Assembly (NCBI RefSeq): GCF_008124885.1
Contig: NZ_VNHX01000005.1
Span: 124,001-188,000, forward strand
Length of the DNA stretch: 64,000 bases
Direction: 5' to 3'
Source: Sphingobacterium allocomposti
GTDB taxonomy: Bacteria > Bacteroidota > Bacteroidia > Sphingobacteriales > Sphingobacteriaceae
Part shown: positions 1-64,000 of the stretch, in pieces
Numbering within the stretch: position 1 is the stretch's first letter
Layout: every line of letters starts with the position of its first letter
The notes under the pieces: model-generated
Seen by the model: the letters and a program-made list of their open reading frames with translations, nothing else
Told to the model about the DNA's origin: nothing
Databases searched by the model: none
Position numbers and translations under genes: made by a program

Positions 1-78
1 GGTGACGTAAAAGCATAGCAATGGTTGGTCAGTAAGCTCCTATACGAAGATAGCAAAAATTTGCAACAGCATCACTTT

Positions 79-123
79 CTGACATATGTCAGTTCGAAAT
101 AGCGAGGCTGATACCTATTTTTG
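79..123 (+). promoter_or_regulatory. putative promoter region of the LytTR regulator, with a 14-bp palindrome
   Basis: A Bacteroidota-type -7 box (TATTTTTG, 116-123) lies about 35 nt before the ATG at 160. A perfect 14-bp palindrome (CTGACATATGTCAG, 79-92) sits at or just above the expected -33 position, where only a weak TTCG is present. The weak -33 and the overlapping palindrome suggest activator or repressor control. This is inference from position only. Confidence 0.35.
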
Positions 124-159
124 ATCCACGTCTAAGCACGTCTAAATACAGGATAAACC

Positions 160-879
160 ATGAAAAAACAGATTGTTCTCATTGTAGACAACGACCGTTT
201 GTTTCGTACGCAACTGATCGACGAACTCAAACGGATTTCGTATCCGGCGGTATTTTGGGAGGCCGCTAATGGAACAGAAGGTCTCCGGAGTATTAACGCG
301 CTCCAACCTGATATCGTCTTTCTCGATGTTGAATTGCCCAGCCTTGGCGCGTTTGAGGTACTCGATAAAATGGAGCATTCACCAGCAATAGTGCTGATGT
401 CGGATTCCGCCAATTATGCAGCGAAGGCCTTTGAGTACGACGCGGTCGACTATCTCGTCAAACCACTCACCCATAAGCGCCTTCAGGCTGCTTTGCAACG
501 GGCGGCGAACCCAACGAAGATGTTAATGGGCCTCCCCTCCGCAGAACAGACATACCCGAAGCGTATCCTCGTAGAAAAAGGAAAGAGACTCACCAGCATC
601 CCTGTGTCTGCCATTACGCACCTCAAGGCCGACAGAGATTACACATGGATACATACCCTGCAGCAAGAATCTTTCTTAAGTAGTTATGGTATCGGTGAAT
701 TTACTGAAAAGCTCGATCCACACCAGTTCTTACGGGTACACCGATCGTACATCGTTAATATCGATCATATTCAGGAGCTCTACCGTGATATCAACAAGGT
801 GTTTCTAACACTCCCCAACCGCATCGAACTGAGCGTTAGCAGAAACTACATGCCATACATTAAAGCGTATATCTTTTGA
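160..879 (+). CDS. LytTR-family response regulator (orphan)
   Basis: A 239-residue two-domain response regulator. The receiver domain (about 1-120) has acidic residues D10 and D12, phospho-acceptor D56 in FLDVELP and the conserved lysine K101 in YLVKP. The C-terminal LytTR DNA-binding domain (about 136-235) shows the typical ILVEKGKRL, LKADRDYTWIHT and FLRVHRSYIVN segments. It should bind DNA when phosphorylated by a LytS-type kinase, but no kinase gene is adjacent. The nearest LytS-like protein in the window (42.6-43.2 kb) is degenerate. The gene converges with the lipoprotein gene that ends at 892. The regulated targets cannot be deduced from the sequence. Confidence 0.93.
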   Translation: MKKQIVLIVDNDRLFRTQLIDELKRISYPAVFWEAANGTEGLRSINALQPDIVFLDVELPSLGAFEVLDKMEHSPAIVLMSDSANYAAKAFEYDAVDYLVKPLTHKRLQAALQRAANPTKMLMGLPSAEQTYPKRILVEKGKRLTSIPVSAITHLKADRDYTWIHTLQQESFLSSYGIGEFTEKLDPHQFLRVHRSYIVNIDHIQELYRDINKVFLTLPNRIELSVSRNYMPYIKAYIF

Positions 880-891
880 TGCCCTCTTCGC

Positions 892-1701
892 TTATCTATA
901 CGCTTCCAACAACTTTTTAAGGTCGTCAATATCCCGCTGCTCGATCCCTTCGCCATCGGTAATCTGCCAAATCAGATCCTGAATGGTATTATAGATCCTC
1001 ATCCAGGGCGGCGTCACATAATCCGGTTCATGAGCTGCCACTGGATCCCAATGTTGCGTAATCCGCAGCTTCGGATAATCCTTGAGAATATCGATAAACT
1101 GCATCAGGTTCTTGTCTGAGGTGACCAAAAAGTCCCGAAAGTTATTTCTCGCAATCGGATAGCGCATCTCTTCGCCCTGATTGTCGTACCAGGGCATGGA
1201 ACGATCTGCATTGATGCAGGCCATACCGATATAGATGGTTGTTGTATCACGACCACCACCAAATCGTTCGGTAGGTGGAACCTGCACGAGATACTTACTG
1301 ACGCTGATTCCATTCTGCTTGTCATGATCCATGCTGACAACTACCAGCCCCGGAGGGAACTCGACTGTCACGGGCGGCGTTCCGGGCATGCGGTCGTTGA
1401 CCAGGTTGACATCCACATAAAAGAAGTTGACGTGTGCGTACAGCTTTTGCAGGTCGGGATCGAACGGGTGATGTCTTCTTTCGACAATCCGTATACCTTC
1501 GGGTAGGCTTAGCGGTGTTCCGTGGGGAAGAGCATCGCTTGGGCCTATCCCCGGCTGGCCTTTCGAACTCGCCACCACAATCCGGTTGTTGCCCTGTGGA
1601 TCGGGTATCTGGGGCTTGGGCTCCTCAGCCGATCCCGAGCAGGCGTATTGTATTATCAGTACGCAACAGAAAAGTAATTTTAGGGTAAGGTATCTATTCA
1701 T
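892..1701 (-). CDS. lipoprotein of unknown function
   Basis: A 269-residue protein with a short hydrophobic signal and a lipobox ending at Cys21 (IQYAC), so it is predicted to be lipid-anchored outside the inner membrane. The mature part starts with a Pro-rich, low-complexity linker and continues as a soluble, mixed alpha/beta sequence. I recognise no family or catalytic motif. The gene overlaps the upstream lipoprotein gene by 4 bp (1698-1701), so the two are almost certainly co-transcribed and translationally coupled. Their products may work together at the cell surface (inference). Confidence 0.8.
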   Translation of the reverse strand: MNRYLTLKLLFCCVLIIQYACSGSAEEPKPQIPDPQGNNRIVVASSKGQPGIGPSDALPHGTPLSLPEGIRIVERRHHPFDPDLQKLYAHVNFFYVDVNLVNDRMPGTPPVTVEFPPGLVVVSMDHDKQNGISVSKYLVQVPPTERFGGGRDTTTIYIGMACINADRSMPWYDNQGEEMRYPIARNNFRDFLVTSDKNLMQFIDILKDYPKLRITQHWDPVAAHEPDYVTPPWMRIYNTIQDLIWQITDGEGIEQRDIDDLKKLLEAYR

Positions 1702-2393
1702 CGGTTATATTCTAACATAAAACAATTATCGCATTGTCCGGCGATCTGAGGTTCGAAATCAAATGTCAGCGCATCCTGAAACGTATCGTCGCTGTTCCAG
1801 CGCCGCAGTGTTAGGCGCTCAGGGCCATAATACGCGGTGACGGTATACCTGCCGATCGGTATATCTGTGATCTGATGACCGTCTTCCGCCCTTAGCGTCA
1901 ACGGTTCGCCGGCAGACCCGTCCACCCGTGCTCCTTGCGGTGTAAAGCGAAAAACAATATCCCCGCTTTCCAAATACACCCCCGGAGAGTTATCTATGGT
2001 CACTAATCCGCCATAGTACCCTGTTAGGGGCGCGGGCCTTTCTCCCGTCAGCCTCCATGTAAAATCGCGAATACCTCCCTCCCCACCGAAACTTGCTGAA
2101 TTTTCAGGATGCAGATAGAACGTGTACCGGCGCCCGTGGTAAGTTTTCTGTAGCTGGGCAAATGCGTACCACGCCCCGGTAGGTACAGTCAGGGTGTAAT
2201 ATCCCTGCCCATCAGTTTTAGTCGACAGGTGACTGTTGAAGAAGATACTGTTATCCACTAAAATGGATACACCCGCCAGTGGCCTACCATCCGCCTGCCG
2301 GACGCGACCTTTTACCGTCCCCATTCCATCGGTCGTATCTTTGGAGGCACAGGCCACCTGCAAAAGAACCATCGCTAACATATATTTTTTCAT
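1698..2393 (-). CDS. lipoprotein with carboxypeptidase-regulatory-like domain
   Basis: A 231-residue lipoprotein (lipobox Cys15 in LLQVAC). Residues of about 25-110 match the carboxypeptidase-regulatory/CNA-B-like beta-sandwich pattern: VKGRVRQADGRPLAGVSILV, then TKTDGQGYYTLTVPTG. Such domains are usually structural or ligand-binding. A second beta-rich part (about 120-225) resembles another prealbumin-like fold, but I cannot name it. It is the first gene of a two-gene operon and overlaps its partner by 4 bp. A possible -7 box (minus strand, 2525-2532) lies about 130 bp upstream, which would mean a long leader. Confidence 0.75.
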   Translation of the reverse strand: MKKYMLAMVLLQVACASKDTTDGMGTVKGRVRQADGRPLAGVSILVDNSIFFNSHLSTKTDGQGYYTLTVPTGAWYAFAQLQKTYHGRRYTFYLHPENSASFGGEGGIRDFTWRLTGERPAPLTGYYGGLVTIDNSPGVYLESGDIVFRFTPQGARVDGSAGEPLTLRAEDGHQITDIPIGRYTVTAYYGPERLTLRRWNSDDTFQDALTFDFEPQIAGQCDNCFMLEYNR

Positions 2394-2702
2394 CTGTATA
2401 TTTTTAGGGATGATGAAGCTTGTATAGAATATTCATCCGTGTTTATTCCCAATAGTATGCATAAGCCCCGCTACGTCTGGTATCCATGGATTGTATACGG
2501 CGATTTATGCCAATTTCATAGCAACAAAATTAAGGCTGTCGCCAGCCCATAACTAGCGTAGTTGCCCTGTATAACCGACTTCCGTAGTAATACGGAGCCA
2601 TTTTATGATCGATCTTCCACCTGTCTGGTCCGAAGGTGCTTTCGGTATACTGATTTTTCAGGTTTCCGTAGTACCACGCATATTTCGGACATCACCGTGA
2701 TC

Positions 2703-2710
2703 TAAATTTG
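2703..2710 (+). promoter_or_regulatory. putative -7 box for the outer-membrane barrel gene
   Basis: TAAATTTG fits the Bacteroidota -7 consensus TAnnTTTG and lies 26 nt before the ATG at 2736. The -33 match is poor. The rest of the 342-bp gap (2394-2735) holds a possible minus-strand -7 box at 2525-2532 and nothing else that I recognise. Confidence 0.4.
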
Positions 2711-2735
2711 CCTCGATAAAATTTATATACACATC

Positions 2736-3254
2736 ATGATCAACATCAAAAAAATTGCATGTTTTACTTTAGCTGGCATCTTATATGCCACAGGCTCGTT
2801 TGCACAGTCTTTTCAAAAGGGAGATCGGACACTCCAGGTGGGCGTCGGCATTGGAGGTGGTTTTGGTATCCCGGTAGGTCTGGGTTATGAACACGCGGTC
2901 TCCGACCGCATCGGTATCGGTGCATACGCGGCATTCTCTACTGAGAGAGAATCGTTCGGCGGGTATGGCAACTGGAGATACACGCATATTCTTGCGGCAG
3001 CGCGTGGAGCTTACCACATCCCGGTTAAGTCGACCAAATTCGACCCGTACGCGGGCATCCTACTTGGCTACAACATCGCCACAGTAAAATGGGACGGCGC
3101 CGACGAGGCTCCGATTTCAGCTTCAGCTGGCGGCTTCCTGTGGGGAGCCTATGTAGGCTCAAAGTACTGGTTTTCGGATAAAATCGGCGCCTTCGCAGAG
3201 GTTGGGTACGGTCTCGGCGTTCTCAACGCCGGAATAACGTTCAAGTTAAATTAA
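2736..3254 (+). CDS. small outer-membrane beta-barrel protein
   Basis: A 172-residue protein with a cleavable signal peptide (ending near GSFAQ, residue 24). An alternating hydrophobic/polar, Gly- and aromatic-rich sequence and a C-terminal strand ending GITFKLN are typical of 8-stranded outer-membrane barrels of the OmpW/OmpX-like Bacteroidota class. Segments such as VGVGIGGGFGIPVGLGYEH and SDRIGIGAYAAF look like transmembrane hairpins. The specific function is unknown. The gene stands alone, followed by a 140-bp gap before the OmpA-domain gene. It resembles in style, but is not a clear copy of, the barrel protein at 46957-47694. Confidence 0.78.
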   Translation: MINIKKIACFTLAGILYATGSFAQSFQKGDRTLQVGVGIGGGFGIPVGLGYEHAVSDRIGIGAYAAFSTERESFGGYGNWRYTHILAAARGAYHIPVKSTKFDPYAGILLGYNIATVKWDGADEAPISASAGGFLWGAYVGSKYWFSDKIGAFAEVGYGLGVLNAGITFKLN

Positions 3255-3394
3255 TCCGGCCGGCTTACTTCTCCTCCTTGTTCAGGGTTGTTCTATCGCC
3301 GTTATCGTACGCTCGGCGACGCTACATGCGCTTAATCGAAAAAGGCAAATAAACGATCTATTATACCGTAAATTAGAATAAAAATCACACACCA

Positions 3395-4714
3395 ATGAAA
3401 AATACTACAACGTGGACAAGCGCACTCTTAGCTTACGGCATATTATCAGTGTGTACATGCGGACCTGCCTACTCTCAAAGTATCCTTAAAGCTGTAAAAA
3501 ACCGCGCTGAGCGCGCCGCTACAAACAAGGTGCTAAACGAAACAGAGAAGGCCGTCACAAAAGGGATAGACAAGGCCATCGGATCGGTAGCCGATAATGG
3601 AGAAGAGGCAACAAAAGCGCATCCGGATCCAAAAGATCAGGCGGATTCATCGGAACAAGAACAAAAAAAGATACAGTCGTTTAGCAGATACGATTTTGTT
3701 CCGGGAGATTCGGTACTTTATGTGCACGATTTTTCGTCCGACGCGGTTGGCGAATTGCCCTCAGGATGGAATGGCAACGGTAGCTCCGTGGTCGTAGATC
3801 TCAACAGTATAGGGGGAAAATGGCTTCGTATGGCACAACGCAGCGTCGTCCTTACCGCCAACGAGGCCAACTTCGGACAGGACTTCACCGTCGAGTTCGA
3901 CCTGGTGGTTGATATCGATTTCAAAGGATGGATGCCACCGTCGTTCCAGTTCGGATTAATTGCATCGGGCGACAAATCGCCCACTGCCAACGCATTGCTA
4001 AATGAGCAGAAAGGCGATAAGTCGTTTTACGTCGAACTTTCGCCACAATCGGACGGAGGAAACTATGCGTTGGAGTCGAGTGAAAACTACACGCGGTATT
4101 TCAACAGTCCGCCCCGATCCGACAACCGGATGAAAAACTGGTACCGCCGCCCCGTACATGTGGCCATGCAGATACAGAAAGAACGACTGCGCATCTGGAT
4201 AGATGGAGAAAAGCTATACGATGCACCTAAAGGAGTAGCAAAAAAAGGAGAGTTCAATCAGTTGTTCTTTAAATTGGCTAGCAGCCCGTATTCGGACGAA
4301 CAAATAGGTATTTACGTAGGAAACGTCAAGATAGCAAAAGGTCTCGTTCCACCACAACAGCAACTTCTGCAAAGCGGTTCGTTTACAACTACGGGTATTT
4401 TATTTGATACGGGGGCTGCCCGTGTCAAACCCGAATCTTACGGCGTACTAAAAGCCGTAGCCGATCTTTTAGCCCAAGACAACACACTGCGTTTCGAGAT
4501 TGTGGGACATACTGACAACGTGGGCAACGAACAACGAAATTATACATTAAGTGAGCAACGCGCGGCCGCGGTCAAAGAGGTGCTTATAAACACGTTCGGG
4601 ATTACGGAAGACCGGCTGACAACGGCCGGTAAGGGAGCTTCTGCTCCCGTGGCTTCCAACAGCACTGCCGCCGGCAAAGCACAAAACAGACGGGTGGAAT
4701 TTATTAAACAATAA
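3395..4714 (+). CDS. OmpA-family peptidoglycan-binding outer-membrane protein
   Basis: A 439-residue exported protein with a signal peptide ending near residue 28. An amphipathic, charged helical stretch (about 30-95) is followed by a lectin/laminin-G-like beta region (about 105-320; FTVEFDLVVDIDF, IYVGNVKIAKG). The C-terminal OmpA domain (about 325-439) has the peptidoglycan-binding signature: FDTGAARVKPES, VGHTDNVGNEQRNYTLSEQR and QNRRVEF. It should attach the outer envelope to the cell wall. The laminin-like middle may bind glycan or protein (inference). The ATG at 3395 precedes a good signal peptide. Confidence 0.85.
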   Translation: MKNTTTWTSALLAYGILSVCTCGPAYSQSILKAVKNRAERAATNKVLNETEKAVTKGIDKAIGSVADNGEEATKAHPDPKDQADSSEQEQKKIQSFSRYDFVPGDSVLYVHDFSSDAVGELPSGWNGNGSSVVVDLNSIGGKWLRMAQRSVVLTANEANFGQDFTVEFDLVVDIDFKGWMPPSFQFGLIASGDKSPTANALLNEQKGDKSFYVELSPQSDGGNYALESSENYTRYFNSPPRSDNRMKNWYRRPVHVAMQIQKERLRIWIDGEKLYDAPKGVAKKGEFNQLFFKLASSPYSDEQIGIYVGNVKIAKGLVPPQQQLLQSGSFTTTGILFDTGAARVKPESYGVLKAVADLLAQDNTLRFEIVGHTDNVGNEQRNYTLSEQRAAAVKEVLINTFGITEDRLTTAGKGASAPVASNSTAAGKAQNRRVEFIKQ

Positions 4715-4726
4715 ACCCGAAAAGGT

Positions 4727-4750
4727 ATACGCATAGGAACTGCGTATTTG
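4727..4750 (+). terminator. weak hairpin after the OmpA-domain gene
   Basis: A perfect 7-bp stem (ATACGCA at 4727-4733, TGCGTAT at 4741-4747) starts 12 nt after the stop codon and is followed by a short T-run only. It is a plausible but weak terminator. Confidence 0.35.
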
Positions 4751-4796
4751 ATTCAAGTAGAGATAGACGGTTCATACACGTCTTAAAATTAGTGAG

Positions 4797-5143
4797 GAAG
4801 GCGTCTCCACCCAACGGAGCGCCTCTTCTCGTTGGGGCGGCGGAAATCCACCGCCCTGCCGCGGCCGCTGGCCATAGAATAACACCCAACAGACACCGCC
4901 CTTTAACCGCTCCTTCGCCGAGGCAGCTTTGGGTCGGCTTCGGCCCCAGGTAGGAGCCACCCCAAGGAAAACTCAAAGGAAAACTCAAAGGACGCCCCGA
5001 AAAACGACAGGTGAAAGGGCGAAGGAAGGGTGGTATTGGTCAGGTAAAGGGGTTAGCAAACAAAACTACGAGGTGTTTCCACTATGGTTAGCAACGTTGA
5101 AAAGTCGAGAAATCATTGGAAAACCGTAACCCACCGTCACCAG
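4797..5143. other. GC-rich block without a convincing gene
   Basis: This stretch between the OmpA-domain gene and the thermonuclease terminator is richer in GC than its surroundings, up to about 4960. It contains several small inverted repeats (for example GGCGG ... CCGCC near 4837-4855). Open frames exist on both strands, but they lack a ribosome-binding site, a family match and normal amino-acid composition. It may be a dispersed intergenic repeat, which cannot be tested here. Confidence 0.3.
4966..4989. repeat. two perfect tandem copies of a 12-bp unit
   Basis: GGAAAACTCAAA occurs at 4966-4977 and again at 4978-4989, followed by another GG. The copies sit at the edge of the GC-rich block. 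The function is unknown. Confidence 0.7.
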
Positions 5144-5175
5144 AAAAAACAAAAAGACTGCCGGCTCGGCAGTCT
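5144..5175 (-). terminator. Rho-independent terminator of the thermonuclease gene
   Basis: On the minus strand a perfect 8-bp stem with a 3-nt loop (5157-5175, GACTGCCG/CGGCAGTC) is followed by a T-rich run (5156-5145, TTTTTGTTTTTT). It lies 28 nt past the stop codon of the thermonuclease-like gene. Confidence 0.88.
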
Positions 5176-5202
5176 CCTATAAGCATGAACAATTAGGATA
5201 TA

Positions 5203-5775
5203 TTATTCGGTCGGTTTTGCCCACAGCCCCCGTTTACTTTCGCGGGCCTGATTTTGCAATTCGGTAAACAATTCGACATATTTTACGTTGGGCGGATAAG
5301 TGTCGACCACCGCATACCCCTGCGCGACTAAAGCGGCGTTTAAAAATGTACCGTCCTCGAGATAAATGTAGGCTAGCCTGCGCTTATACCTGTCCGCGGA
5401 TTGTACATCGAACTCCAGACGTACCCATCGATGTTCGGTCTTGGTCCGTACGTATTCTTTTGCTTCCTGCGCATAATATCCCTTTTCTTTCCAGCGCGAA
5501 TTTCGGGTTTCCGGCGCATCAACTCCTATGAAACGAACTTTAAAAGACGCCGAACCATTATCTATCCAAAAAGTGTCGCCGTCAATAACTTTTGTTACAT
5601 AACCAAAACCTTCCTTCCAGCGTCTTTCTTTTTCCGCTCGGGAAGGCCCGTTCTCATCGGCGTTTTGATAGATTTCGTCTTTGACGCCATAAATATAATC
5701 CGACTGGCTCTGGCAGGCTATACAAAGGTAGCCTAACAGCAGCGATAGAATGGTGAACGTATACAGTTTTTTCAT
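5203..5775 (-). CDS. thermonuclease-like (SNase) lipoprotein
   Basis: An exported nuclease of the staphylococcal nuclease family, about 190 residues from the chosen ATG at 5775. A GTG six codons upstream is open but would spoil the MKK signal start. The lipobox is LCIAC. The SNase core shows VIDGDTFWI, VRFIGVDAPETR and DRYKRRLAYIYL, which carry the expected Asp/Arg/Glu active-site and calcium-site residues, and it ends RGLWAK as is usual for the family. It should hydrolyse DNA or RNA at the cell surface. It ends in a strong terminator. Its upstream neighbour is a decayed two-component system, whose broken response-regulator frame runs right into this start region. Confidence 0.9.
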   Translation of the reverse strand: MKKLYTFTILSLLLGYLCIACQSQSDYIYGVKDEIYQNADENGPSRAEKERRWKEGFGYVTKVIDGDTFWIDNGSASFKVRFIGVDAPETRNSRWKEKGYYAQEAKEYVRTKTEHRWVRLEFDVQSADRYKRRLAYIYLEDGTFLNAALVAQGYAVVDTYPPNVKYVELFTELQNQARESKRGLWAKPTE

Positions 5776-5975
5776 CGCCCTAAAGATAGCCACTCACAGC
5801 TAAATGATTCCAGCATCGAAACCGGCTTCTCATTTTTTGAAAATCCCAAGATAGTGAATGCGCCGTCACAGTACTAAACATATTTAGTATCGTTAATTCC
5901 CAACCCGTGCAACGTTTTCTGCACGGAAATGTTGGCTATTTCGTGTTCCTCAGCAATTAATATTTTGTTGAACAT
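5776..5975 (-). pseudogene. remnant of a response-regulator gene
   Basis: Reading the minus strand from an ATG at 5975 gives MFNKILIAEEHEIANISVQK followed by TLHGLGINDTKYV. This is the receiver N-terminus of a response-regulator type common in Sphingobacteriaceae. A TAG at 5874-5876 stands where CAG (Gln) is expected in YVQYCDD, and the frame resumes as YCDGAF. It then jumps to LGFSKNEKPVSMLES, which resembles the very C-terminus of the same family (FSKNEQLVAYCK, from memory), so the middle of about 170 codons appears deleted. It lies just downstream of a matching kinase remnant and ends beside the thermonuclease start. Confidence 0.7.
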
Positions 5976-5987
5976 ACACCTTTCTCT

Positions 5988-6440
5988 TTAAGCTGTGAGA
6001 ATGGAAATTTTGATTTTCAGTCCCTTTCCCGCTTCGCTGACAAAAATAATGTCGCCACCTAGACTTTTGATACGGGAAACCGTATTTTCAATCCGTTTCC
6101 ATGTACGTTTTCATACCGATGCCTTTTTTGTAAAAACTTTGAAGCACCCGTCGACTGTGCCATAATGGCTCACCACAGGGCCGGTCTTGCTGTGTTTACG
6201 CATGTTGACCAACAACCTCTGCAACAGATCTTTCACGTTCGTTTTTATATTTTCATTGATTCAATCCCAATAAGGCAAATTGATTCTTTGCAGCTGCCTG
6301 GGCTTGACGCGCCTGTTAGTGAGCGACCGGTACCTATGTAAATATTGGTTGACTTCTCCTTCCGGTCTGAGCTCAATGAACTTACTTAGCGCCTAAGCCT
6401 GGTCGTCTGCGCTTTGTATGGCTTTGGCTAGTTGTACATT
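5988..6440 (-). pseudogene. remnant of a TPR-type sensor histidine kinase
   Basis: Three minus-strand fragments in order form a gutted kinase gene. Near 6300-6440 a TPR-like segment (NVQLAKAIQSADDQA, stop, ALSKFIELRPEGEVNQYLHR) shifts frame into ARQAQAAAKNQFALLGLN. Near 6130-6262 comes the N-box region DLLQRLLVNMRKHSK. Near 5988-6110, after another frameshift around HGNGLK, comes the ATPase C-terminus IENTVSRIKSLGGDIIFVS then EAGKGLKIKIS. The transmembrane part and phospho-acceptor His region are missing. Immediately downstream is the response-regulator remnant, so a complete two-component pair has decayed here. Confidence 0.72.
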
Positions 6441-7148
6441 TAGAGTGTTTCCGTGAGGAAGAAAAAAGGTATAATACAAAGAAGAAAGAAGTTAGAAAAG
6501 CAGATCTGACGGCGCCGATAAAACAATCTACCACGACCGGCATTTATACAAAGTCGTCCGCAATCCCCTATTATGGATTCGTGGGGGACTGTTAATAGTG
6601 GCCATATTGTCTCTGCTATATCTATGATATGCCAAGCAATGCATGTACCGGGTTGGAGATCCATATATCGAGGTGTCGTGCAAAGACTGGACAACTCTAT
6701 CAACAGTTGTAGCGTCAAACAGCGAAAAGCTACGGCATTTAAAAAGATTCCGCGTCCGGACACCCATACCAGAAATGATGTTAACAAGTATGGTATTCAA
6801 AAATCAATAATTAGGTTGAATTCTTCACCGGCACCCACATGCATCCGGAGCAGGCCAGCCGCTCGCTAGAAGCCGATACATCATTGACAGGTATGCCGGT
6901 AACAACACGGCGTTGGGAGACGATCAAAGCAGTGCCCCGGTTACGTCATCAAACACTTGGGTAGTACACTTGATAATCCTCAAGCTCAATTTATAACAGA
7001 ACAAAGTTAAAGATCACGGTGCCCGCTTACGAAGGGACAATGGCAACGTCTTAAAGAGTAACCTGACACTCCCCTATCATATTCATTTTTTAAATAAGAT
7101 CAACGACCTCACCACCTCTTCACCACCCGATTCGAATATCAGCCCGTT
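6441..7148. other. gene-free stretch
   Basis: About 0.7 kb with only short overlapping frames in all six readings. None has a recognisable motif, signal peptide or ribosome-binding site. I see no RNA gene here. It probably belongs to the same decayed zone as the kinase remnant. Confidence 0.5.
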
Positions 7149-7184
7149 AAAAACTTCCAGATAACCGACCGTATCTGGAAGTTT
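7149..7184 (-). terminator. terminator at the end of the isomerase-GMC operon
   Basis: A perfect 13-bp stem (AAACTTCCAGATA at 7151-7163, TATCTGGAAGTTT at 7172-7184) with an 8-nt loop is followed on the minus strand by TTTTT. It is 27 nt past the GMC stop codon and closes the seven-gene operon that starts at 18058. Confidence 0.82.
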
Positions 7185-7210
7185 AGGTTTTTCAAGAATA
7201 ACAAAAATCG

Positions 7211-8926
7211 TTATAGAACACCTTTTTTCATCAACGTAAGTGCGTAATCAACAGCTCTAGCTGTCAGTGCCATGTAAGTCAACGAGGGATTCTGTGTAGC
7301 AGTGGATGTCATACAAGCGCCATCAGTTACAAAGACATTTTCACAGCTGTGCAGTTGGTTCCATTTATTGAGCAATGAGGTTTTGGGGTCGTGCCCCATA
7401 CGCGCTCCCCCCATCTCGTGGATATCATTTCCGGGGCGGCGATCGTCGTTTCTCGTTTTAACGTTCTGGAATCCGGCAGCCTCAAACATCGCTGTCATCT
7501 GCTCAAAATAGTCTGCTCGTATTTTCCAGTCATTGTCGTCATATGCTACATCGATATGCAGCAATGGGACGCCCCACTGATCCTTTTTTGCCGTATCGAG
7601 CCAAACTTTGTTGCTTTCTTTAGGAATAGTTTCAGCCATCATATGCGAACCTACCCGCCAATTTCCCAGTTTTGGATGCAGTAATCGATTTTTCAGCGAC
7701 ACGCCGACACCGGAAGTATCCGTAGACGGGTTCCTGCTGGCATTAAATGTCGCTGCCCAGCCCCGTAAGAAATCGGTTTCCTGTCTGTAAACATTGCGGA
7801 ATCGGGGTATGTATCCCCCTCCGGCTGGATTTCTCCCATCGGTACGGTATGCCAACTCACCATCGTATTCGCCGGTTATGACCGCCGTATAACTGTGGAA
7901 TGCGATATACTTACCAAGCAATCCATTATCGTTCCCCAATCCATTAGGAAAACGGTTTGAAATCGAGTTAAGAAGAATCAGGTTGCTGTTCAAGGCGGAG
8001 GCATTGACGAAAATCACCCGGCTATAAAAATCGATTGCTTCCTTGGTGTTGGTGTCAATTACCCGCACCCCTACCGCCTTGCCCTTTTGCTCATCATATA
8101 TAATGGATTCCACGACAGAAAACGGCCGAAGCGTCATATTACCCGTTTTCTCTGCCCAGGGCAACGTAGACGCGTTGCTACTAAAATATCCGCCAAAGGG
8201 GCAACCTCGCTGACAAAGAACACGATTTTGACACTGGACACGTCCCTGTTCTAAATGGATGGGTGCCGGCTGAGATAGATGGGCACATCTCGCGCTTATT
8301 ACATGACGGTTATCGTATTTCGATGCTACGACACGTTTAAAATGATTCTCTACCGCGTTTAACGGATAAGCGGGCAAAAAGTCCCCGTCAGGAAGCGCAG
8401 CCACACCATCCCGATTGCCTGCGACACCAATGAAGCGTTCTACATGATCATACCATGGGGCGAGATCACGATAGCGTATCGGCCAATCCACAGCAAACCC
8501 ATCTCTGGCCGGGCCTTCAAAATCAAAATCGCTCCACCGTTGCACTTGCCTAGCCCATAACAGTGACTTTCCTCCTACCTGATATCCCCGTATCCAGTCG
8601 AATTCCTTCTCTTGAATATAGGGGTGCTCATCATCCTTCACAAAAAAGTGTGCGGAATCTTCTCGATAAGCATAACAGCGATTGGCAATCGGATTCTTTT
8701 GCTTATCTTCATAGGGCATTTCTAACCGATGCTCAAACTCATAAGGATACATATTGGTTGTAGGGTAGTCCTTTACATGCTTTACATCCCGTCCTCGTTC
8801 TAAAACCAGTGTTCGTAATCCCTTTTCACAGAGCTCCTTGGCCGCCCATCCGCCGCTAATTCCTGAGCCGATGACAATAGCATCAAAAGTCCGTTCCTTT
8901 ATGCTATCTATATTGATATTTGCCAT
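7211..8926 (-). CDS. GMC-family FAD-dependent oxidoreductase
   Basis: A 571-residue flavoprotein. The N-terminal FAD-binding motif is DAIVIGSGISGGWAAKEL (about 15-32). A Cys-rich stretch (NRVLCQRGCPFGGYFSS) and the C-terminal GMC segment (VTDGACMTSTATQNPSLT) are typical of the branch that pairs with gluconate 2-dehydrogenase subunit 3-like proteins. Members of this branch oxidise sugars or glycosides, often at C3 of a hexose (family knowledge). The partner small subunit is encoded 27 bp upstream. No cytochrome c gene is present in the operon, so the electron acceptor is unknown. It is the last gene before the terminator. Confidence 0.88.
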   Translation of the reverse strand: MANINIDSIKERTFDAIVIGSGISGGWAAKELCEKGLRTLVLERGRDVKHVKDYPTTNMYPYEFEHRLEMPYEDKQKNPIANRCYAYREDSAHFFVKDDEHPYIQEKEFDWIRGYQVGGKSLLWARQVQRWSDFDFEGPARDGFAVDWPIRYRDLAPWYDHVERFIGVAGNRDGVAALPDGDFLPAYPLNAVENHFKRVVASKYDNRHVISARCAHLSQPAPIHLEQGRVQCQNRVLCQRGCPFGGYFSSNASTLPWAEKTGNMTLRPFSVVESIIYDEQKGKAVGVRVIDTNTKEAIDFYSRVIFVNASALNSNLILLNSISNRFPNGLGNDNGLLGKYIAFHSYTAVITGEYDGELAYRTDGRNPAGGGYIPRFRNVYRQETDFLRGWAATFNASRNPSTDTSGVGVSLKNRLLHPKLGNWRVGSHMMAETIPKESNKVWLDTAKKDQWGVPLLHIDVAYDDNDWKIRADYFEQMTAMFEAAGFQNVKTRNDDRRPGNDIHEMGGARMGHDPKTSLLNKWNQLHSCENVFVTDGACMTSTATQNPSLTYMALTARAVDYALTLMKKGVL

Positions 8927-8953
8927 TCCTTAAATTACGTCCTTTATATTTGT

Positions 8954-9469
8954 TCAAACTTTTGCATATCCGTTATAGCGTCCGGGAACTAGTTCGTATA
9001 TCAGCTTATTTTTCATTACATACGCCGAATTCAAATATCCCTGTATAGCTCTTCTTTTTGTCATCATAAAAAAGCCAGACAATGGATGTGCCTTATCTTT
9101 TTCGATATCCATCAGGTAAGATTGTCGTTGATCCGAGCTAGCAAGCAAAAAAGACTTTCCGACAATATCGTTCATCTCCTGATCCCAATCCTTCAGTCCT
9201 TGAACAAAAACCTGCTGGTCTTCTTCGCTATGGCAATCGTCAATCATTTTTAGTACAAAAAGGTGTAGATGAAGTGTTCTTCCTCCCGGACTATCGGTTT
9301 CGGGTATAATGGATTCCACTATTTCGGCCAGGAGATTTTCTTGCTCCGCATTAATATGCAGTTTACGTAGGGCGATAGAAGCTTTATTCGCCCTTCCCCA
9401 ACATGATGGAAACAGTACTATTCCGCCTGCTATGAAAAATAATTGCTTTAGAGCTGTTCTACGTTGCAT
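8954..9469 (-). CDS. gluconate 2-dehydrogenase subunit 3-like protein
   Basis: A 171-residue small subunit. The N-terminus MQRRTALKQLFFIAGGIVLF followed by PSC has both a twin-arginine-like pair and a lipobox Cys23. This is usual in the family, where the small subunit carries the flavoprotein across the membrane (hitchhiker export). The core shows LLAEIVESIIPETDSPGG and the C-terminal YELVPGRYNGYAKV. It forms a two-gene unit with the GMC oxidoreductase (27 bp apart), downstream of the GH140-like gene (21 bp). The pair probably oxidises a sugar released by the locus, in the periplasm (inference). Confidence 0.87.
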   Translation of the reverse strand: MQRRTALKQLFFIAGGIVLFPSCWGRANKASIALRKLHINAEQENLLAEIVESIIPETDSPGGRTLHLHLFVLKMIDDCHSEEDQQVFVQGLKDWDQEMNDIVGKSFLLASSDQRQSYLMDIEKDKAHPLSGFFMMTKRRAIQGYLNSAYVMKNKLIYELVPGRYNGYAKV

Positions 9470-9490
9470 ATGTTGATTCTTTGAAAAACG

Positions 9491-10918
9491 CTACTTCTTT
9501 AATTCCAAAATTAGAAGACAATCATCCATCGCAGCTGGCGGATTGAATTCCACAGGCCCGTTTGATACTACTTTTTCTCCATGTTGTATCTCACCATGAC
9601 GAGGGTCAAACCAACTGACTTTATAAACGGTGTCGGCAGATAAGGACAAATTCAACACAATCACTTGATTAACTGGCGTGTAGACACATACACAGGACTT
9701 ATCCGCATTCGTCGCTGCCCTGATGTGTGATGTCCCGTGCCGGTTAATACCATAAATTAATGATTGATCCGGAATCCGGGTTGAAAAACCCCAACGTTCC
9801 ATAAAAAACCGAAGATGCTTTATTTGTTCGGCGCCCGGCCTTGTGAGTGCTTCCTGCCAGGTATACAAACTAGGAATCACCCATTTCTTCCCTGTGCCTA
9901 CAAATTGCCATACGGCGTTATTCCCGTAGCTAAATCCCATTGCCCCCGACAAAAGCCCCCAATATGCCTGTTGGCGCACGTCTTTATCAGTAAAAAATCC
10001 TGCCTCGAAATAATCCCTGTTTATGATTATTCCCGACGTATCGAATACCGACCCGATAAGTTCCTCTGGTGATCTTTTTGATAAGTATTCCCAGAACTTT
10101 ATAGGAATATCTTCGTAGGCCGGTTCCGCGTCTAGAAACGCCTTTTGCGGATCTAACAGACGGTGTGCCTCTGCATATTGATAGCCGGGTATCGATCGGC
10201 GGGCATGGCCCGTTTGGTACATATTAAAATCCAGCCAAGTAGATTTATGAAACCAATAAGCAGAACTGCTTTCTCCAGCAGGATGATAACTTATCAGTTG
10301 CTTGGCATCATTGCCTGCCCGGACTCCTTCCGCTAGCTTATCCCAAATAAGCCTTGCTTGATCATTATCCACATTACGGTCTCCTCCGAGTACCCAGATA
10401 ATGGGTTTATCTTTATAGCGGTCACCAAGAAAGTGACCGTATTGATAGGCATTTTTAGGCGTGAAGATATAAGAACGCTTACCATCTCTTGCATTTTGAA
10501 CATTATTCCCCCAGGTAGGTAATATCGCTAAACGAAGTCCCAAACTTTGTGCCTTGTTGATGACATAATCCACATGTTCAAAGTATCGAAGGTTAGGCTT
10601 AGCCGGATCCTGTCTGTACAATGGAACTTCACCATAGGCATTAGGTAGCGTCAATCCTTCATGTTCCGCTAATATTACCGTATAGATAACGGTGAATCCT
10701 TGTTTCATCCGCACCGTTAAATAATGATCTACCTCTTCTCTATTTAATTTATGAAATAATTCCCATGCTGTGTCGCCAATCCATATAAATGGTTTTCCTT
10801 CTGGCGTTTGTACATAGTTTTTCGATGGTGCGACAACGAGCTGTTGGGCACTACCCACCTGCACGTGGACAACGATCAGCATACATATAGTGATCCAAAC
10901 CGATTTAATTATTGCCAT
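9491..10918 (-). CDS. GH140-like (DUF4038) glycoside hydrolase
   Basis: A 475-residue exported protein (signal peptide ending GSAQQ, about 25). The (beta/alpha)8 DUF4038 domain (about 30-380) opens with TPEGKPFIWIGDTAWELFHK. Candidate catalytic acids are D180 in VLGGDRN and E265 in FLDAEPAYED, matching the Asp/Glu pair of GH140. The C-terminal domain (about 385-475; AATNADKSCVCVYTPVNQ) is the beta-sandwich usually found after DUF4038. The characterised GH140 enzyme is an apiosidase acting on rhamnogalacturonan II. Many relatives have unknown substrates, so apiose is only one possibility here. It lies within the operon between GH3 and the dehydrogenase genes. Confidence 0.85.
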   Translation of the reverse strand: MAIIKSVWITICMLIVVHVQVGSAQQLVVAPSKNYVQTPEGKPFIWIGDTAWELFHKLNREEVDHYLTVRMKQGFTVIYTVILAEHEGLTLPNAYGEVPLYRQDPAKPNLRYFEHVDYVINKAQSLGLRLAILPTWGNNVQNARDGKRSYIFTPKNAYQYGHFLGDRYKDKPIIWVLGGDRNVDNDQARLIWDKLAEGVRAGNDAKQLISYHPAGESSSAYWFHKSTWLDFNMYQTGHARRSIPGYQYAEAHRLLDPQKAFLDAEPAYEDIPIKFWEYLSKRSPEELIGSVFDTSGIIINRDYFEAGFFTDKDVRQQAYWGLLSGAMGFSYGNNAVWQFVGTGKKWVIPSLYTWQEALTRPGAEQIKHLRFFMERWGFSTRIPDQSLIYGINRHGTSHIRAATNADKSCVCVYTPVNQVIVLNLSLSADTVYKVSWFDPRHGEIQHGEKVVSNGPVEFNPPAAMDDCLLILELKK

Positions 10919-10950
10919 TCTCTTTTTGATCCTCTTTATTATACTTATGA

Positions 10951-13284
10951 TTACGGTTTAACGGGCCGCAATATATTTATCGGTACCTGCGGAATCAACG
11001 ATTTACTTACTTTTTCCGTTATCTGCGATTTCGCTAAGCGGAATTTGCCATTTGCTACTATAGTATCGGAGGACACCGCTATCATCAAATCATAAACACC
11101 CTTTTCTGCCACCCAAGCAGAAGCGCCCGTATCAAACGAAGAAAGCATACGAGGGGTAATCTCAAAACGAAGCGTTTCGCGCTCACCGGGTTGCAACAAT
11201 CTCGTTTTCGCAAAAGCTTTCAGTTCCTTTTCGGGATGTTCCAATTTACCTGAAGGTGCCGTTGCATATACCTGGACGACCTCTTTTCCCGGATATCGAC
11301 CTGTATTCTCCACCGTAACCAGCAGTGTCGCACTTCCCCCTTTTCCTTTTTCAATTTTGAAATTAGTATAGGTAAAGGACGTATATGAAAGTCCAAAACC
11401 AAAGGAAAACGATGTTGGAACACGAAATGTATCGTAATATCGGTAACCTACATAGATATCCTCTTCATAAACAACTTCTGTTGGATTCCCGATAGGTGTA
11501 CCAGGAAAGTTTTTGGCAGATGGAGCATCGGCATAGCGCACGGGAAATGTAGTGGGGAGTTTTCCCGAGGGGGTAAATTTACCGCTGACTAAATCCGCAA
11601 CAGCATGCCCACCCTCCTGGCCAGATTGCCAGGTCAACAATATACCATCTACTTTATCCTTCCAAGATGCCGTTTCCACAACACCACCGACGTTCAGTAG
11701 AACAACTACTTTTTTACGTTGTGCATGGTATGCATCCGATACACGATCGATTAGGGACAGCTCCTCGGTTGTTAAATTAAAATGATCGACATGACGGTCA
11801 CCGCCCTCACCAAAGATGCGCATAATCGTGATAATGGCCATATCGGTTTCCTTGGCGCTTCTTTCAATTTCATGATTATCCCACGCTAATTCACTTAAAA
11901 TGCTATCCCTTGGGGGCATGGCCGTTATGAGGCTATCTGCCTTATCCCGCAAGGGCTTTCCTTTATCCAGATGGGTCGTATATTTTTTTTCTAGAACCGG
12001 ATCTAGTTTAAATCCGGCCTCCTTCAATCCTTCCGCGACAGACACGGCATGCTCATAATTGACCGCTCCGCTCCCTGTTCCACCGGGCAGATTTTTGTAG
12101 CTATAATTGCCAAACAAGCCTATTGATGTAGATCCGGCTTGGATAGGCAACGTATGCTGTTCGTTTTTTAACAAAACCATACTCTCCCGCGCTACCCGTC
12201 GTGCGACTTCCTTACTCTTTTCAAAATCGGGCTTCTCCGTATAGGGATAATCTTTTACCGTACCTGTTTTTAATGCTACGTTGAGTATATTTTCTATATT
12301 TTGGTCGATTACATCCATACTAAGATTTCCGTTGCGCAATGCATCTGCAATCGTATCCGTCCATACTTGTAATCCCGGCATCAGCAAATCATTATGCGCT
12401 TTCATCTGTTCAACCGGATCGTCTCCCCCATACCAGTCCGTTAGCACAAAACCATTGAATCCCCATTCTTTTCTCAGGATATCGACGAGCAATTCTCTAC
12501 TTTGCGGCGTATATACACCATTTATTTTATTGTAAGAGGACATGACTGTCCAAGGTTTTGCTTCTTGTACCACGATACGAAACCCTTCTAAATATATCTC
12601 CCGCAATGCGCGCTCGGATACGATGGTGTTGATATACCGTCTGCTCGTTTCCTGATTATTGGCTGCAAAATGTTTTATAGAGGCTCCTACGCCTTGGGAT
12701 TGTATTCCTTGCACATATGCTGACGCCATTTTACCTGTCAATAAGGGATCTTCGGAATAATATTCAAAACTCCTCCCGCCTAACGGATCCCGATGAATAT
12801 TCATGGCAGGGGCCAGTAAGATATCCACGCCATATTCAAGCGCTTCGTGTCCCATGGCTTCCCCTATTTCCCTAGACAGCGAGGTATCCCATCCTGAAGC
12901 CACCAATGTGGCAACTGGAAAAGCCGTAGCGTAATACGTTTGGCTGTCACCTGAACGTCTTGGCGCAATACGTACACCCGCCGGCCCATCAGACAGATAA
13001 ATGGGTGGTATCCCTAAACGCAGAAAAGGATAGGTATATCCACCTACTGCTACAATATTTTTCTGTTTTTTGCCCGGCAAGGCGGTTGGATAGACTTCCC
13101 GACGTTTTGCTCCCGTCACCATCAAAGCCTTCTCGTCTATCGTCATCGCCGCGATAACATCCTTTAAAGGGTCTATACCAAATTGCGGGTACTTTTGTTG
13201 GGGCAAAGCCTCTTGCATAGTACCGATTAGCCCAAACATGATGGCGATGAAATAAAATCCTATATTTTGATTATTCTTTTGCAT
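10951..13284 (-). CDS. GH3 beta-glucosidase-like enzyme
   Basis: A 777-residue exported glycoside hydrolase family 3 enzyme. The N-terminal barrel contains the nucleophile region GFVLTDWYGG with D283 and the substrate-binding ASIKHFAANNQE. The second alpha/beta domain follows (about 370-600; MAIITIMRIFGEGGDRHVDH, VLLNVGGVVE). A C-terminal fibronectin-III-like domain (about 665-745) has NTGRYPGKEVVQVY. It should release terminal, beta-linked sugars (glucose, xylose or similar) from oligosaccharides in the periplasm. The hydrophobic start has no clear lipobox. It is 32 bp from the GH140-like gene and 34 bp from the SGNH gene, in one operon. Confidence 0.93.
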   Translation of the reverse strand: MQKNNQNIGFYFIAIMFGLIGTMQEALPQQKYPQFGIDPLKDVIAAMTIDEKALMVTGAKRREVYPTALPGKKQKNIVAVGGYTYPFLRLGIPPIYLSDGPAGVRIAPRRSGDSQTYYATAFPVATLVASGWDTSLSREIGEAMGHEALEYGVDILLAPAMNIHRDPLGGRSFEYYSEDPLLTGKMASAYVQGIQSQGVGASIKHFAANNQETSRRYINTIVSERALREIYLEGFRIVVQEAKPWTVMSSYNKINGVYTPQSRELLVDILRKEWGFNGFVLTDWYGGDDPVEQMKAHNDLLMPGLQVWTDTIADALRNGNLSMDVIDQNIENILNVALKTGTVKDYPYTEKPDFEKSKEVARRVARESMVLLKNEQHTLPIQAGSTSIGLFGNYSYKNLPGGTGSGAVNYEHAVSVAEGLKEAGFKLDPVLEKKYTTHLDKGKPLRDKADSLITAMPPRDSILSELAWDNHEIERSAKETDMAIITIMRIFGEGGDRHVDHFNLTTEELSLIDRVSDAYHAQRKKVVVLLNVGGVVETASWKDKVDGILLTWQSGQEGGHAVADLVSGKFTPSGKLPTTFPVRYADAPSAKNFPGTPIGNPTEVVYEEDIYVGYRYYDTFRVPTSFSFGFGLSYTSFTYTNFKIEKGKGGSATLLVTVENTGRYPGKEVVQVYATAPSGKLEHPEKELKAFAKTRLLQPGERETLRFEITPRMLSSFDTGASAWVAEKGVYDLMIAVSSDTIVANGKFRLAKSQITEKVSKSLIPQVPINILRPVKP

Positions 13285-13318
13285 AATTTAGTTTTCTTCT
13301 AAGTACTTCGTCGGTATC

Positions 13319-14032
13319 TTATCTTTTTAAAAGCTTAAAAATTTCATTTGCGATCAACTCATGCCCTAAGCGATTAGGATGGTTAACGTGCGACATGAGC
13401 GGTGCTATCGTTCCCTTGTCTTTAAATACGGATTCAAACGCCGTGTAAGAATCAGCAACGGGCAATCCATATTTTACCGCTAACTTTCTAACTTGCTGGG
13501 CATGCTTGCTCAGCAGATTTCCCGTATTTCCCATATCTTGCCGCTGATCGGGCGACGGTGTGAGTAGCACAACCGATTTGTCTTGTGCTTTTGCCTCCCT
13601 AATCATTTGTTCCCAGGCCACATGCGCCCGTTCCAAACCCAATCCTAAATCATTCAGCGCGTAGTCAATAAATATCACATCCGGCCGATGAGGCAATACA
13701 TCGGATGTGAACCTGGCAGCACCTTTTTCAGCATGTTCTCCACCAATCGATGTGGTAATGATGTTAATCACCGCTTTTGGGTATTCTTTCTTTAGCAGAC
13801 TAAGTAGGATATAAGGATAAGAATCTAACGTATGCACTTCCTGATTCGACCAATAACCAGATGGAACGGAATGTCCATGGAAAACAAGATTTATCGTTCG
13901 GTTATGCGGAAAGACCTTCGTCAGCTCCTGTTTCAGTGCTGCGAGATTATCTATAGCGCCTTTTTGTGCATTGGCATTGATAGCCAAGCACATAAAGAAA
14001 CAAAATGTATAAAAAAATACTTTCTTCAACAT
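13319..14032 (-). CDS. exported SGNH/GDSL-family hydrolase
   Basis: A 237-residue protein with a signal peptide (ending INANAQ, residue 23). SGNH blocks are visible: block I FHGHSVPSGYW (GHS in place of GDS, with the nucleophile Ser), block III-like DYALNDLGLG (Asn) and the C-terminal MSHVNHPNRLGHE (catalytic His). Such proteins are usually carbohydrate acetyl-esterases when they occur in glycan loci. It would remove acyl decorations before GH3/GH140 action (inference). It is 15 bp from the 840-residue protein gene upstream and 34 bp from GH3 downstream. Confidence 0.82.
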   Translation of the reverse strand: MLKKVFFYTFCFFMCLAINANAQKGAIDNLAALKQELTKVFPHNRTINLVFHGHSVPSGYWSNQEVHTLDSYPYILLSLLKKEYPKAVINIITTSIGGEHAEKGAARFTSDVLPHRPDVIFIDYALNDLGLGLERAHVAWEQMIREAKAQDKSVVLLTPSPDQRQDMGNTGNLLSKHAQQVRKLAVKYGLPVADSYTAFESVFKDKGTIAPLMSHVNHPNRLGHELIANEIFKLLKR

Positions 14033-14047
14033 TGTGTATTCATTTAA

Positions 14048-16570
14048 TCACCACGCGACGGTGACATGCCCCGTCACATCTTTGATTACAAAATGGTGCC
14101 CGTATTTCGGGTCCCCCAATTCAAACGTTTGCTGTCCCCTCTTCCACGGATAGCCTGCGTTGAGGTACGCTCTAAAATTTTCGGCAGTGATATTCTCTTC
14201 CGGATAGATTCGAAGTGTCGCGTTCTTCAATCCAGCTATCCGAATTCTCCTGCTGATTCCCAATTCGCCCGAATGCATCTCTTTGGATGATACGATTCCG
14301 CCTTCTTGCTCTACAAAAACACGAACCTCATTGTGCCAAGCGGTCGGGAGTTGATATGTGGTCATACCATTTTCTATTTTGCTATCATATCCATGTAATA
14401 GGGGAGCTCCTTGTGGAAATTTAAATTTTTGCACTACCGTTGTATTTGGAGCATAACCCGAAAAGAAAAAGCCATTGTGACTGCGCGCAATACTGAGCAT
14501 GGGGCTCTTAATGGAAATATCATCTTTTTCAAAGGAAAACAAATAATCAAACTCTTTCAAGGCGTGGCGTGCCAGTTTTGGACTAATCGCCCATTCTTCT
14601 GGATTGTCCGGCCGCAAAAGCATCCCTCCTTGGAAACTACTCGAATTTGTTCCTCGGATATACACCACTTTACCGCCTTTCCAATCCGGTAGTGATCTCG
14701 ACCATACTTGATCTCGCGTCTCATTTCCTTGCGTAACATGTACCAAACGCTTCGTATAGAGATCTTTCGTATTGGCAATAGCGGTGCGCATACTACCGCC
14801 TGAGAATAGCGGATTGTGTTTAATATTCGTAGGGGTATCGCCCTGCACCTTATCGAGTTCGATATGGCTGGTTAAGCGAAAATTGCCTTCTAATCCGCTC
14901 ATATTTTTAAGGTTCAACAGGTCTTTAAAAGCGTCGCTGGCTCGATCCGCAGGTCCATATACCATAACTTGTCCGCCGTTTTTAATAAACGTTGTCAACA
15001 CATGCTCCTGCTCGGAACCTGCATCAGGAACGATGGTCAGTATAATGGATTCTCGGTAATAGTCAGGATCCGATTTCAACAACTTCGCAAAATTGGTCGT
15101 CGATGTGATCGTGTTTAAAGGCAATCCGTGGTTGATCGCTTGCCTGATAAACCAATCGCCATAGTATATTTCCGGTAACAGCTCCTGCTGCTTTTTTGCC
15201 CAATCGTGATATTCGTCAAACGGATATACCCAGACCAAGGGTCCGGCAGCGGTGGGTGAGTCTTCCCGACCTCTTAAAATATGGGGAATTACTTCATTTG
15301 GAACGACATCCGGAATATTTCCGAACGAATCATCGATCGTCAAAAAGTTCAAGGTAGTAGGAAGGCCAACTTGGCCTTTTTCGTCAATCCGAGCTACGGA
15401 CATCGGCATGTAGATATCGTGCGGAAAACGCCCATACCTATCCAACCAAGGGCTATTCAGCCACCACGGATCGTGGGTATAAAACCGATAGACATAACGA
15501 TCGTCCGGCAAATCGGCAATATGGGACATATACCCCACCATCTCCAGTCCAAAATCACCATCAATGGCTGCCCAAGGAGAATTTGGCGGCGGCAGGATAT
15601 CGAATCCCGACTTGTATATGGCCCTCAAATCCACCCCATCCCGTGCCAGATCGATGCCAGTAGAAAGATTGGAGCCTCTGGTCTGGATTTCGAAATCAGG
15701 GCACTCCTTTCTGAATAGCGTCCAAAAATTAATAATCTTTTGGCGCGTATCTTCCAATTTTTCTTTTAAAAAGCCTTCTCCTGTAAAAACCGCTCCGGTA
15801 GAAGACCAAGGCTCTACACCAAATCCGAACCCATTGCTTAACCAAAGAAAATCAAAGTTCAAATCTTGTAGGAAATGCTGGCTTTGTTTACCAAAAAAGG
15901 TTCCAAATGGTGTTTGATCTGGTATTCCGTTGGGATACGCCGCGTACGAGACGTCATCCGCACGTAATACCGCATAACAACTGACAAATGATTTGTGCCC
16001 CATGGCGTTGCCTTCCAATATTTCAGGATGCCGTACATATTTAAATTCAGATTTAGCAAATTCAGGTCCCGGATCAAAGGTCGCACCTATTTTTATCTCC
16101 TTGCCCGTTAATTTTCTGCCCTTTTCGCGCAAGATTTCGATAATCAACTTCAGATCTGCATAGGAAAAATCGGGCGGGTTGTCCATATAAAGATACGCCC
16201 GCTCGTGTAGGGAAAGTTCTTTCGGGCCAGCGCCTATTTCATGATTCGTGTTGGGATTTCCGATGTACTTCGCCCACTCTAGCGATTGATCGAGTTTTCC
16301 GGTATATTCCAATATTTCTGAGCCATCGGATATCCACAGCATAACAGAAACGGTATCTGTATGAACCAATAAGTTCGCCCATTGCCTAAACATGTGTTCT
16401 GCTACCTGCTCGATATATGCTCGACCTTTCTGCTTAAATGGTTTCAACGATGTCTCCAACGTGATATTTTGAAACTTTACAGGCTTTTTGGGATACTTCT
16501 CCAGCCAGGAAACAAATAGCATGTAGAGCGGAAATAGTATAAATGCCAGATAAATTTTTGAGCCCTTCAT
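14048..16570 (-). CDS. unassigned 840-residue protein, possible glycoside hydrolase
   Basis: I do not recognise the family. The protein begins with one uncleaved-looking hydrophobic segment (about 5-23), suggesting a membrane anchor facing the periplasm. The first about 480 residues read like an alpha/beta barrel enzyme: FQNITLETSLKPFKQKG, VMLWISDGSEILEY, IKIGATFDPGPEF, FDFLWLSNGFGFG, YRFYTHDPWWLNSPW and VWVYPFDEYHDW. Acidic residues sit in conserved-looking spots (for example AAIDGDFGLEM). Residues of about 490-600 resemble the glutamine-amidotransferase-like or trimerisation fold seen after some barrel hydrolases (IILTIVPDAGSEQE, FIKNGGQVMVYGP). The C-terminus is a beta-sandwich. It is translated 6 bp after the isomerase gene and lies in a carbohydrate operon. 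Confidence 0.6.
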   Translation of the reverse strand: MKGSKIYLAFILFPLYMLFVSWLEKYPKKPVKFQNITLETSLKPFKQKGRAYIEQVAEHMFRQWANLLVHTDTVSVMLWISDGSEILEYTGKLDQSLEWAKYIGNPNTNHEIGAGPKELSLHERAYLYMDNPPDFSYADLKLIIEILREKGRKLTGKEIKIGATFDPGPEFAKSEFKYVRHPEILEGNAMGHKSFVSCYAVLRADDVSYAAYPNGIPDQTPFGTFFGKQSQHFLQDLNFDFLWLSNGFGFGVEPWSSTGAVFTGEGFLKEKLEDTRQKIINFWTLFRKECPDFEIQTRGSNLSTGIDLARDGVDLRAIYKSGFDILPPPNSPWAAIDGDFGLEMVGYMSHIADLPDDRYVYRFYTHDPWWLNSPWLDRYGRFPHDIYMPMSVARIDEKGQVGLPTTLNFLTIDDSFGNIPDVVPNEVIPHILRGREDSPTAAGPLVWVYPFDEYHDWAKKQQELLPEIYYGDWFIRQAINHGLPLNTITSTTNFAKLLKSDPDYYRESIILTIVPDAGSEQEHVLTTFIKNGGQVMVYGPADRASDAFKDLLNLKNMSGLEGNFRLTSHIELDKVQGDTPTNIKHNPLFSGGSMRTAIANTKDLYTKRLVHVTQGNETRDQVWSRSLPDWKGGKVVYIRGTNSSSFQGGMLLRPDNPEEWAISPKLARHALKEFDYLFSFEKDDISIKSPMLSIARSHNGFFFSGYAPNTTVVQKFKFPQGAPLLHGYDSKIENGMTTYQLPTAWHNEVRVFVEQEGGIVSSKEMHSGELGISRRIRIAGLKNATLRIYPEENITAENFRAYLNAGYPWKRGQQTFELGDPKYGHHFVIKDVTGHVTVAW

Positions 16571-16576
16571 ATTATC

Positions 16577-18058
16577 TTATTTTACAAAAACAGTTTCTAT
16601 ATTAAGGTATCTTCCGATCTTTAGGATGGTTTCTGCATGATGCCCTATACCCAATGCAAAATGATGTGTAGGCCCTTCAGCAACCCAATTTTTCAAAAAT
16701 TGACGTATATCTTCTCCAAAGAATCCACGTGTATTGGTATTGCCGGTCGGCGGTATAGGTCCTGCAACAGATTCACCTTCCGCTACGATGAATTTGAACC
16801 GCCCATCAAATGTAGAGCTGATGCTTAACATGGTGATCGGCCCTTCTTTAATTTTAAATTCTACGCCTGCCCCAAACCCCGGTTTACCATGATATTTTTT
16901 TAGGCTTCTTAATATCGGCTTACCCTCTGCAATAGTAACATTGTGTGGTCCATCATGACCAACCAACACAAAATTTTCGTTGAAATCTACTGGATGAAAT
17001 TCTGCAAAACTACCGCCGATACCCAGTCGATCCATTACCATCATCGCTACGCAGGTTTTAAGATCAGATTCTCCACACATTGGAAACCCCGCCGCAGTAA
17101 GAAGAGAATTTCCAACAATCAAGTTTGACATGACGAGTTGCTCCATACTTTGTGCAGCACCTTCATAATAATAAGCCAGGCCATCTAGTTTCTTCCTCGC
17201 TACAAAAGCTTTCAACGCTAACGACACTCTTGCTGCTACTTCCAGATCGGCAGGTTTAAGCTTATCCGATATCGGGTCGGAAACCGGATCGGGGGTATCA
17301 AAGAAATCCAGTATAAATTCCTTTTCTCTTTCCAGATCGATCACATCGACCTCCTGATATTGCTGAATAATCTCATGCGATTCACATTGCACCACGTGCA
17401 AGCCGAAATGGGCGGTCAGCATAGTAGAGTCGGTGTGCATGTCCAACATCGCTTCTATGGGGTGTCCAATATGTCCGATCCTGGCATTCTTCAAGCTGTG
17501 CAATACATTAGCAATGCGACAGTATTTACCAATCTCATCCACGGCTTCTGCATCATCATATAACGTCCCGATAATAACATCGGGTACCGGACGCCCCAAC
17601 CGCACGGCAACTCCCGTAAATTCAGGCAAGGAACAAATATCATCGTTAAAAAGCTGCTTATAGGTAGACGCCTGTTCGTAATTAAGTGCCTTATCAGGTT
17701 GTAGTGCTACCAAGATTAATGGTACTTGGATGTTCTTTACTATTGCTCCGAAGGTACTCGAAGTAGCATAAGTAAGCATATCGCAAAAAATAAGATCCAG
17801 ATCGGCACCCAAGAGCCTGGGGACAAGATCATACGCCGATTGCGCATCATCTACCATACCGAAGTCGACGACTTCGACATCAAATTGCTCCACCATGCTC
17901 ATAAACACGGCTTGTTTCTCCTGCATATCAGCAAGCAGTCCATCAAATTGTGCCCAATATTTAACATATCCTACACCAAAAACTCCGATACGCGCCTTGC
18001 CTACTTTCTTTGATAGTGGTTTATAGAAGGCCGTATTTGAATCCAATTTTATTTCCAT
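16577..18058 (-). CDS. L-arabinose/L-fucose isomerase-like sugar isomerase
   Basis: A 493-residue cytosolic protein of the AraA/FucI fold. It has an N-terminal Rossmann-like part (RIGVFGVGYVKYWAQFDGL), a middle part (ARIGHIGHPIEAMLDMHTD) and the C-terminal catalytic part with MCGESDLKTCVAMMVMDRLG, ENFVLVGHDGPHN and HHFALGIGHH. Acidic and His residues at these sites are the likely metal and substrate ligands. It should interconvert an aldose and a ketose released by the locus. The exact sugar is not clear, because this branch differs from classical AraA. It is the first gene of the operon, directly behind a promoter with the shared operator. Confidence 0.8.
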   Translation of the reverse strand: MEIKLDSNTAFYKPLSKKVGKARIGVFGVGYVKYWAQFDGLLADMQEKQAVFMSMVEQFDVEVVDFGMVDDAQSAYDLVPRLLGADLDLIFCDMLTYATSSTFGAIVKNIQVPLILVALQPDKALNYEQASTYKQLFNDDICSLPEFTGVAVRLGRPVPDVIIGTLYDDAEAVDEIGKYCRIANVLHSLKNARIGHIGHPIEAMLDMHTDSTMLTAHFGLHVVQCESHEIIQQYQEVDVIDLEREKEFILDFFDTPDPVSDPISDKLKPADLEVAARVSLALKAFVARKKLDGLAYYYEGAAQSMEQLVMSNLIVGNSLLTAAGFPMCGESDLKTCVAMMVMDRLGIGGSFAEFHPVDFNENFVLVGHDGPHNVTIAEGKPILRSLKKYHGKPGFGAGVEFKIKEGPITMLSISSTFDGRFKFIVAEGESVAGPIPPTGNTNTRGFFGEDIRQFLKNWVAEGPTHHFALGIGHHAETILKIGRYLNIETVFVK

Positions 18059-18073
18059 AATTATAGTTTACAC

Positions 18074-18088
18074 TTAACGCACTAAGTT
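18074..18088 (-). promoter_or_regulatory. putative GntR operator in front of the isomerase operon
   Basis: The plus strand reads TTAACGCACTAAGTT. It lies 16 nt before the isomerase ATG and ends 9 nt before the -7 box, so it sits right at the expected transcription start. It is one of three near-identical sites with the same geometry (others at 19363 and 33051). Confidence 0.75.
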
Positions 18089-18097
18089 ATTTCACTT

Positions 18098-18129
18098 CAA
18101 ACATAATCATTAAATGATTATTTCACAAA
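18098..18129 (-). promoter_or_regulatory. promoter of the isomerase operon
   Basis: The minus strand has -7 TATGTTTG (18105-18098) and -33 TTTG (18129-18126) with a 20-nt spacer, a close match to the Bacteroidota consensus. The spacer contains a perfect inverted repeat of 8-bp arms around one base (TAATCATT/AATGATTA, 18104-18120), which could be a second regulator site. Confidence 0.72.
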
Positions 18130-18155
18130 AAAAATCCAACTATTTTATTTCGTCT

Positions 18156-19358
18156 TTAAAACAATGCTTTAATCCGGGGGAGAAACACCAAAAAAAGGAG
18201 AAAACCTAGGGGATACATTAACCCTGCCGTGACCCATAACGGTGTATACGAATAGCGTGTCACGATTTCTCCGATAAACGGGTTTATCAACAAACTAGAC
18301 AACGCACCCGCAGTGCCGGACAGCCCTACGACGGTCGATGTCGCTTTACTTCCGAAAATATCGGAAATAGCGGTAATATAGTTCGTAATCCAAAATCCAT
18401 GTGCAAATAGCAACAACGTTAGTAAGGCTATGGCAAACTGATAAGACCCGACGAACGCGATAAAAGGTGCACAGAGTGTCAATCCCGCCGCTATTCCCAT
18501 AACCCATTTCCTTGCTTTATTGATGGAAACACCTCGCTGTATTAATTTGTCAGATATCCAACCGCCAAAGATGTTCGAAATTCCGAGTGCCAAAAAGGGA
18601 ATCCAGAACAAATCGCCGATACGTTCAAACGACATCCCTCGATATTCGCTTAGGTACTTAGGCACCCAAAACATTAAGAAATACAAAACCGGATCAAGCA
18701 AGAATCGTATACTGACAAAAACCCATAAATATTTGTTTTTCAAAATGCTTGCAAAAGAAACACTTGGAGATACGATCTTTTCTCTTTGCGTACCGATATA
18801 TCTTTTCCAGGGAATCAGAAACCAGCCAACCACCCAAATCATCCCAACGATAGCCGGAATAATAAAGCTTGCTCTCCAACCAAAGCTAGAGGCTACATAG
18901 ATGGTTAAAGGTGGCGCCAAAACGGCACCGATTGCTGACCCACCAATGGCAATACCGTTGGCCATTCCTCTTTTCTTTTCGTCGAACCATTCATAAACGA
19001 CCTTCGCCGCTCCGGGGAAACACCCACCTTCTCCGAAGCCTAAGAGAAACCGGAAAGCAATTAACTGGTAGAAGTTCTGCATAACTCCGTGCAGAAAACA
19101 AGCGATAGACCAGATCAATACCGCCAGTCCCAGACCAATTTTTCCACCGACAGTATCGATAATACGTCCCCCTATGGTAAACATTAACGCATAACTGACC
19201 AGAAAACTCGTATTTATCCAACCATATTGTACATCTGTAATGTGGAATTCCTCCTGGATTTTAATTATTGTCATGGACAAGACTTGCCTATCCAAAAAAT
19301 TTAATCCTGTCGCAATAAAGACCAGGACCAACACTAACCATGCTATTTTATTCTTCAT
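18156..19358 (-). CDS. MFS sugar-acid/sugar transporter
   Basis: A 400-residue inner-membrane protein with about 12 transmembrane segments and the major facilitator signatures: after TM1 GLNFLDRQVLSM, then GGRIIDTVGGKIGL (motif A-like), RFLLGFGEGGCFPGAAKV and the mid-repeat GGWISDKL. The pattern fits the anion:cation symporter group (hexuronate/ExuT- or DgoT-like), which imports sugar acids and related monosaccharides with protons or sodium. It probably takes up the product of the periplasmic enzymes. It has its own promoter and operator, divergent from gntR. Its stop lies 97 bp before the isomerase start, so read-through is possible. Confidence 0.9.
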   Translation of the reverse strand: MKNKIAWLVLVLVFIATGLNFLDRQVLSMTIIKIQEEFHITDVQYGWINTSFLVSYALMFTIGGRIIDTVGGKIGLGLAVLIWSIACFLHGVMQNFYQLIAFRFLLGFGEGGCFPGAAKVVYEWFDEKKRGMANGIAIGGSAIGAVLAPPLTIYVASSFGWRASFIIPAIVGMIWVVGWFLIPWKRYIGTQREKIVSPSVSFASILKNKYLWVFVSIRFLLDPVLYFLMFWVPKYLSEYRGMSFERIGDLFWIPFLALGISNIFGGWISDKLIQRGVSINKARKWVMGIAAGLTLCAPFIAFVGSYQFAIALLTLLLFAHGFWITNYITAISDIFGSKATSTVVGLSGTAGALSSLLINPFIGEIVTRYSYTPLWVTAGLMYPLGFLLFLVFLPRIKALF

Positions 19359-19362
19359 CTTG

Positions 19363-19377
19363 TTAACGCATTAAGTT
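19363..19377 (-). promoter_or_regulatory. putative GntR operator in front of the MFS gene
   Basis: The plus strand reads TTAACGCATTAAGTT. It is only 4 nt upstream of the transporter ATG and 9 nt downstream of the -7 box, so bound repressor would block both transcription start and the ribosome-binding region. Confidence 0.75.
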
Positions 19378-19386
19378 GCAGATCAT

Positions 19387-19416
19387 CAAACATAGTGAAC
19401 ACATTTGTTACACAAA
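19387..19416 (-). promoter_or_regulatory. promoter of the MFS transporter gene
   Basis: On the minus strand, -7 TATGTTTG (19394-19387) and -33 TTTG (19416-19413) are 18 nt apart. The promoter overlaps the divergent gntR promoter, so the two are likely to be co-regulated. Confidence 0.7.
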
Positions 19417-19434
19417 CTAATTATTTTATATTTG
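19404..19434 (+). promoter_or_regulatory. promoter of gntR
   Basis: -33 TTTG (19404-19407), a 19-nt spacer and -7 TATATTTG (19427-19434) lie 24 nt before the gntR ATG. This is an excellent Bacteroidota promoter match. Confidence 0.75.
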
Positions 19435-19458
19435 TAGCAGAATCGTTTTATATTATAT

Positions 19459-20199
19459 ATGGATCCCAAATTTATTCTCATCAGCGAAGAAATCATCAAA
19501 CGCATCAAAGAAGGCGATTTAGCGCCCGGCGATAAGGTTCCTTCGGAAAATGAGCTAATCAAAACCTTCAAAGTCAGCAACACAACGGCACGGAAGAGCC
19601 TCCTAAACTTAGAGACACTTGGTTGGGTACGCCGAATTAAAGGCAAAGGCACATTTGTACTTAATCGCACCGGTGACCACAAAATTGTTCGCACATTGGG
19701 TTCGGTCGAATCAACGCGGAGGGGGTTCAATGAAAGTTTATCACAAGAAGGGTTCGCGCCTAAAAATATTGTCATTGAAAAAACGATATTACAAGAGGGT
19801 ATTTCTACCATGATTCAACATAAACAACTGACGCTCGAAGGTCCGGTTTTGAAGATCCGCATTCTTCGTTATGCTGATGACGATATCCTGAAAGACGAAA
19901 CACGCTATATATCCCTTAAACAATGTCCCAAAATCGAGCGTGTCTCGCCCGAAATTTCTTTTTTCAAAACATACGAGCAAACCTATCATATCAAAATAAA
20001 AACGATAGAGCAAACGCTTAAGACAACGATATTTGACACCAACACGCCGGATAATTACTTTGAGAACGACAAACCTCTCCCTATTTTTATCCTGGATGGA
20101 GCTGTCATAGCAGAGGACGGAAACATCATTGAAATAGAACATTCTTTTTATAGCGGAGATAAATACCAGTTTGGCGTTATCGCGCACCCTAATTACTAA
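19459..20199 (+). CDS. GntR-family (UTRA domain) transcriptional regulator
   Basis: A 246-residue one-component regulator. The N-terminal winged helix (about 5-70) shows ISEEIIKRIKEGDLAPGDKV, PSENELIKTFKVSNTTARKS and GWVRRIKGKGTFV, which is diagnostic of GntR. The C-terminal UTRA effector domain (about 90-240) contains LEGPVLKIRILRYADDD and DGAVIAEDGNIIEIEHSFYS. It should bind DNA as a dimer and release it on binding a sugar or sugar phosphate. It is transcribed divergently from the transporter, and three matching operators in the surrounding locus are its likely targets. Its stop is one base from the stop of the convergent SGNH-GH5 gene. Confidence 0.93.
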   Translation: MDPKFILISEEIIKRIKEGDLAPGDKVPSENELIKTFKVSNTTARKSLLNLETLGWVRRIKGKGTFVLNRTGDHKIVRTLGSVESTRRGFNESLSQEGFAPKNIVIEKTILQEGISTMIQHKQLTLEGPVLKIRILRYADDDILKDETRYISLKQCPKIERVSPEISFFKTYEQTYHIKIKTIEQTLKTTIFDTNTPDNYFENDKPLPIFILDGAVIAEDGNIIEIEHSFYSGDKYQFGVIAHPNY

Positions 20200-20200
20200 A

Positions 20201-22579
20201 TCACTTCTCATTGACTTTCAAGTATTTTAAGAGTACTTTTAGCTGCGGACGATCTATCCCATCTCTTGGCTCTATCGCTAATTTGTACGTGTTCCACCAA
20301 GGTCCCGCAGCCCAGTATGTTCCATTCACGCCATTATCTTTGAGGTAGTTCAGCATATTATCAAGCGTCACCAACCAACGAGGATCATCATCGGGAACCC
20401 CGTATTCCCCGACAAAACCTTTTAAATTATTTTCTTTTAACCATTCTACAAACGGGCGTGCCCGAACAATACCTGTTTCTGGCGTTGTTCCTTCCTCGTC
20501 ATAGGTGCCTTTATATGTTCCGGAAGCGTCTTTATCAAAATAGAGATGCCCTTCAAAAATCAGGTTAGTGGATGGATCTACCAAATCTTTCAGTTTGCCA
20601 CTGGCTTGTTGCCAACGGTATGTCGAACTCCAACTATCGCCTCCTACCATAATCGGCGTATTCGTATCCATTTCCCGGATCTTAAAAATAGCCTGTTGCG
20701 CTATATTAAACCAAGGTACCGAATCTAACATGCCATGGGGTTCGTTCATCAATCCGTATGCCCAGATATTTTCTTTCGTGCGAAATTGTTCGGCAAGTTT
20801 TCCCCAGACATCTGCGAAGTGTTTGATGGGCAGATTGGCTGAACCGATAATTTCCCGAGTACCATTTACAAATCGACGTCCATAATTATGCATATCCAAG
20901 ATAACCCAGAGGTTTCTTTCCCGCGCGGCATCGACAAAAGCAGTCATTCTGGCTAGTTCCGCTTCATCCAAAGGGCCGTCCAACTCATGCTGTAGCCGCT
21001 CCCATAAAAATGGCAGGCGGAAAAGGGTTAATCCTTTTGATTTGAAGTAATCCAGTTCGGCAATGGTGGGATAGGTATAATCACGATTGTAAACGCCCGG
21101 TGTTTTCTGGTGCGCAAATTCAGCTCCCGCTAAGTTTACCCCAAAAGGAGCTTCATTACGATCCGGCATATTTAAGTCAGCCTTTACCAACCGAAAGCGG
21201 TGCGATTGCGGCTGATTAAACTGATATATTGTCTCCGGTAATGCTTTCGCCTGCTTTTCCAAATCCGTCTGGTGGGGTTTGTTTCTCAAATATGTCTCAA
21301 ACAGGCTATGGAATGTTTCGTAGCGGGCATCTTTTGACACCTGTAAAAAAGAAAGGTATTCCGAAATAAATGTTTTAATCGGCTCAAGATCTCCACCCCA
21401 TAGCTCTTTGGGAAGATAACTAAATTCTACAAATTTAATTTCTCTCAACTGCCGCTGTACATTACGATAAGCTACCGCTTCCTTAAAGACTTTTAATGCT
21501 TGTTGATACGGAGGTGTATTTTTTCTCTCTGCCAAATTTATACCTTTCACCAATTCCTCCTGTGTAAAATTGCCGATAAGGATATCATCGATCGTAAGCG
21601 CATACACACCCTCCTTTAAATCTTTTACCTGTAGTAATTGTGTATTAAAATCGCCTGTAAAAGGGACCAGGGTCAATGCATTTTCTACTTCGGGAGGTAC
21701 GGGAAAAGGCAGCCTTTCTTCCAGATAATCAAATGTCAGCTCTTCTCCCTGCCAGTTTAAATTACTGACCGAACCATATTTAACATCAACTACACCGTCC
21801 TCATCAATCGTAAGTGATGACACGTAACTAGATGCATTTATAGTCTTAAGAAAGGTGTAGGCCATCACAAAATGCCCTACGGATCCTGGATGGACCCTAT
21901 CTTGGCCGACAAGGGTAGATTTAATATCTTCTTGCTGTAGCTTGGCGTTGATTGCATTCATCATCGTCCAGTAATCAATTACCATGACCTTGTGTTTCTT
22001 TGCCAACTTATCGATGATTTTACCGCATCTTTCCAATGCATCATTTACGCCCACCAAGTTGACAGCAGTCAAATCTCCGGTTTGATCATAGATGCTCGGT
22101 TTCTGTAAGATTATATTCGTTTTTGTCCGTTTTAAACGCGTCAAAAACGAATCGTAATACGATTCAAAATCTTTCAACGCTCTCTCCTTCCGTTGCTGAA
22201 TATCCGGCTCATTTTGTTTTTCCGGCGCGTACAAACCCCGATTGACATCGTTCATCCCCGCCATGACGATAGACCAGTCTGCTTTATGTGGCACGATATC
22301 GGCATCCATCCTACGCAGGAAACTATTGGCGTTGTCACCTTTAATCCCCAGATTGTAAAAAGTGACTTTCTTGTCTGGAAAACGGGTTGCATAATACAGC
22401 AGAATATAATGATGAAAATCGCCATTGTGGGTAATGCTGTTTCCGATAAACGCAATCTTATCTCCCGATTTGAATAGACTGTCCTCTTTCTTTTGTGCAT
22501 AGACACTGCCGATAAGGGTTATCAACACCCATAAGAACATCATCTTAAAACCGTATTTTACATACACATGCTTCATCAT
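20201..22579 (-). CDS. SGNH esterase-GH5 glycosidase fusion
   Basis: A 792-residue two-enzyme protein with a signal peptide (ending VYAQ, about 29). The first part (about 40-260) is an SGNH hydrolase: block I IAFIGNSIT (Ser48), the Gly block NLGIKGD, the Asn block GMNDVN and DRVHPGS with the Asp/His pair. A helical linker region (about 340-460) follows. The last part (about 475-790) is a GH5 barrel with acid E613 in MNEPHG and nucleophile E725 in FVGEYGV. It probably deacylates and cuts the same beta-glycan outside the inner membrane. It overlaps the DUF5017-like gene by 4 bp and is last in the SusC/D operon. Confidence 0.9.
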   Translation of the reverse strand: MMKHVYVKYGFKMMFLWVLITLIGSVYAQKKEDSLFKSGDKIAFIGNSITHNGDFHHYILLYYATRFPDKKVTFYNLGIKGDNANSFLRRMDADIVPHKADWSIVMAGMNDVNRGLYAPEKQNEPDIQQRKERALKDFESYYDSFLTRLKRTKTNIILQKPSIYDQTGDLTAVNLVGVNDALERCGKIIDKLAKKHKVMVIDYWTMMNAINAKLQQEDIKSTLVGQDRVHPGSVGHFVMAYTFLKTINASSYVSSLTIDEDGVVDVKYGSVSNLNWQGEELTFDYLEERLPFPVPPEVENALTLVPFTGDFNTQLLQVKDLKEGVYALTIDDILIGNFTQEELVKGINLAERKNTPPYQQALKVFKEAVAYRNVQRQLREIKFVEFSYLPKELWGGDLEPIKTFISEYLSFLQVSKDARYETFHSLFETYLRNKPHQTDLEKQAKALPETIYQFNQPQSHRFRLVKADLNMPDRNEAPFGVNLAGAEFAHQKTPGVYNRDYTYPTIAELDYFKSKGLTLFRLPFLWERLQHELDGPLDEAELARMTAFVDAARERNLWVILDMHNYGRRFVNGTREIIGSANLPIKHFADVWGKLAEQFRTKENIWAYGLMNEPHGMLDSVPWFNIAQQAIFKIREMDTNTPIMVGGDSWSSTYRWQQASGKLKDLVDPSTNLIFEGHLYFDKDASGTYKGTYDEEGTTPETGIVRARPFVEWLKENNLKGFVGEYGVPDDDPRWLVTLDNMLNYLKDNGVNGTYWAAGPWWNTYKLAIEPRDGIDRPQLKVLLKYLKVNEK

Positions 22580-23478
22580 TCAGGTACTATCGTAATTTCA
22601 AATTCCCGCACCACGGATTTGTAATCGTCGGCACTCGCATTCGAAGCCAAAAAAGCAACGTGATAGGTTCCCGGAGTCGTATATGTATAGGAATAATCCG
22701 AAAGAAGATTGGAACCTATATTTTGAATTGGAGTCCCTGTATCCGGCGGCACCTTTGTAAAATAGAGCGGCTTTGTAATCAGCCAATCTTCACTGGGATC
22801 CGCATTACGACCACCACCGATAATCACCACATCGGTTGCCCGGATGGTCCATACAGAAGCAGGGTTCAGCACATCAATGATGCTCCAACCGGCATTTACG
22901 CGGTCGGCCACTGGAATTTCTGAACCATCAGGAAGCTCCGTAACAGCCTGCAATTCGCGGACAATCCAATTTCCAGGTACGGTAATGGGATCTTTTTCGC
23001 CTACAAATTTGAACGCTATAAAAAAAGGCTTTTCGGTATCGACCCATGGCGACAAATCCAAGTAATCTGATTCGACAATTGTCGGATTTGTTGCGATATC
23101 AACCTGCGAAGTGACGTCTGTCCAGGTTGCCTGCGCAATTCCTTCCGCCGTAAGTTCTTCCAAATCATTACTCACCATTAATCGAAGCGATTCTAATTGA
23201 TTCCCTCCCCCTCCATACTGCGTGATGACCTTGGCTTTAGGAATGCCGCCTTCCACCTGCGTACGTTCTCTGAACCTATAGTCGGCACCGGGCAAGCCGG
23301 AATAGAAAGTGATGTTATCGGGAGCTCCGAAAAATTCAAACCGAATAGTGTCTCCTACCTTATAGGTGGTCTTGCTCAACCTCACCTCAAAATCGGGCTG
23401 GTCTACTTGCAGATTCTTTTCACAGGATACCAAGCCAATAAAAAGAACCATGGACAGGATGTGATGTATATACTTCAT
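22576..23478 (-). CDS. DUF5017-like surface lipoprotein of the glycan locus
   Basis: A 300-residue lipoprotein (lipobox LVSC, Cys19). The sequence resembles the DUF5017 group found beside SusD: FEVRLSKTTYKVGDTIRFEF, GAPDNITFYSGLPGADYRFR, then PWVDTEKPFFIAFKF. The end has a PKD/Ig-like strand pattern (YSYTYTTPGTYHVAFLASN). Such proteins are thought to be surface glycan-binding proteins; no enzyme motif is visible. It follows susD by 17 bp and overlaps the SGNH-GH5 gene by 4 bp, so the two products are made together. Confidence 0.75.
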   Translation of the reverse strand: MKYIHHILSMVLFIGLVSCEKNLQVDQPDFEVRLSKTTYKVGDTIRFEFFGAPDNITFYSGLPGADYRFRERTQVEGGIPKAKVITQYGGGGNQLESLRLMVSNDLEELTAEGIAQATWTDVTSQVDIATNPTIVESDYLDLSPWVDTEKPFFIAFKFVGEKDPITVPGNWIVRELQAVTELPDGSEIPVADRVNAGWSIIDVLNPASVWTIRATDVVIIGGGRNADPSEDWLITKPLYFTKVPPDTGTPIQNIGSNLLSDYSYTYTTPGTYHVAFLASNASADDYKSVVREFEITIVPE

Positions 23479-23495
23479 AATTAAGTCTTAAAAAA

Positions 23496-25097
23496 TTAAT
23501 ACCCTGGGTTTTGTGTCAACGCTTTATTCAAAGACATATCATACGTAGGAATAGGCAGCAACACGTTTCTGTCGGAGACATTTCGCGAACCGAGCACATG
23601 TCCCTCTACCCCCCCATTGGCCAATGCCCATGTGATGTATGCTTTCATATCTCCTACAAAATTTCCCCACCTGATCAAATCTGCGCGGCGCGATGCCTCG
23701 AAACAAAACTCCCTGGCTCGCTCATCTCTTATAGCCTGTCTAAACTCATCTTTTGATAGCCCAGATAAGTCGGCATTTACATTTGGGTTAGGCGGCTGAG
23801 GCAGTAGAAGCCCGTATGCGCGTCTTCTCACCTCGTTGATATAGGGATACGCATTAACCGGTCCGTTCAATTCATTTTCTGCTTCAGCAGCCATGAGCAA
23901 GATGTCTGCGTAACGTAAAATCGGAAAATTCTGAGGTGAGGTAGAAATATCTTTAGGTGACACGACCTCGTATTCACGTCGCCATTTGCCCATGTTCCTT
24001 CTCCATCGATCATTATTGGGTGTTTTTACGCCCGGCGTACCCACATAGGTGTAAGGAGCCAAGTTCCAGTCACGTCTTAAATCATATGAATCTTTCAGCG
24101 GTACGGTTGTGCTATTAGGATCAAGTTCATAAAGATCGAACAATTTACCGCTACCGTTGATTAACCCTCCGCTACGTCCAAGTTCAGCATCCTGCGTCCG
24201 TATTCCCCCTCTCGCCCCTATATAGTAAGTATACTCTTGCATAGCACCCTGCGTATTTCCATAAAATTCGACTTCCCAAATACTCTCCCGGATATCGTAT
24301 TCATCCTTTGCATATTTAATAAATACATCAGTATAATCGGGATTCAGGCTATGTAATCCTGAATTTTTTACAGCTAGCGCCCATTTTAGAGCATCAGCAT
24401 ACTTGGACTGGTCCATCAAAGGATACCCCGCCATCTTGAGATAGACCCTCGCCAACACGCCTTGTACAGCAGACCGCGAGACCCTTCCTCCAAAATTCAC
24501 GGTCTTCTCGGTATTACCCCCTTCCACTTCGTCTACCAATTGCTCGGCCTCCAGCATATCCGCCACAACCAAATCGTAAACTTCTTTCATAGGCGTTCTC
24601 GGCACATCCATTTCATTGATGGAGGGTTTGGCGCTTAGATACAAAGGAATATCACCGTAATTGCTTACTAACATGAAATAGTAATATGCCCGTAGAAACA
24701 AGGCCTGCCCCTTTATCCTGTTTTTAGAGCCATCGTCCAAATCCGTACCGTCTACCACATCCAAGATAAGATTGGCGCGATATACACCTGTATACAAGGC
24801 TTTCCAAAAATCAGTTACGTTTGCTTCCGCCGGGCCGTATATATATACAGTAGCATTGGCAGACCCGGTATTGGTGTATTCGATATCCGTACTTACATTG
24901 AGCCAATATGGCCACACATCGCCGTAAAATGTCCGATTTCCAAGGATGTCGTACACTCCGGCAAGTGCCAGTTCAAAATCGTTGACCGTCTCATAGGAGG
25001 GTGTTACAAAGTCAGTAGGTTTTGTGTCGAGAAAATCTTTGCACGAAGATGTTCCTATCAACAGTGCAATTAAAATATAAGTGAATCTCATCATCAT
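23496..25097 (-). CDS. SusD/RagB-family nutrient-binding lipoprotein (second pair)
   Basis: A 533-residue lipoprotein (lipobox ending Cys19, GTSSCKDFLDTKPTDF). It has the SusD helical TPR-like scaffold: RIKGQALFLRAYYYFMLVSN near the front and the C-terminal RQAIRDERAREFCFEASRRA then DLIRWGNF, ending in the family tail LTQNPGY. It acts as the surface lid that captures oligosaccharides for the partner SusC. Its start lies 5 bp after the stop of the upstream susC gene. Confidence 0.94.
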   Translation of the reverse strand: MMMRFTYILIALLIGTSSCKDFLDTKPTDFVTPSYETVNDFELALAGVYDILGNRTFYGDVWPYWLNVSTDIEYTNTGSANATVYIYGPAEANVTDFWKALYTGVYRANLILDVVDGTDLDDGSKNRIKGQALFLRAYYYFMLVSNYGDIPLYLSAKPSINEMDVPRTPMKEVYDLVVADMLEAEQLVDEVEGGNTEKTVNFGGRVSRSAVQGVLARVYLKMAGYPLMDQSKYADALKWALAVKNSGLHSLNPDYTDVFIKYAKDEYDIRESIWEVEFYGNTQGAMQEYTYYIGARGGIRTQDAELGRSGGLINGSGKLFDLYELDPNSTTVPLKDSYDLRRDWNLAPYTYVGTPGVKTPNNDRWRRNMGKWRREYEVVSPKDISTSPQNFPILRYADILLMAAEAENELNGPVNAYPYINEVRRRAYGLLLPQPPNPNVNADLSGLSKDEFRQAIRDERAREFCFEASRRADLIRWGNFVGDMKAYITWALANGGVEGHVLGSRNVSDRNVLLPIPTYDMSLNKALTQNPGY

Positions 25098-25102
25098 TTA
25101 CG

Positions 25103-28100
25103 TTAAAAAGTTGTGGTCAAACCAAAAGTTATTGTCCGGGCCAAAGGATATGCGGAAAAATCAAATCCGGGTGTCAACGCAGAATGCCGTACAGATACCT
25201 CTGGATTTGAACCTGAATAGGTTGTCCAAGTATGCAGATTTTGTGTCGAAGCATATAATCTAAGCGAGTTTACCTTCAAACGGCTTAACACATGATCTTG
25301 GAAAGTGTATCCCAAGGAGACCGTTTTGAGACGCAAGAATGAACCATCCTCTACCGTCCGGCTTGAGTAGTAGGTATCCCGTTGTCCACCCGTTCTAAAA
25401 AGTTCGTTACTAGGGTTCTCAGGCGTCCAGCGATTTTCGTAACTCGCATATTGATTTAAGGAACGGTGACGTTTTGCATTTCCCTCGAAAATCAATCTAT
25501 TTGCATTCAGAATATCATTTCCGTAAGACCATTGAAAGAATATATTCAAGTCAAAGCCTTTGTAATCAAAACGATTCGTAAAACCACCCACATGAATAGG
25601 CAATCCTCTTCCGATTACCGTAAAATCCATCTCGTTGACGGCCAAATCACCATTTATATCTTTATATTTGATATCGCCCGGTTGAATATTCTCCCGTGGT
25701 TGACCATTTGTAGTAATATGATCCTTTAATACATAGTTTCCCAGCACTTGATCAAAGTCATTATATTGGTAGACGCCATCCCATACCAATCCGTACATCT
25801 GCGCTAAAGGGCCTCCTACGACGGAAATGTAAGGGAACACATTTCTAAAATCGGTATCAAATGCTACCGGGCTCAGTAACGCTGTTTGGTTTTCGTTGAG
25901 AGCGATAATTTTATTTTGGTTAAAACTGATATTGAAATTTGTACTCCATTTAAATCTGCCATTATCGATATTGGTTGTATTTAACGTCAGTTCCAAACCT
26001 TGATTGCGCAGCTCTCCAATGTTTTTGTATGCAGTAGCCAAGTTGGTGGCGCTACTCGTCAACCCGGTAGCGTATGGAAGTGTCGCGTCTAACAATAAAT
26101 CTTTTGTATTTCTTCTATAGACATCTGCTACAAATTCAATCCTTCCTTCCCAAAAGGAGAGATCTAAACCGATATTGCTTTGGACGGTAGTTTCCCATGT
26201 TAAATCGGGATTACCATATTGCAAAAGCAATGCTCCACGTGTAGGAGCGGCGTTATTAAAGGAATACCCTCCAAATCTCGGAACACTCAACTGGGTAATA
26301 TACGGAAAATCTGATACCCGGTTATTCCCAGTAGCTCCATAACTCGTTCTTATTTTGGCATTATGCAAGAAAGAAACGTCTTTTAAAAAATCTTCTTCTG
26401 ACACGGTCCAGGCAAATGCTGCTGACGGGAAAAAGGCCCAACGCTTACCCGGCGCAAATTTCGAGGAGCCGTCGTACCTAAAGGAAGAGGTTAATCTATA
26501 TTTATTTTTATATCCATAGTTGAATCTTCCTAAAAACGACATCAAAGCCCATCTGGAAGATGATGAAAATCCAACATTCGTTCCCGCTTCATCCAAACCG
26601 TCTATCCCGAGTGATTCATTTAACACGTTCAAACCCTGGAAACCGTAATCTCCACTATCGTATTGCTGCAAAGAAAAACCACCGACAACATTGAGCGTAT
26701 GTCCTTGTTTGAAGGACTTTTTGTAGGTAAGAATATTTTCATTCACCCAAGTCGTTCTCGGGCGAAACGCAATCGAGCCGTTTACGCCTTCGTTACGTCT
26801 TATGTTTCCGTTTGCCGTTAGGGAATTGAAAAACATATCTTGCCGAACCATCACATTGGTGTAAGCAGCCGAAGATCTGAAAACGAGATTTGGATGAAAC
26901 GAATATTCACCGTATCCATTTAAAGTCAAGGTGTTCACAAAAGTTTCCCGAAGTTCATTTTGAGTAGACAAGATGGGGTTTACACGGAAGTCATTTTCGG
27001 GAGCCGTCGGATCAAACAGATCTTCCAGAAGCGATTCATTCAGACCTTTTACCGGCCGAAATCCCCACACCGAAGCAAGCAAGCTTAAACCACTATATGT
27101 AATGCGCATCGAAGGTTCTCCGACGATGATACCGTACGTTTTATTTGCGCTATAATTTGCGATCGTTCCGATCTTAAGTTTTTTACCCAATTGTTGGTCA
27201 AACTGAAATCGAAGCTGTTTTCTATCAAATCCCGAATTGGTGACCAATCCATTGTTTTTTAACAAATTTCCCGAAAGTGAATAGGTCGTACCTCCACTAC
27301 CGCCCCGCACAGACAATTCATGGTTGTGCACAAATGCTTGTTTATAGATCTGATCCTGCAAATCTATACTAGGTTCGTCCCGATAACTTTCCAATGTACG
27401 CCCTGCCAAATAATAATCAGTCGTAAACTGAGGCTCGAGTTCATACTGATACTTTACGAATTCATAAGCCCCCATCAATTTAAGAGGTTTCGGGTTTTCG
27501 GCGAAACCACCGTATGCATTATAATTTACCACCGGTTTTCCAGCTACCCCTTTTTTCGTCGTGATCATAATCACACCGTTTGCACCTCGCGCTCCATATA
27601 TTGCGGTTGCTGACGCATCTTTGAGTATTTCAATAGATTCAATATCTCCTGGGTTGATACTGTTACTATTGGCATCTTCTAAAGGGAATCCATCAACCAC
27701 GTAAAGCGGTGCGGTGTTTTGCGTGATAGAACCTGAGCCACGTATGACGATGTTGGTATTTGATCCAGGTTGTCCGTCACTAGCCGTTACGGTTACACCT
27801 GCCACCCGACCGGCCAAGGCTTCATCAAAGGATTTAACAGGTGCCTGAGCGAGGTCTTTCATATTAACAGAGCCGACTGATCCCGTCACATCTCGTCGGG
27901 TCGTTTCTCCGTAACCGATGACCACCACATCATCCAGTGCGGTAGATTTGGTCGCTAGGATAATATTAAAAAAACGTTGCTTCCCTATCTTTATTTCGAG
28001 TCTATCATACCCCAATGAAGAAAATACTAAAACAGCCTCCTCGCTATCTACGGACAGGGAAAATAAGCCTGCTGCATCAGTTTTCGTAGCGGTAGTCTGA

Positions 28101-28267
28101 TCTTTCACAGAAACACTTACTCCTGCCAATACTTCATTTTGTTGATTGACGACTTTTCCGGAAATCGGAATTGAACCTGACGTTTGCTGGGCATACGCCA
28201 AACTGTTGCACAACAGACCACAAAGCATCAGTTTGCAACTTATTAATGATATTATTTTCTTCATCAT
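25103..28267 (-). CDS. SusC/RagA-family TonB-dependent transporter (second pair)
   Basis: A 1054-residue outer-membrane transporter. A signal peptide (ending AYAQQ) leads to a carboxypeptidase-like N-terminal domain (about 35-110; ISGKVVNQQNEVLAGVSVSV). The TonB box/plug region follows (DDVVVIGYGETTRRDVTGSV, APLYVVDGFPLED, DASATAIYGARGANGV). The rest is a 22-strand barrel with a typical aromatic end (FGLTTTF). It should import the oligosaccharides captured by its SusD. It is the third gene of the operon that starts at 32941, 60 bp after the first SusD gene, with no clear promoter in the gap. Confidence 0.95.
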   Translation of the reverse strand: MMKKIISLISCKLMLCGLLCNSLAYAQQTSGSIPISGKVVNQQNEVLAGVSVSVKDQTTATKTDAAGLFSLSVDSEEAVLVFSSLGYDRLEIKIGKQRFFNIILATKSTALDDVVVIGYGETTRRDVTGSVGSVNMKDLAQAPVKSFDEALAGRVAGVTVTASDGQPGSNTNIVIRGSGSITQNTAPLYVVDGFPLEDANSNSINPGDIESIEILKDASATAIYGARGANGVIMITTKKGVAGKPVVNYNAYGGFAENPKPLKLMGAYEFVKYQYELEPQFTTDYYLAGRTLESYRDEPSIDLQDQIYKQAFVHNHELSVRGGSGGTTYSLSGNLLKNNGLVTNSGFDRKQLRFQFDQQLGKKLKIGTIANYSANKTYGIIVGEPSMRITYSGLSLLASVWGFRPVKGLNESLLEDLFDPTAPENDFRVNPILSTQNELRETFVNTLTLNGYGEYSFHPNLVFRSSAAYTNVMVRQDMFFNSLTANGNIRRNEGVNGSIAFRPRTTWVNENILTYKKSFKQGHTLNVVGGFSLQQYDSGDYGFQGLNVLNESLGIDGLDEAGTNVGFSSSSRWALMSFLGRFNYGYKNKYRLTSSFRYDGSSKFAPGKRWAFFPSAAFAWTVSEEDFLKDVSFLHNAKIRTSYGATGNNRVSDFPYITQLSVPRFGGYSFNNAAPTRGALLLQYGNPDLTWETTVQSNIGLDLSFWEGRIEFVADVYRRNTKDLLLDATLPYATGLTSSATNLATAYKNIGELRNQGLELTLNTTNIDNGRFKWSTNFNISFNQNKIIALNENQTALLSPVAFDTDFRNVFPYISVVGGPLAQMYGLVWDGVYQYNDFDQVLGNYVLKDHITTNGQPRENIQPGDIKYKDINGDLAVNEMDFTVIGRGLPIHVGGFTNRFDYKGFDLNIFFQWSYGNDILNANRLIFEGNAKRHRSLNQYASYENRWTPENPSNELFRTGGQRDTYYSSRTVEDGSFLRLKTVSLGYTFQDHVLSRLKVNSLRLYASTQNLHTWTTYSGSNPEVSVRHSALTPGFDFSAYPLARTITFGLTTTF

Positions 28268-28327
28268 TTAGCTATATTTGGTGTAATAAATCTATTTATA
28301 ATCTCATAGGTTAATGTCTTATACAAG

Positions 28328-29752
28328 TTAGTAGCCTTCATTTTGTCCTAATTCTGGATTGATATCAATCTCTCTACGTGGAATAGGAAATATCAATTCA
28401 TGGTTTTGCACGGTAAAATTTAAGCCCTTGCCCACAAAAAATGCATTCATGGTTTCCTGGGTTTTTCCTGTCCGCAACAAATCGAACCAACGATGCCCCT
28501 CATACGCCAGTTCCAGTCTTCTTTCTTTCGCTATGGATTCACGCATATCCTCTTTATTACTGATTTCCACCCCTTCCAGATCTGCGCGGGAACGGACCAT
28601 ATTGAGATAAGCCTGTGCTCCATTTACATCATCATCTTCATTCAATGCTTCAGCATACATGAGGAGGACATCGGCATAGCGTAAAACGGTAAAATTAACG
28701 GAACCATCTCTCGGGTTTTCTGCATTTAGATCCACAAACTTCAACCCGTGTCGGCTGTACTCTTTCACCCCATTGGGTCTAATCGTATCGCCTACGGAAG
28801 CTTTTTTCCTAGCATCGCCTTCCTCGTAAGCGTCCATCAGATCAAGCGACGGTGTAATTCGTCCAGAACCTTGCTGATTATTCGCCAATAGTCCCGTTGA
28901 AGCTGGGGTGAATAATACCGAGTACTCGTTCCCTTGGTTAAAACCAGAGATAAATTTTAATTCGAAGAGGGACTCCTTGGTATTACCATTTCCAGGACTA
29001 AAAAGAGTTTTGTAATCCGGTTCTAAACTATATACGTTTCTTTCAATTAAACTCCCCAACGTATGTATTGCCTCCGTATACTGGTGACGTGTTAAATAGA
29101 CTTTGCCTAACAATCCTTGTATGGCGCCCAAAGAAACCCTTCCTTTATCTTCTTGGGAATCATCAACTGCTAATTCTTCGGCCTCTTTCAAATCTTTGAT
29201 GATCTCAGTATATACTTCTTCCAGAGACTTCAAGGACAAGTCGGCATTGGCTATATCTTCTGGACTCCGAAATTCTCCGTGTGTGATAGGAGATCGTCCA
29301 AAAATTTGAACCATCAAAAAATAGCTGTATGCACGGATAAATTTTGTTTCGCTCGCAATTCTTGCTTTGCTTTCCATACTTAAGTCAGACTGCTCTAGCC
29401 GTACAAGTAGGATGTTTGCTCGCGCGATCGTAAATAAAACCTTTGTCCAAAACCCTTGAACAATCGTATTGGACGGTGTTATATTCATCTCGTCAAACTC
29501 CATTTCGGCAACGGAAGAGGAAGATATAGATACCTCAGCATTATCCGAAGTCAATTCGGCAAGATAGAAAATCTCATGCGTATATATCTCCCTAAAAGAT
29601 GCATATACGCCGACCAGCGCATTTTCGAAATCAGCTTCCGTTTTATAGAAATTATTTTCATTGATTTGATGTTCGGGTGAAAGCGCTAGAAAATTGTTGC
29701 AGGAGCTCAAAAAAAGCAGAGACAATGCAACACAAACAATATATTTTTTCAT
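28328..29752 (-). CDS. SusD/RagB-family lipoprotein (first pair)
   Basis: A 474-residue lipoprotein (lipobox LSSC, Cys18, followed by NNFLALSPEH). SusD features include ETKFIRAYSYFLMVQIFG, VNFTVLRYADVLLMYAEALN and RESIAKERRLELAYEGHRWF then DLLRTGK, ending ELGQNEGY. It is shorter than the second SusD (533), so the two pairs are not simple duplicates and may bind different parts or lengths of the glycan. It is 18 bp from the first susC. Confidence 0.94.
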   Translation of the reverse strand: MKKYIVCVALSLLFLSSCNNFLALSPEHQINENNFYKTEADFENALVGVYASFREIYTHEIFYLAELTSDNAEVSISSSSVAEMEFDEMNITPSNTIVQGFWTKVLFTIARANILLVRLEQSDLSMESKARIASETKFIRAYSYFLMVQIFGRSPITHGEFRSPEDIANADLSLKSLEEVYTEIIKDLKEAEELAVDDSQEDKGRVSLGAIQGLLGKVYLTRHQYTEAIHTLGSLIERNVYSLEPDYKTLFSPGNGNTKESLFELKFISGFNQGNEYSVLFTPASTGLLANNQQGSGRITPSLDLMDAYEEGDARKKASVGDTIRPNGVKEYSRHGLKFVDLNAENPRDGSVNFTVLRYADVLLMYAEALNEDDDVNGAQAYLNMVRSRADLEGVEISNKEDMRESIAKERRLELAYEGHRWFDLLRTGKTQETMNAFFVGKGLNFTVQNHELIFPIPRREIDINPELGQNEGY

Positions 29753-29770
29753 TTCAGTAAGATTATTGGG

Positions 29771-32700
29771 TTAACGGATATTCATTCTAATGCCTAATGT
29801 AAAGGTTCGAGGTAATGGATATGAAAAATAATCTATACCACTCGCAGCAATATTATCTCCCGTCGAACTACCTTCAGGATCATAACCGGGGTAATCCGTA
29901 AATGTATACACATTTGAGACATCAGCAAACATATCGATCGCGGGCAATTTGGAACGGAATATATTGGACGGCAACTTATATGCTAAATTGACATTCCGGA
30001 TACGGACAAATGAGGCTTCGAACAGATATCTGGAATTAATACCAATCCCTCTAGCATAATCATTCCGTATCGCTCTCGGCACAAATCCATTACCAGGATT
30101 TTCTTCCGACCTCCAGCGATCATTGACCAACGCCAGTTGATTTTGAACACCTGCTGAATTCATAATAATCTCTGCGCCTTGAAAATACATTTTCTGACCA
30201 TACGATCCCGTTAAGCTCACACCCAAAGAAAGGCTTTTATAGGTAAACTGATTATTGAATCCAAAAGTATATTTTGGCCACGGCGTGCCAACGAAGGTTT
30301 TATCATCGTCTGTAATCCGTCCATCACCGTTAGCATCATTAAATTTAAGATCGCCCGGTTGCGTGTTCGGATGCTGCAAAGGGCTAGCATGCACTTCATC
30401 CCAGTTTTTGAATACGCCTGTCGCTTCCAACAAAAAGAAACTTGAAATGGGCTGACCTACCTGTGTAGCTTGGTAGGCCGAACTTAATATCCTAGCAGAT
30501 GAAGTATTTAAGGCCAGAACCTTATTTCTATTGAAACTTACATTAAAATCGGTATTCCACTGAAAAGATCCGCTCGCTATGTTCCGTGTATTTAATGCAA
30601 TCTCCAAACCTTTATTTTCAAGCTCACCGATATTTTGCGTCACGGAACCAAACCCAGTAGCTGCGGGCAGTAACGTATTTAACAACAAATCCTTTTTCAT
30701 ATTGCGGTACGCATCCACTGTTAAGACTATACGATGATTAAATAGCGCCAGGTCGAGCCCAAAGTTGGTCTGTAAAGATCGCTCCCACGTTAGGTTTTCA
30801 TTGGCGAGGGTTTGCGGTGTCACACCAAGCAATGGTTGCCCATTACCGACATAAGGAACAATACCTAACAGCCCGATATGGGCATAATTTCCTATTAAAT
30901 TATTACCCGACGCGCCGTAACTCGCCCGCAGCTTCAGATCATCTATAAACGACAACGATTTCATAAACTCTTCATCTGATAACCTGTACCCTAAAGACGC
31001 GGAAGGGAAGGTACCCCAACGATTGTTAATCCCGAATCTCGAACTTCCATCCCGGCGTACAGTACCCGTTAATAACCATTTCCCCATAAAACTGTAGTTA
31101 ACCCGGGCTAGCCACGACAACATCGCCCATTCAGTGATATAATTCGTTCCAGCATTCACATTTCCACCCGCTAAATAAGGAATCAAATCCGTCGGAAAAT
31201 CCATCGCCCCAGCCTGCAGCATATTTAAGCTTTCTTTCTGCGCTGTAAACCCTACAACGGCATCTATTTTATGATCCTCTCCAAAGTTCGTCGTATAGTT
31301 CACCGTATTTTCATTTAACCAATTTAATAAAGCACTGTTGTGGGCACCTGCAGTTGCCGGGCTCGTTTTAGCACCCCACTCACCAATCTGCGATGATTTC
31401 CAGAGGCGGGTCGACCCAGTCACATAATTCACCCCTATGGACGTTTTTATCGACAATCCGTCTAAAAGATTATACTGAAGATAATTATTGGTAAAAATAT
31501 TCGCGGAATTCCGCTTATCACTGAATTCATCAAGGATTAAATAGGGATTCTCGACCAGTACACCTAATGGATCCAATAATTCTGAACTATAGGAACCATC
31601 GGCTTGGTAAATAGGCATCGCAGGCGAATTTGCCAGAGCAGCAGCAATTAACCCTCTTGTCCCCAAATGCCCTTCGGCACGTGCAAAATTCCCATGCGTA
31701 TAGGAACCCGCCAAGGATACACCAAGAGACAACCGATTAGATAACCTAATATCTATATTGGAACGCATATTATATTTATTGAAATCGGACTTTTTGATTA
31801 TCCCTTGTTGATTATAATAGCCTAAAGAAACCATATAATCTACCGACTCACCTCCGCCCGTCGTCGAAAGTTGATAATTCTGCAGTGGGGCCGTTCTAAA
31901 AATCTGATCCTGCCAATCTATATTCGTCGTTAATGATTCGGGATTACGAAACTCCGGGCGTACCCGCGTCCCCCCCGTTCTTACATCATTCGGATCTGAC
32001 GCATTCCCTCCCGCATAAACCCACGCGTTGTCTCGTCCCTCCGCATGAAATTCTGCAAACTCCTGCGCATTCATCATTTTCAACTTATTGGCCACGTTTT
32101 GAAAACCTCCCGCCGCTTCTAAATGAACGGTAGGGCTTCCTCTTTTTCCCTTTTTCGTGGTAACGATAATCACACCGTTGGCTCCTCTCGATCCGTAAAT
32201 AGCAGTCGCAGACGCATCCTTTAAAATTTCAATGGACGCAATATCAGAAGGATTGATACTACTCAACGGATTAATTTTAGAGGCGGTGTTATTGGCCATT
32301 CCTTCTGATGAATAGGAATTTCCATTAAAACTAGACACATCCGACCCACTTCCACCGGCACCAATGGCATAACCGTCAATTACATATAAAGGCTGGTTAC
32401 CACCCGTAATCGAATTAATCCCCCGAATAACGATATTTACATTCCCTCCCGGAGCCCCTGTCGTCTGGGTAATTTGCGCTCCGGCTACTTTTCCCTGCAT
32501 CATTTGATCGAAACTAGCCGCAGGTCCCGGTTGTAGGTCTTGTGGAGATAAACTAGTTACCGAGCCTGTTATGTCTCTTTTTCGCTGTGTACCATAGCCC
32601 ACAACAACTACAGAATCCAGACTCTCGGTAGATCTAATTAACTTTACATCGTAAGCACTTTCTTTTCCAACAACAATTTCAACAGGGTCGTAACCCAAGA

Positions 32701-32941
32701 AATTAAACCGTAACAAATCGCCCGTCTTTGCTTCTATCGAATATTCTCCCAAATTATTCGTACTCGCTGCCTGGCCACCGCCCGCAACTTTAATGGTTAC
32801 ACCCTGCAAAGGAGTTCGTATATTGGCGTCCAACACCCTTCCTGTAATGATACGGAGTTGCGCTGCTGCAGTAAAAACAGAAAGGCAGCATATAAGCAAA
32901 AGAGATCCACGTATCGTTTTGGTTAAACATTTTTCATTCAT
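29771..32941 (-). CDS. SusC/RagA-family TonB-dependent transporter (first pair)
   Basis: A 1056-residue outer-membrane transporter with a signal peptide (ending FTAAAQ), an N-terminal beta-sandwich (about 30-110; ITGRVLDANIRTPLQGVTIK), a plug with VVVGYGTQRKRDITGSVTSL, QPLYVIDGYAIG and DASATAIYGSRGANGVIIV, and a long barrel. Between the last two plug motifs there is an insertion rich in Gly/Ser (GAGGSGSDVSSFNGNSYSS) that the other two SusC proteins of the window lack. It is the first gene of the operon running to 20201 and is preceded by the promoter and operator at 33051-33106. Confidence 0.95.
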   Translation of the reverse strand: MNEKCLTKTIRGSLLLICCLSVFTAAAQLRIITGRVLDANIRTPLQGVTIKVAGGGQAASTNNLGEYSIEAKTGDLLRFNFLGYDPVEIVVGKESAYDVKLIRSTESLDSVVVVGYGTQRKRDITGSVTSLSPQDLQPGPAASFDQMMQGKVAGAQITQTTGAPGGNVNIVIRGINSITGGNQPLYVIDGYAIGAGGSGSDVSSFNGNSYSSEGMANNTASKINPLSSINPSDIASIEILKDASATAIYGSRGANGVIIVTTKKGKRGSPTVHLEAAGGFQNVANKLKMMNAQEFAEFHAEGRDNAWVYAGGNASDPNDVRTGGTRVRPEFRNPESLTTNIDWQDQIFRTAPLQNYQLSTTGGGESVDYMVSLGYYNQQGIIKKSDFNKYNMRSNIDIRLSNRLSLGVSLAGSYTHGNFARAEGHLGTRGLIAAALANSPAMPIYQADGSYSSELLDPLGVLVENPYLILDEFSDKRNSANIFTNNYLQYNLLDGLSIKTSIGVNYVTGSTRLWKSSQIGEWGAKTSPATAGAHNSALLNWLNENTVNYTTNFGEDHKIDAVVGFTAQKESLNMLQAGAMDFPTDLIPYLAGGNVNAGTNYITEWAMLSWLARVNYSFMGKWLLTGTVRRDGSSRFGINNRWGTFPSASLGYRLSDEEFMKSLSFIDDLKLRASYGASGNNLIGNYAHIGLLGIVPYVGNGQPLLGVTPQTLANENLTWERSLQTNFGLDLALFNHRIVLTVDAYRNMKKDLLLNTLLPAATGFGSVTQNIGELENKGLEIALNTRNIASGSFQWNTDFNVSFNRNKVLALNTSSARILSSAYQATQVGQPISSFFLLEATGVFKNWDEVHASPLQHPNTQPGDLKFNDANGDGRITDDDKTFVGTPWPKYTFGFNNQFTYKSLSLGVSLTGSYGQKMYFQGAEIIMNSAGVQNQLALVNDRWRSEENPGNGFVPRAIRNDYARGIGINSRYLFEASFVRIRNVNLAYKLPSNIFRSKLPAIDMFADVSNVYTFTDYPGYDPEGSSTGDNIAASGIDYFSYPLPRTFTLGIRMNIR

Positions 32942-32963
32942 AATGATTTATAATATAAATAGG

Positions 32964-32978
32964 TATACGCACTATGCA
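32964..32978 (-). promoter_or_regulatory. possible secondary operator in the susC leader
   Basis: The plus strand reads TATACGCACTATGCA, matching 11 of 15 positions of the main site at 33051. It lies between the transcription start and the susC ATG. It could be an auxiliary GntR site. Confidence 0.35.
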
Positions 32979-33050
32979 AAGCATCTATTAAAACTCCAAT
33001 TATTATAGTTTATATATATATTCGCGCGTCCACAATAAAAAAGAGATATG

Positions 33051-33065
33051 TTAACGCACTATGTT
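33051..33065 (-). promoter_or_regulatory. putative GntR operator in front of the susC-susD operon
   Basis: The plus strand reads TTAACGCACTATGTT, ending 9 nt before the -7 box. Sequence and spacing match the sites in front of the isomerase and transporter genes. It is 109 nt upstream of the susC ATG. Confidence 0.75.
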
Positions 33066-33074
33066 AGCACTAAG

Positions 33075-33106
33075 CAAACATATATATATTTTTTTTTTAA
33101 AACAAA
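33075..33106 (-). promoter_or_regulatory. promoter of the susC-susD-susC-susD-DUF5017-GH5 operon
   Basis: On the minus strand, -7 TATGTTTG (33082-33075) and -33 TTTG (33106-33103) have a 20-nt spacer that is almost pure A/T. The -7 box is identical to those of the isomerase and MFS promoters. Confidence 0.72.
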
Positions 33107-33399
33107 AATTAAAGAAAATAATATATGTCTGAGTATGTTAAGATGTCGACCGGCGACGCCTTTAAAGATTTTGTATAGCTTCGGCGGCACCTTCGAGTAG
33201 AATAATACAAGCATCTCGCACGAACAGCGGGTTTTCTATTTTCTTTGCCGTAAATATCTTTTACGATGAGAAATCGGTATCCAAAAGTAGTACTGGTTTG
33301 GTATTTCTGGAGGAGCGGAAGATACAGTGGATCCCCGTTTGATGATAAGACGAGATAGTACCTAGCCATACACGTCGTAATAGTCAATCGCCACAGTAA

Positions 33400-34345
33400 G
33401 CAACGAGATTGTTTCTTACCCCACACCAATTGAACATTGTCCCTTACCAATTTGGTATTGCAATTTAACGTGGCCGATAAATCTGTTTAAGGATGGCGTG
33501 TTCAAAGTCGAATCGTCTTTTGTCTTAGTGACTTTGCGAACCATCCGATGATTGTTTTCAATCGGACTGCTGTTATAAATAGTCTTTCATAAAGCAGGTC
33601 GATGCTGAAAAAATGTTGACATCGCGCCCAGTTAGTGCTCTAGCTTTTAAGAACACAGAATCCGTACCGCTTTTTCCTCGGCCGAGTTAAGATAGTTCAA
33701 TACAAAATCGGCGTCATTGGCTTTATGAACCTTCCTGAAGCCGTCCACTAAAGGGTTAAGGTTATCAATGCAGGCAATGCAGATGCCTACATCACCGACA
33801 TTTTCAACATCTTTCGCCAAACCGTGCTATCGTCCTGTTTCGTCAAGTAAATGCCGAGCACTTCTTTCGGCCACCGGTTATGCCACCCTTTGATCTGGGA
33901 ATAGTACGATCGGTGATTGCTGTCAATGTAACATCAGATAGTTCTACACCGTAAAGGTCTTTTAAACGCACCTGAATATCGCCATGGCTCATAGCTAAAC
34001 CATAAAGCACCAGTATCTTTTATCAACATTTTCGCTTACGATACTGTGCCGCTTGGCAATAGTCTGTGTCTCGAAAGCGGCATTGCGGTCACGCGCGCTG
34101 GAAATTTCAAAAGCCCCGAAGAGCTTTTGAAATTTTTGCGCGTATCGCAGTTCCGACGGTTGCTTTCCATCTGACGACGTCCTTCTAAAAGGGTGTCTAA
34201 TCCACTTCCAGGAAAGCTTCTAAATTCCACTTTAACAACAGCGGCATAAGCACGTCGTCCTTGCCCGTGAAGGGCCAGTCCTGTCGTAGTTGCTCGCCCA
34301 CCCGATGAACAAATGCTTCAAAAATGAAATTTTATTCTCTTTCAT
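33400..34345 (-). pseudogene. gutted IS256-family transposase gene
   Basis: Minus-strand fragments in three frames line up in order with an IS256/mutator transposase. They are DWPFTGKDDVLMPL and LLEGRRQMESNRRN (N-terminus), GLAMSHGDIQVRLKDLYGVE then LSDVTLTAITDR, KEVLGIYLTKQDDS, GICIACIDNLNPLVDGF, SSPIENNHRMVRKVTKTK, and IPNW..GTMFNW near the end. There are several frameshifts and stops. The segment holding the first catalytic Asp (between TDRTIP and KEVLGIY) is missing, so it cannot be active. The presumed ATG is at 34345. Confidence 0.85.
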
Positions 34346-34360
34346 TTTTGTATTAAATTA

Positions 34361-34386
34361 AGTGTTTTACACTTTCGACACAATTG
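34361..34386. repeat. IS-end-like sequence beside the transposase start
   Basis: AGTGTTTTACACTTTCGACA then CAATTG sits 15 nt upstream of the transposase ATG. Read on the minus strand it resembles IS256-type ends (AATTGTGT...AAAGTGTAAAA). Its core AAGTGTTTTACACTT (34360-34374) is itself palindromic. A related copy in inverted orientation is at 34847-34871. Confidence 0.6.
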
Positions 34387-34846
34387 TCAAGCATACCCAT
34401 AAACGACTATCTCGCTAGTACGCCGCGCCGTATTTCCCCTCCTTAACATCCTTGAGAACGACTATCTCACTTGCTTGGCAGCTCCCGATACCACTCGTCT
34501 GCCTCAGTTTTTTCTTTCCGGATTTGACTCTATTCGAACGGTCCCAAGACTCTAGTCTCACACGAAAACAATCCAATATTTCGTGTACAGGGTATATAAT
34601 TAATACGGTCGTTCCGTTACCACCAAAAATATTCCTTCGACTTCCGTATGAGGAGACGTGTAATTTGCCTGAGGTTCAGCTGCCGTAACAAGTACCTCGG
34701 AGACAGTCTCAGCTTTTTGAACAGATCTACGGCTTTGGATAGAGTTGGTGGCCAATATGCTTAGACTACTAATCGGCCTTCATATTAGACAAATACATGC
34801 TCATTATGACAACCGACTTTTGTACATGTTGATGAGAAGTCGGTCG
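34387..34846. other. stretch without genes between two IS-end-like sequences
   Basis: No credible coding frame is present. A 12-bp direct repeat AACGACTATCTC occurs at about 34402 and 34457. The stretch is either flanking DNA or the inside of a small non-autonomous element bounded by the two end-like repeats. Confidence 0.4.
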
Positions 34847-34871
34847 AATTGTGAAAAGTGTAAGACACCTT
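34847..34871. repeat. second, isolated IS-end-like sequence
   Basis: AATTGTGAAAAGTGTAAGAC followed by ACCTT is an inverted, imperfect copy of the sequence at 34361-34386. No transposase gene adjoins it on the right, where mnmE ends at 34938. Confidence 0.5.
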
Positions 34872-34937
34872 ATATCTTAACACGGAAACACACCCTACAT
34901 GAAGATCAATAAACTAACAACAGTAGGAAGAAAAGAA

Positions 34938-36308
34938 TTACTTCCCGATACAGAACTTCGAAAAAATATTTTCCAATAAGTCGTCTGTCGTCACTGCTCC
35001 TGTTATCTCGCCCAGATGATGCAATGCCTGACGGATATCCATGGCTAGGAAGTCGGACGTCACGGGGTTATCAATACCATAGCGGACACGGTCTAAAGCG
35101 TCTAACGTCTTTTGAAGTGCTTCCACATGACGGATGTTGGTTACCATAACGTCGTCGGTATGAACGTTGGCAAGGTTGACCTGCCGTAGCAGCTCCTCTT
35201 TCAGGTCGTCGATACCGATCTGGCTTTTGGCCGAAATAAAAACGGGCTGCAGATTCGCATAGCCCATGCGTTCCGCCTCAGTCAGCAGGTCCGATTTGTT
35301 AACAAGCGTAACGAACGGGATGCCAAGTCCGCGTAGCTCGGCCAGCTGCTGTTCAACAGCTTCGATGGTATCTTGGGTAGGATCTAGCAGGTAGATGATC
35401 AGGCGGGCCTGTTTCATTTTCTCGCGCGTGCGCTCGACCCCTTTAGCTTCAATCACATCGGCGGTCTCCCGAATGCCGGCAGTATCAATAAAGCGGAAGG
35501 TTATACCTTGAATATTAATCTCATCTTCGATGGTGTCGCGTGTGGTTCCCGCAATATCGGATACAATGGCCCGTTCTTCGTTTAAGAGTGCGTTCAACAG
35601 TGTGGATTTACCAACGTTAGGCTTACCGGCAATGACGACGGGAACCCCATTTTTCAAAACGTTCCCCTGCTCAAACGAGTCTATCAACCGGCTTATCACC
35701 TGATGTATGTTCGTCACCAGGCTACGCAGCTGTTCCCGATTGGCGAATTCCACGTCCTCTTCGGCAAAGTCGAGCTCCAGCTCAATCAACGAAGCGAAGT
35801 GCACGAGATCCTCGCGAAGCTTCCTGAGCTGATTGGAAAATCCACCACGCATCTGTTGCATAGCAACCTGATGGGAGGCCGCCGAATTAGAGGCGATGAG
35901 GTCAGCAACAGCTTCAGCCTGGGATAGATCGAGACCTCCATTCAGGAAAGCCCGCAGCGTAAACTCGCCGGCGCGTGCTGCCCTCGCTCCTCTTTTTATC
36001 AGCAGGTTAATCAGCCGCCCGATGATATATTTGGAATTATGTGTCGATATTTCTACAACATCTTCCTTCGTATACGAGTTTGGCGCCTTAAATAAAGATA
36101 CCAAGACCTCATCAATTATCTCCGCTCCATCGCGGACTGTACCAAAATGTATGGTATGCGACGCCTGGGCGGCAAGGTCTTTTCCTTTGAAAACTTCGTT
36201 TGTAATGCGCAGCGCGTCCGGACCCGATAAGCGGATCACGGCAATAGCGCCATTCGTCCCTGAAGAGGTTGCCAGAGCCACAATTGTGTCCTGCGAAGTA
36301 AGTTCCAT
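34938..36308 (-). CDS. mnmE: tRNA modification GTPase MnmE
   Basis: MnmE (TrmE) works with MnmG to put the carboxymethylaminomethyl group on U34 of several tRNAs. The N-terminal folate-binding part starts DTIVALATSSGTNGAIAVIR. The inserted GTPase domain has the P-loop GKPNVGKST, DIAGTTRDT, DTAGIRE and NKSD. The C-terminal signature FCIGK with the essential Cys is intact. The frame is open further upstream, but the family starts 5-7 residues before DTIVALAT, so the ATG at 36308 is preferred. 36314 is the alternative. A -7 box ends only 10 nt before 36308, which suggests an almost leaderless mRNA. Confidence 0.95.
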   Translation of the reverse strand: MELTSQDTIVALATSSGTNGAIAVIRLSGPDALRITNEVFKGKDLAAQASHTIHFGTVRDGAEIIDEVLVSLFKAPNSYTKEDVVEISTHNSKYIIGRLINLLIKRGARAARAGEFTLRAFLNGGLDLSQAEAVADLIASNSAASHQVAMQQMRGGFSNQLRKLREDLVHFASLIELELDFAEEDVEFANREQLRSLVTNIHQVISRLIDSFEQGNVLKNGVPVVIAGKPNVGKSTLLNALLNEERAIVSDIAGTTRDTIEDEINIQGITFRFIDTAGIRETADVIEAKGVERTREKMKQARLIIYLLDPTQDTIEAVEQQLAELRGLGIPFVTLVNKSDLLTEAERMGYANLQPVFISAKSQIGIDDLKEELLRQVNLANVHTDDVMVTNIRHVEALQKTLDALDRVRYGIDNPVTSDFLAMDIRQALHHLGEITGAVTTDDLLENIFSKFCIGK

Positions 36309-36318
36309 TGACATAACG

Positions 36319-36326
36319 CAAAGGTA
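36319..36326 (-). promoter_or_regulatory. -7 box of mnmE
   Basis: TACCTTTG on the minus strand matches the -7 consensus. The predicted transcription start would fall at about 36312, inside or just before the first start codons. The -33 match is poor. Confidence 0.45.
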
Positions 36327-36401
36327 CGTTTTAGAATTGATTTCGGTTAAAACTTTATACATCGTATAGCCGTTCGTCTTATACACCAAAATGTAAAAGA
36401 G

Positions 36402-36935
36402 ATGGAAAAACGAATAGCTATTTTGACAGAAGAAGGATTCGAGGAAATTGAATTAACGTCGCCGAAACAGGCATTGGAAGAACACGGCTTCGAAGTCGAT
36501 ATCGTCTCCCCAAATAAAGCCGGGCGGATAAAATCGTGGAATCATACCGATTGGGGGACGGAATTTGATGTAGACAAACACGTGTCAGAAGCGGACGCCA
36601 ATCAGTATGCAGCCGTGATCTTACCGGGTGGGGTCATCAACCCCGACAAGTTGCGGATCAGCGAGGAAAGCATATCCTTTTTAAATGCTTTCGCTGATCA
36701 GCAGAAGCTAATAGCAGCAATATGTCATGGACCGCTCATCCTGACTGAAAACGGTTATGTAAAAGATAAAAGAATGACGTCCGTAAAGAACATCCGCACC
36801 GACCTCATCCATGCGGGCGCCCAATGGGAAGACAGCGAGGTCGTTCTCGATGGCCAGCTTATCACGAGCCGTACGCCTGACGACCTTCCGGCGTTCAATC
36901 GCGCCATCCTTTCATTTCTCAACGTTAACCAATAA
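36402..36935 (+). CDS. DJ-1/PfpI family protein (type 1 glutamine amidotransferase fold)
   Basis: A 177-residue cytosolic protein of the PfpI/YhbO group. The opening is RIAILTEEGFEEIELTSPKQ. The strand-turn VILPGGVINPDKLR and the nucleophile elbow AAICHGPL carry the catalytic Cys-His pair, with an upstream Glu (EEGFEEIE) as in the stress-related deglycase/protease family. It probably repairs or removes damaged proteins or metabolites (family knowledge, substrate uncertain). It is divergent from mnmE and followed by a hairpin. Confidence 0.93.
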   Translation: MEKRIAILTEEGFEEIELTSPKQALEEHGFEVDIVSPNKAGRIKSWNHTDWGTEFDVDKHVSEADANQYAAVILPGGVINPDKLRISEESISFLNAFADQQKLIAAICHGPLILTENGYVKDKRMTSVKNIRTDLIHAGAQWEDSEVVLDGQLITSRTPDDLPAFNRAILSFLNVNQ

Positions 36936-36947
36936 TAATGTCCGCTT

Positions 36948-36980
36948 TCCCGTGGCCCACACATGGCCACGGGAGTCTTT
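36948..36980 (+). terminator. terminator-like hairpin after the PfpI gene
   Basis: A perfect 9-bp GC-rich stem (CCCGTGGCC 36949-36957, GGCCACGGG 36965-36973) with a 7-nt loop lies 13 nt past the stop. Only a short, interrupted T-run follows. Confidence 0.6.
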
Positions 36981-37106
36981 CCATTTTAGCTGCGTATACC
37001 AATACACAGCGTGCTGTCGGAAACGCACGTTGTTAAGTTAATACGATGTTAATATTTTGTTTATATTTAAGACATACACTGGGTCTATATTTAAACGAAC
37101 AAGCAA

Positions 37107-39191
37107 GTGGCAAAGAAAAAGATGAATAAAAAATTTATCCCTAGGGATATCAGCTGGTTGAGCTTTAATGGACGTGTATTGCAGGAAGCTGCTGATGAAA
37201 GTGTTCCGCTGTCTGAGCGCATCAAATTCCTAGGTATATTTTCCAATAATATGGATGAGTTTTTCCGCGTACGGGTCGCAGGACTAAAGCGGGCGCTCGC
37301 ATTCAACGAAAAAGAGGCAAGAGAGATCTTTTTTGAGAAACCGCAGTCCATATTGGACGAACTGAATGAGCTGGTTATCAAACAGCAGAAGCAGTTTGAC
37401 AATACGTGGCTAAAGGTGCAGGAAGAAATGGCACGGCAAAAAGTTTATATTAAAACAGATGCCGAACTAAATAAAGAACAGCAGGCCTTCGTAAAACAGT
37501 ACTACGAAGAAGAAGTGGAATCAAATGTGATTCCTTTAATGTTGGACGATGCCCGTCCTATGCCTTATCTCCGGGACAAAAGCCTTTACCTCGGTATAGC
37601 GATGCGAAAGACAGACTGGGAGTACGAGACCCGCTTCGCGATAATCGAAAACCCGACGAGACGGAACGGCCGATTTCTCTTACTGCCCTCACCGAAGGGA
37701 GAGAAACATGTTATCCTGTTAGAGGATGTCATCAAGTTCAACCTGCCTTACATATTTTCGTATTTCGGCTTTGACACGTTTAAGGCACATGCATTTAAAA
37801 TTACAAAAGACGCGGAGTTCGATCTCGACAACGATATCAACACGTCGCTCGTCGAAAAAATCGAAAAAGGAATAAAAAACAGGCGAAAGGGAAAGCCCAC
37901 GCGTTTTGTATTCGACAAAGATATGGACTCCTCTCTTGTAGAATTCCTCATCAAAAAGCTGAATCTCACCAAGAAGGACAGTATCATCCCCGGACAGAAA
38001 ATACACAATTTCAAACATTTCATGGATTTTCCGAAGGTTTTCCGGTCGGAAAGCCGCCCGCAGGAGCGATCGTCATTCGATCACCCTGAATTTGCCGGTC
38101 GTCAGCGCATCAGCGATGTCCTCCTAAAAAAAGATATACTCCTGTCCTTCCCTTACCACAATTTTCATCCCATGATTGATCTGCTTCGCGAATCGGCCAT
38201 GGATCCTGACGTACGCTCAATACATATTACAATCTACCGGATGGCGGTAAACTCGAAAATAGCAAACGCCCTCGTCAATGCGGCCCGGAACGGAAAAGAA
38301 GTTGTTGTCATGCTGGAGCTGCGGGCACGATTCGACGAGGAACACAATCTCGAGTGGAAGGAACGATTTGAGATGGAGGGGGTTAAAGTCCTTATCGGCC
38401 TACCCAACAAAAAAGTCCATGCCAAGCTCTGCATCATCAAAAAAAGGGTTAATAACCGGACCGTACAATATGGCTTTGTCAGCACCGGAAATATCAACGA
38501 GAAAACCGCGAAAATCTACGGCGACTACTGCCTAATGACAAGCAACCGGACAGTTATGGCAGACATCAACAAGATTTTTGCAGCATTAAAAAAGCCAAAA
38601 CTCGATCTCTTTGAAAGCCTGAAGCCGTGTAAAAGCTTGTTGGTATGCCCTACCAATATGCGCTTGGCACTTCTTGAACATCTTGATAAAGAAATTGTAG
38701 AGGCACGCAGCGGGAGAAAGGCACATGTCATTATAAAGGTAAACTCGCTGAGTGATAAAATCCTGATACGTAAGCTTTACGACGCGGCCGAAGCAGGTGT
38801 TAAGATCGAAATGATCGTCCGCGGAATCTACTGCGCCGTCAACCATAAGAAGTTCAAAGTGCCGATCAGGGCCATAAGCATTGTTGATGAATATTTGGAA
38901 CACGCACGCGTCATGTATTTTTATGCCGCAGGAAAGGAAACCGTATATATTTCGTCCGCTGACTGGATGACGAGAAACCTTGATCACCGCGTCGAAGCGG
39001 CTGTGCGTATTATAAACAAAAAGATAAAAACCGAACTGATCGACATGCTGAATATTCAGCTAAGGGACAATGTGAAAGCCCGCGTCTTAAACAATGAACT
39101 GGATAATACCTACGTAAACAATAATAAATCGCCACACCGTTCGCAGGTCGAACTGTACAAATACCTACAAAAAAAGGTTAAACAGGAATAA
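37107..39191 (+). CDS. ppk1: polyphosphate kinase 1
   Basis: A 694-residue PPK1 that reversibly makes inorganic polyphosphate from ATP. The N-domain opens with PRDISWLSFNGRVLQEA and FLGIFSNNMDEFFRVRVAGL. The head domain follows. The two phospholipase-D-like C-domains contain the phospho-accepting H438 (NKKVHAKLCII) and the second conserved H599 (EYLEHARVMYFY), plus FVSTGNINEKTAKIYGD. The chosen start is GTG at 37107. An ATG at 37122 (MNKKFIPRD) is an equally good alternative. Confidence 0.96.
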   Translation: MAKKKMNKKFIPRDISWLSFNGRVLQEAADESVPLSERIKFLGIFSNNMDEFFRVRVAGLKRALAFNEKEAREIFFEKPQSILDELNELVIKQQKQFDNTWLKVQEEMARQKVYIKTDAELNKEQQAFVKQYYEEEVESNVIPLMLDDARPMPYLRDKSLYLGIAMRKTDWEYETRFAIIENPTRRNGRFLLLPSPKGEKHVILLEDVIKFNLPYIFSYFGFDTFKAHAFKITKDAEFDLDNDINTSLVEKIEKGIKNRRKGKPTRFVFDKDMDSSLVEFLIKKLNLTKKDSIIPGQKIHNFKHFMDFPKVFRSESRPQERSSFDHPEFAGRQRISDVLLKKDILLSFPYHNFHPMIDLLRESAMDPDVRSIHITIYRMAVNSKIANALVNAARNGKEVVVMLELRARFDEEHNLEWKERFEMEGVKVLIGLPNKKVHAKLCIIKKRVNNRTVQYGFVSTGNINEKTAKIYGDYCLMTSNRTVMADINKIFAALKKPKLDLFESLKPCKSLLVCPTNMRLALLEHLDKEIVEARSGRKAHVIIKVNSLSDKILIRKLYDAAEAGVKIEMIVRGIYCAVNHKKFKVPIRAISIVDEYLEHARVMYFYAAGKETVYISSADWMTRNLDHRVEAAVRIINKKIKTELIDMLNIQLRDNVKARVLNNELDNTYVNNNKSPHRSQVELYKYLQKKVKQE

Positions 39192-39318
39192 GCCGTGGCG
39201 CGTCAAAGGAAAACTACCTAGAAGTGTTAAGAGAATGTTAAAGAAAATTTTATAATCGTCTGTTGGCATTTCAATTGTCATATGAATGTGACAACAGAAA
39301 TAAAAAAACAAGACGTTT

Positions 39319-39705
39319 ATGAAAAGATGTATTAAAATTTTAGGTTTATTGGTGATCGCATTTTTGACGTTTAGTGCGTGCAGTGAAGACGATGATCCGG
39401 CAGATAACATTCTTTTTGCCGATCGGTACAAGGGTACAATCAGCTATTCAACAACCGACGATGATGAGGACGTGACCGCTGCGGAAGGAACGGTAACCGT
39501 GACTAAGGTTGGAAACCTATACAACTTTGCCTTTTCAAACGGCATTCCGAACATTAATGGAGTTGAGTTTGAACAACGTGGCGACAACTACTATTGGAAT
39601 ATCGGCGGCTCAGCAACCAGTTACATCAAGATCAACGCAGACGAGTTGTTTATTACGTACATTAGGGACGGAAAAACATGGTTTGCTGACTGCGACCGCG
39701 ACTAG
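39319..39705 (+). CDS. small lipoprotein of unknown function
   Basis: A 128-residue lipoprotein with lipobox FSAC (Cys21) followed by an acidic linker SEDDDPADN. The mature part is short and beta-rich (RYKGTISYSTTDDDEDVTAA, VTVTKVGNLYNFAFSN) and resembles a single beta-sandwich or lipocalin-like calycin. No family is recognised. It is monocistronic and followed by a strong terminator. Confidence 0.8.
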   Translation: MKRCIKILGLLVIAFLTFSACSEDDDPADNILFADRYKGTISYSTTDDDEDVTAAEGTVTVTKVGNLYNFAFSNGIPNINGVEFEQRGDNYYWNIGGSATSYIKINADELFITYIRDGKTWFADCDRD

Positions 39706-39732
39706 TTAATTGCTGTAAGTTTAGCTAGCTGA

Positions 39733-39760
39733 AGGCGTCTGTAAACCAGACGCCTTTTTT
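39733..39760 (+). terminator. Rho-independent terminator
   Basis: A 9-bp perfect stem (AGGCGTCTG/CAGACGCCT) with a 5-nt loop is followed by TTTTT. It lies 28 nt after the small lipoprotein gene. Confidence 0.9.
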
Positions 39761-39828
39761 ATTCAGCCATTGCGCACAATTACGGTTAACAATCTCGTCA
39801 GTTTTCCATTTTTATGATATCTTTAGCC

Positions 39829-40773
39829 ATGGATATCACCAAGCGCTTTCATCGTATTATTGCTATCTATTTTCAGCTTCAAGGTCGTTCTATTGTTAAA
39901 GCACAGGACCTCGCCCAACGTTTTGACGTAAGCGTGCGGACGATATACCGCGACATACGGGCCCTTGAGCAGGCCGGGATTCCCATCTATGGTGAAGCCG
40001 GAACTGGATATTCATTAACAGAAGGATACAAACTTCCACCCACAAGCTTCACGAAAGATGAAATCTTAAGCATTGCGGCGTCCGAAAAGCTGATGCAAAA
40101 ATTCGTCGATCCTGATCTGTTCCGACATTTCAGCACCGCAATCGACAAGGTGCGGTCTTATCTTCGTTACAGCGATAAAAACAACATTATGCACCTGGAA
40201 GACAACCTGGTTATGCAGCGTTCCTCCGCTATGTTTAACGAAGCGGTTCCCGATGCGCTGTCCGTCCTCTTCGAGAGCATTTCCTTACAGAAAATCGCCG
40301 AACTGACCTATCAAGCAATACACCGGAACGAACCCAACGAACGGCGGATCGAAGCTGTCGGCATATTCCACGAAGGGCATTTCTGGTATTTTATCGCCTA
40401 CTGTCACTTACGTGAGGATTATCGGCAGTTCCGCATAGACCGGATACAAAAAATTAAGCGGACCGACGACCCTTTCACGCGTAAGCACAAGCCACTGCAC
40501 TACTACCTTGACAAGAAAGCACCCGCCCCCACGACCAAGGTCCGCGTGCGCGTCAATAAGGATTTTGCACGATACCTGCAGTGGGACCGGATCTATTACG
40601 GATTTGTCAGTGAAGAAATAACAACTGACCATGTAGAAATGACCTTCCAATCGAAAAATGTGGAGAATGAGTTCGCGCGGTGGTACCTGATGTTCGCCGA
40701 CCAGGCCACCATACTTGAGCCGGAAGAATTAAAAGACCACGTTCGGAGCATCCTTACGGCTATCCAACTCTAA
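39829..40773 (+). CDS. HTH-WYL domain transcriptional regulator
   Basis: A regulator of the YafY/PafC-like group. The N-terminal helix-turn-helix (about 1-60) reads DITKRFHRIIAIYFQLQG, AQDLAQRFDVSVRTIYRD and IRALEQAGIPIYGEAGTGY. The WYL sensor domain (about 130-230) contains HEGHFWYFIAYCHLREDYRQ, then FRIDRIQKIK, followed by the WCX C-terminal extension. The ATG at 39829 is chosen over one five codons upstream because the HTH begins directly after it. The ligand and targets are unknown. It is unrelated to the GH43 gene that follows except by position. Confidence 0.92.
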   Translation: MDITKRFHRIIAIYFQLQGRSIVKAQDLAQRFDVSVRTIYRDIRALEQAGIPIYGEAGTGYSLTEGYKLPPTSFTKDEILSIAASEKLMQKFVDPDLFRHFSTAIDKVRSYLRYSDKNNIMHLEDNLVMQRSSAMFNEAVPDALSVLFESISLQKIAELTYQAIHRNEPNERRIEAVGIFHEGHFWYFIAYCHLREDYRQFRIDRIQKIKRTDDPFTRKHKPLHYYLDKKAPAPTTKVRVRVNKDFARYLQWDRIYYGFVSEEITTDHVEMTFQSKNVENEFARWYLMFADQATILEPEELKDHVRSILTAIQL

Positions 40774-40845
40774 GTCCATGGCGCTACATTTTTTTTATTT
40801 GCTAAAAGGATTTTATATATTTATAGCTGTCACTAACTCTTAGAT

Positions 40846-41802
40846 ATGAACAAGACAAAATCATTAGTAATGCTGGGCATGATGCTGGGCGCAACTGCGT
40901 TCGCACAGCAGAACCCCGTTTTTCCCGGGTGGTATGCCGATCCCGAAGGAATAGTCTATAACAACACGTACTGGGTATTTCCGACTTATTCAGCTCCTTA
41001 CGAACAACAGGTATTCTTCGACGCCTTTTCTTCAAAAGATCTAGCCAAATGGACAAAGCATACACGTATTATCGATACAGCTGAAGTAAAATGGGCTAAA
41101 AAGGCGATGTGGGCTCCCAGCGTTATCGAGAAAGACGGTAAATATTACCTGTTTTTCGGAGCGAACGACGTTCACGAGGGAGAAGTAGGCGGCATCGGTG
41201 TGTCGGTTGCCGACAAACCGGAAGGTCCCTATAAGGATCTGCTTGGCAAGCCTCTTATTAATGAGATTGTAAACGGGGCACAGCCCATCGACCAGTTTGT
41301 GTTTAAAGATAAGGACGGGCAATACTACATGTTCTACGGCGGGTGGCGTCACTGTAATGTGGTAAAGCTTAGCGACGACTTCAAAAGCCTGATCCCGTTC
41401 GAGGATGGCAACATCTATAAGGAGATCACGCCAGAAAATTATGTCGAAGGGCCATTCATGTTTATCCGCAACAACAAATATTACTTCATGTGGTCTGAAG
41501 GTGGTTGGGGCGGGCCCGATTATAAAGTGGCCTACGCCATTGCAGACAGCCCTTTCGGTCCGTTTAAACGTATAGGCACCATCCTGGAGCAGGATCCCGA
41601 AATTGCCACCGGTGCAGGGCATCACTCCGTTATCAAGGTGCCCAACGAAGATGTATACTACATCGTATACCATCGAAGACCGCTGGGAAAAAAGGGGGCA
41701 AACGAAAGGGAGACTTGTATCGACCGCATGACCTTCGATGAAAACGGGTTTATTAACCCCGTGAAAATGACGTTTGAAGGCGTAAAACATAAATTACGGT
41801 AA
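40846..41802 (+). CDS. exported GH43-family glycoside hydrolase
   Basis: A 318-residue enzyme with a signal peptide (ending TAFAQ, residue 21) and a single five-bladed GH43 propeller. The likely catalytic triad is visible: base D32 in PGWYADPEG, the Asp in AQPIDQFVF and the acid Glu in NYVEGPFMF. AMWAPSVIEKDGKYYLFF is the usual second-blade motif. Members release alpha-L-arabinose, beta-xylose or galactose residues. The exact sugar cannot be told. The gene is isolated from both SusC/D loci and may be expressed alone. Confidence 0.92.
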   Translation: MNKTKSLVMLGMMLGATAFAQQNPVFPGWYADPEGIVYNNTYWVFPTYSAPYEQQVFFDAFSSKDLAKWTKHTRIIDTAEVKWAKKAMWAPSVIEKDGKYYLFFGANDVHEGEVGGIGVSVADKPEGPYKDLLGKPLINEIVNGAQPIDQFVFKDKDGQYYMFYGGWRHCNVVKLSDDFKSLIPFEDGNIYKEITPENYVEGPFMFIRNNKYYFMWSEGGWGGPDYKVAYAIADSPFGPFKRIGTILEQDPEIATGAGHHSVIKVPNEDVYYIVYHRRPLGKKGANERETCIDRMTFDENGFINPVKMTFEGVKHKLR

Positions 41803-41830
41803 GTGTACAGGCACGCGATTTAAAATCAGG

Positions 41831-41867
41831 TTTGCCGCGCCAGCATGTCGAAATGTGGCGCGGCAAA
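41831..41867. terminator. GC-rich hairpin between GH43 and the DinB gene
   Basis: A 12-bp perfect stem (TTTGCCGCGCCA 41831-41842, TGGCGCGGCAAA 41856-41867) lies between the convergent GH43 and DinB-like genes. The A/T-rich ends on both sides would allow it to act in both directions. Confidence 0.6.
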
Positions 41868-41967
41868 ACAATTTAGCCTTCTACTCTACCGCCGGACGGC
41901 ATCGGGCTAAAGAATGACCTATCAAGGAGTTTTATAATAGGTCCGCTGAGGGTCCCCGAAAGACTGC

Positions 41968-42441
41968 CTAGTATCTGTCCCAAAAGAAAGGGGGCTCGAT
42001 GCCTAATGCCCGGAGGTAGACATACCCCTGCGCGCGGTGGTGAATTTCGTTGTCTATAAAATAGAGCAGGTTGCTATAGATCGGAAATTTATATTCACCG
42101 AAAAGATTATGCTCTTTATGGAAATCCTCCTCTGGAATCTGGTTATACAATGAGATAATTTTCGGTGTATCTTCGTCCCATCGCGCAAGAAGAGCCGCCT
42201 TGCTATTCAGACCCAGATCATGGTCGTACGGCTTTTCATCCTTTTGCACAATGCCACGTAATCCCGGTTCGGCTATGGACAACAATTCCATCACCAGCTC
42301 CGAAAACGGACGCATCCCTCCTATGGAAAATTCGAAAAGCTCTTTTTCCGGAAATTTTTCCAAGGTTCTTTTTGTTAAGGTACGGTGGCCCAACCAATGT
42401 TGCAGCAGCTCTTCTTTGGTTAAAATTACTGAATCTTTCAT
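41968..42441 (-). CDS. DinB-like (four-helix) protein
   Basis: A small DinB/YfiT-fold protein of about 157 residues from the ATG at 42441. An upstream start at 42474 would add 11 residues with no family match. The His residues likely to bind a metal are in LLQHWLGHRTL and in the C-terminal EIHHRAQGYVYLRALGIEP, ending FFWDRY, which is a common end for this group. It is probably a metal-dependent thiol transferase or damage-response protein (family knowledge, reaction unknown). It is followed by the bidirectional hairpin. Confidence 0.85.
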   Translation of the reverse strand: MKDSVILTKEELLQHWLGHRTLTKRTLEKFPEKELFEFSIGGMRPFSELVMELLSIAEPGLRGIVQKDEKPYDHDLGLNSKAALLARWDEDTPKIISLYNQIPEEDFHKEHNLFGEYKFPIYSNLLYFIDNEIHHRAQGYVYLRALGIEPPFFWDRY

Positions 42442-42626
42442 ATGACTAATATATAAGTGTTTCACAATGGTCATCCATGCTGAATGACAAGACCAAAATT
42501 ACACTTAACTCTGACAACAGTCTGTCAGTAATAAAACGCTGTTCCTTTTTTTTTCAGAAAATGTAAACCGCCACGTCTTCACCGCCGCATTACTTCCACC
42601 GAGCCGGGTCCGCCCACCGGCCCGCA

Positions 42627-43226
42627 TTACCAACGGATCTGCAGAGTCGCTTTGAATGTATTGCTGTTGCTGTTGGAAAACAACGTATGTCGATCGGGAA
42701 ATAGCGATAACAGCCGGTTTCTATAGCGATGAATAATCAAAGTTTCGCCCTGGGAAGCCACATAATGATTAATCCGGTTGCTTACCTCCACCGTAAGCAT
42801 CTTTTCGAACGCCCGCACTTTAATTTTCAGCGGATATCTCTCCATGGAGTTGTATCCATATTGAAGTGCATTGCCGACCAAAGGAAAGATCACCAAAGGA
42901 GGCACCATTTTGGTGCAGTCAACCGCAGGATCAAATCTGATAAATAAATCCTGCTTTTCACTGCCCTGATATAGGTCGAGATAGGCAGCAAGCAGATCAA
43001 GTTCCTTTCCGATGGAAATGACTGTATGCATATCAAGCGCAAGCATTTCCTTTAGAAAAGCGGTGTATTTCGTCAGGATATCCGGAGAATCACCTCCTTC
43101 TAAAACACGTTTTGCTAGATGCGTGTCCATTCGGGCTTCCAGAAAAGAAAGTTCGGCTTCCAGGCCGGCCTTCGCCATATCGACTTCTATTTTGCTACCG
43201 AAAATCTTATCTAAAAAGGCAGTCAT
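42627..43226 (-). CDS. degenerate LytS/YehU-type histidine kinase domain protein
   Basis: A 199-residue cytosolic protein that aligns with the kinase part of LytS-type sensors but lacks any sensor or membrane segment. ELSFLEARMDTHLAKRVLEG corresponds to the usual LSFLKAQINPHFLFN region, retaining the His but losing the Pro/Phe/Asn context. The N-box PLVGNALQYG has Gly in place of the catalytic Glu (ENA). The GxGxG loop is unrecognisable in ASQGETLIIHRYRNRL, although RLLSLFPDRHTLF keeps the family C-terminus. ATP binding and phosphotransfer are doubtful. It is 7 bp from the DUF502 gene and co-transcribed with it. Confidence 0.75.
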   Translation of the reverse strand: MTAFLDKIFGSKIEVDMAKAGLEAELSFLEARMDTHLAKRVLEGGDSPDILTKYTAFLKEMLALDMHTVISIGKELDLLAAYLDLYQGSEKQDLFIRFDPAVDCTKMVPPLVIFPLVGNALQYGYNSMERYPLKIKVRAFEKMLTVEVSNRINHYVASQGETLIIHRYRNRLLSLFPDRHTLFSNSNSNTFKATLQIRW

Positions 43227-43233
43227 AGCGAGA

Positions 43234-43830
43234 TTATTCCAGACCTGTAACGCCGCCCGACACGACCAGCTTCATTGCATCCGTAGCACTCATATTTAGC
43301 CGCACCACATTAGCCGCTTTTACAACGACTACCTGTCCGGCAACAGAATACGAATACGGGAAATAGACAATAACCTCATCTGGTAAGCCTATTTTTCCGA
43401 GGTCGCGCTGCGTGAGGAATCCTATTTTCTTTAAACCGGTCTCATTTACGACAACAAGCACCGGCTCGTTGAATTTTTTTGCATCTCCGACAAAAGCCTC
43501 CGTAAAATCTTTTATCGAAGAATAGAGCGTGTTAAACAGCGGAATCTTGTTGATAGTACGTTTAAGCCAGGCACGTATCGGCTCGGTGACCAAATTCGTA
43601 AAGGTCATGCCCACCAGAATGAGCATAATCAGCACCGTCAGAATACCTATGCCGGGAATATACAATGGATGACCGTGCTCGTCCTCGAGAAAATGTGTGG
43701 TGAGGTTCAACGCACTATCCATCGAGGCTACAGCCCATAAAATCAAAAAAACCGCTCCTGCAACAGGAACAACAACGAGCGCACCCTTAATTAAATAGTA
43801 CAACAGTCTCTGCGAAACTTTCTTCAACAT
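43234..43830 (-). CDS. DUF502 membrane protein
   Basis: A 198-residue integral membrane protein with two N-terminal transmembrane segments (about 10-35 and 58-80) and a soluble C-terminal part. Family marks are PLFNTLYSSIKDFTEAFVGD, GFLTQRDLGKIGLPDEVIVY and SATDAMKLVVSGG. DUF502 proteins are widespread and uncharacterised; some are linked to vacuole or plastid trafficking in plants. It lies between murF-alr (15 bp) and the degenerate kinase (7 bp), so the three form one minus-strand transcription unit. Confidence 0.92.
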   Translation of the reverse strand: MLKKVSQRLLYYLIKGALVVVPVAGAVFLILWAVASMDSALNLTTHFLEDEHGHPLYIPGIGILTVLIMLILVGMTFTNLVTEPIRAWLKRTINKIPLFNTLYSSIKDFTEAFVGDAKKFNEPVLVVVNETGLKKIGFLTQRDLGKIGLPDEVIVYFPYSYSVAGQVVVVKAANVVRLNMSATDAMKLVVSGGVTGLE

Positions 43831-43844
43831 GCTCTTCTTTAAAT

Positions 43845-46274
43845 TTAATCGTAAAAATACACTCTTTTTACGCGCGATGAAATATTTACCAACAATTCAT
43901 AGGGAATAGTTCCAATCGTCTCCGCAGCCTTGAGCAGGTCTGGAAAAACAATAACTTCATCCTCCTCGTGCGCGAAGATATCGGTGACATCAAGCATACA
44001 CATATCCATACAGATAGAACCGACAGTCTTGACAGTCTGTCCGTTGATAGACATTTCCCCGACCCCGTTGCCAAAACGCCGGTCGTACCCGTCGGCGTAT
44101 CCTATTTTTATCGTCGCTATCCGGCTGTCGCGCTGCAGTACGCCTTTCCGGTCATAGCCGACTGTAGCTCCGGCCGGCAGCTCTTTAATTTGGGTAATCG
44201 TCGTTTTTAACTGGCCAACGGCCTCCAATGATAACTGGCCGGACATATCTATACCGTATAGTCCTATTCCTAAGCGAACCATATCCATATAAGCCGACGG
44301 CCAGCCGGCAATGCCCGAAGTATTGGCTATATGACGGATAAAATCATACCCCAAACGCTCTCTAAGGAAAGCGGTACTGTCGACAAACAGCCGGATCTGC
44401 TCTTCCGTAAACGCCTTATGTGTCGCGCTGCCAGCGGCCGCTAAGTGAGACAGCACGCTCCTTACACGCGCCTGCCGCGAATGCTGAAGAACCTCCGACA
44501 GCTTCGTCAGCTCTTCCGGCAGAAACCCCAACCGGTGCATTCCCGTATCAATCTTAATATGTATCGGAAAATCTTCGATCCCCCTGGCGGTAAGGAAATG
44601 CAGCAAAGCGTATAAAACACGAAAGCTGTACACCTCCGGCTCCAGTTGATAGGACACCAGCGTCTCAAAAGCGCGTTCGTCGGGACTCAGAACCATGATC
44701 GGTAGCTCTATACCATGTTGACGAAGCTCTGCTCCTTCGTCAGCAAATGCTACGGTGAGGTAGTCGACCTTGTTAAACTGAAGCAGGTTGGCTACTTCGT
44801 AACTGCCACTTCCATAAGAGAAAGCTTTCACCATGGCCATCATCCTCACATCCGGCGGTAGCATCGACCGGTAGGTTTGCAGGTTATGCTCCAAAGCCTT
44901 CAGATTGATTTCGAGCACAGTCTCGTGCGACTTCGCCGAAAGCAGATTACTTACATCTTCCAGATGATACGCGCGGCTTCCTTTAATCAGAATGGTCTCA
45001 TTCCCAAACGACATATCTTTGAGTGCGCCAAGCAGTTGCTCCGTCGTTTCAAAAAGGAGGACCTCGCCTTTGATATGCGCTTCCAGAAAGAAAATCCCTT
45101 TTCCGACTAGAATGGTCCGGTCGAGCTGTTGAAGCTCCATCAGGCTGGCCAGTTTAGACCTAAGATGTTCGTTCAGGCCCTCCATATCCGAAAGTATCAA
45201 CGTTTTCTGTTTGTATTGCCTTTGCTGATATAAAAATTCCAGGGCTATTTGCAACGACGCCAAGTCGTTAGAGTATGTATCGTCGATGATGGAACTATTA
45301 TTCTTTCCCTTTTTTAGCTGTAGCCGCATGTCTAATGGCCTGAGCGCGGAAAGTCTGTGGCCCACCGTCTTCAGCGGGTATCCCAATAGCAAAAGGGTTG
45401 TGACGCAGATAAGGGCGTTCTCAAGCGATGCCTTATCCTGAAACGGGACTGTCAGCGTAGCTACCTCTTCCCCGAACGCGATCTGTATAGCCGTCTTACC
45501 ATGTCCCTTTTCATAGGTTTGCAAAATATGTACCGAATCGGATTCTTCTTGCCCATAACTAAATTTGCGCGTCGGGGCCGGCAGAAGTGAGCGTATTCCG
45601 TACTGCGATGCAAAAACCACTGTATCACAATTGCTAAATAGGCACAACTTCTCCTTGAGCTTTACGTCCTTCGAGGCAAAGCCGTTTGCATGCGCGAGCC
45701 CAATATTGGTAAAAATCCCGATATCAGGCTTGATCATGTTCTCTAAAACAGACATTTCTCCGGGCCGGCTGATACCGGCCTCGATGATTGCATAGTCGTA
45801 TTCCGCAGATAGATTCCATAGCGACAGCGCGACGCCCAGCTGGGAGTTGTAGCTCTTAGGACTCTGATATACCTTCTTGTCCGGTTGCAAAAGTTGGGTA
45901 AGCCACTCTTTAACAATTGTTTTTCCGTTGCTGCCCGTGATCCCGATAATGGGCTTCGTAAATTGGAGACGATGAAATCCAGCCAACTCCTGCAACGCAG
46001 AAAGGGTATCACGAACGACAATGAAATTAGCATCACCGTAAGACGCGAAATCAATATCTTTCCTTGACACCACAAAAGAACGAACGCCTTTCCTATAGGC
46101 GTCAGCTATAAAAAGATGCCCGTCCCGCACATTTTTTAACGCAAAGAAAAGGCTATTAGCCCCTTTTCGGATTTTTCGGCTGTCGTATGCCAGCTCGGAA
46201 ATTTCCTGTTCTTCGTCATAAATCCTGCGGTCGTCGTGTTGTATAATAGAGAGGATGGCTGCTACTGTATACAT
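43845..46274 (-). CDS. bifunctional MurF ligase/alanine racemase
   Basis: A protein of about 809 residues that fuses two cell-wall enzymes, a known Bacteroidota arrangement. The N-terminal half is a MurF-like ligase that adds D-Ala-D-Ala to the UDP-MurNAc-tripeptide, with the ATP-binding loop GITGSNGKTIVKEW and EAGISRPGEM. The C-terminal half (about 445-809) is a PLP-dependent alanine racemase with the lysine in MAMVKAFSYGSGS, KIDTGMHRLGF, RLGIGLYGID and SICMDMCMLDVTD. The ATG at 46274 (MYTVAAIL) is preferred to 46292. It is divergent from recX. Confidence 0.95.
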   Translation of the reverse strand: MYTVAAILSIIQHDDRRIYDEEQEISELAYDSRKIRKGANSLFFALKNVRDGHLFIADAYRKGVRSFVVSRKDIDFASYGDANFIVVRDTLSALQELAGFHRLQFTKPIIGITGSNGKTIVKEWLTQLLQPDKKVYQSPKSYNSQLGVALSLWNLSAEYDYAIIEAGISRPGEMSVLENMIKPDIGIFTNIGLAHANGFASKDVKLKEKLCLFSNCDTVVFASQYGIRSLLPAPTRKFSYGQEESDSVHILQTYEKGHGKTAIQIAFGEEVATLTVPFQDKASLENALICVTTLLLLGYPLKTVGHRLSALRPLDMRLQLKKGKNNSSIIDDTYSNDLASLQIALEFLYQQRQYKQKTLILSDMEGLNEHLRSKLASLMELQQLDRTILVGKGIFFLEAHIKGEVLLFETTEQLLGALKDMSFGNETILIKGSRAYHLEDVSNLLSAKSHETVLEINLKALEHNLQTYRSMLPPDVRMMAMVKAFSYGSGSYEVANLLQFNKVDYLTVAFADEGAELRQHGIELPIMVLSPDERAFETLVSYQLEPEVYSFRVLYALLHFLTARGIEDFPIHIKIDTGMHRLGFLPEELTKLSEVLQHSRQARVRSVLSHLAAAGSATHKAFTEEQIRLFVDSTAFLRERLGYDFIRHIANTSGIAGWPSAYMDMVRLGIGLYGIDMSGQLSLEAVGQLKTTITQIKELPAGATVGYDRKGVLQRDSRIATIKIGYADGYDRRFGNGVGEMSINGQTVKTVGSICMDMCMLDVTDIFAHEEDEVIVFPDLLKAAETIGTIPYELLVNISSRVKRVYFYD

Positions 46275-46341
46275 ATAAATTGCTCTAGACAAATTTCATC
46301 AATATTTTCAATAACTGTATCATTTTTTGAAGATTTGCAAC

Positions 46342-46821
46342 ATGGAGGAATCAAACGGACGCAAGAAAACGCTAACACCTCAACAGGCGAAGCTTAAAGC
46401 GGAGAGCTACTGCGCATACCAAGAAAGGGCACAGCAAGAGGTTCGGGACAAACTGTATGAGTGGGGGCTTCATCATGACGAAGTGGAAAATATCATGACG
46501 CAGCTAATCGTAGACAATTATTTAAACGAAGAGCGCTTCGCCAAGGCGTTTGCACTCGGAAAGTTCCGAATGAAAGGATGGGGAAAAATAAAAATTAAGC
46601 AGCATTTAAAAGCAAAACGCGTCTCCCCCCCTTTAATTAAAATCGCGTTGGAAGAGATTGATCTGGATGAATACGAAGAAAAACTCAAAGAAATCATAAA
46701 AAAGAAGACAAATAAGCGCACAACGAACCTTTCTTTAACAGAAAAAGCCAAATTGATACGATATTTACAATCAAAAGGATATGAAAACGAAATAATATTT
46801 AATATTATATCAAAGGAATAG
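46342..46821 (+). CDS. recX: RecX regulatory protein
   Basis: A protein of about 159 residues made of RecX three-helix repeats that modulates RecA filaments. Typical segments are AESYCAYQERAQQEVRDKLY, LIVDNYLNEERFAKAFALGK and MKGWGKIKIKQHLKAK. The ATG at 46342 is chosen. A TTG five codons upstream is open, but the ATG has better family agreement. It is divergent from murF-alr with a short gap. It ends before an A/T-rich promoter region. Confidence 0.9.
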   Translation: MEESNGRKKTLTPQQAKLKAESYCAYQERAQQEVRDKLYEWGLHHDEVENIMTQLIVDNYLNEERFAKAFALGKFRMKGWGKIKIKQHLKAKRVSPPLIKIALEEIDLDEYEEKLKEIIKKKTNKRTTNLSLTEKAKLIRYLQSKGYENEIIFNIISKE

Positions 46822-46883
46822 CCTTATTTCAGACACAAAACAAAGACAACATCAATTATTTTACATTTTTTTCAATAAAAAAG

Positions 46884-46913
46884 TTGGTTTTATGAAAAAA
46901 TGATCTATTTTAG
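46884..46913 (+). promoter_or_regulatory. promoter of the 245-residue outer-membrane protein gene
   Basis: -33 TTGG (46884-46887), an 18-nt spacer and -7 TATTTTAG (46906-46913, one mismatch to TAnnTTTG) lie 43 nt before the ATG. Confidence 0.5.
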
Positions 46914-46956
46914 CATCAATTAATTTACTAAATACAAACTAACTACCAATTTTTTT

Positions 46957-47694
46957 ATGAGAAAGAACAGTTTATTAAAAAAAATCGCGGGTATCGCAGC
47001 GTTATCTACTTGTCTTTTATCCGCTTCGGCGCAGGAATCTGACGCAACATTCTCGTTAAGCTTGACTTCGGACCAGTTTTTTGGCGTGGCACCGAGCGCC
47101 GGAGTGGAATATAAGCTTTCGAATAAGGTGGGTGTGTCGGCCTACGGAATATTCTGGGGTGCGGGCACGGCAGGCGCCTGGGGAAACTGGACAGAATTCG
47201 GCGTCGGTGCAAATTTCTATTTAGCAGAGGGAATCACCTTAAACCCAAACCTCGGTTTTACGTTCGGAGACCTGCTTTCTAAAGGTGCTACCTCGGGACA
47301 GCTCGGTGGTATTGCGGGCGATGGGATAGTACCTAATCTATTCTTTAACGTAGACAAAACACAATTCGAAAGTGAGGTCTACGTGGGGTACTATCATCCC
47401 CTGCGCAACGAAGCTCCGGAGGGCGCCTCGACACTGGCTTACCTGCATTATTGGGCAAATGCCGGATATAAAGTAAACCCAATTTTTTCATTTGGGGCAC
47501 ATTTCGAACATCTGAGACGTACCAAAGATGACGTGAACGGCAAATTGGATTACTACCAGTGGCTTGGCCCCTATATCCAGCTCAGTGTTCCCCGCGTATC
47601 CAGCTTCATCAGGCTTTCAGCCGGTCCCGAGCTTAAAAACGGACTTCAATCGAAAGATTCATTTTATAAATTATCCACAGGCTTTAGCTTCTAG
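46957..47694 (+). CDS. outer-membrane beta-barrel protein of unknown function
   Basis: A 245-residue exported protein with a signal peptide ending near SASAQ (residue 26). Gly- and aromatic-rich beta hairpins follow: SLTSDQFFGVAPSAGVEYKL, VGVSAYGIFWGAGTAGAWG, then PYIQLSVPRVSSFIRLSAG, with the C-terminal strand FYKLSTGFSF. The size fits a barrel of 10-12 strands. No specific channel or enzyme family is recognised. It is monocistronic, with its own promoter and a strong terminator. Confidence 0.75.
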   Translation: MRKNSLLKKIAGIAALSTCLLSASAQESDATFSLSLTSDQFFGVAPSAGVEYKLSNKVGVSAYGIFWGAGTAGAWGNWTEFGVGANFYLAEGITLNPNLGFTFGDLLSKGATSGQLGGIAGDGIVPNLFFNVDKTQFESEVYVGYYHPLRNEAPEGASTLAYLHYWANAGYKVNPIFSFGAHFEHLRRTKDDVNGKLDYYQWLGPYIQLSVPRVSSFIRLSAGPELKNGLQSKDSFYKLSTGFSF

Positions 47695-47714
47695 CCAAAC
47701 ACATACCATAACAC

Positions 47715-47752
47715 GCAGGAAAGTAGCCTCTTGCTACTTTCCTGCTTCTTTT
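47715..47752 (+). terminator. Rho-independent terminator
   Basis: A perfect 13-bp stem (GCAGGAAAGTAGC/GCTACTTTCCTGC) with a 5-nt loop is followed by TTCTTTT. It is 21 nt after the stop of the barrel protein gene. Confidence 0.88.
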
Positions 47753-47840
47753 AGCGTTATCAGAGCAACATCCACCACGCAGCTCCATCGATTCCTCCAG
47801 CCCGGTGAATATAACGTATAACCTATATTTTTCCTTTTAT

Positions 47841-47871
47841 TTTGCACTCGCCATCAATTCTTCTATATTTG
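47841..47871 (+). promoter_or_regulatory. promoter of the tRNA-Gly/tRNA-Leu unit
   Basis: -33 TTTG (47841-47844), a 19-nt spacer and -7 TATATTTG (47864-47871) lie 11 nt before the tRNA-Gly 5' end. This is a full match to the Bacteroidota housekeeping promoter. Confidence 0.8.
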
Positions 47872-47882
47872 CACCACGTCAA

Positions 47883-47955
47883 GCGAAAGTAGCTCAGTTG
47901 GTAGAGCACAACCTTGCCAAGGTTGGGGTCGCGAGTTCGAATCTCGTCTTTCGCT
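47883..47955 (+). tRNA. tRNA-Gly (anticodon GCC)
   Basis: A 73-nt cloverleaf with acceptor stem GCGAAAG/CTTTCGC, D-arm AGCTCAGTTGGTAGAGC, anticodon GCC at 47916-47918, T-loop GTTCGAATC and discriminator T. CCA is not encoded. Confidence 0.97.
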
Positions 47956-47960
47956 CAGTT

Positions 47961-48045
47961 GCCTAGGTGGCGGAACTGGTAGACACGCAGGACTTAAAAT
48001 CCTGTTCCTGTTAAAGGAGTGCGGGTTCGATTCCCGCCCTAGGTA
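47961..48045 (+). tRNA. tRNA-Leu (anticodon UAA)
   Basis: An 85-nt tRNA with the long variable arm of the leucine class. The acceptor stem is GCCTAGG/CCTAGGT, the anticodon loop CTTAAAA gives UAA (47995-47997), and the T-loop is GTTCGATTC. It is 5 nt after tRNA-Gly and clearly co-transcribed. CCA is not encoded. Confidence 0.97.
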
Positions 48046-48046
48046 C

Positions 48047-48093
48047 ACAAAGACCGCTTATATGTATAAAGACATATAAGCGGTCTTTGTTTT
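48047..48093 (+). terminator. terminator of the tRNA unit
   Basis: A long perfect 19-bp stem (arms 48047-48065 and 48072-48090; ACAAAGACCGC ... GCGGTCTTTGT) with a 6-nt loop is followed by TTT. It starts 1 nt after the tRNA-Leu discriminator. Confidence 0.9.
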
Positions 48094-48246
48094 AATAAAT
48101 GGCGTTCGGCAAAAACGAAGCGTCCCTCCGCTACCTGGAAATCAGAAAACAGAATAGGCAATTTGCTGCGATAACTTTAGATAATGTATTAGAATATATG
48201 ATAATGAGTTTATCGTACAGCCTTTCAGGTAACGACGACAGTGTCG
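48094..48246. other. no gene recognised
   Basis: Between the tRNA terminator and the AraC-gene terminator only short unsupported frames are present. Confidence 0.4.
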
Positions 48247-48284
48247 AAAAAATAAGTACAGAATGGATGGCTCCATTCTGTACT
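48247..48284 (-). terminator. terminator downstream of the AraC-family gene
   Basis: A perfect 13-bp stem (AGTACAGAATGGA/TCCATTCTGTACT, 48255-48284) with a 4-nt loop is followed on the minus strand by TATTTTTT. It lies about 130 bp past the AraC gene stop; nothing else is recognised in that gap. Confidence 0.82.
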
Positions 48285-48414
48285 AACCTATGAAATTTTG
48301 TCATGATGGCCATGACAGAAGCAAAAATAATTGACCGCGAGACACAAAAATATGTTCGGTCGGGAATTTAACATGTAAAAAACACCAGTGGCAGGAAGTC
48401 TTCCACTGTAAATG

Positions 48415-49275
48415 CTACATAGCGTAAAGCCGGAACATCGTGGGCGTTTTACCGGTGTGCTTTTTTACAAAATGACGGAAATTGGATTCTTCTGTAAAGC
48501 CCATCGTATAAGCTATTTCGGCAATCGACATGTCGGTGTTTCGGATATACCGCAGCGCCTCCTTTAAAACGATACCACGAATTATTTCTTTTGCTGTCTT
48601 CCCTACGCTTCTTTTACATATCAGCGACAGTCTCCTAGGACATATATTCAATTTTCCGGCGTAATATCCAACGTTTTGTTCCGTCCGGTAACTTTTATAG
48701 ATAAATGTCGTGAACCTATTTACAATCCCCTGATCAGTAACTTTCTCCAACGGTATTAAACGTTGCGGAGCCTGAAACGAGTCTATCGCAAAAATCAGCA
48801 TCCATTCAACAAAGTTGTGAAGTGCAGCTTCATGAACATCAGCTTCCAGTCTACAATACCCCATCACCTTTGCTTCCCAACGATTTAAGATAAGCCGGTC
48901 TTCTTCGGCTACATCGACCGCACGAAACATTCTTTCGCCATCAAAGAAAATCTCCGAATTCAAAAGAAGGCAGTCCTTCAGCGACCGCTCGTAAAAACGG
49001 CGCGTAAAGGTAATAAGAAAACCGCCGTCGCCCGGATATCGCAGCTTGATATTGCGACCCGGCCCGATAAACAGCAGCTGATCAGCTTTGACATCATGCC
49101 GATCGCCATCTATGAACAGAGAAAAAGGCGCTGCCGGCCTCACGATGGTGAAAAAGTCTGTTTTTGATAACTGCCCGTGGAGTTCATACAGCCTCCGGCT
49201 TTCTAATCTGTCAAATTTAAAGTCGGAATCTTTAACGTCCGCATCAGGATACAGTACTTTAGCTAACATGACCAT
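48415..49275 (-). CDS. AraC-family transcriptional regulator
   Basis: A 286-residue regulator. The N-terminal about 165 residues form a cupin-like sensor (SLFIDGDRHDVKADQLLFIG, PGRNIKLRYPGDGGFLITFT). The C-terminal two-HTH AraC domain has LNICPRRLSLICKRSVGKTA, ALRYIRNTDMSIAEIAYTMG and FTEESNFRHFVKKHTGKTP. Its start overlaps the end of the receiver-only gene by 17 bp, so the two proteins are made together. Together they look like a response regulator split into receiver and output chains (inference). Confidence 0.92.
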   Translation of the reverse strand: MVMLAKVLYPDADVKDSDFKFDRLESRRLYELHGQLSKTDFFTIVRPAAPFSLFIDGDRHDVKADQLLFIGPGRNIKLRYPGDGGFLITFTRRFYERSLKDCLLLNSEIFFDGERMFRAVDVAEEDRLILNRWEAKVMGYCRLEADVHEAALHNFVEWMLIFAIDSFQAPQRLIPLEKVTDQGIVNRFTTFIYKSYRTEQNVGYYAGKLNICPRRLSLICKRSVGKTAKEIIRGIVLKEALRYIRNTDMSIAEIAYTMGFTEESNFRHFVKKHTGKTPTMFRLYAM

Positions 49276-49690
49276 CTAAAATTGTTGACAACATTAAAGA
49301 AGTTTCCCCTTTAGAAAACACTTCCAAAACACCAGCCTCCCGTAATACGTCAGACCATATGTCGAGTTCACTGGCTGTATAGAGATATATTTTCATCTCG
49401 GGAAATTTAAAGTGGATAATAGCGGCAGCGGTTAATCCGGTTACACCACCCATCTCCATGTCCAGGATACAGACATGAACCATTTCATTGTGATTAGACA
49501 ATTCCCGGAGCAGTTCTTCTCCACTTTCGGCAGCAATAGACAACCGCGCGTCCGGGCGGAAAGCGATAAGTGAGCGGAGCAACTGCCGCTGAAAGGCGCT
49601 GTCATCTGCAATGGCTACACAAACCGGCCCCGTGAACGCGCCGGAACTTCGGAAAACCTCCCTTTGCGGATTCGTACTCTTTATCTGCAT
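49259..49690 (-). CDS. stand-alone response-regulator receiver domain protein
   Basis: A 143-residue CheY-like protein with no output domain. Acidic residues D29/D30 (VAIADDSAF), phospho-acceptor D77 (CILDMEM), a Thr-type switch (YLYTAS) and K127 (FSKGE) are all present, so phosphorylation is expected. It has about 20 extra residues at the N-terminus. It lies directly before, and overlaps, the AraC-family gene. No kinase is nearby. Regulation may involve the 17-bp inverted site at 49733-49749 upstream. Confidence 0.9.
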   Translation of the reverse strand: MQIKSTNPQREVFRSSGAFTGPVCVAIADDSAFQRQLLRSLIAFRPDARLSIAAESGEELLRELSNHNEMVHVCILDMEMGGVTGLTAAAIIHFKFPEMKIYLYTASELDIWSDVLREAGVLEVFSKGETSLMLSTILDGHVS

Positions 49691-49732
49691 AGATACGTGA
49701 CATTGAAAATTTTACTATTGGTCTTTAAAAAG

Positions 49733-49749
49733 TAGTCTAACGCAGACTA
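49733..49749. repeat. 17-bp site, copy 1 (upstream of the receiver gene)
   Basis: TAGTCTAACGCAGACTA is an interrupted palindrome (TAGTCT/AGACTA arms around AACGC) 42 nt before the receiver-gene ATG. The exact reverse complement is at 49917-49933. Confidence 0.85.
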
Positions 49750-49871
49750 ATATTTTTTTTTATTAGCTGATTATCAACCCGTCTAAAATCTCCTGAGGAG
49801 CCCATCCGACATACAGATGTTTTCGAGGCGCCACACCTTTCCTACCAAAAAAATGGATATATCAACAAAGG

Positions 49872-49902
49872 TTGGATAATTAGAGATATATAACTAACTT
49901 TG
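49872..49902 (+). promoter_or_regulatory. promoter of the tyrosine recombinase gene
   Basis: -33 TTG (49872-49874), a 20-nt spacer and -7 TAACTTTG (49895-49902). The expected start is about 49909, a few bases before copy 2 of the 17-bp site. Confidence 0.6.
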
Positions 49903-49916
49903 GTATACTACAAAAG

Positions 49917-49933
49917 TAGTCTGCGTTAGACTA
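49917..49933. repeat. 17-bp site, copy 2 (upstream of the recombinase gene)
   Basis: TAGTCTGCGTTAGACTA is the exact reverse complement of copy 1. It lies 47 nt before the recombinase ATG and just downstream of its promoter, a typical operator position. Confidence 0.85.
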
Positions 49934-49980
49934 TTCATTTTATATACTTACTTTAGCCTCAATCTTCTAAAAGTACACCT

Positions 49981-51219
49981 ATGAATCTGAGTTTCTACCT
50001 TGACCACACGGGAGGAATAAGAACAATATTCCTTCAATTGGCTGATAAAAACCGTGAAATACACATTCTTAACACCTTTCTGAAAATTCCACACGCGGAG
50101 TGGGATGCTGAAAAAATGCGCCCCCGGAACATCTATCTAAAAAGATACAAGACAGTCAACAGAAAGCTCGACAGAATAAAAATAGCCGTAGCCGGATACC
50201 TGAATGAAATCTCCCGAAGAAAGGAAAAACTCTCAATCATACGGGTAAGACGTCTGATCAAGACAGCGACTGGAACGGTGGAGCAGCCCATACCTGAACG
50301 TGGCTTATTGAGTTTTATGGACCAGTACATTCAATCCAGGGCACATCTGATCTCACCATCAACCTTTAAGCGGTACATGGTTTTCTTCCGGCTGTTAGAA
50401 CGCTTCGAAGGATACCGGACGAAACACCTGTTGCTTGAGGAAACCAACGCCAGTTTTGTACGGGAGTTTCTGGAATTCGGAGAAACCGAAGCATATTGCC
50501 AAAGCACCCTCTACAGGACCGTACATTTCGTAAAGACAGTCCTAAACTACTTAGAAAAAAGGGGCGTACGCACTTACGCGTACGAACTTGAGCTTCCTAA
50601 ACTCAGAACAAGAAGCAATATTGTCACCCTTTCTGAAGACGAACTCATACATATAAAAAAGACGGAAGTACCAAAAAGGCTCCAGGCTGCGAAAGACTGG
50701 CTGATGATCAGTTGCTACACCGGACAACGCATCTCCGACTTTATGAATTTCGACCTTGGCAAAGTGGAAATTCTCGATGGGAAAAAGTACCTGTCCTTCA
50801 TACAGCAAAAGACGCAAAAAAATATCTTTCTTCCCATACATCCTGCTATTCAGCTGATTATGGCCAAGAACAGACTCGGCTTTCCAGCCAAACTGGCTAC
50901 GAACAATTATAACACGCATATTAAGGAAATCGCCCAGTTGGCCGGGATCAACAAACTGGTCAAAATAAGGAAGAGGCGCGGTTTCCGGGCTGTAGAATCT
51001 TACGTACCCAAATGGGAAGCAGTATCCAGTCACATCGGAAGACGAAGTTTTGCATCCAATTTCTACGGCAAAATTCCGACAGCCTTACTCATGGAAGCAA
51101 CAGGTCACTCTACCGAACAGATGTTTAAGAGATACATCGCCGATATAAACACGGATCGCGGCAAGACACTGGGAACATATCTGGAAGAAGCATATAAAGA
51201 AAAGTTCCATGCCGCATGA
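49981..51219 (+). CDS. tyrosine site-specific recombinase (integrase)
   Basis: A 412-residue phage-integrase family protein with an N-terminal arm-binding-like part (about 1-100), a SAM-like core-binding domain (about 105-200) and a catalytic domain with the full set: R250 (CYTGQRISD), H351 and R354 (SHIGRRSF), H376 (ATGHSTEQ) and Y385 (KRYIADI). The enzyme should be active. It is typical of recombinases in Bacteroidota transposons and invertible loci, but no cargo genes or attachment repeats are obvious next to it. It is divergent from the receiver/AraC pair across a 290-bp gap holding the two 17-bp sites. Confidence 0.93.
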   Translation: MNLSFYLDHTGGIRTIFLQLADKNREIHILNTFLKIPHAEWDAEKMRPRNIYLKRYKTVNRKLDRIKIAVAGYLNEISRRKEKLSIIRVRRLIKTATGTVEQPIPERGLLSFMDQYIQSRAHLISPSTFKRYMVFFRLLERFEGYRTKHLLLEETNASFVREFLEFGETEAYCQSTLYRTVHFVKTVLNYLEKRGVRTYAYELELPKLRTRSNIVTLSEDELIHIKKTEVPKRLQAAKDWLMISCYTGQRISDFMNFDLGKVEILDGKKYLSFIQQKTQKNIFLPIHPAIQLIMAKNRLGFPAKLATNNYNTHIKEIAQLAGINKLVKIRKRRGFRAVESYVPKWEAVSSHIGRRSFASNFYGKIPTALLMEATGHSTEQMFKRYIADINTDRGKTLGTYLEEAYKEKFHAA

Positions 51220-51324
51220 CAGAAGGTGACATCATAAGCAAAAAATAGCCCTGTCCACCGGTAAGGAAACAATAGATGGACTAACGCTCGCTCCTCATTC
51301 CCGAACCGGGACTACCTCGGAGGG

Positions 51325-52146
51325 CTAAAGAGAGGTCGGGTAGATGACGGTTCCCAGGTGTTTAAGGTCATCCAGGTTGATTTCTTCGGAAAAGATACCG
51401 TAGACGGCCGATCCCGAGCCTGACATGGCAGCATACAGCGCTCCCTTCGCGTACAGAGCCAGCTTAGCTTCCCGGACAACCGGATACATCTCAAAAATGT
51501 GCTCCTCGAAGTCGTTTTTGATATAGTATTTCCAATTCTGAACAGGTAACTGGATAAGGTCTGTTAGGGGCTCAGAAGGTACCTTCGGTGTGATCCCGCG
51601 GTAAGCCTCGGCCGTAGAAACGTGCACTCCGGGCTTTATGAGAACGATGTACTTTCCAGTCAGGTCCAAAGTAATAGGCGAAAGATTAGTGCCTATGCCC
51701 GTCGCGAACATGGGCTTGTTATGCACGAAAAAGGGACAGTCTGCTCCCAGCTTCGACGCTTCCAGCTCGAGCTCCGTAAAAGACAGCCCAATTCCAAACT
51801 TTTCGTTCAGCATTTTCAGAACCGCTGCAGCATCCGATGAGCCCCCTCCCAACCCCGCTCCAAACGGTATCTGCTTGTGCAAATGAATATGCACACTGGG
51901 TAAACTAAACCTTTCCGACAGCAACCGGTACGCCCTAAGGCACAAATTGTTATCATCAGGAAGCAGATCGATTCCGGTGATCTCCAACGTCGCCCCCCCC
52001 CCGTCCTTCCTGTCCGTTATTTCGAGGATATCATAATAGGGGAACGGCACAAAGACGGTTTCAAGAAGATGGTATCCATCCTCCCGCCGGGCGGTGACGT
52101 TCAGACCAATATTAATTTTCGCGTTCGCGTAAGAAATCATATACAA
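51325..52146 (-). CDS. ispE: 4-diphosphocytidyl-2-C-methyl-D-erythritol kinase
   Basis: A 273-residue GHMP kinase of the MEP isoprenoid pathway. It phosphorylates CDP-ME at the 2-hydroxyl. The opening ANAKINIGLNVTARREDGYH and the ATP-binding loop PFGAGLGGGSSDAAAVL are diagnostic. The third GHMP motif AAMSGSGSAVYGIF is present. It is divergent from the propeller regulator gene with a 93-bp gap, and otherwise monocistronic. Confidence 0.96.
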   Translation of the reverse strand: MYMISYANAKINIGLNVTARREDGYHLLETVFVPFPYYDILEITDRKDGGGATLEITGIDLLPDDNNLCLRAYRLLSERFSLPSVHIHLHKQIPFGAGLGGGSSDAAAVLKMLNEKFGIGLSFTELELEASKLGADCPFFVHNKPMFATGIGTNLSPITLDLTGKYIVLIKPGVHVSTAEAYRGITPKVPSEPLTDLIQLPVQNWKYYIKNDFEEHIFEMYPVVREAKLALYAKGALYAAMSGSGSAVYGIFSEEINLDDLKHLGTVIYPTSL

Positions 52147-52239
52147 TATTAATTAACTTCTGACAAAGTTGGGTCGCAAATAACATTTTGTTTAAAACGG
52201 CGTGAGTTTGTAACTTGCGCTTTGCTATATTTTGTGTCT

Positions 52240-55092
52240 ATGGTCCAATTCGTCTCTCTGTTGCTTCTCCTCGTTCTGTTTGGCTTACAATCCGGTGCCC
52301 AATCCGTCCCTTCGATCGGAAATCCCTTTGTGCAAAACTTTACAAAGTCGCAATATAAGGCGGGCAACCAAAACTGGAGCATTGCACAGGGACGGGACGG
52401 GATTATTTATGCAGCGAATAACAACGGACTTGTCGCCTACGACGGCGCCTACTGGGCATTATACCACTTGGACAATAAGAACTTTGCCAGAAGTGTCGCT
52501 GTCGCCCCTGACGGTAAAATATACGTTGGCGGCAAAGAAGAGTTTGGCTATTACGAACAAACAGGCACCGGCCTTCGATACCGCAAACTCTCCCACCTTG
52601 TAGATCCTGATATACTCGAAAACGATGAGATCTGGAAAATTCTTTTCGTCAGCGACGGCATCATGTTTCAATCTTTTTCCAAGTATTACCTATATAAAAG
52701 CGGAAAAATAGAAGTACACTATGGAAACGGCGAACCTTTTCTTTTTGCACATCAGGTAGCCGATAAGTTCTGGATTGAAAAAATACCATCCGGACTTCAT
52801 CACTGGTCTGCAAACAAGTTCACCCCCTTATTATCTAAGCTTACAAATGTTCTTGCTATGCTGCCCCTTCGTCAGGATACCTATCTGATTGGTACGGCTA
52901 AGGACGGTCTCTTTATGCTAAAACAAAATGGGGAAGCCGCTCCGTGGAATCCAGACAAACTTATAAACAAACTGCTTAAGGAATCTCAATTAAACAATGG
53001 CGTAAAGTTGAACGACAGCACATTTGCTTTCGGCACAATAAAAAAAGGCATTTTCATCATAAACGACAAGGGAAATATTTTACACCATATTCATAAACGG
53101 AACGGACTTCAGAACAATACCGTTCTGAGTATGGCTCTCGATCGTCAGGGCAACATCTGGGCGGGTCTGGACAACGGGATCGACCGTATCGAGATCAACT
53201 CTCCCTTTTACTATTATAAAGATATCTTTGGCGAAATAGGTACGGTTTACGCCATCAAAGTATTCCAAAATAAAATCTATCTAGGTACGAATCAAGGCCT
53301 ATTTTACAGCGATTGGACGGGTAGTGACGACACATCTTCTAGCTTCAACTTCACATTCGTCCCGAATTCCCAGGGACAGGTCTGGGCGCTCGATGTGTTC
53401 AACGGGCAACTCATATGTGGGCACAACGATGGCACATTCCTCGTGGAAGGCGCTACATTAAGCCGTATATCGCCCTGGACAGGCGGCTGGGCGAACATAC
53501 AGGTCCCCGGAATGCCATCGCTGTTCCTCCAGGGGAACTACACCGGCCTGGCGCTCTTCTCGGACAACGGCCGGTGGGGATTAAAACACAAATTCCCCAC
53601 CCCTAAGGCTGCCGTTATTGCTTTGTTTCCTAAAGACACCCGCTCGTTCTGGACAGTGCTCAACAACCGCATGGAGATTATTGAATTTTCGCCCGACTTC
53701 CTATCATTACGTGTTAGCAAATCGTTCTCCTTTAATAAAGACCTACCCAATGTACAGTACGTTACCCCGGTGGCTGTACAAGGCAATACACTGTTCGCGA
53801 CAGACAAAGGCATCTTTATCTACGATAACGTACTATCTAAATTCAAACCCTACGAAGATTTCAACAAAGCATTGGGCTCGTACGCCCGTTCGAAGCGCAT
53901 CAAGCATTTAGGTAATGCAGCCTATCTTTTTTCAAATCAAGGACATTTCGCGTTGGTAAATTTTGACCAAAATCAGGTGAACGTCGATTCTGCCATCTTT
54001 AACAACCTGGAAGACATGGTAATGAAGAATTACGAGGTAGTGGAACCAGCAGGCCGGCACCTTCTTTTCGGACTCGACAACGGCATCGCCATTTTCGATC
54101 GCAACGCTAAGGGCAACACTCGGATAGCGGCGCCGTTAATCCTTGGCTTCCAGGACATTTCGGCACCGTCGGACTCTTCCCGTTATATCGACTTCAAACA
54201 GGCATTATCCAACAAGCAGAACAATATCCGCATACTCTTTTCCTCGCCTTGGTACCTGACGTCCGCCATAAAGTACCAATACATGCTGGAAGGCTATCTA
54301 GACGAATGGTCGAAATCTTCTGAGACACCTTATATCGATTATACCAATCTGAGCCCAGGGACCTACACGTTCAAAGTTAGAGCTATCAGCGCTACGGGTG
54401 CTGTTTCGGAGATTACAGAACAGCGGTTTACCATCAACCCGCCCTGGTATCTGCAATGGCCCGCCATCATTTTTTATATCATGTTGTTAGGTGTAGGCGT
54501 GGTGCAGGCCCGGAAGCTGGTTATTGAAAAAATCAAACGCGACAAACTCGCTTTGCGGCAAAAGTTACATCGCCGCCAGGAGGAACTTTTAAGAAAAGAA
54601 GCGGAGCAAAATGAGAAAAAGCTTATCGAAGTCAGAAATGCACAGCTGACACAGGAGCTGGAACTGAAAAACCGTGAACTTGCCAACGCGGCCGCCAATA
54701 TTGTGTATAAAAACGAGCTCTTAAACAACCTGCACGAGGAGCTCCTCAACCTAAAAGATAAAAACGGAAATAAGCTGTCCACCGACCAGCTGCAGAAGGT
54801 AAACAAGCTTATGGATAATGCCCGAAGCGACGAACGGGACTGGGATCTATTCGAAAAGAGTTTCAATGAATCGCACGAAAACTTTTTCAAAAAATTAAAA
54901 GCCGATTATCCTACGCTCTCGCCAAACGATCTCAAGCTTTGCGCATACCTTCGTTTAAATATGTCGAGCAAAGATATTGCATCCCTACTCAATATTACCA
55001 CGAGAGGCGTCGAGATCCGCCGCTACCGGCTCCGGAAAAAATTCGGCCTACCCACCGAAAAAAACCTCACCGAGTTTCTTTTGGAGCGATAA
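52240..55092 (+). CDS. beta-propeller/Y_Y_Y/LuxR-type membrane regulator
   Basis: A regulator of about 950 residues. A signal or anchor (to about 22) leads to a large periplasmic two-component-regulator propeller (about 30-650) with repeats such as WSIAQGRDGIIYAANNNGL and MALDRQGNIWAGLDNGIDRI. A Y_Y_Y domain (about 660-745) contains KYQYMLEGYLDEWSKSSETP. One transmembrane segment (IIFYIMLLGVGVVQA) leads to a coiled coil (about 785-830) and a C-terminal LuxR HTH (LSPNDLKLCAYLRLNMSSKD then IASLLNITTRGVEIRRYRL). There is no kinase or receiver domain. It probably senses an oligosaccharide and activates the following SusC/D locus. The ATG at 52240 is chosen over a TTG at 52222. Confidence 0.9.
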   Translation: MVQFVSLLLLLVLFGLQSGAQSVPSIGNPFVQNFTKSQYKAGNQNWSIAQGRDGIIYAANNNGLVAYDGAYWALYHLDNKNFARSVAVAPDGKIYVGGKEEFGYYEQTGTGLRYRKLSHLVDPDILENDEIWKILFVSDGIMFQSFSKYYLYKSGKIEVHYGNGEPFLFAHQVADKFWIEKIPSGLHHWSANKFTPLLSKLTNVLAMLPLRQDTYLIGTAKDGLFMLKQNGEAAPWNPDKLINKLLKESQLNNGVKLNDSTFAFGTIKKGIFIINDKGNILHHIHKRNGLQNNTVLSMALDRQGNIWAGLDNGIDRIEINSPFYYYKDIFGEIGTVYAIKVFQNKIYLGTNQGLFYSDWTGSDDTSSSFNFTFVPNSQGQVWALDVFNGQLICGHNDGTFLVEGATLSRISPWTGGWANIQVPGMPSLFLQGNYTGLALFSDNGRWGLKHKFPTPKAAVIALFPKDTRSFWTVLNNRMEIIEFSPDFLSLRVSKSFSFNKDLPNVQYVTPVAVQGNTLFATDKGIFIYDNVLSKFKPYEDFNKALGSYARSKRIKHLGNAAYLFSNQGHFALVNFDQNQVNVDSAIFNNLEDMVMKNYEVVEPAGRHLLFGLDNGIAIFDRNAKGNTRIAAPLILGFQDISAPSDSSRYIDFKQALSNKQNNIRILFSSPWYLTSAIKYQYMLEGYLDEWSKSSETPYIDYTNLSPGTYTFKVRAISATGAVSEITEQRFTINPPWYLQWPAIIFYIMLLGVGVVQARKLVIEKIKRDKLALRQKLHRRQEELLRKEAEQNEKKLIEVRNAQLTQELELKNRELANAAANIVYKNELLNNLHEELLNLKDKNGNKLSTDQLQKVNKLMDNARSDERDWDLFEKSFNESHENFFKKLKADYPTLSPNDLKLCAYLRLNMSSKDIASLLNITTRGVEIRRYRLRKKFGLPTEKNLTEFLLER

Positions 55093-55095
55093 AAA

Positions 55096-55122
55096 CACTA
55101 CATCATCACCACTACATCATCA
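55096..55122. repeat. two copies of a 13-bp direct repeat
   Basis: CACTACATCATCA occurs at 55096-55108 and 55110-55122 (period 14), directly after the regulator stop codon. Confidence 0.7.
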
Positions 55123-55143
55123 TAGTGTATAAAAAACACTATG
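55121..55143 (+). terminator. hairpin after the regulator gene
   Basis: An 8-bp perfect stem (CATAGTGT/ACACTATG) with a 7-nt A-rich loop. There is no strong T-run, so it is a weak terminator or another feature of the susC control region. Confidence 0.4.
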
Positions 55144-55308
55144 ACAACTATTTTGAGCAAACCCAAAATACCAATATAACACTGATTATCAACATCTTTA
55201 AAAAGACCAATGTCCCTCGTTGTAGCAGCCAAAAAGCCATGAAGTAGCAATGTGAAATCAAATTATTTCCTCCCGAAACGAATACATCACATCTTTGTTC
55301 TAATTATA

Positions 55309-55319
55309 AACACTGTGTT
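55309..55319. promoter_or_regulatory. short palindrome upstream of the second-locus susC
   Basis: AACACTGTGTT, a perfect 5+1+5 palindrome, lies 52 nt before the susC ATG. No consensus -7 box is seen nearby, as expected for an activator-dependent promoter. It is a possible site for the LuxR-type regulator. Confidence 0.35.
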
Positions 55320-55370
55320 AGGTTAACCAGTTATTATTTTCAGAACTATAACTAAACAAAAAGCAACTCT

Positions 55371-58300
55371 ATGAGGAAGTTATTTACGCTCTTATTGTTT
55401 TTAGCCTCTATCCTCTCCTATGGATTGGCCCAGGTTAAAACCGTCACCGGTACGGTAAAGGACAGCCAGTCGCTGTTTGTCTTACCCGGCGTGACCGTGT
55501 CAGCATCGAGCGGGCAGAATGTGCAAACGGACGCCGCCGGCCGTTTTTCTATTGAGGCTGCCCCAACCGACAGTCTGACGTTTAGATTTATCGGGTACGC
55601 ACCACAGACATCGATCGTCGGCGACCAGACAAACCTCGACATATTCCTAGTCAACGAAGATCAGGCGCTGGAGGAAGTCGTGGTTATCGGCTATGGTACA
55701 GCGCGAAAGAGAGATCTTACAGGATCCATAACAAGCATTAAAGGAGACGAGGTGGCCGATAAACCCAACTCAAACCCTTTGGCCTCGCTGCAAGGTAAGG
55801 TCGCCGGTCTGCAGATAGTAAACTCCGGAAGACCTGGCGCCGAGCCCGACATTCGGATCAGGGGAACAAATTCCATCAACGGGGCCAAGCCGCTATATGT
55901 CATCGACGGGATTCTAAACGATAACATGAACTTCGTCAACCCTGCCGACATCGAATCTATGGAAATTCTGAAGGATCCATCCTCATTGGCCATATTCGGT
56001 GTACGCGGTGCAAATGGCGTAATCGTCGTGACAACAAAATCGGCCAAAGCGGGACAGGTCAACTTCAACTTCAATACATCGGTCGGATTCAAATCCGTGC
56101 AGGACAGAATGAGCATGACTAATGCCGAACAGTTCAGAACGCTTTACAGCGAGCAACGCGTCAATGAAGGCATAGACCCCTATGATTTTACCAACTGGAA
56201 CGCGAACACCGATTGGCAGCGTGAAATTTTCCAAACGGGAATAATAAACTTCAATAATCTAAGTGTCAGCGCCGCCAACGAGAAAAACAAGCTTTACCTC
56301 GGTTTGGGCTATATGCTCGACGAAGGGGTCGTAAAGAACGAAAAGTTAGACAAAATCACGTTGACACTGAACGACCAGCTAAGTATCACAGACAACTTCC
56401 GCATCGGCGTGAACCTTACCGGCTATCGGTCGAATATACCCCGCAACGACGATTTCTATAATCCGATTATCGCCAGTGCCGTACGCGCCGCTCCGATCGC
56501 TCCCGTTTTTAACGAAGAATATGGCCTGTATCACACGCTACCTGACTTCCAGCGCGCACAGATCCGAAATCCATTGGTTAGCGTGATGAATCTAAGCGAC
56601 AAGTCGCTCCAGCAGGAATACAGGACAACCGGGAGCCTGTACGGGGAGATCGACTTTCTGAAGAACTTCACATTCCGCGCAAGTATCTTGTACGATTATG
56701 GTTTCAATAAAGGAAGGACATATTCGCCACTGATCAACGTATATAACCCCGAGATAGCTGGCGCCGATAAAACGGACAGACTCACAATGATCACCTCGGT
56801 GGATCAGTATCAAAACACCTACTCGAAGATACAATCCGACTGGTTATTGACCTATAAAAACTCTTTTGGCGATCACAACGTCACAGCAACGGCGGGTTGG
56901 ACATCCTATTTCCGGGGATATGAATTTACAACCGGTAGTGGAACCCAGGGTAGCGGCGATCCTATACCAGACGACCCTAGGTTTTGGTACGTCAATATGA
57001 CGTCGCAGCCTACCCGAAGGAGTACTGGCGCTGCCGAAGAATTTGCAACGCTATCCTTCCTCTCACGTGTTTTGTATAACTATAAGGAAAAATATCTGAT
57101 CAATGCCTCATTTAGACGGGATGGAACATCAGCCTTCTACAGATTTGGCAAAGGATGGAATAATTTTGCTACAATCGGAGCAGCCTGGGTACTGACAAAC
57201 GAAGACTTCATGAAAGAACAGACTGTCTTTAACAATCTGAAGCTTAAAGGATCATGGGGACAGTTAGGCGTACAGAACACAGGGTCTGACTATTATCCGC
57301 TATACCCATTGCTGGAGCCCGATAACTCCGCCGTTTTTGGGAACATTATCTTCCCTGCCTACACTCCTGAATATATCGTCGACCCGAACCTTAGCTGGGA
57401 AAAAGTTAACGCATGGGAAGCCGGATTGGAGATGGCGACGCTTAACAATAGACTTAGCCTGGAGGGCGTTTACTACAGTAAGCACACCCACGATATTATT
57501 GTGCGCGAGCCCGGCCTGCTAGGCAGCAAACCTGGACTTACAAACGCCGGCGAGATCAAAAACTCGGGAATCGAACTTTCGGCAACCTGGAGACAGCCCA
57601 TCAGCGACAACCTATCCTACTCAATCTCGGGGAATATCACGACGATAAGGAACAAAGTGTTATCATTGGTGAACGAAGGGTACGAAATCACCGACGGGAT
57701 TTCCAGAACAACCCTGGGACACCCGATTGGTTACTTCTATGGTTATGTTTCCGACGGAATTTATCAGACAGAAGAAGAAATAAGTGCCTCACCAACAAAC
57801 ACACTTCATACCGTACTCCCCGGTGACATCAAATACAGGGACATCAACGGCGACGGCCGCATTGACCAAAATGACAGAACATTGATAGGAAATCCTACAC
57901 CCGACTTCACATATGGGTTTAGCGTCGGGCTGAATTATAAAGGTTTTGATTTTGGCGCCGACTTTATGGGCGTACACGGTAACGAGATCTTCCGCGATTG
58001 GAATCGGGGAGCGTTTGCTCAATTCAACTATCAAACGGAAAGGATGGACCGCTGGAACGGAGCCGGAACATCCAACTGGGAACCTATACTACACAGCGGA
58101 AGAGCGAACAACCGGCTGGTTTCCAGCTATTGGATTGAAGACGGCAGCTTCTTCCGCCTCAGAAACCTCCAGGTTGGCTATCGATTTAATCCGGAGATGC
58201 TACAGAATATTAAACTGAAATCTTTGCGCGTGTACCTGAACGCCCAAAACCTATTTACGGCGACAAAAGCGACAGGATTTACACCGGAAATAGGCGGCAC

Positions 58301-58379
58301 GGCAACATCGTTCGGAGTAGATAAGGGTACCTACCCGCTCCCCGCAGTCTATACATTCGGTATTAATCTTGATTTCTAA
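55371..58379 (+). CDS. SusC/RagA-family TonB-dependent transporter (second locus)
   Basis: A 1002-residue outer-membrane transporter with a signal peptide (ending YGLAQ), a carboxypeptidase-like N-terminal domain (about 22-100; VTGTVKDSQSLFVLPGVTVS), plug motifs EEVVVIGYGTARKRDLTGSI, KPLYVIDGILND and LAIFGVRGANGVIVVTT, and a barrel ending VYTFGINLDF. Compared with the two SusC proteins of the first locus it has no insertion in the plug. It is co-transcribed with susD 16 bp downstream. By context it imports oligosaccharides cut by the GH144 enzyme. Confidence 0.95.
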   Translation: MRKLFTLLLFLASILSYGLAQVKTVTGTVKDSQSLFVLPGVTVSASSGQNVQTDAAGRFSIEAAPTDSLTFRFIGYAPQTSIVGDQTNLDIFLVNEDQALEEVVVIGYGTARKRDLTGSITSIKGDEVADKPNSNPLASLQGKVAGLQIVNSGRPGAEPDIRIRGTNSINGAKPLYVIDGILNDNMNFVNPADIESMEILKDPSSLAIFGVRGANGVIVVTTKSAKAGQVNFNFNTSVGFKSVQDRMSMTNAEQFRTLYSEQRVNEGIDPYDFTNWNANTDWQREIFQTGIINFNNLSVSAANEKNKLYLGLGYMLDEGVVKNEKLDKITLTLNDQLSITDNFRIGVNLTGYRSNIPRNDDFYNPIIASAVRAAPIAPVFNEEYGLYHTLPDFQRAQIRNPLVSVMNLSDKSLQQEYRTTGSLYGEIDFLKNFTFRASILYDYGFNKGRTYSPLINVYNPEIAGADKTDRLTMITSVDQYQNTYSKIQSDWLLTYKNSFGDHNVTATAGWTSYFRGYEFTTGSGTQGSGDPIPDDPRFWYVNMTSQPTRRSTGAAEEFATLSFLSRVLYNYKEKYLINASFRRDGTSAFYRFGKGWNNFATIGAAWVLTNEDFMKEQTVFNNLKLKGSWGQLGVQNTGSDYYPLYPLLEPDNSAVFGNIIFPAYTPEYIVDPNLSWEKVNAWEAGLEMATLNNRLSLEGVYYSKHTHDIIVREPGLLGSKPGLTNAGEIKNSGIELSATWRQPISDNLSYSISGNITTIRNKVLSLVNEGYEITDGISRTTLGHPIGYFYGYVSDGIYQTEEEISASPTNTLHTVLPGDIKYRDINGDGRIDQNDRTLIGNPTPDFTYGFSVGLNYKGFDFGADFMGVHGNEIFRDWNRGAFAQFNYQTERMDRWNGAGTSNWEPILHSGRANNRLVSSYWIEDGSFFRLRNLQVGYRFNPEMLQNIKLKSLRVYLNAQNLFTATKATGFTPEIGGTATSFGVDKGTYPLPAVYTFGINLDF

Positions 58380-58395
58380 ACATACTCGACACACA

Positions 58396-59895
58396 ATGAA
58401 AAATAGAAATATATCCAAAATAAACCGGTTCCTCTTGATTGGCGCACTGGCCATCGGAACGTTGGGAAGTTGTAAAAAAGACTTTTTAGACAGGCTTCCT
58501 CAGGGCCGGATGACAGAAGACGACCTTACGGCAGGAGCACTTGAATCGAAGGTGTTTGGATTGTACTCCGGCCTGCGTAATGAAGCCATCAGCGGCTTAC
58601 CTTATATAGCTGTTCATAACATCAGGGCAGACGACGCCGACAAGGGAAGCCTTCCATCCGATGGTGCCGATGCGGAAGCAATATTCGACAACTTTCAATA
58701 CTCAACGGATTTCTGGCTTATCAACTCGTACTGGTCGGGACATTATACATTCATCAATCTGGCCAACATAGTCATTGACGATGGCGAAGCGATCGAAGCG
58801 CCCGACGACGCTACCATGGTCAACATTGCAGAAGCAAAGTTTTTCCGTGCTTTCGCCTACTTCAATCTGGTACGGGCCTTCGGCGAAGTACCCTTAATCA
58901 CCAATAAAATCGTCGAGACCACCGACGCCGTGAAACCCAAGTCTACCATAGACGAAATCTACGCACTAATAGATAAGGACCTGGAAGAGGCTGCAGCCAT
59001 ACTTCCGGCAGAAAAAGACTGGGGCGGCACCTACCCCGGCCGAATAACAAAAGGAGCGGCAAACGCGTTGCAGGCCAAGACGTTCGCCGCGAGAAAACGC
59101 TGGTCCAGCATGCTGGCCGCAGCGGAATCGGTGATCAACTCCGGACAGTATGATCTCAGTGTGCCCTTCAATGAGATATTCCGCGAAAACCGGGAAAACA
59201 GCAAAGAGTCTGTTTTTGAGATTCAGGCATTTTACGAGCAGGGAACAACAAACCTCGGGCTCACCTATGCAAGCAGGCAGGGCGTCAGAGGATCAGGCGA
59301 ATGGGATCTTGGTTGGGGATGGAACGTGCCCAATGAAATCCTCGCCGGCGCATTTGAGGAGGGCGACCCCCGTAAGGACGCAACCCTGTTGTATACGGGA
59401 AGGATTAATGCCCCGTATAACGAAACGCTCCCCAGCGGCTTACCTCGCCCATACTGGAACAAAAAAGTGTATACCGACCCGGCAATCCGCCGCTCAACAG
59501 GTAGCCGGCAAGGGGAATGGTTTAACTTTAGGGTGATCCGGTATGCGGATGTCGTGCTGTTAGCTGCTGAAGCGGCCAATGAGCTAGGCCAGACAGAAAA
59601 GGCACTGAACTATCTGGAACTTGTACGGAGCCGCGCGAGGGGCACTGCCGACGTTCTTCCGAGGGTAACAACGACAGCGCAGGCTGCGATCAGAAACGCT
59701 ATACGCCACGAACGTCAGGTAGAGCTGGGCATGGAGAATGAGCGCTTCTTTGACCTGGTTCGCTGGGAAATAGACGTCCAAACCCTACACGCCGCGGGCA
59801 AGACAGGATACCAGATCCGGAACCGATATCTTCCGATTCCTCAAACTGAAATTGATAAATCTGGAGGTGTACTTATCCAGAATCCTGACTACTAA
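58396..59895 (+). CDS. SusD/RagB-family lipoprotein (second locus)
   Basis: A SusD homologue of about 499 residues from the ATG at 58396, chosen because the lipoprotein signal (LIGALAIGTLGSC) then starts normally. An upstream start at 58369 would overlap susC. SusD helices are AEAKFFRAFAYFNLVRAFGE, VIRYADVVLLAAEAANELG and RNAIRHERQVELGMENERFF then DLVRWE, with the tail LIQNPDY. It binds the glycan at the surface as the lid of SusC. Confidence 0.94.
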   Translation: MKNRNISKINRFLLIGALAIGTLGSCKKDFLDRLPQGRMTEDDLTAGALESKVFGLYSGLRNEAISGLPYIAVHNIRADDADKGSLPSDGADAEAIFDNFQYSTDFWLINSYWSGHYTFINLANIVIDDGEAIEAPDDATMVNIAEAKFFRAFAYFNLVRAFGEVPLITNKIVETTDAVKPKSTIDEIYALIDKDLEEAAAILPAEKDWGGTYPGRITKGAANALQAKTFAARKRWSSMLAAAESVINSGQYDLSVPFNEIFRENRENSKESVFEIQAFYEQGTTNLGLTYASRQGVRGSGEWDLGWGWNVPNEILAGAFEEGDPRKDATLLYTGRINAPYNETLPSGLPRPYWNKKVYTDPAIRRSTGSRQGEWFNFRVIRYADVVLLAAEAANELGQTEKALNYLELVRSRARGTADVLPRVTTTAQAAIRNAIRHERQVELGMENERFFDLVRWEIDVQTLHAAGKTGYQIRNRYLPIPQTEIDKSGGVLIQNPDY

Positions 59896-59972
59896 GTCAT
59901 AACAATATGTACTGCCGACGGTATAATATGCACGTAAGACAGTATAACAGTCGTTGTACGGACGTTCATGCT

Positions 59973-60000
59973 GATGGAGCCCCTCGTCACGGGCTCCATC
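59973..60000 (+). terminator. intercistronic hairpin between susD and the GH144 gene
   Basis: A perfect 10-bp stem (GATGGAGCCC/GGGCTCCATC) with an 8-nt loop, followed by CTTTC. Without a strong T-run it more likely attenuates or protects the susCD mRNA than fully terminates it. The rest of the 283-bp gap holds a smaller GC hairpin (CCGGG/CCCGG near 60055-60070). Confidence 0.5.
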
Positions 60001-60178
60001 CTTTCACGCAGAACTGTAATCTAATTTTATCCTACAGTGGAGCGCACCCTTGTCCGGGCAGCATCCCGGGGCGCCCACACCTTTATGGGAAGTTCTATGC
60101 CGACAATCAACATAATTAACAATAAGCTTACAACCATTAATGATGAGTAACCACCACCTTAAAGGAAAAAGGAAGAAC

Positions 60179-61537
60179 ATGAGACTTTTTTTAACATACA
60201 TGGCCCTTGGCCTATATGCCTTTAGTTGCACATCCCCGTCGGGGGATTCGACGCAGGCCATAAATCAGCGGACCGAACAGTCCGACGACTCTCTGCTGTC
60301 CCTGGTGCAGAAACAAACGTTTCAATATTTCTGGGAGGGAGCAGAACCAAACTCAGGACTTGCACGGGAGCGTATTCACCTTGACGGCGACTATCCGGAG
60401 AACGACAAAAATGTCGTGACTATCGGAGGAAGCGGTTTTGGGCTCATGGCCATACTGGTTGGTATACACAACGAGTATATCAGCACGGAGGCCGGCCGCA
60501 ATCACATAGAACGGTCGCTAACCTTTCTCGACAGTATACAACGCTTCCAAGGAGCCTGGTCGCACTGGTACTTTGGCGATACCGGAAAGCCGAAGGCATT
60601 CAGCAAGAACGACGATGGCGGCGATATTGTAGAAACAGCGTTTATGGCGCAGGCGCTAATCTGTATCCGGGAGTTTTATAAAGACGGCAGCGAGGCCGAC
60701 AAGAAGGTGGCCGAAATGGCGGACAAACTATGGAAAGGAATCAACTGGGATTTCTACCGCAATGGCAAAGATGTACTCTACTGGCATTGGAGCCCGAACC
60801 ACGGCTGGGGCATGAACCACGCCATACAGGGGTTCGACGAGTGTATGATCGCTTACATACTGGCGGCCTCCTCTCCTACGCACCCCATTCCGGCATCAAC
60901 CTACCACGAAGGATGGGCACGCGGCGGTGCGATCCGCTCTACAGCAGAGAAATACGGTATTCCAACGATCGTTAAACATAACGCAAAGGAAGGCGAAGTT
61001 GGACCGCTCTTCTGGGCACATTATTCATTTCTTGGCTTAAACCCCAAGGGACTATCCGATCAATATGCCAACTACGAAGACGTGGTAACAAACCACACGA
61101 AAATCAATATCGCTTATGCTGAACAGAACCCAAAGCAGTTCAAAGGCTATGGCGCCGACAAAGGCTGGGGATGGACGGCTAGCTACTCCACCAACGGCTA
61201 CAATGCCCACCATCCAGATAATGACCCGACCGGTGTTATCTCTCCTACCGCCGCCCTGTCTTCGATGCCTTACACTCCAAAGGAGAGCCTTGCCTTCATG
61301 CGTTATTTAACAGACAGCATTGGAGAAAAAGTTTGGGGCCGGTATGGTTTTTACGACGCCTATAGCGAATCCGAAAACTGGTTTCCCCAACGTTACCTCG
61401 CCATCGATCAAGGACCTATTGTCGTTATGATACAAAACTATAAAGACGCCTTTATCTGGAATCTGTTTATGCAGGCCCCCGACGTACAGGCGGGCTTACG
61501 AAAGTTAGGTTTTCAGAGCACATATTTAAAAAATTAA
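60179..61537 (+). CDS. GH144-family endo-beta-1,2-glucanase-like lipoprotein
   Basis: A lipoprotein of about 452 residues (lipobox FSC in GLYAFSCTSP) with one (alpha/alpha)6 domain. Strong family segments are TFQYFWEGAEPNSGLARER, TIGGSGFGLMAILVGI, ETAFMAQALICIREFY, YWHWSPNHGWGMNHAI and WGWTASYSTNGYNAHHP. GH144 (formerly part of the glycoamylase-like group) contains endo-acting beta-1,2-glucanases. Because relatives with other specificity may exist, the activity is probable rather than certain. The ATG at 60179 has a purine-rich ribosome-binding site and a normal signal; an upstream start at 60140 is less likely. The next gene starts 3 nt after its stop. Confidence 0.9.
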   Translation: MRLFLTYMALGLYAFSCTSPSGDSTQAINQRTEQSDDSLLSLVQKQTFQYFWEGAEPNSGLARERIHLDGDYPENDKNVVTIGGSGFGLMAILVGIHNEYISTEAGRNHIERSLTFLDSIQRFQGAWSHWYFGDTGKPKAFSKNDDGGDIVETAFMAQALICIREFYKDGSEADKKVAEMADKLWKGINWDFYRNGKDVLYWHWSPNHGWGMNHAIQGFDECMIAYILAASSPTHPIPASTYHEGWARGGAIRSTAEKYGIPTIVKHNAKEGEVGPLFWAHYSFLGLNPKGLSDQYANYEDVVTNHTKINIAYAEQNPKQFKGYGADKGWGWTASYSTNGYNAHHPDNDPTGVISPTAALSSMPYTPKESLAFMRYLTDSIGEKVWGRYGFYDAYSESENWFPQRYLAIDQGPIVVMIQNYKDAFIWNLFMQAPDVQAGLRKLGFQSTYLKN

Positions 61538-61540
61538 ACC

Positions 61541-63286
61541 ATGCGTTCGATCTTCATATTGATAGGAACCATTTTAGCCGCGGCCGCCTGGGGGCAGGCC
61601 AACCATACGCCTCAAACATACTGCAACCCGATCAACCTGGATTACGGCTACACCCCTATACCCAATTTCTCCGAGTGGGGGCGCCACCGTGCAACAGCAG
61701 ATCCTGTCATCGTGAACTACAACAACGATTACTATCTGTTCAGCACAAACCAGTGGGGATATTGGTGGAGCCCGGACATGAGCAACTGGACATTTAAACC
61801 CCGCAAATTCCTACGCCCCTGGAATGGCGATGTATACGATGAACTATGTGCTCCGGCCGTGGGCGTCGTCGGCGACACAATGCTTGTGTTCGGAAGCACG
61901 TATACGGATAACTTTACCATCTGGATGAGCACCAACCCGAAGGATAACGAATGGAAACCGCTCGTCGACAGCTTCGAAATCGGCGGATGGGACCCCGATT
62001 TCTTTACGGATAGCGATGGGCGCTTTTACATGTACAATGGTAGTAGCAATCGCTATCCTCTATACGGCATCGAATTAGACAGAAAAACCATGAAGCCCAA
62101 AGGAACGCGTAAGGAACTGCTTTATTTGGAGGACTGGCGCTACGGATGGCAACGTTTTGGCGAATACATGGACAACACCTTCCTGGATCCTTTTCTGGAG
62201 GGTGCACACATGACCAAGCACAACGGCAAATACTATTTCCAGTTCGCTGCACCGGGAACAGAGTTCAGCGGCTATGCGGACGGCGTCGCCGTTGGAGAGT
62301 CTCCTTTGGGACCTTTTGTCAAACAATCGGATCCCCTAAGCTATAAGCCGGGCGGCTTTGCGCGCGGCGCAGGCCACGGGTCGACCTTTCTGGACAAACA
62401 TGGACACTACTGGCACGTCTCGACCATCGTACTGGGCGTAAAAAACAACTTCGAGCGGCGGCTCGGTATATGGCCGACATACTTTGATCAAGATGATATT
62501 ATGTACAGTAATACCGCGTTCGGCGACTATCCACATTATCTGCCTGATCATAGCAAAGCCGGCCAGTTTACAGGATGGATGCTCCTTAACTACAAGAAGC
62601 CCGTTTCAGCATCCTCTACCTTCGGCGCTTATACGGCCAACCACGCCGTCGACGAAAGTATGAAGACCTACTGGAGCGCCTCTTCGGGCAAAAAGGGCGA
62701 GTGGATCAGTACCGATCTCGGCGACATTTCGACCGTATACGCCCTACAAATCAACTACGCTGATCAGGATGTAGACAGCAGCTTTCTGGGAAAGATGAAA
62801 GACATCTACCATCAATATAAGATACTGGCTTCTTTAGATGGAAAAAAATGGCAGACCATCGTCGATAAAAGCGGAAATAAAACTGACGTACCACACGACT
62901 ACATCGAGCTTGGCGAGCCCGTAAAGGCACGCTATATTAAACTGGAGAATGTACACGTGCCTTCCGGCAAATTCGCTATCAGCGGGCTACGCATTTTCGG
63001 CAAGGGAGCGAAGACACCTCCCCCGGCCGTAAATCAATTCATAGTCATGCGCACCGAGAAAGACAAACGCAGTGCCTGGATCAAGTGGACCCCAGTAAGC
63101 GAGGCTTATGCCTACAATATCTATACCGGACTGGCGCCCGACAAGCTCTACAACTGTATCATGGTACACGATGCAAACGAATACTACTATAAAGCCATGG
63201 ACAGCCAAAAGCCCTATTACTTTACTATAGAGGCTATCAACGAAAATGGTGTGTCCGAACGTTTTCCCGTAGTTAAAGTGGATTAA
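61541..63286 (+). CDS. GH43-like hydrolase with discoidin (F5/8 C) domain
   Basis: A 581-residue exported enzyme (signal ending WGQA, about 20). A GH43-type propeller (about 25-320) has the base Asp in RATADPVIV, an Asp in IGGWDPDFF and an acid Glu in FLEGAHMTKHNGKYY, so the triad looks complete. A discoidin-like beta-sandwich follows (about 350-480; KPVSASSTFGAYTANHAVDE, TYWSASSGKKGEWISTDLGD), then a fibronectin-III-like C-terminus (about 490-581). GH43 is unexpected in a beta-1,2-glucan locus and suggests side chains or a new specificity. Confidence 0.88.
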   Translation: MRSIFILIGTILAAAAWGQANHTPQTYCNPINLDYGYTPIPNFSEWGRHRATADPVIVNYNNDYYLFSTNQWGYWWSPDMSNWTFKPRKFLRPWNGDVYDELCAPAVGVVGDTMLVFGSTYTDNFTIWMSTNPKDNEWKPLVDSFEIGGWDPDFFTDSDGRFYMYNGSSNRYPLYGIELDRKTMKPKGTRKELLYLEDWRYGWQRFGEYMDNTFLDPFLEGAHMTKHNGKYYFQFAAPGTEFSGYADGVAVGESPLGPFVKQSDPLSYKPGGFARGAGHGSTFLDKHGHYWHVSTIVLGVKNNFERRLGIWPTYFDQDDIMYSNTAFGDYPHYLPDHSKAGQFTGWMLLNYKKPVSASSTFGAYTANHAVDESMKTYWSASSGKKGEWISTDLGDISTVYALQINYADQDVDSSFLGKMKDIYHQYKILASLDGKKWQTIVDKSGNKTDVPHDYIELGEPVKARYIKLENVHVPSGKFAISGLRIFGKGAKTPPPAVNQFIVMRTEKDKRSAWIKWTPVSEAYAYNIYTGLAPDKLYNCIMVHDANEYYYKAMDSQKPYYFTIEAINENGVSERFPVVKVD

Positions 63287-63430
63287 AAACAACAGCTTGA
63301 TTCTTTTTAAGATACAGCCAGCTTGCCATAAACGATAATATACGCAAGTTCCACCGCCATTAAAGAACAAACCGAGCATAAAGAGCTCGTCTGTACAAAT
63401 GAATTTAAATACTTATAGATAAATATTCGG

Positions 63431-64000
63431 ATGAAAAAAATAGCGATATGGATGCTCAGCTTTGCAGCGACGTGCAGCTGGAGCGTCAAAGCCCAGACCG
63501 ATCCAAAAATGGAAACATTCATTTCAGGATTGATGAGCAAGATGACGGTGGAAGAGAAAATCGGCCAGTTAAATCTGGTCACGGGCGGAGAAGCGGTCAC
63601 CGGATCGGTGGTGTCGACAGGCGTCGAGACGAAAATAAAAGCGGGGCAGATCGGAGGTATCTTCAGCATGTCCTCTCCTTCTAAAATCCGCGCAGCACAA
63701 GAGCTGGCAGTGAAACATTCGCGGCTCGGGATCCCTATCATCTTTGGGATGGATGTGATACACGGCTATAAGACCATGTTTCCTATCCCGCTAGGCCTCG
63801 CGGCCACGTGGGACATGGACCTTATCCGCGAGACCGCACGCATCGCCGCTGTAGAGGCTACAGCAGACGGTTTAAACTGGACTTTTTCGCCGATGGTGGA
63901 CATCTCGAGGGACCCACGTTGGGGACGCATCTCTGAAGGAAGCGGCGAAGACACCTACCTCAGTGCGCGCATCGCCGCCGAAATGGTCAAAGGCTACCAA
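63431..64000 (+). CDS. GH3 beta-glucosidase (partial, runs off the window)
   Basis: The first 190 residues of an exported GH3 enzyme: signal peptide ending SVKAQ (about 22), then MSKMTVEEKIGQLNLVTGGE, RLGIPIIFGMDVIHGYKTMF and WTFSPMVDISRDPRWGRISE. These are the front of the GH3 barrel as in BglX-type periplasmic beta-glucosidases; the nucleophile Asp lies beyond the window. It would split beta-gluco-oligosaccharides made by GH144 into glucose. Confidence 0.93.
   Translation, partial: MKKIAIWMLSFAATCSWSVKAQTDPKMETFISGLMSKMTVEEKIGQLNLVTGGEAVTGSVVSTGVETKIKAGQIGGIFSMSSPSKIRAAQELAVKHSRLGIPIIFGMDVIHGYKTMFPIPLGLAATWDMDLIRETARIAAVEATADGLNWTFSPMVDISRDPRWGRISEGSGEDTYLSARIAAEMVKGYQ

What the first reader, a model, noticed from the sequence alone, without database searches (positions are those of the whole stretch)
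18074..33106. Three promoters with identical operator, -7 box and spacing define a GntR regulon
Seen directly: the plus strand carries TTAACGCACTAAGTT (18074), TTAACGCATTAAGTT (19363) and TTAACGCACTATGTT (33051). Each is followed after exactly 9 nt by CAAACATA (the complement of -7 TATGTTTG) and, 18-20 nt further, by CAAA (-33). These promoters drive the isomerase operon, the MFS gene and the six-gene SusC/D operon. The operator covers the transcription start, which is ideal for repression. The divergent GntR/UTRA gene inside the locus is the obvious candidate. Control of a tandem SusC/D locus by a GntR repressor, rather than by a hybrid two-component system or ECF sigma factor, is less usual.
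Basis: partly seen in the sequence, partly recalled or inferred. Interest (0 to 1): 0.78.

Follow-up and report, generated by a model that had tools for sequence, protein, structure and literature searches.

The report
GntR operators across a sugar-uptake locus
A Sphingobacterium genome carries the same 15-base DNA signal in front of three gene blocks that are predicted to take up and digest a sugar polymer, a near-identical signal lies near one regulator gene in each of the 14 genomes of its family found to have that regulator, and the regulator is therefore predicted to bind it and likely keeps the blocks switched off until the sugar arrives.

Summary
Confirmed and extended. TTAACGCAYTAWGTT occurs exactly three times in the 4.39-Mb genome, all here, each 9 nt from CAAACATA. 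In 399 family genomes the strict form TTAACGCACTAWGTT is in 12 of 12 with the GntR ortholog (the window's included) and 0 of 387 without; two GntR genomes found afterwards carry it within 7 kb of gntR. The recognition helix SNTTARK is invariant in the 120 best of 643 homologues. Isomerase, MFS, GH42-like protein, esterase and SusC/D recur in five genera. In three Pedobacter/Mucilaginibacter-type genomes the site precedes an ECF sigma gene; two of them lack it at isomerase and MFS. Binding, repression and inducer are inferred. ManR and AusR are precedents, so this is a new regulon of a known kind, with a new operator and signs of rewiring.

The parts
18074..18088 (+). predicted operator of the isomerase operon (TTAACGCACTAAGTT), 15 nt upstream of the isomerase ATG (gene on - strand)
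   Evidence: same 15-mer in all five sister species and before the isomerase of G158, genus g27
18098..18105 (-). predicted -7 box TATGTTTG of the isomerase operon; TTTG (-33) 20 nt upstream
   Evidence: promoter consensus recalled
19363..19377 (+). predicted operator of the MFS gene (TTAACGCATTAAGTT), 4 nt upstream of its ATG and 81 nt upstream of the divergent gntR ATG
   Evidence: same 15-mer in four of five sisters, degenerate in S. olei
19387..19394 (-). predicted -7 box TATGTTTG of the MFS gene; TTTG 18 nt upstream
19427..19434 (+). predicted -7 box TATATTTG of gntR with TTTG at 19404-19407 (19 nt apart)
   Evidence: conserved block in six species
33051..33065 (+). predicted operator O1 of the SusC/D operon (TTAACGCACTATGTT)
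   Evidence: 15 of 15 columns invariant in six species
33075..33082 (-). predicted -7 box TATGTTTG of the SusC/D operon; TTTG 20 nt upstream
   Evidence: 8 of 8 columns invariant in six species
32964..32978 (+). second, weaker operator-like site O2 (TATACGCACTATGCA) in the SusC leader, 87 bp from O1
19459..20199 (+). GntR/UTRA (HutC-type) regulator, 246 aa; recognition helix SNTTARK at residues 40-46
18156..19358 (-). MFS transporter, 400 aa
16577..18058 (-). AraA/FucI-like sugar isomerase, 493 aa
14048..16570 (-). 840-aa protein without Pfam, NCBIfam or PDB sequence match; tentatively GH42/GH164-like fold
13319..14032 (-). SGNH/GDSL esterase
10951..13284 (-). GH3 glycosidase
9491..10918 (-). 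apiosidase-like protein
7211..9469 (-). gluconate-2-dehydrogenase subunit 3-like gene and GMC oxidoreductase, last two genes of the isomerase block
   Evidence: same order in G014 and G023
29771..32941 (-). SusC 1
28328..29752 (-). SusD 1
25103..28267 (-). SusC 2
23496..25097 (-). SusD 2
22576..23478 (-). DUF5017 protein
20201..22579 (-). SGNH esterase-GH5 fusion, last gene of the SusC/D block

Best explanation
Three gene blocks of one glycan-type locus each have upstream the same site, TTAACGCAYTAWGTT, beside a predicted promoter, and the GntR/UTRA protein encoded among them is predicted to bind it and likely represses all three blocks until an imported sugar would release it. Shown: the sites, their uniqueness in the genome, their co-occurrence with this GntR in relatives, their conservation in otherwise diverged leader DNA, and the invariant recognition helix. 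Inferred: a GntR dimer sits on the imperfect palindrome TTAAC-N7-GTTAA just downstream of the transcription start and blocks initiation. At SusC a second site (O2) in the leader would add a roadblock; its distance to O1 varies between 87 and 101 bp without helical phase, which speaks against a rigid loop. Inferred: the inducer is the monosaccharide brought in by the MFS protein or its isomerised product, bound in the UTRA domain, so that uptake, depolymerisation and catabolism are switched on together.
For: Only three exact sites in 4.39 Mb. Strict motif in 12 of 12 GntR genomes and 0 of 387 others, Fisher p about 3e-23, not corrected for kinship. Two GntR genomes found later both carry an exact copy, with 0 control hits. 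In six relatives of four other genera, 16 of 16 sites with at most 1 mismatch lie outside ORFs over 200 aa and 15 of 16 have the start of an ORF of 100 aa or more within 400 nt; targets include isomerase, MFS, SusC and gntR itself. Site orientation relative to the gene is not fixed: opposite at SusC of G334 and G164 and at MFS of G123 and G078, as expected of a dimer operator. O1 15 of 15, -7 box 8 of 8 and O2 12 of 13 columns invariant in six species, against 48 of 213 elsewhere in the leader. Recognition helix invariant in 120 of 120 listed homologues (of 643) and in the 12 motif genomes of the family scan. Relatives with solved structure are the repressors DasR and YvoA.
Against: No binding or expression data. 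The S. olei MFS site is degenerate. In G1098 and G1069 no site with at most 2 mismatches stands before isomerase or MFS, and in G416, G1098 and G1069 none with at most 4 mismatches stands between gntR and the next SusC. Only G158 has a site (one mismatch) at the start of gntR; in Sphingobacterium the nearest is the MFS site 81 nt upstream, elsewhere none was found beside gntR. The six Sphingobacterium species are close kin, so the 12 of 12 rests on five genera, and the six-species leader comparison on about three diverged lineages (window, S. olei, the other four). The site is not of the GT-N-TA-N-AC type that I recall for HutC regulators.
Confidence: 0.87

Rival explanations
1. The GntR protein binds these sites but acts as an activator, or as a dual regulator, rather than as a simple repressor.
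For: In G123 and G078 the MFS site lies 156 and 165 nt upstream of the ORF start, where it could be an upstream activator site.
Against: In Sphingobacterium all three sites lie downstream of the predicted -7 box, a place that suits repression; the nearest solved relatives are named repressors.
Confidence: 0.1
2. Another regulator binds the motif and GntR is only a neighbour.
For: An AraC-type regulator (G334 by Pfam, its near-identical copy in G164) and an ECF sigma gene (G416, G1098, G1069) also lie beside copies of the site.
Against: Those genes differ from genome to genome. Among the 15 genes between 7.2 and 33 kb of the window, all scanned with Pfam, gntR is the only regulator; I did not list every regulator of the other loci. 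The strict motif is absent from 387 genomes without this GntR.
Confidence: 0.05
3. The conserved sequence is a promoter or RNA-leader element, not a protein operator.
For: In the window it always has the same orientation and a fixed distance to the -7 box.
Against: Orientation and spacing change in other genera; the sequence is an imperfect palindrome; it has no other exact copy in the genome.
Confidence: 0.03
4. The regulon is real, but O2 is an unrelated leader element (for example for translation or mRNA stability) that resembles the operator.
For: O2 lies close to the SusC start, shares with O1 mainly the core ACGCACTAT, and is not phased with O1; no second copy was seen at SusC of G334.
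Against: The 9-bp core is identical to that of O1 and kept in six species; S. olei O2 has only 2 mismatches in 17.
Confidence: 0.3

Closest known systems
AusR of Zobellia galactanivorans (GntR repressor of the alginate loci)
   Same: GntR-family repressor that keeps polysaccharide-utilisation genes off until an oligosaccharide releases it (PMC8286568, a review, passages read; original paper not held)
   Different: alginate system; operator and effector domain were not compared here
ManR (BT2103) of Bacteroides thetaiotaomicron
   Same: GntR-family regulator predicted by comparative genomics to control a monosaccharide pathway together with a SusC/D operon (PMC3878776, passages read)
   Different: mannose/mannoside pathway; no sequence comparison was made here
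YvoA/NagR of Bacillus subtilis and DasR of Streptomyces (HutC subfamily)
   Same: near full-length sequence match and matching wHTH and UTRA domains
   Different: about 25% identity; TM-scores only about 0.5 over the whole chain (0.76 for the DasR effector domain), so domain arrangement differs in the models; Asn41 stands where DasR has Arg in the recognition helix (alignment); their operators differ (recalled)
AraR (BT0354) of Bacteroides
   Same: one-component regulator reaching from monosaccharide genes to SusC/D operons, with tandem operators at one promoter (PMC4666351, passages read)
   Different: NrtR family, other DNA motif

Membership tests
GntR family, HutC subfamily | N-terminal GntR wHTH above Pfam cut-off | tested here: met
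   PF00392, 64.7 bits against 27
GntR family, HutC subfamily | C-terminal UTRA effector domain | tested here: met
   PF07702, 52.1 bits against 23.8; effector domains of DasR and PhnF matched in the model
GntR family, HutC subfamily | palindromic operator bound by a dimer | tested here: inconclusive
   imperfect palindrome TTAAC-N7-GTTAA; both 5-bp arms complete in sites of G158, G416, S. olei and the sister SusC sites, incomplete in the three window sites; binding not testable
named HutC equivalogs (TreR, HutC, PhnF, LSA1692) | score above the NCBIfam cut-off | tested here: not met
   best is LSA1692 with 96.8 bits against 275
Bacteroidota promoter | TTTG and TAnnTTTG about 19-21 nt apart (consensus recalled) | tested here: met
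   20 nt at isomerase and SusC, 19 nt at gntR; MFS has 18 nt, one short of the recalled range
one-component repressor of a polysaccharide utilisation locus (AusR/ManR type) | regulator gene linked to SusC/D with its site upstream of SusC/D | tested here: met
   O1 before SusC in six Sphingobacterium species and a site before SusC in G334 and G164
one-component repressor of a polysaccharide utilisation locus (AusR/ManR type) | release by a sugar ligand | not testable with these tools
   -

The most novel reading that the evidence does not exclude
One Bacteroidota-wide GntR lineage with an unchanging recognition helix owns a portable operator that evolution moves between tiers of control: directly onto SusC/D, isomerase and MFS promoters in Sphingobacterium, onto gntR itself in genus g27, and onto an ECF sigma gene in Pedobacter/Mucilaginibacter, where a one-component sugar repressor would sit above the classical ECF switch of glycan uptake.
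Probability: 0.5. Interest if true: 0.6.

Novelty: new member of a known kind. Interest (0 to 1): 0.47.

Why it matters
It turns a guess by proximity into a testable regulon with a precise operator. If the operator is right, it can be used to find the regulated genes of an uncharacterised glycan pathway in Bacteroidota genomes that have this GntR. It adds a case to those in which a cytoplasmic one-component repressor, not a hybrid two-component system or ECF sigma factor, controls SusC/D, and it offers a natural series of rewirings between the two designs.

Tried and rejected
Wider orthologs: draws of the phylum (395 genomes, E up to 1e-60) and class (325 genomes, E up to 1e-40) gave no GntR beyond the window's own; 149 genomes of the G416 genus gave no second one. 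So direct operator evidence stays within the family, and the wider reach rests on protein conservation alone.

Rigid looping between O1 and O2: rejected as the main model because the distances are 87, 88, 99, 101, 96 and 99. The extra GCACTAAG at 33067-33074 looked like a third SusC site but is absent from the sisters. A looser own-genome regulon: the three 1-mismatch sites lie about 140 nt before a 217-aa ORF, between two divergent ORFs, and inside a 530-aa ORF (which looked at 30 of the 31 hits, one having no locus); not pursued because the number of loose hits is close to the control. Substrate: not settled; GH5, GH3, apiosidase-like and esterase genes and, in G416, GH10, GH28 and AXE1 would fit an acetylated plant cell-wall glycan, but nothing decides it.

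Limits: the column frequencies come from sites preselected by pattern, so only the flanking columns are informative there. In one search two of the twelve family sequences were read on the wrong strand (G164, G078); one search corrects them, and the same fault makes the upstream stretches printed for these two meaningless. The gntR-start site of G158 touches the first bases of a mechanical (TTG) extension of the gntR ORF. The MFS upstream region of G416 was not in the fetched stretch. The 145 and 149 genomes overlap with the 399.
Full report
Observation. The three 15-mers and their 9-nt distance to CAAACATA are exactly as stated. The window has no other match with up to two mismatches. The whole genome, in 53 contigs, has no other exact match, three with one mismatch and 25 with two. 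The reversed control pattern gives 26 matches against 31 in total, so there is little excess outside the locus.

Gene content. The isomerase block reads AraA/FucI-like isomerase, an 840-aa protein without any family, GDSL esterase, GH3, apiosidase-like protein, gluconate-2-dehydrogenase subunit 3-like protein and GMC oxidoreductase. The MFS gene stands alone, divergent from gntR. The third block is SusC-SusD-SusC-SusD-DUF5017-GDSL/GH5. That each block is one operon is inferred from gene order. gntR encodes an N-terminal GntR domain and a C-terminal UTRA domain. Its model (mean pLDDT 87.9, pTM 0.71) matches DasR, YvoA/NagR and PhnF at E of 1e-13 or better, with whole-chain TM-scores near 0.5 and better agreement of the effector domain alone; sequence alone finds DasR and YvoA.

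Link between regulator and motif. In 399 genomes of the family, 12, the window's included, hold an ortholog at E up to 1e-20 (in the 59 relatives the next hits were near 1e-8). I scanned the 399 for TTAACGCAYWAWGTT: 68 sites in 45 genomes. The strict form TTAACGCACTAWGTT occurs in 12 of 12 genomes with the regulator and in 0 of 387 without; the 37 sites in 33 genomes without the regulator are all of other variants. In the coordinates every strict site lies on the contig of gntR, within about 24 kb of it. Kinship is not corrected for: six of the twelve are close Sphingobacterium species, and the rest fall in four other genera. As a check I then searched 145 genomes of the G334 genus and 149 of the G416 genus, partly the same genomes as before. 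Two new GntR genomes turned up. Both have one exact copy within 7 kb of gntR and a second with one mismatch about 680 bp away; control patterns gave none.

Targets in relatives. Sites with at most one mismatch in six genomes of four other genera number 16. None lies in an ORF over 200 aa, and 15 have the start of an ORF of at least 100 aa within 400 nt. Targets are the isomerase (G158, G123, G078, G416), MFS (G158, G123, G078), SusC (G334, G164), gntR itself (G158), a 384-aa protein with a weak secretion-tail match, an AraC-type regulator facing a sodium/solute symporter gene (G334, G164), and an ECF sigma gene (G416). In G158, G123 and G078 SusC follows the isomerase in the same direction, so it too would fall under the isomerase site. 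In G416, G1098 and G1069 the ECF sigma gene has a site 60 to 90 nt upstream, while isomerase and MFS of G1098 and G1069 have none with up to two mismatches, and none with up to four stands between gntR and SusC of the three. The simplest reading is a move of the operator from the structural genes to a sigma gene; this is inferred, and G416 keeps a one-mismatch site at its isomerase.

Footprint at SusC. The SusC gene of the window is 97% identical in DNA to that of S. haloxyli from 37 nt before its ATG, a stretch that begins at O2. The leader beyond is 45-52% identical to each of the five sisters in gapped alignment, while four of the sisters are 66-86% identical among themselves. The 556-bp stretch upstream finds in the five sister genomes only a short piece, 72 bases or fewer, that spans O1, the -7 box and the -33 region. 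Against this background O1 has 15 of 15 columns invariant, the -7 box 8 of 8, the 9-nt spacer between them 1 of 9, and the rest of the non-coding leader 48 of 213. A third conserved block, ATAGTGCGTA(A/T)AC, 12 of 13 columns, shares the core ACGCACTAT with O1 and lies 87-101 bp from it. I call it O2. It was not in the finding.

DNA recognition. The recognition helix S40-K46 (SNTTARK) is invariant in the 120 listed homologues of the protein search (643 in all) and in the 12 motif genomes. In the wing R59-T65 each residue is kept in at least 114 of 120. Homologues named by sources include Pontibacter, Dyadobacter, Spirosoma and Rufibacter. The lists of the best 120 GntR and 840-aa homologues share 15 longest-contig lengths (0.03 expected after jitter), which suggests that the pair travels together well beyond this family. 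I could not read DNA there.

The 840-aa protein. It has no match in Pfam or NCBIfam or by sequence in the PDB, and at least 2648 homologues at E up to 1e-20. Its model (mean pLDDT 79.9, below 50 in parts of the barrel) is nearest to GH42 galactosidases and GH164 mannosidase at about 10% identity and TM-scores near 0.4. It is tentatively a glycosidase of that architecture.

Mechanism. Bacteroidota promoters use TAnnTTTG and TTTG (recalled). The sites then lie just past the expected start, where a bound dimer would stop initiation or escape. The orientation of the site relative to the gene varies between genera, which suits a dimer site and not an RNA element. Binding, repression and inducer are inferred.

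Known work. GntR control of a SusC/D operon is predicted for ManR of B. thetaiotaomicron (PMC3878776, passages), and a review reports AusR as GntR repressor of alginate genes (PMC8286568, passages; original not held). The 2013 paper names SusR-like, hybrid two-component and ECF systems as the three types proposed for such loci. Paper searches and a search for the operator letters (0 papers) listed nothing that I recognised as this regulon; of the papers listed I read passages of three only, and subscription journals are mostly not held.

Verdict. A real, well-supported local regulon with an operator for which I found no earlier description, a second operator-like site at SusC that the finding lacks, and a sign of rewiring to an ECF sigma gene in relatives. 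It is a new member of a known kind.

Noticed in passing
window 14048-16570: Core regulon protein of 840 aa with no Pfam, NCBIfam or PDB sequence match but thousands of homologues and a tentative GH42/GH164-like fold; a candidate new glycosidase family.
   Followed up: partly
window 32945-33500: The SusC coding sequence is 97% identical to S. haloxyli, yet the leader drops to about 50% identity to every sister, with only O1, the -7 box and O2 well kept; the leader evolves or is replaced far faster than the gene.
   Followed up: partly
L148 18168-18731, L153 17000-17611, L156 16548-17111: ECF sigma genes downstream of a SusC/D pair with the GntR site upstream; in all three a second copy of the site follows the gene (one mismatch in L153), in L156 before a 269-aa protein without a Pfam match.
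   Followed up: partly
window 7211-9469: GMC oxidoreductase with gluconate-2-dehydrogenase subunit 3-like partner at the end of the isomerase block, of the kind recalled for 3-keto-sugar chemistry.
   Followed up: no
window 33100-34930: About 1.8 kb between the SusC operator and mnmE without an ORF over 113 aa; possibly gene remnants.
   Followed up: no
L065 around 9780-10016: In S. olei the MFS operator and -7 box are degenerate and the stretch between gntR and MFS is longer, so the MFS gene may have left the regulon there.
   Followed up: partly
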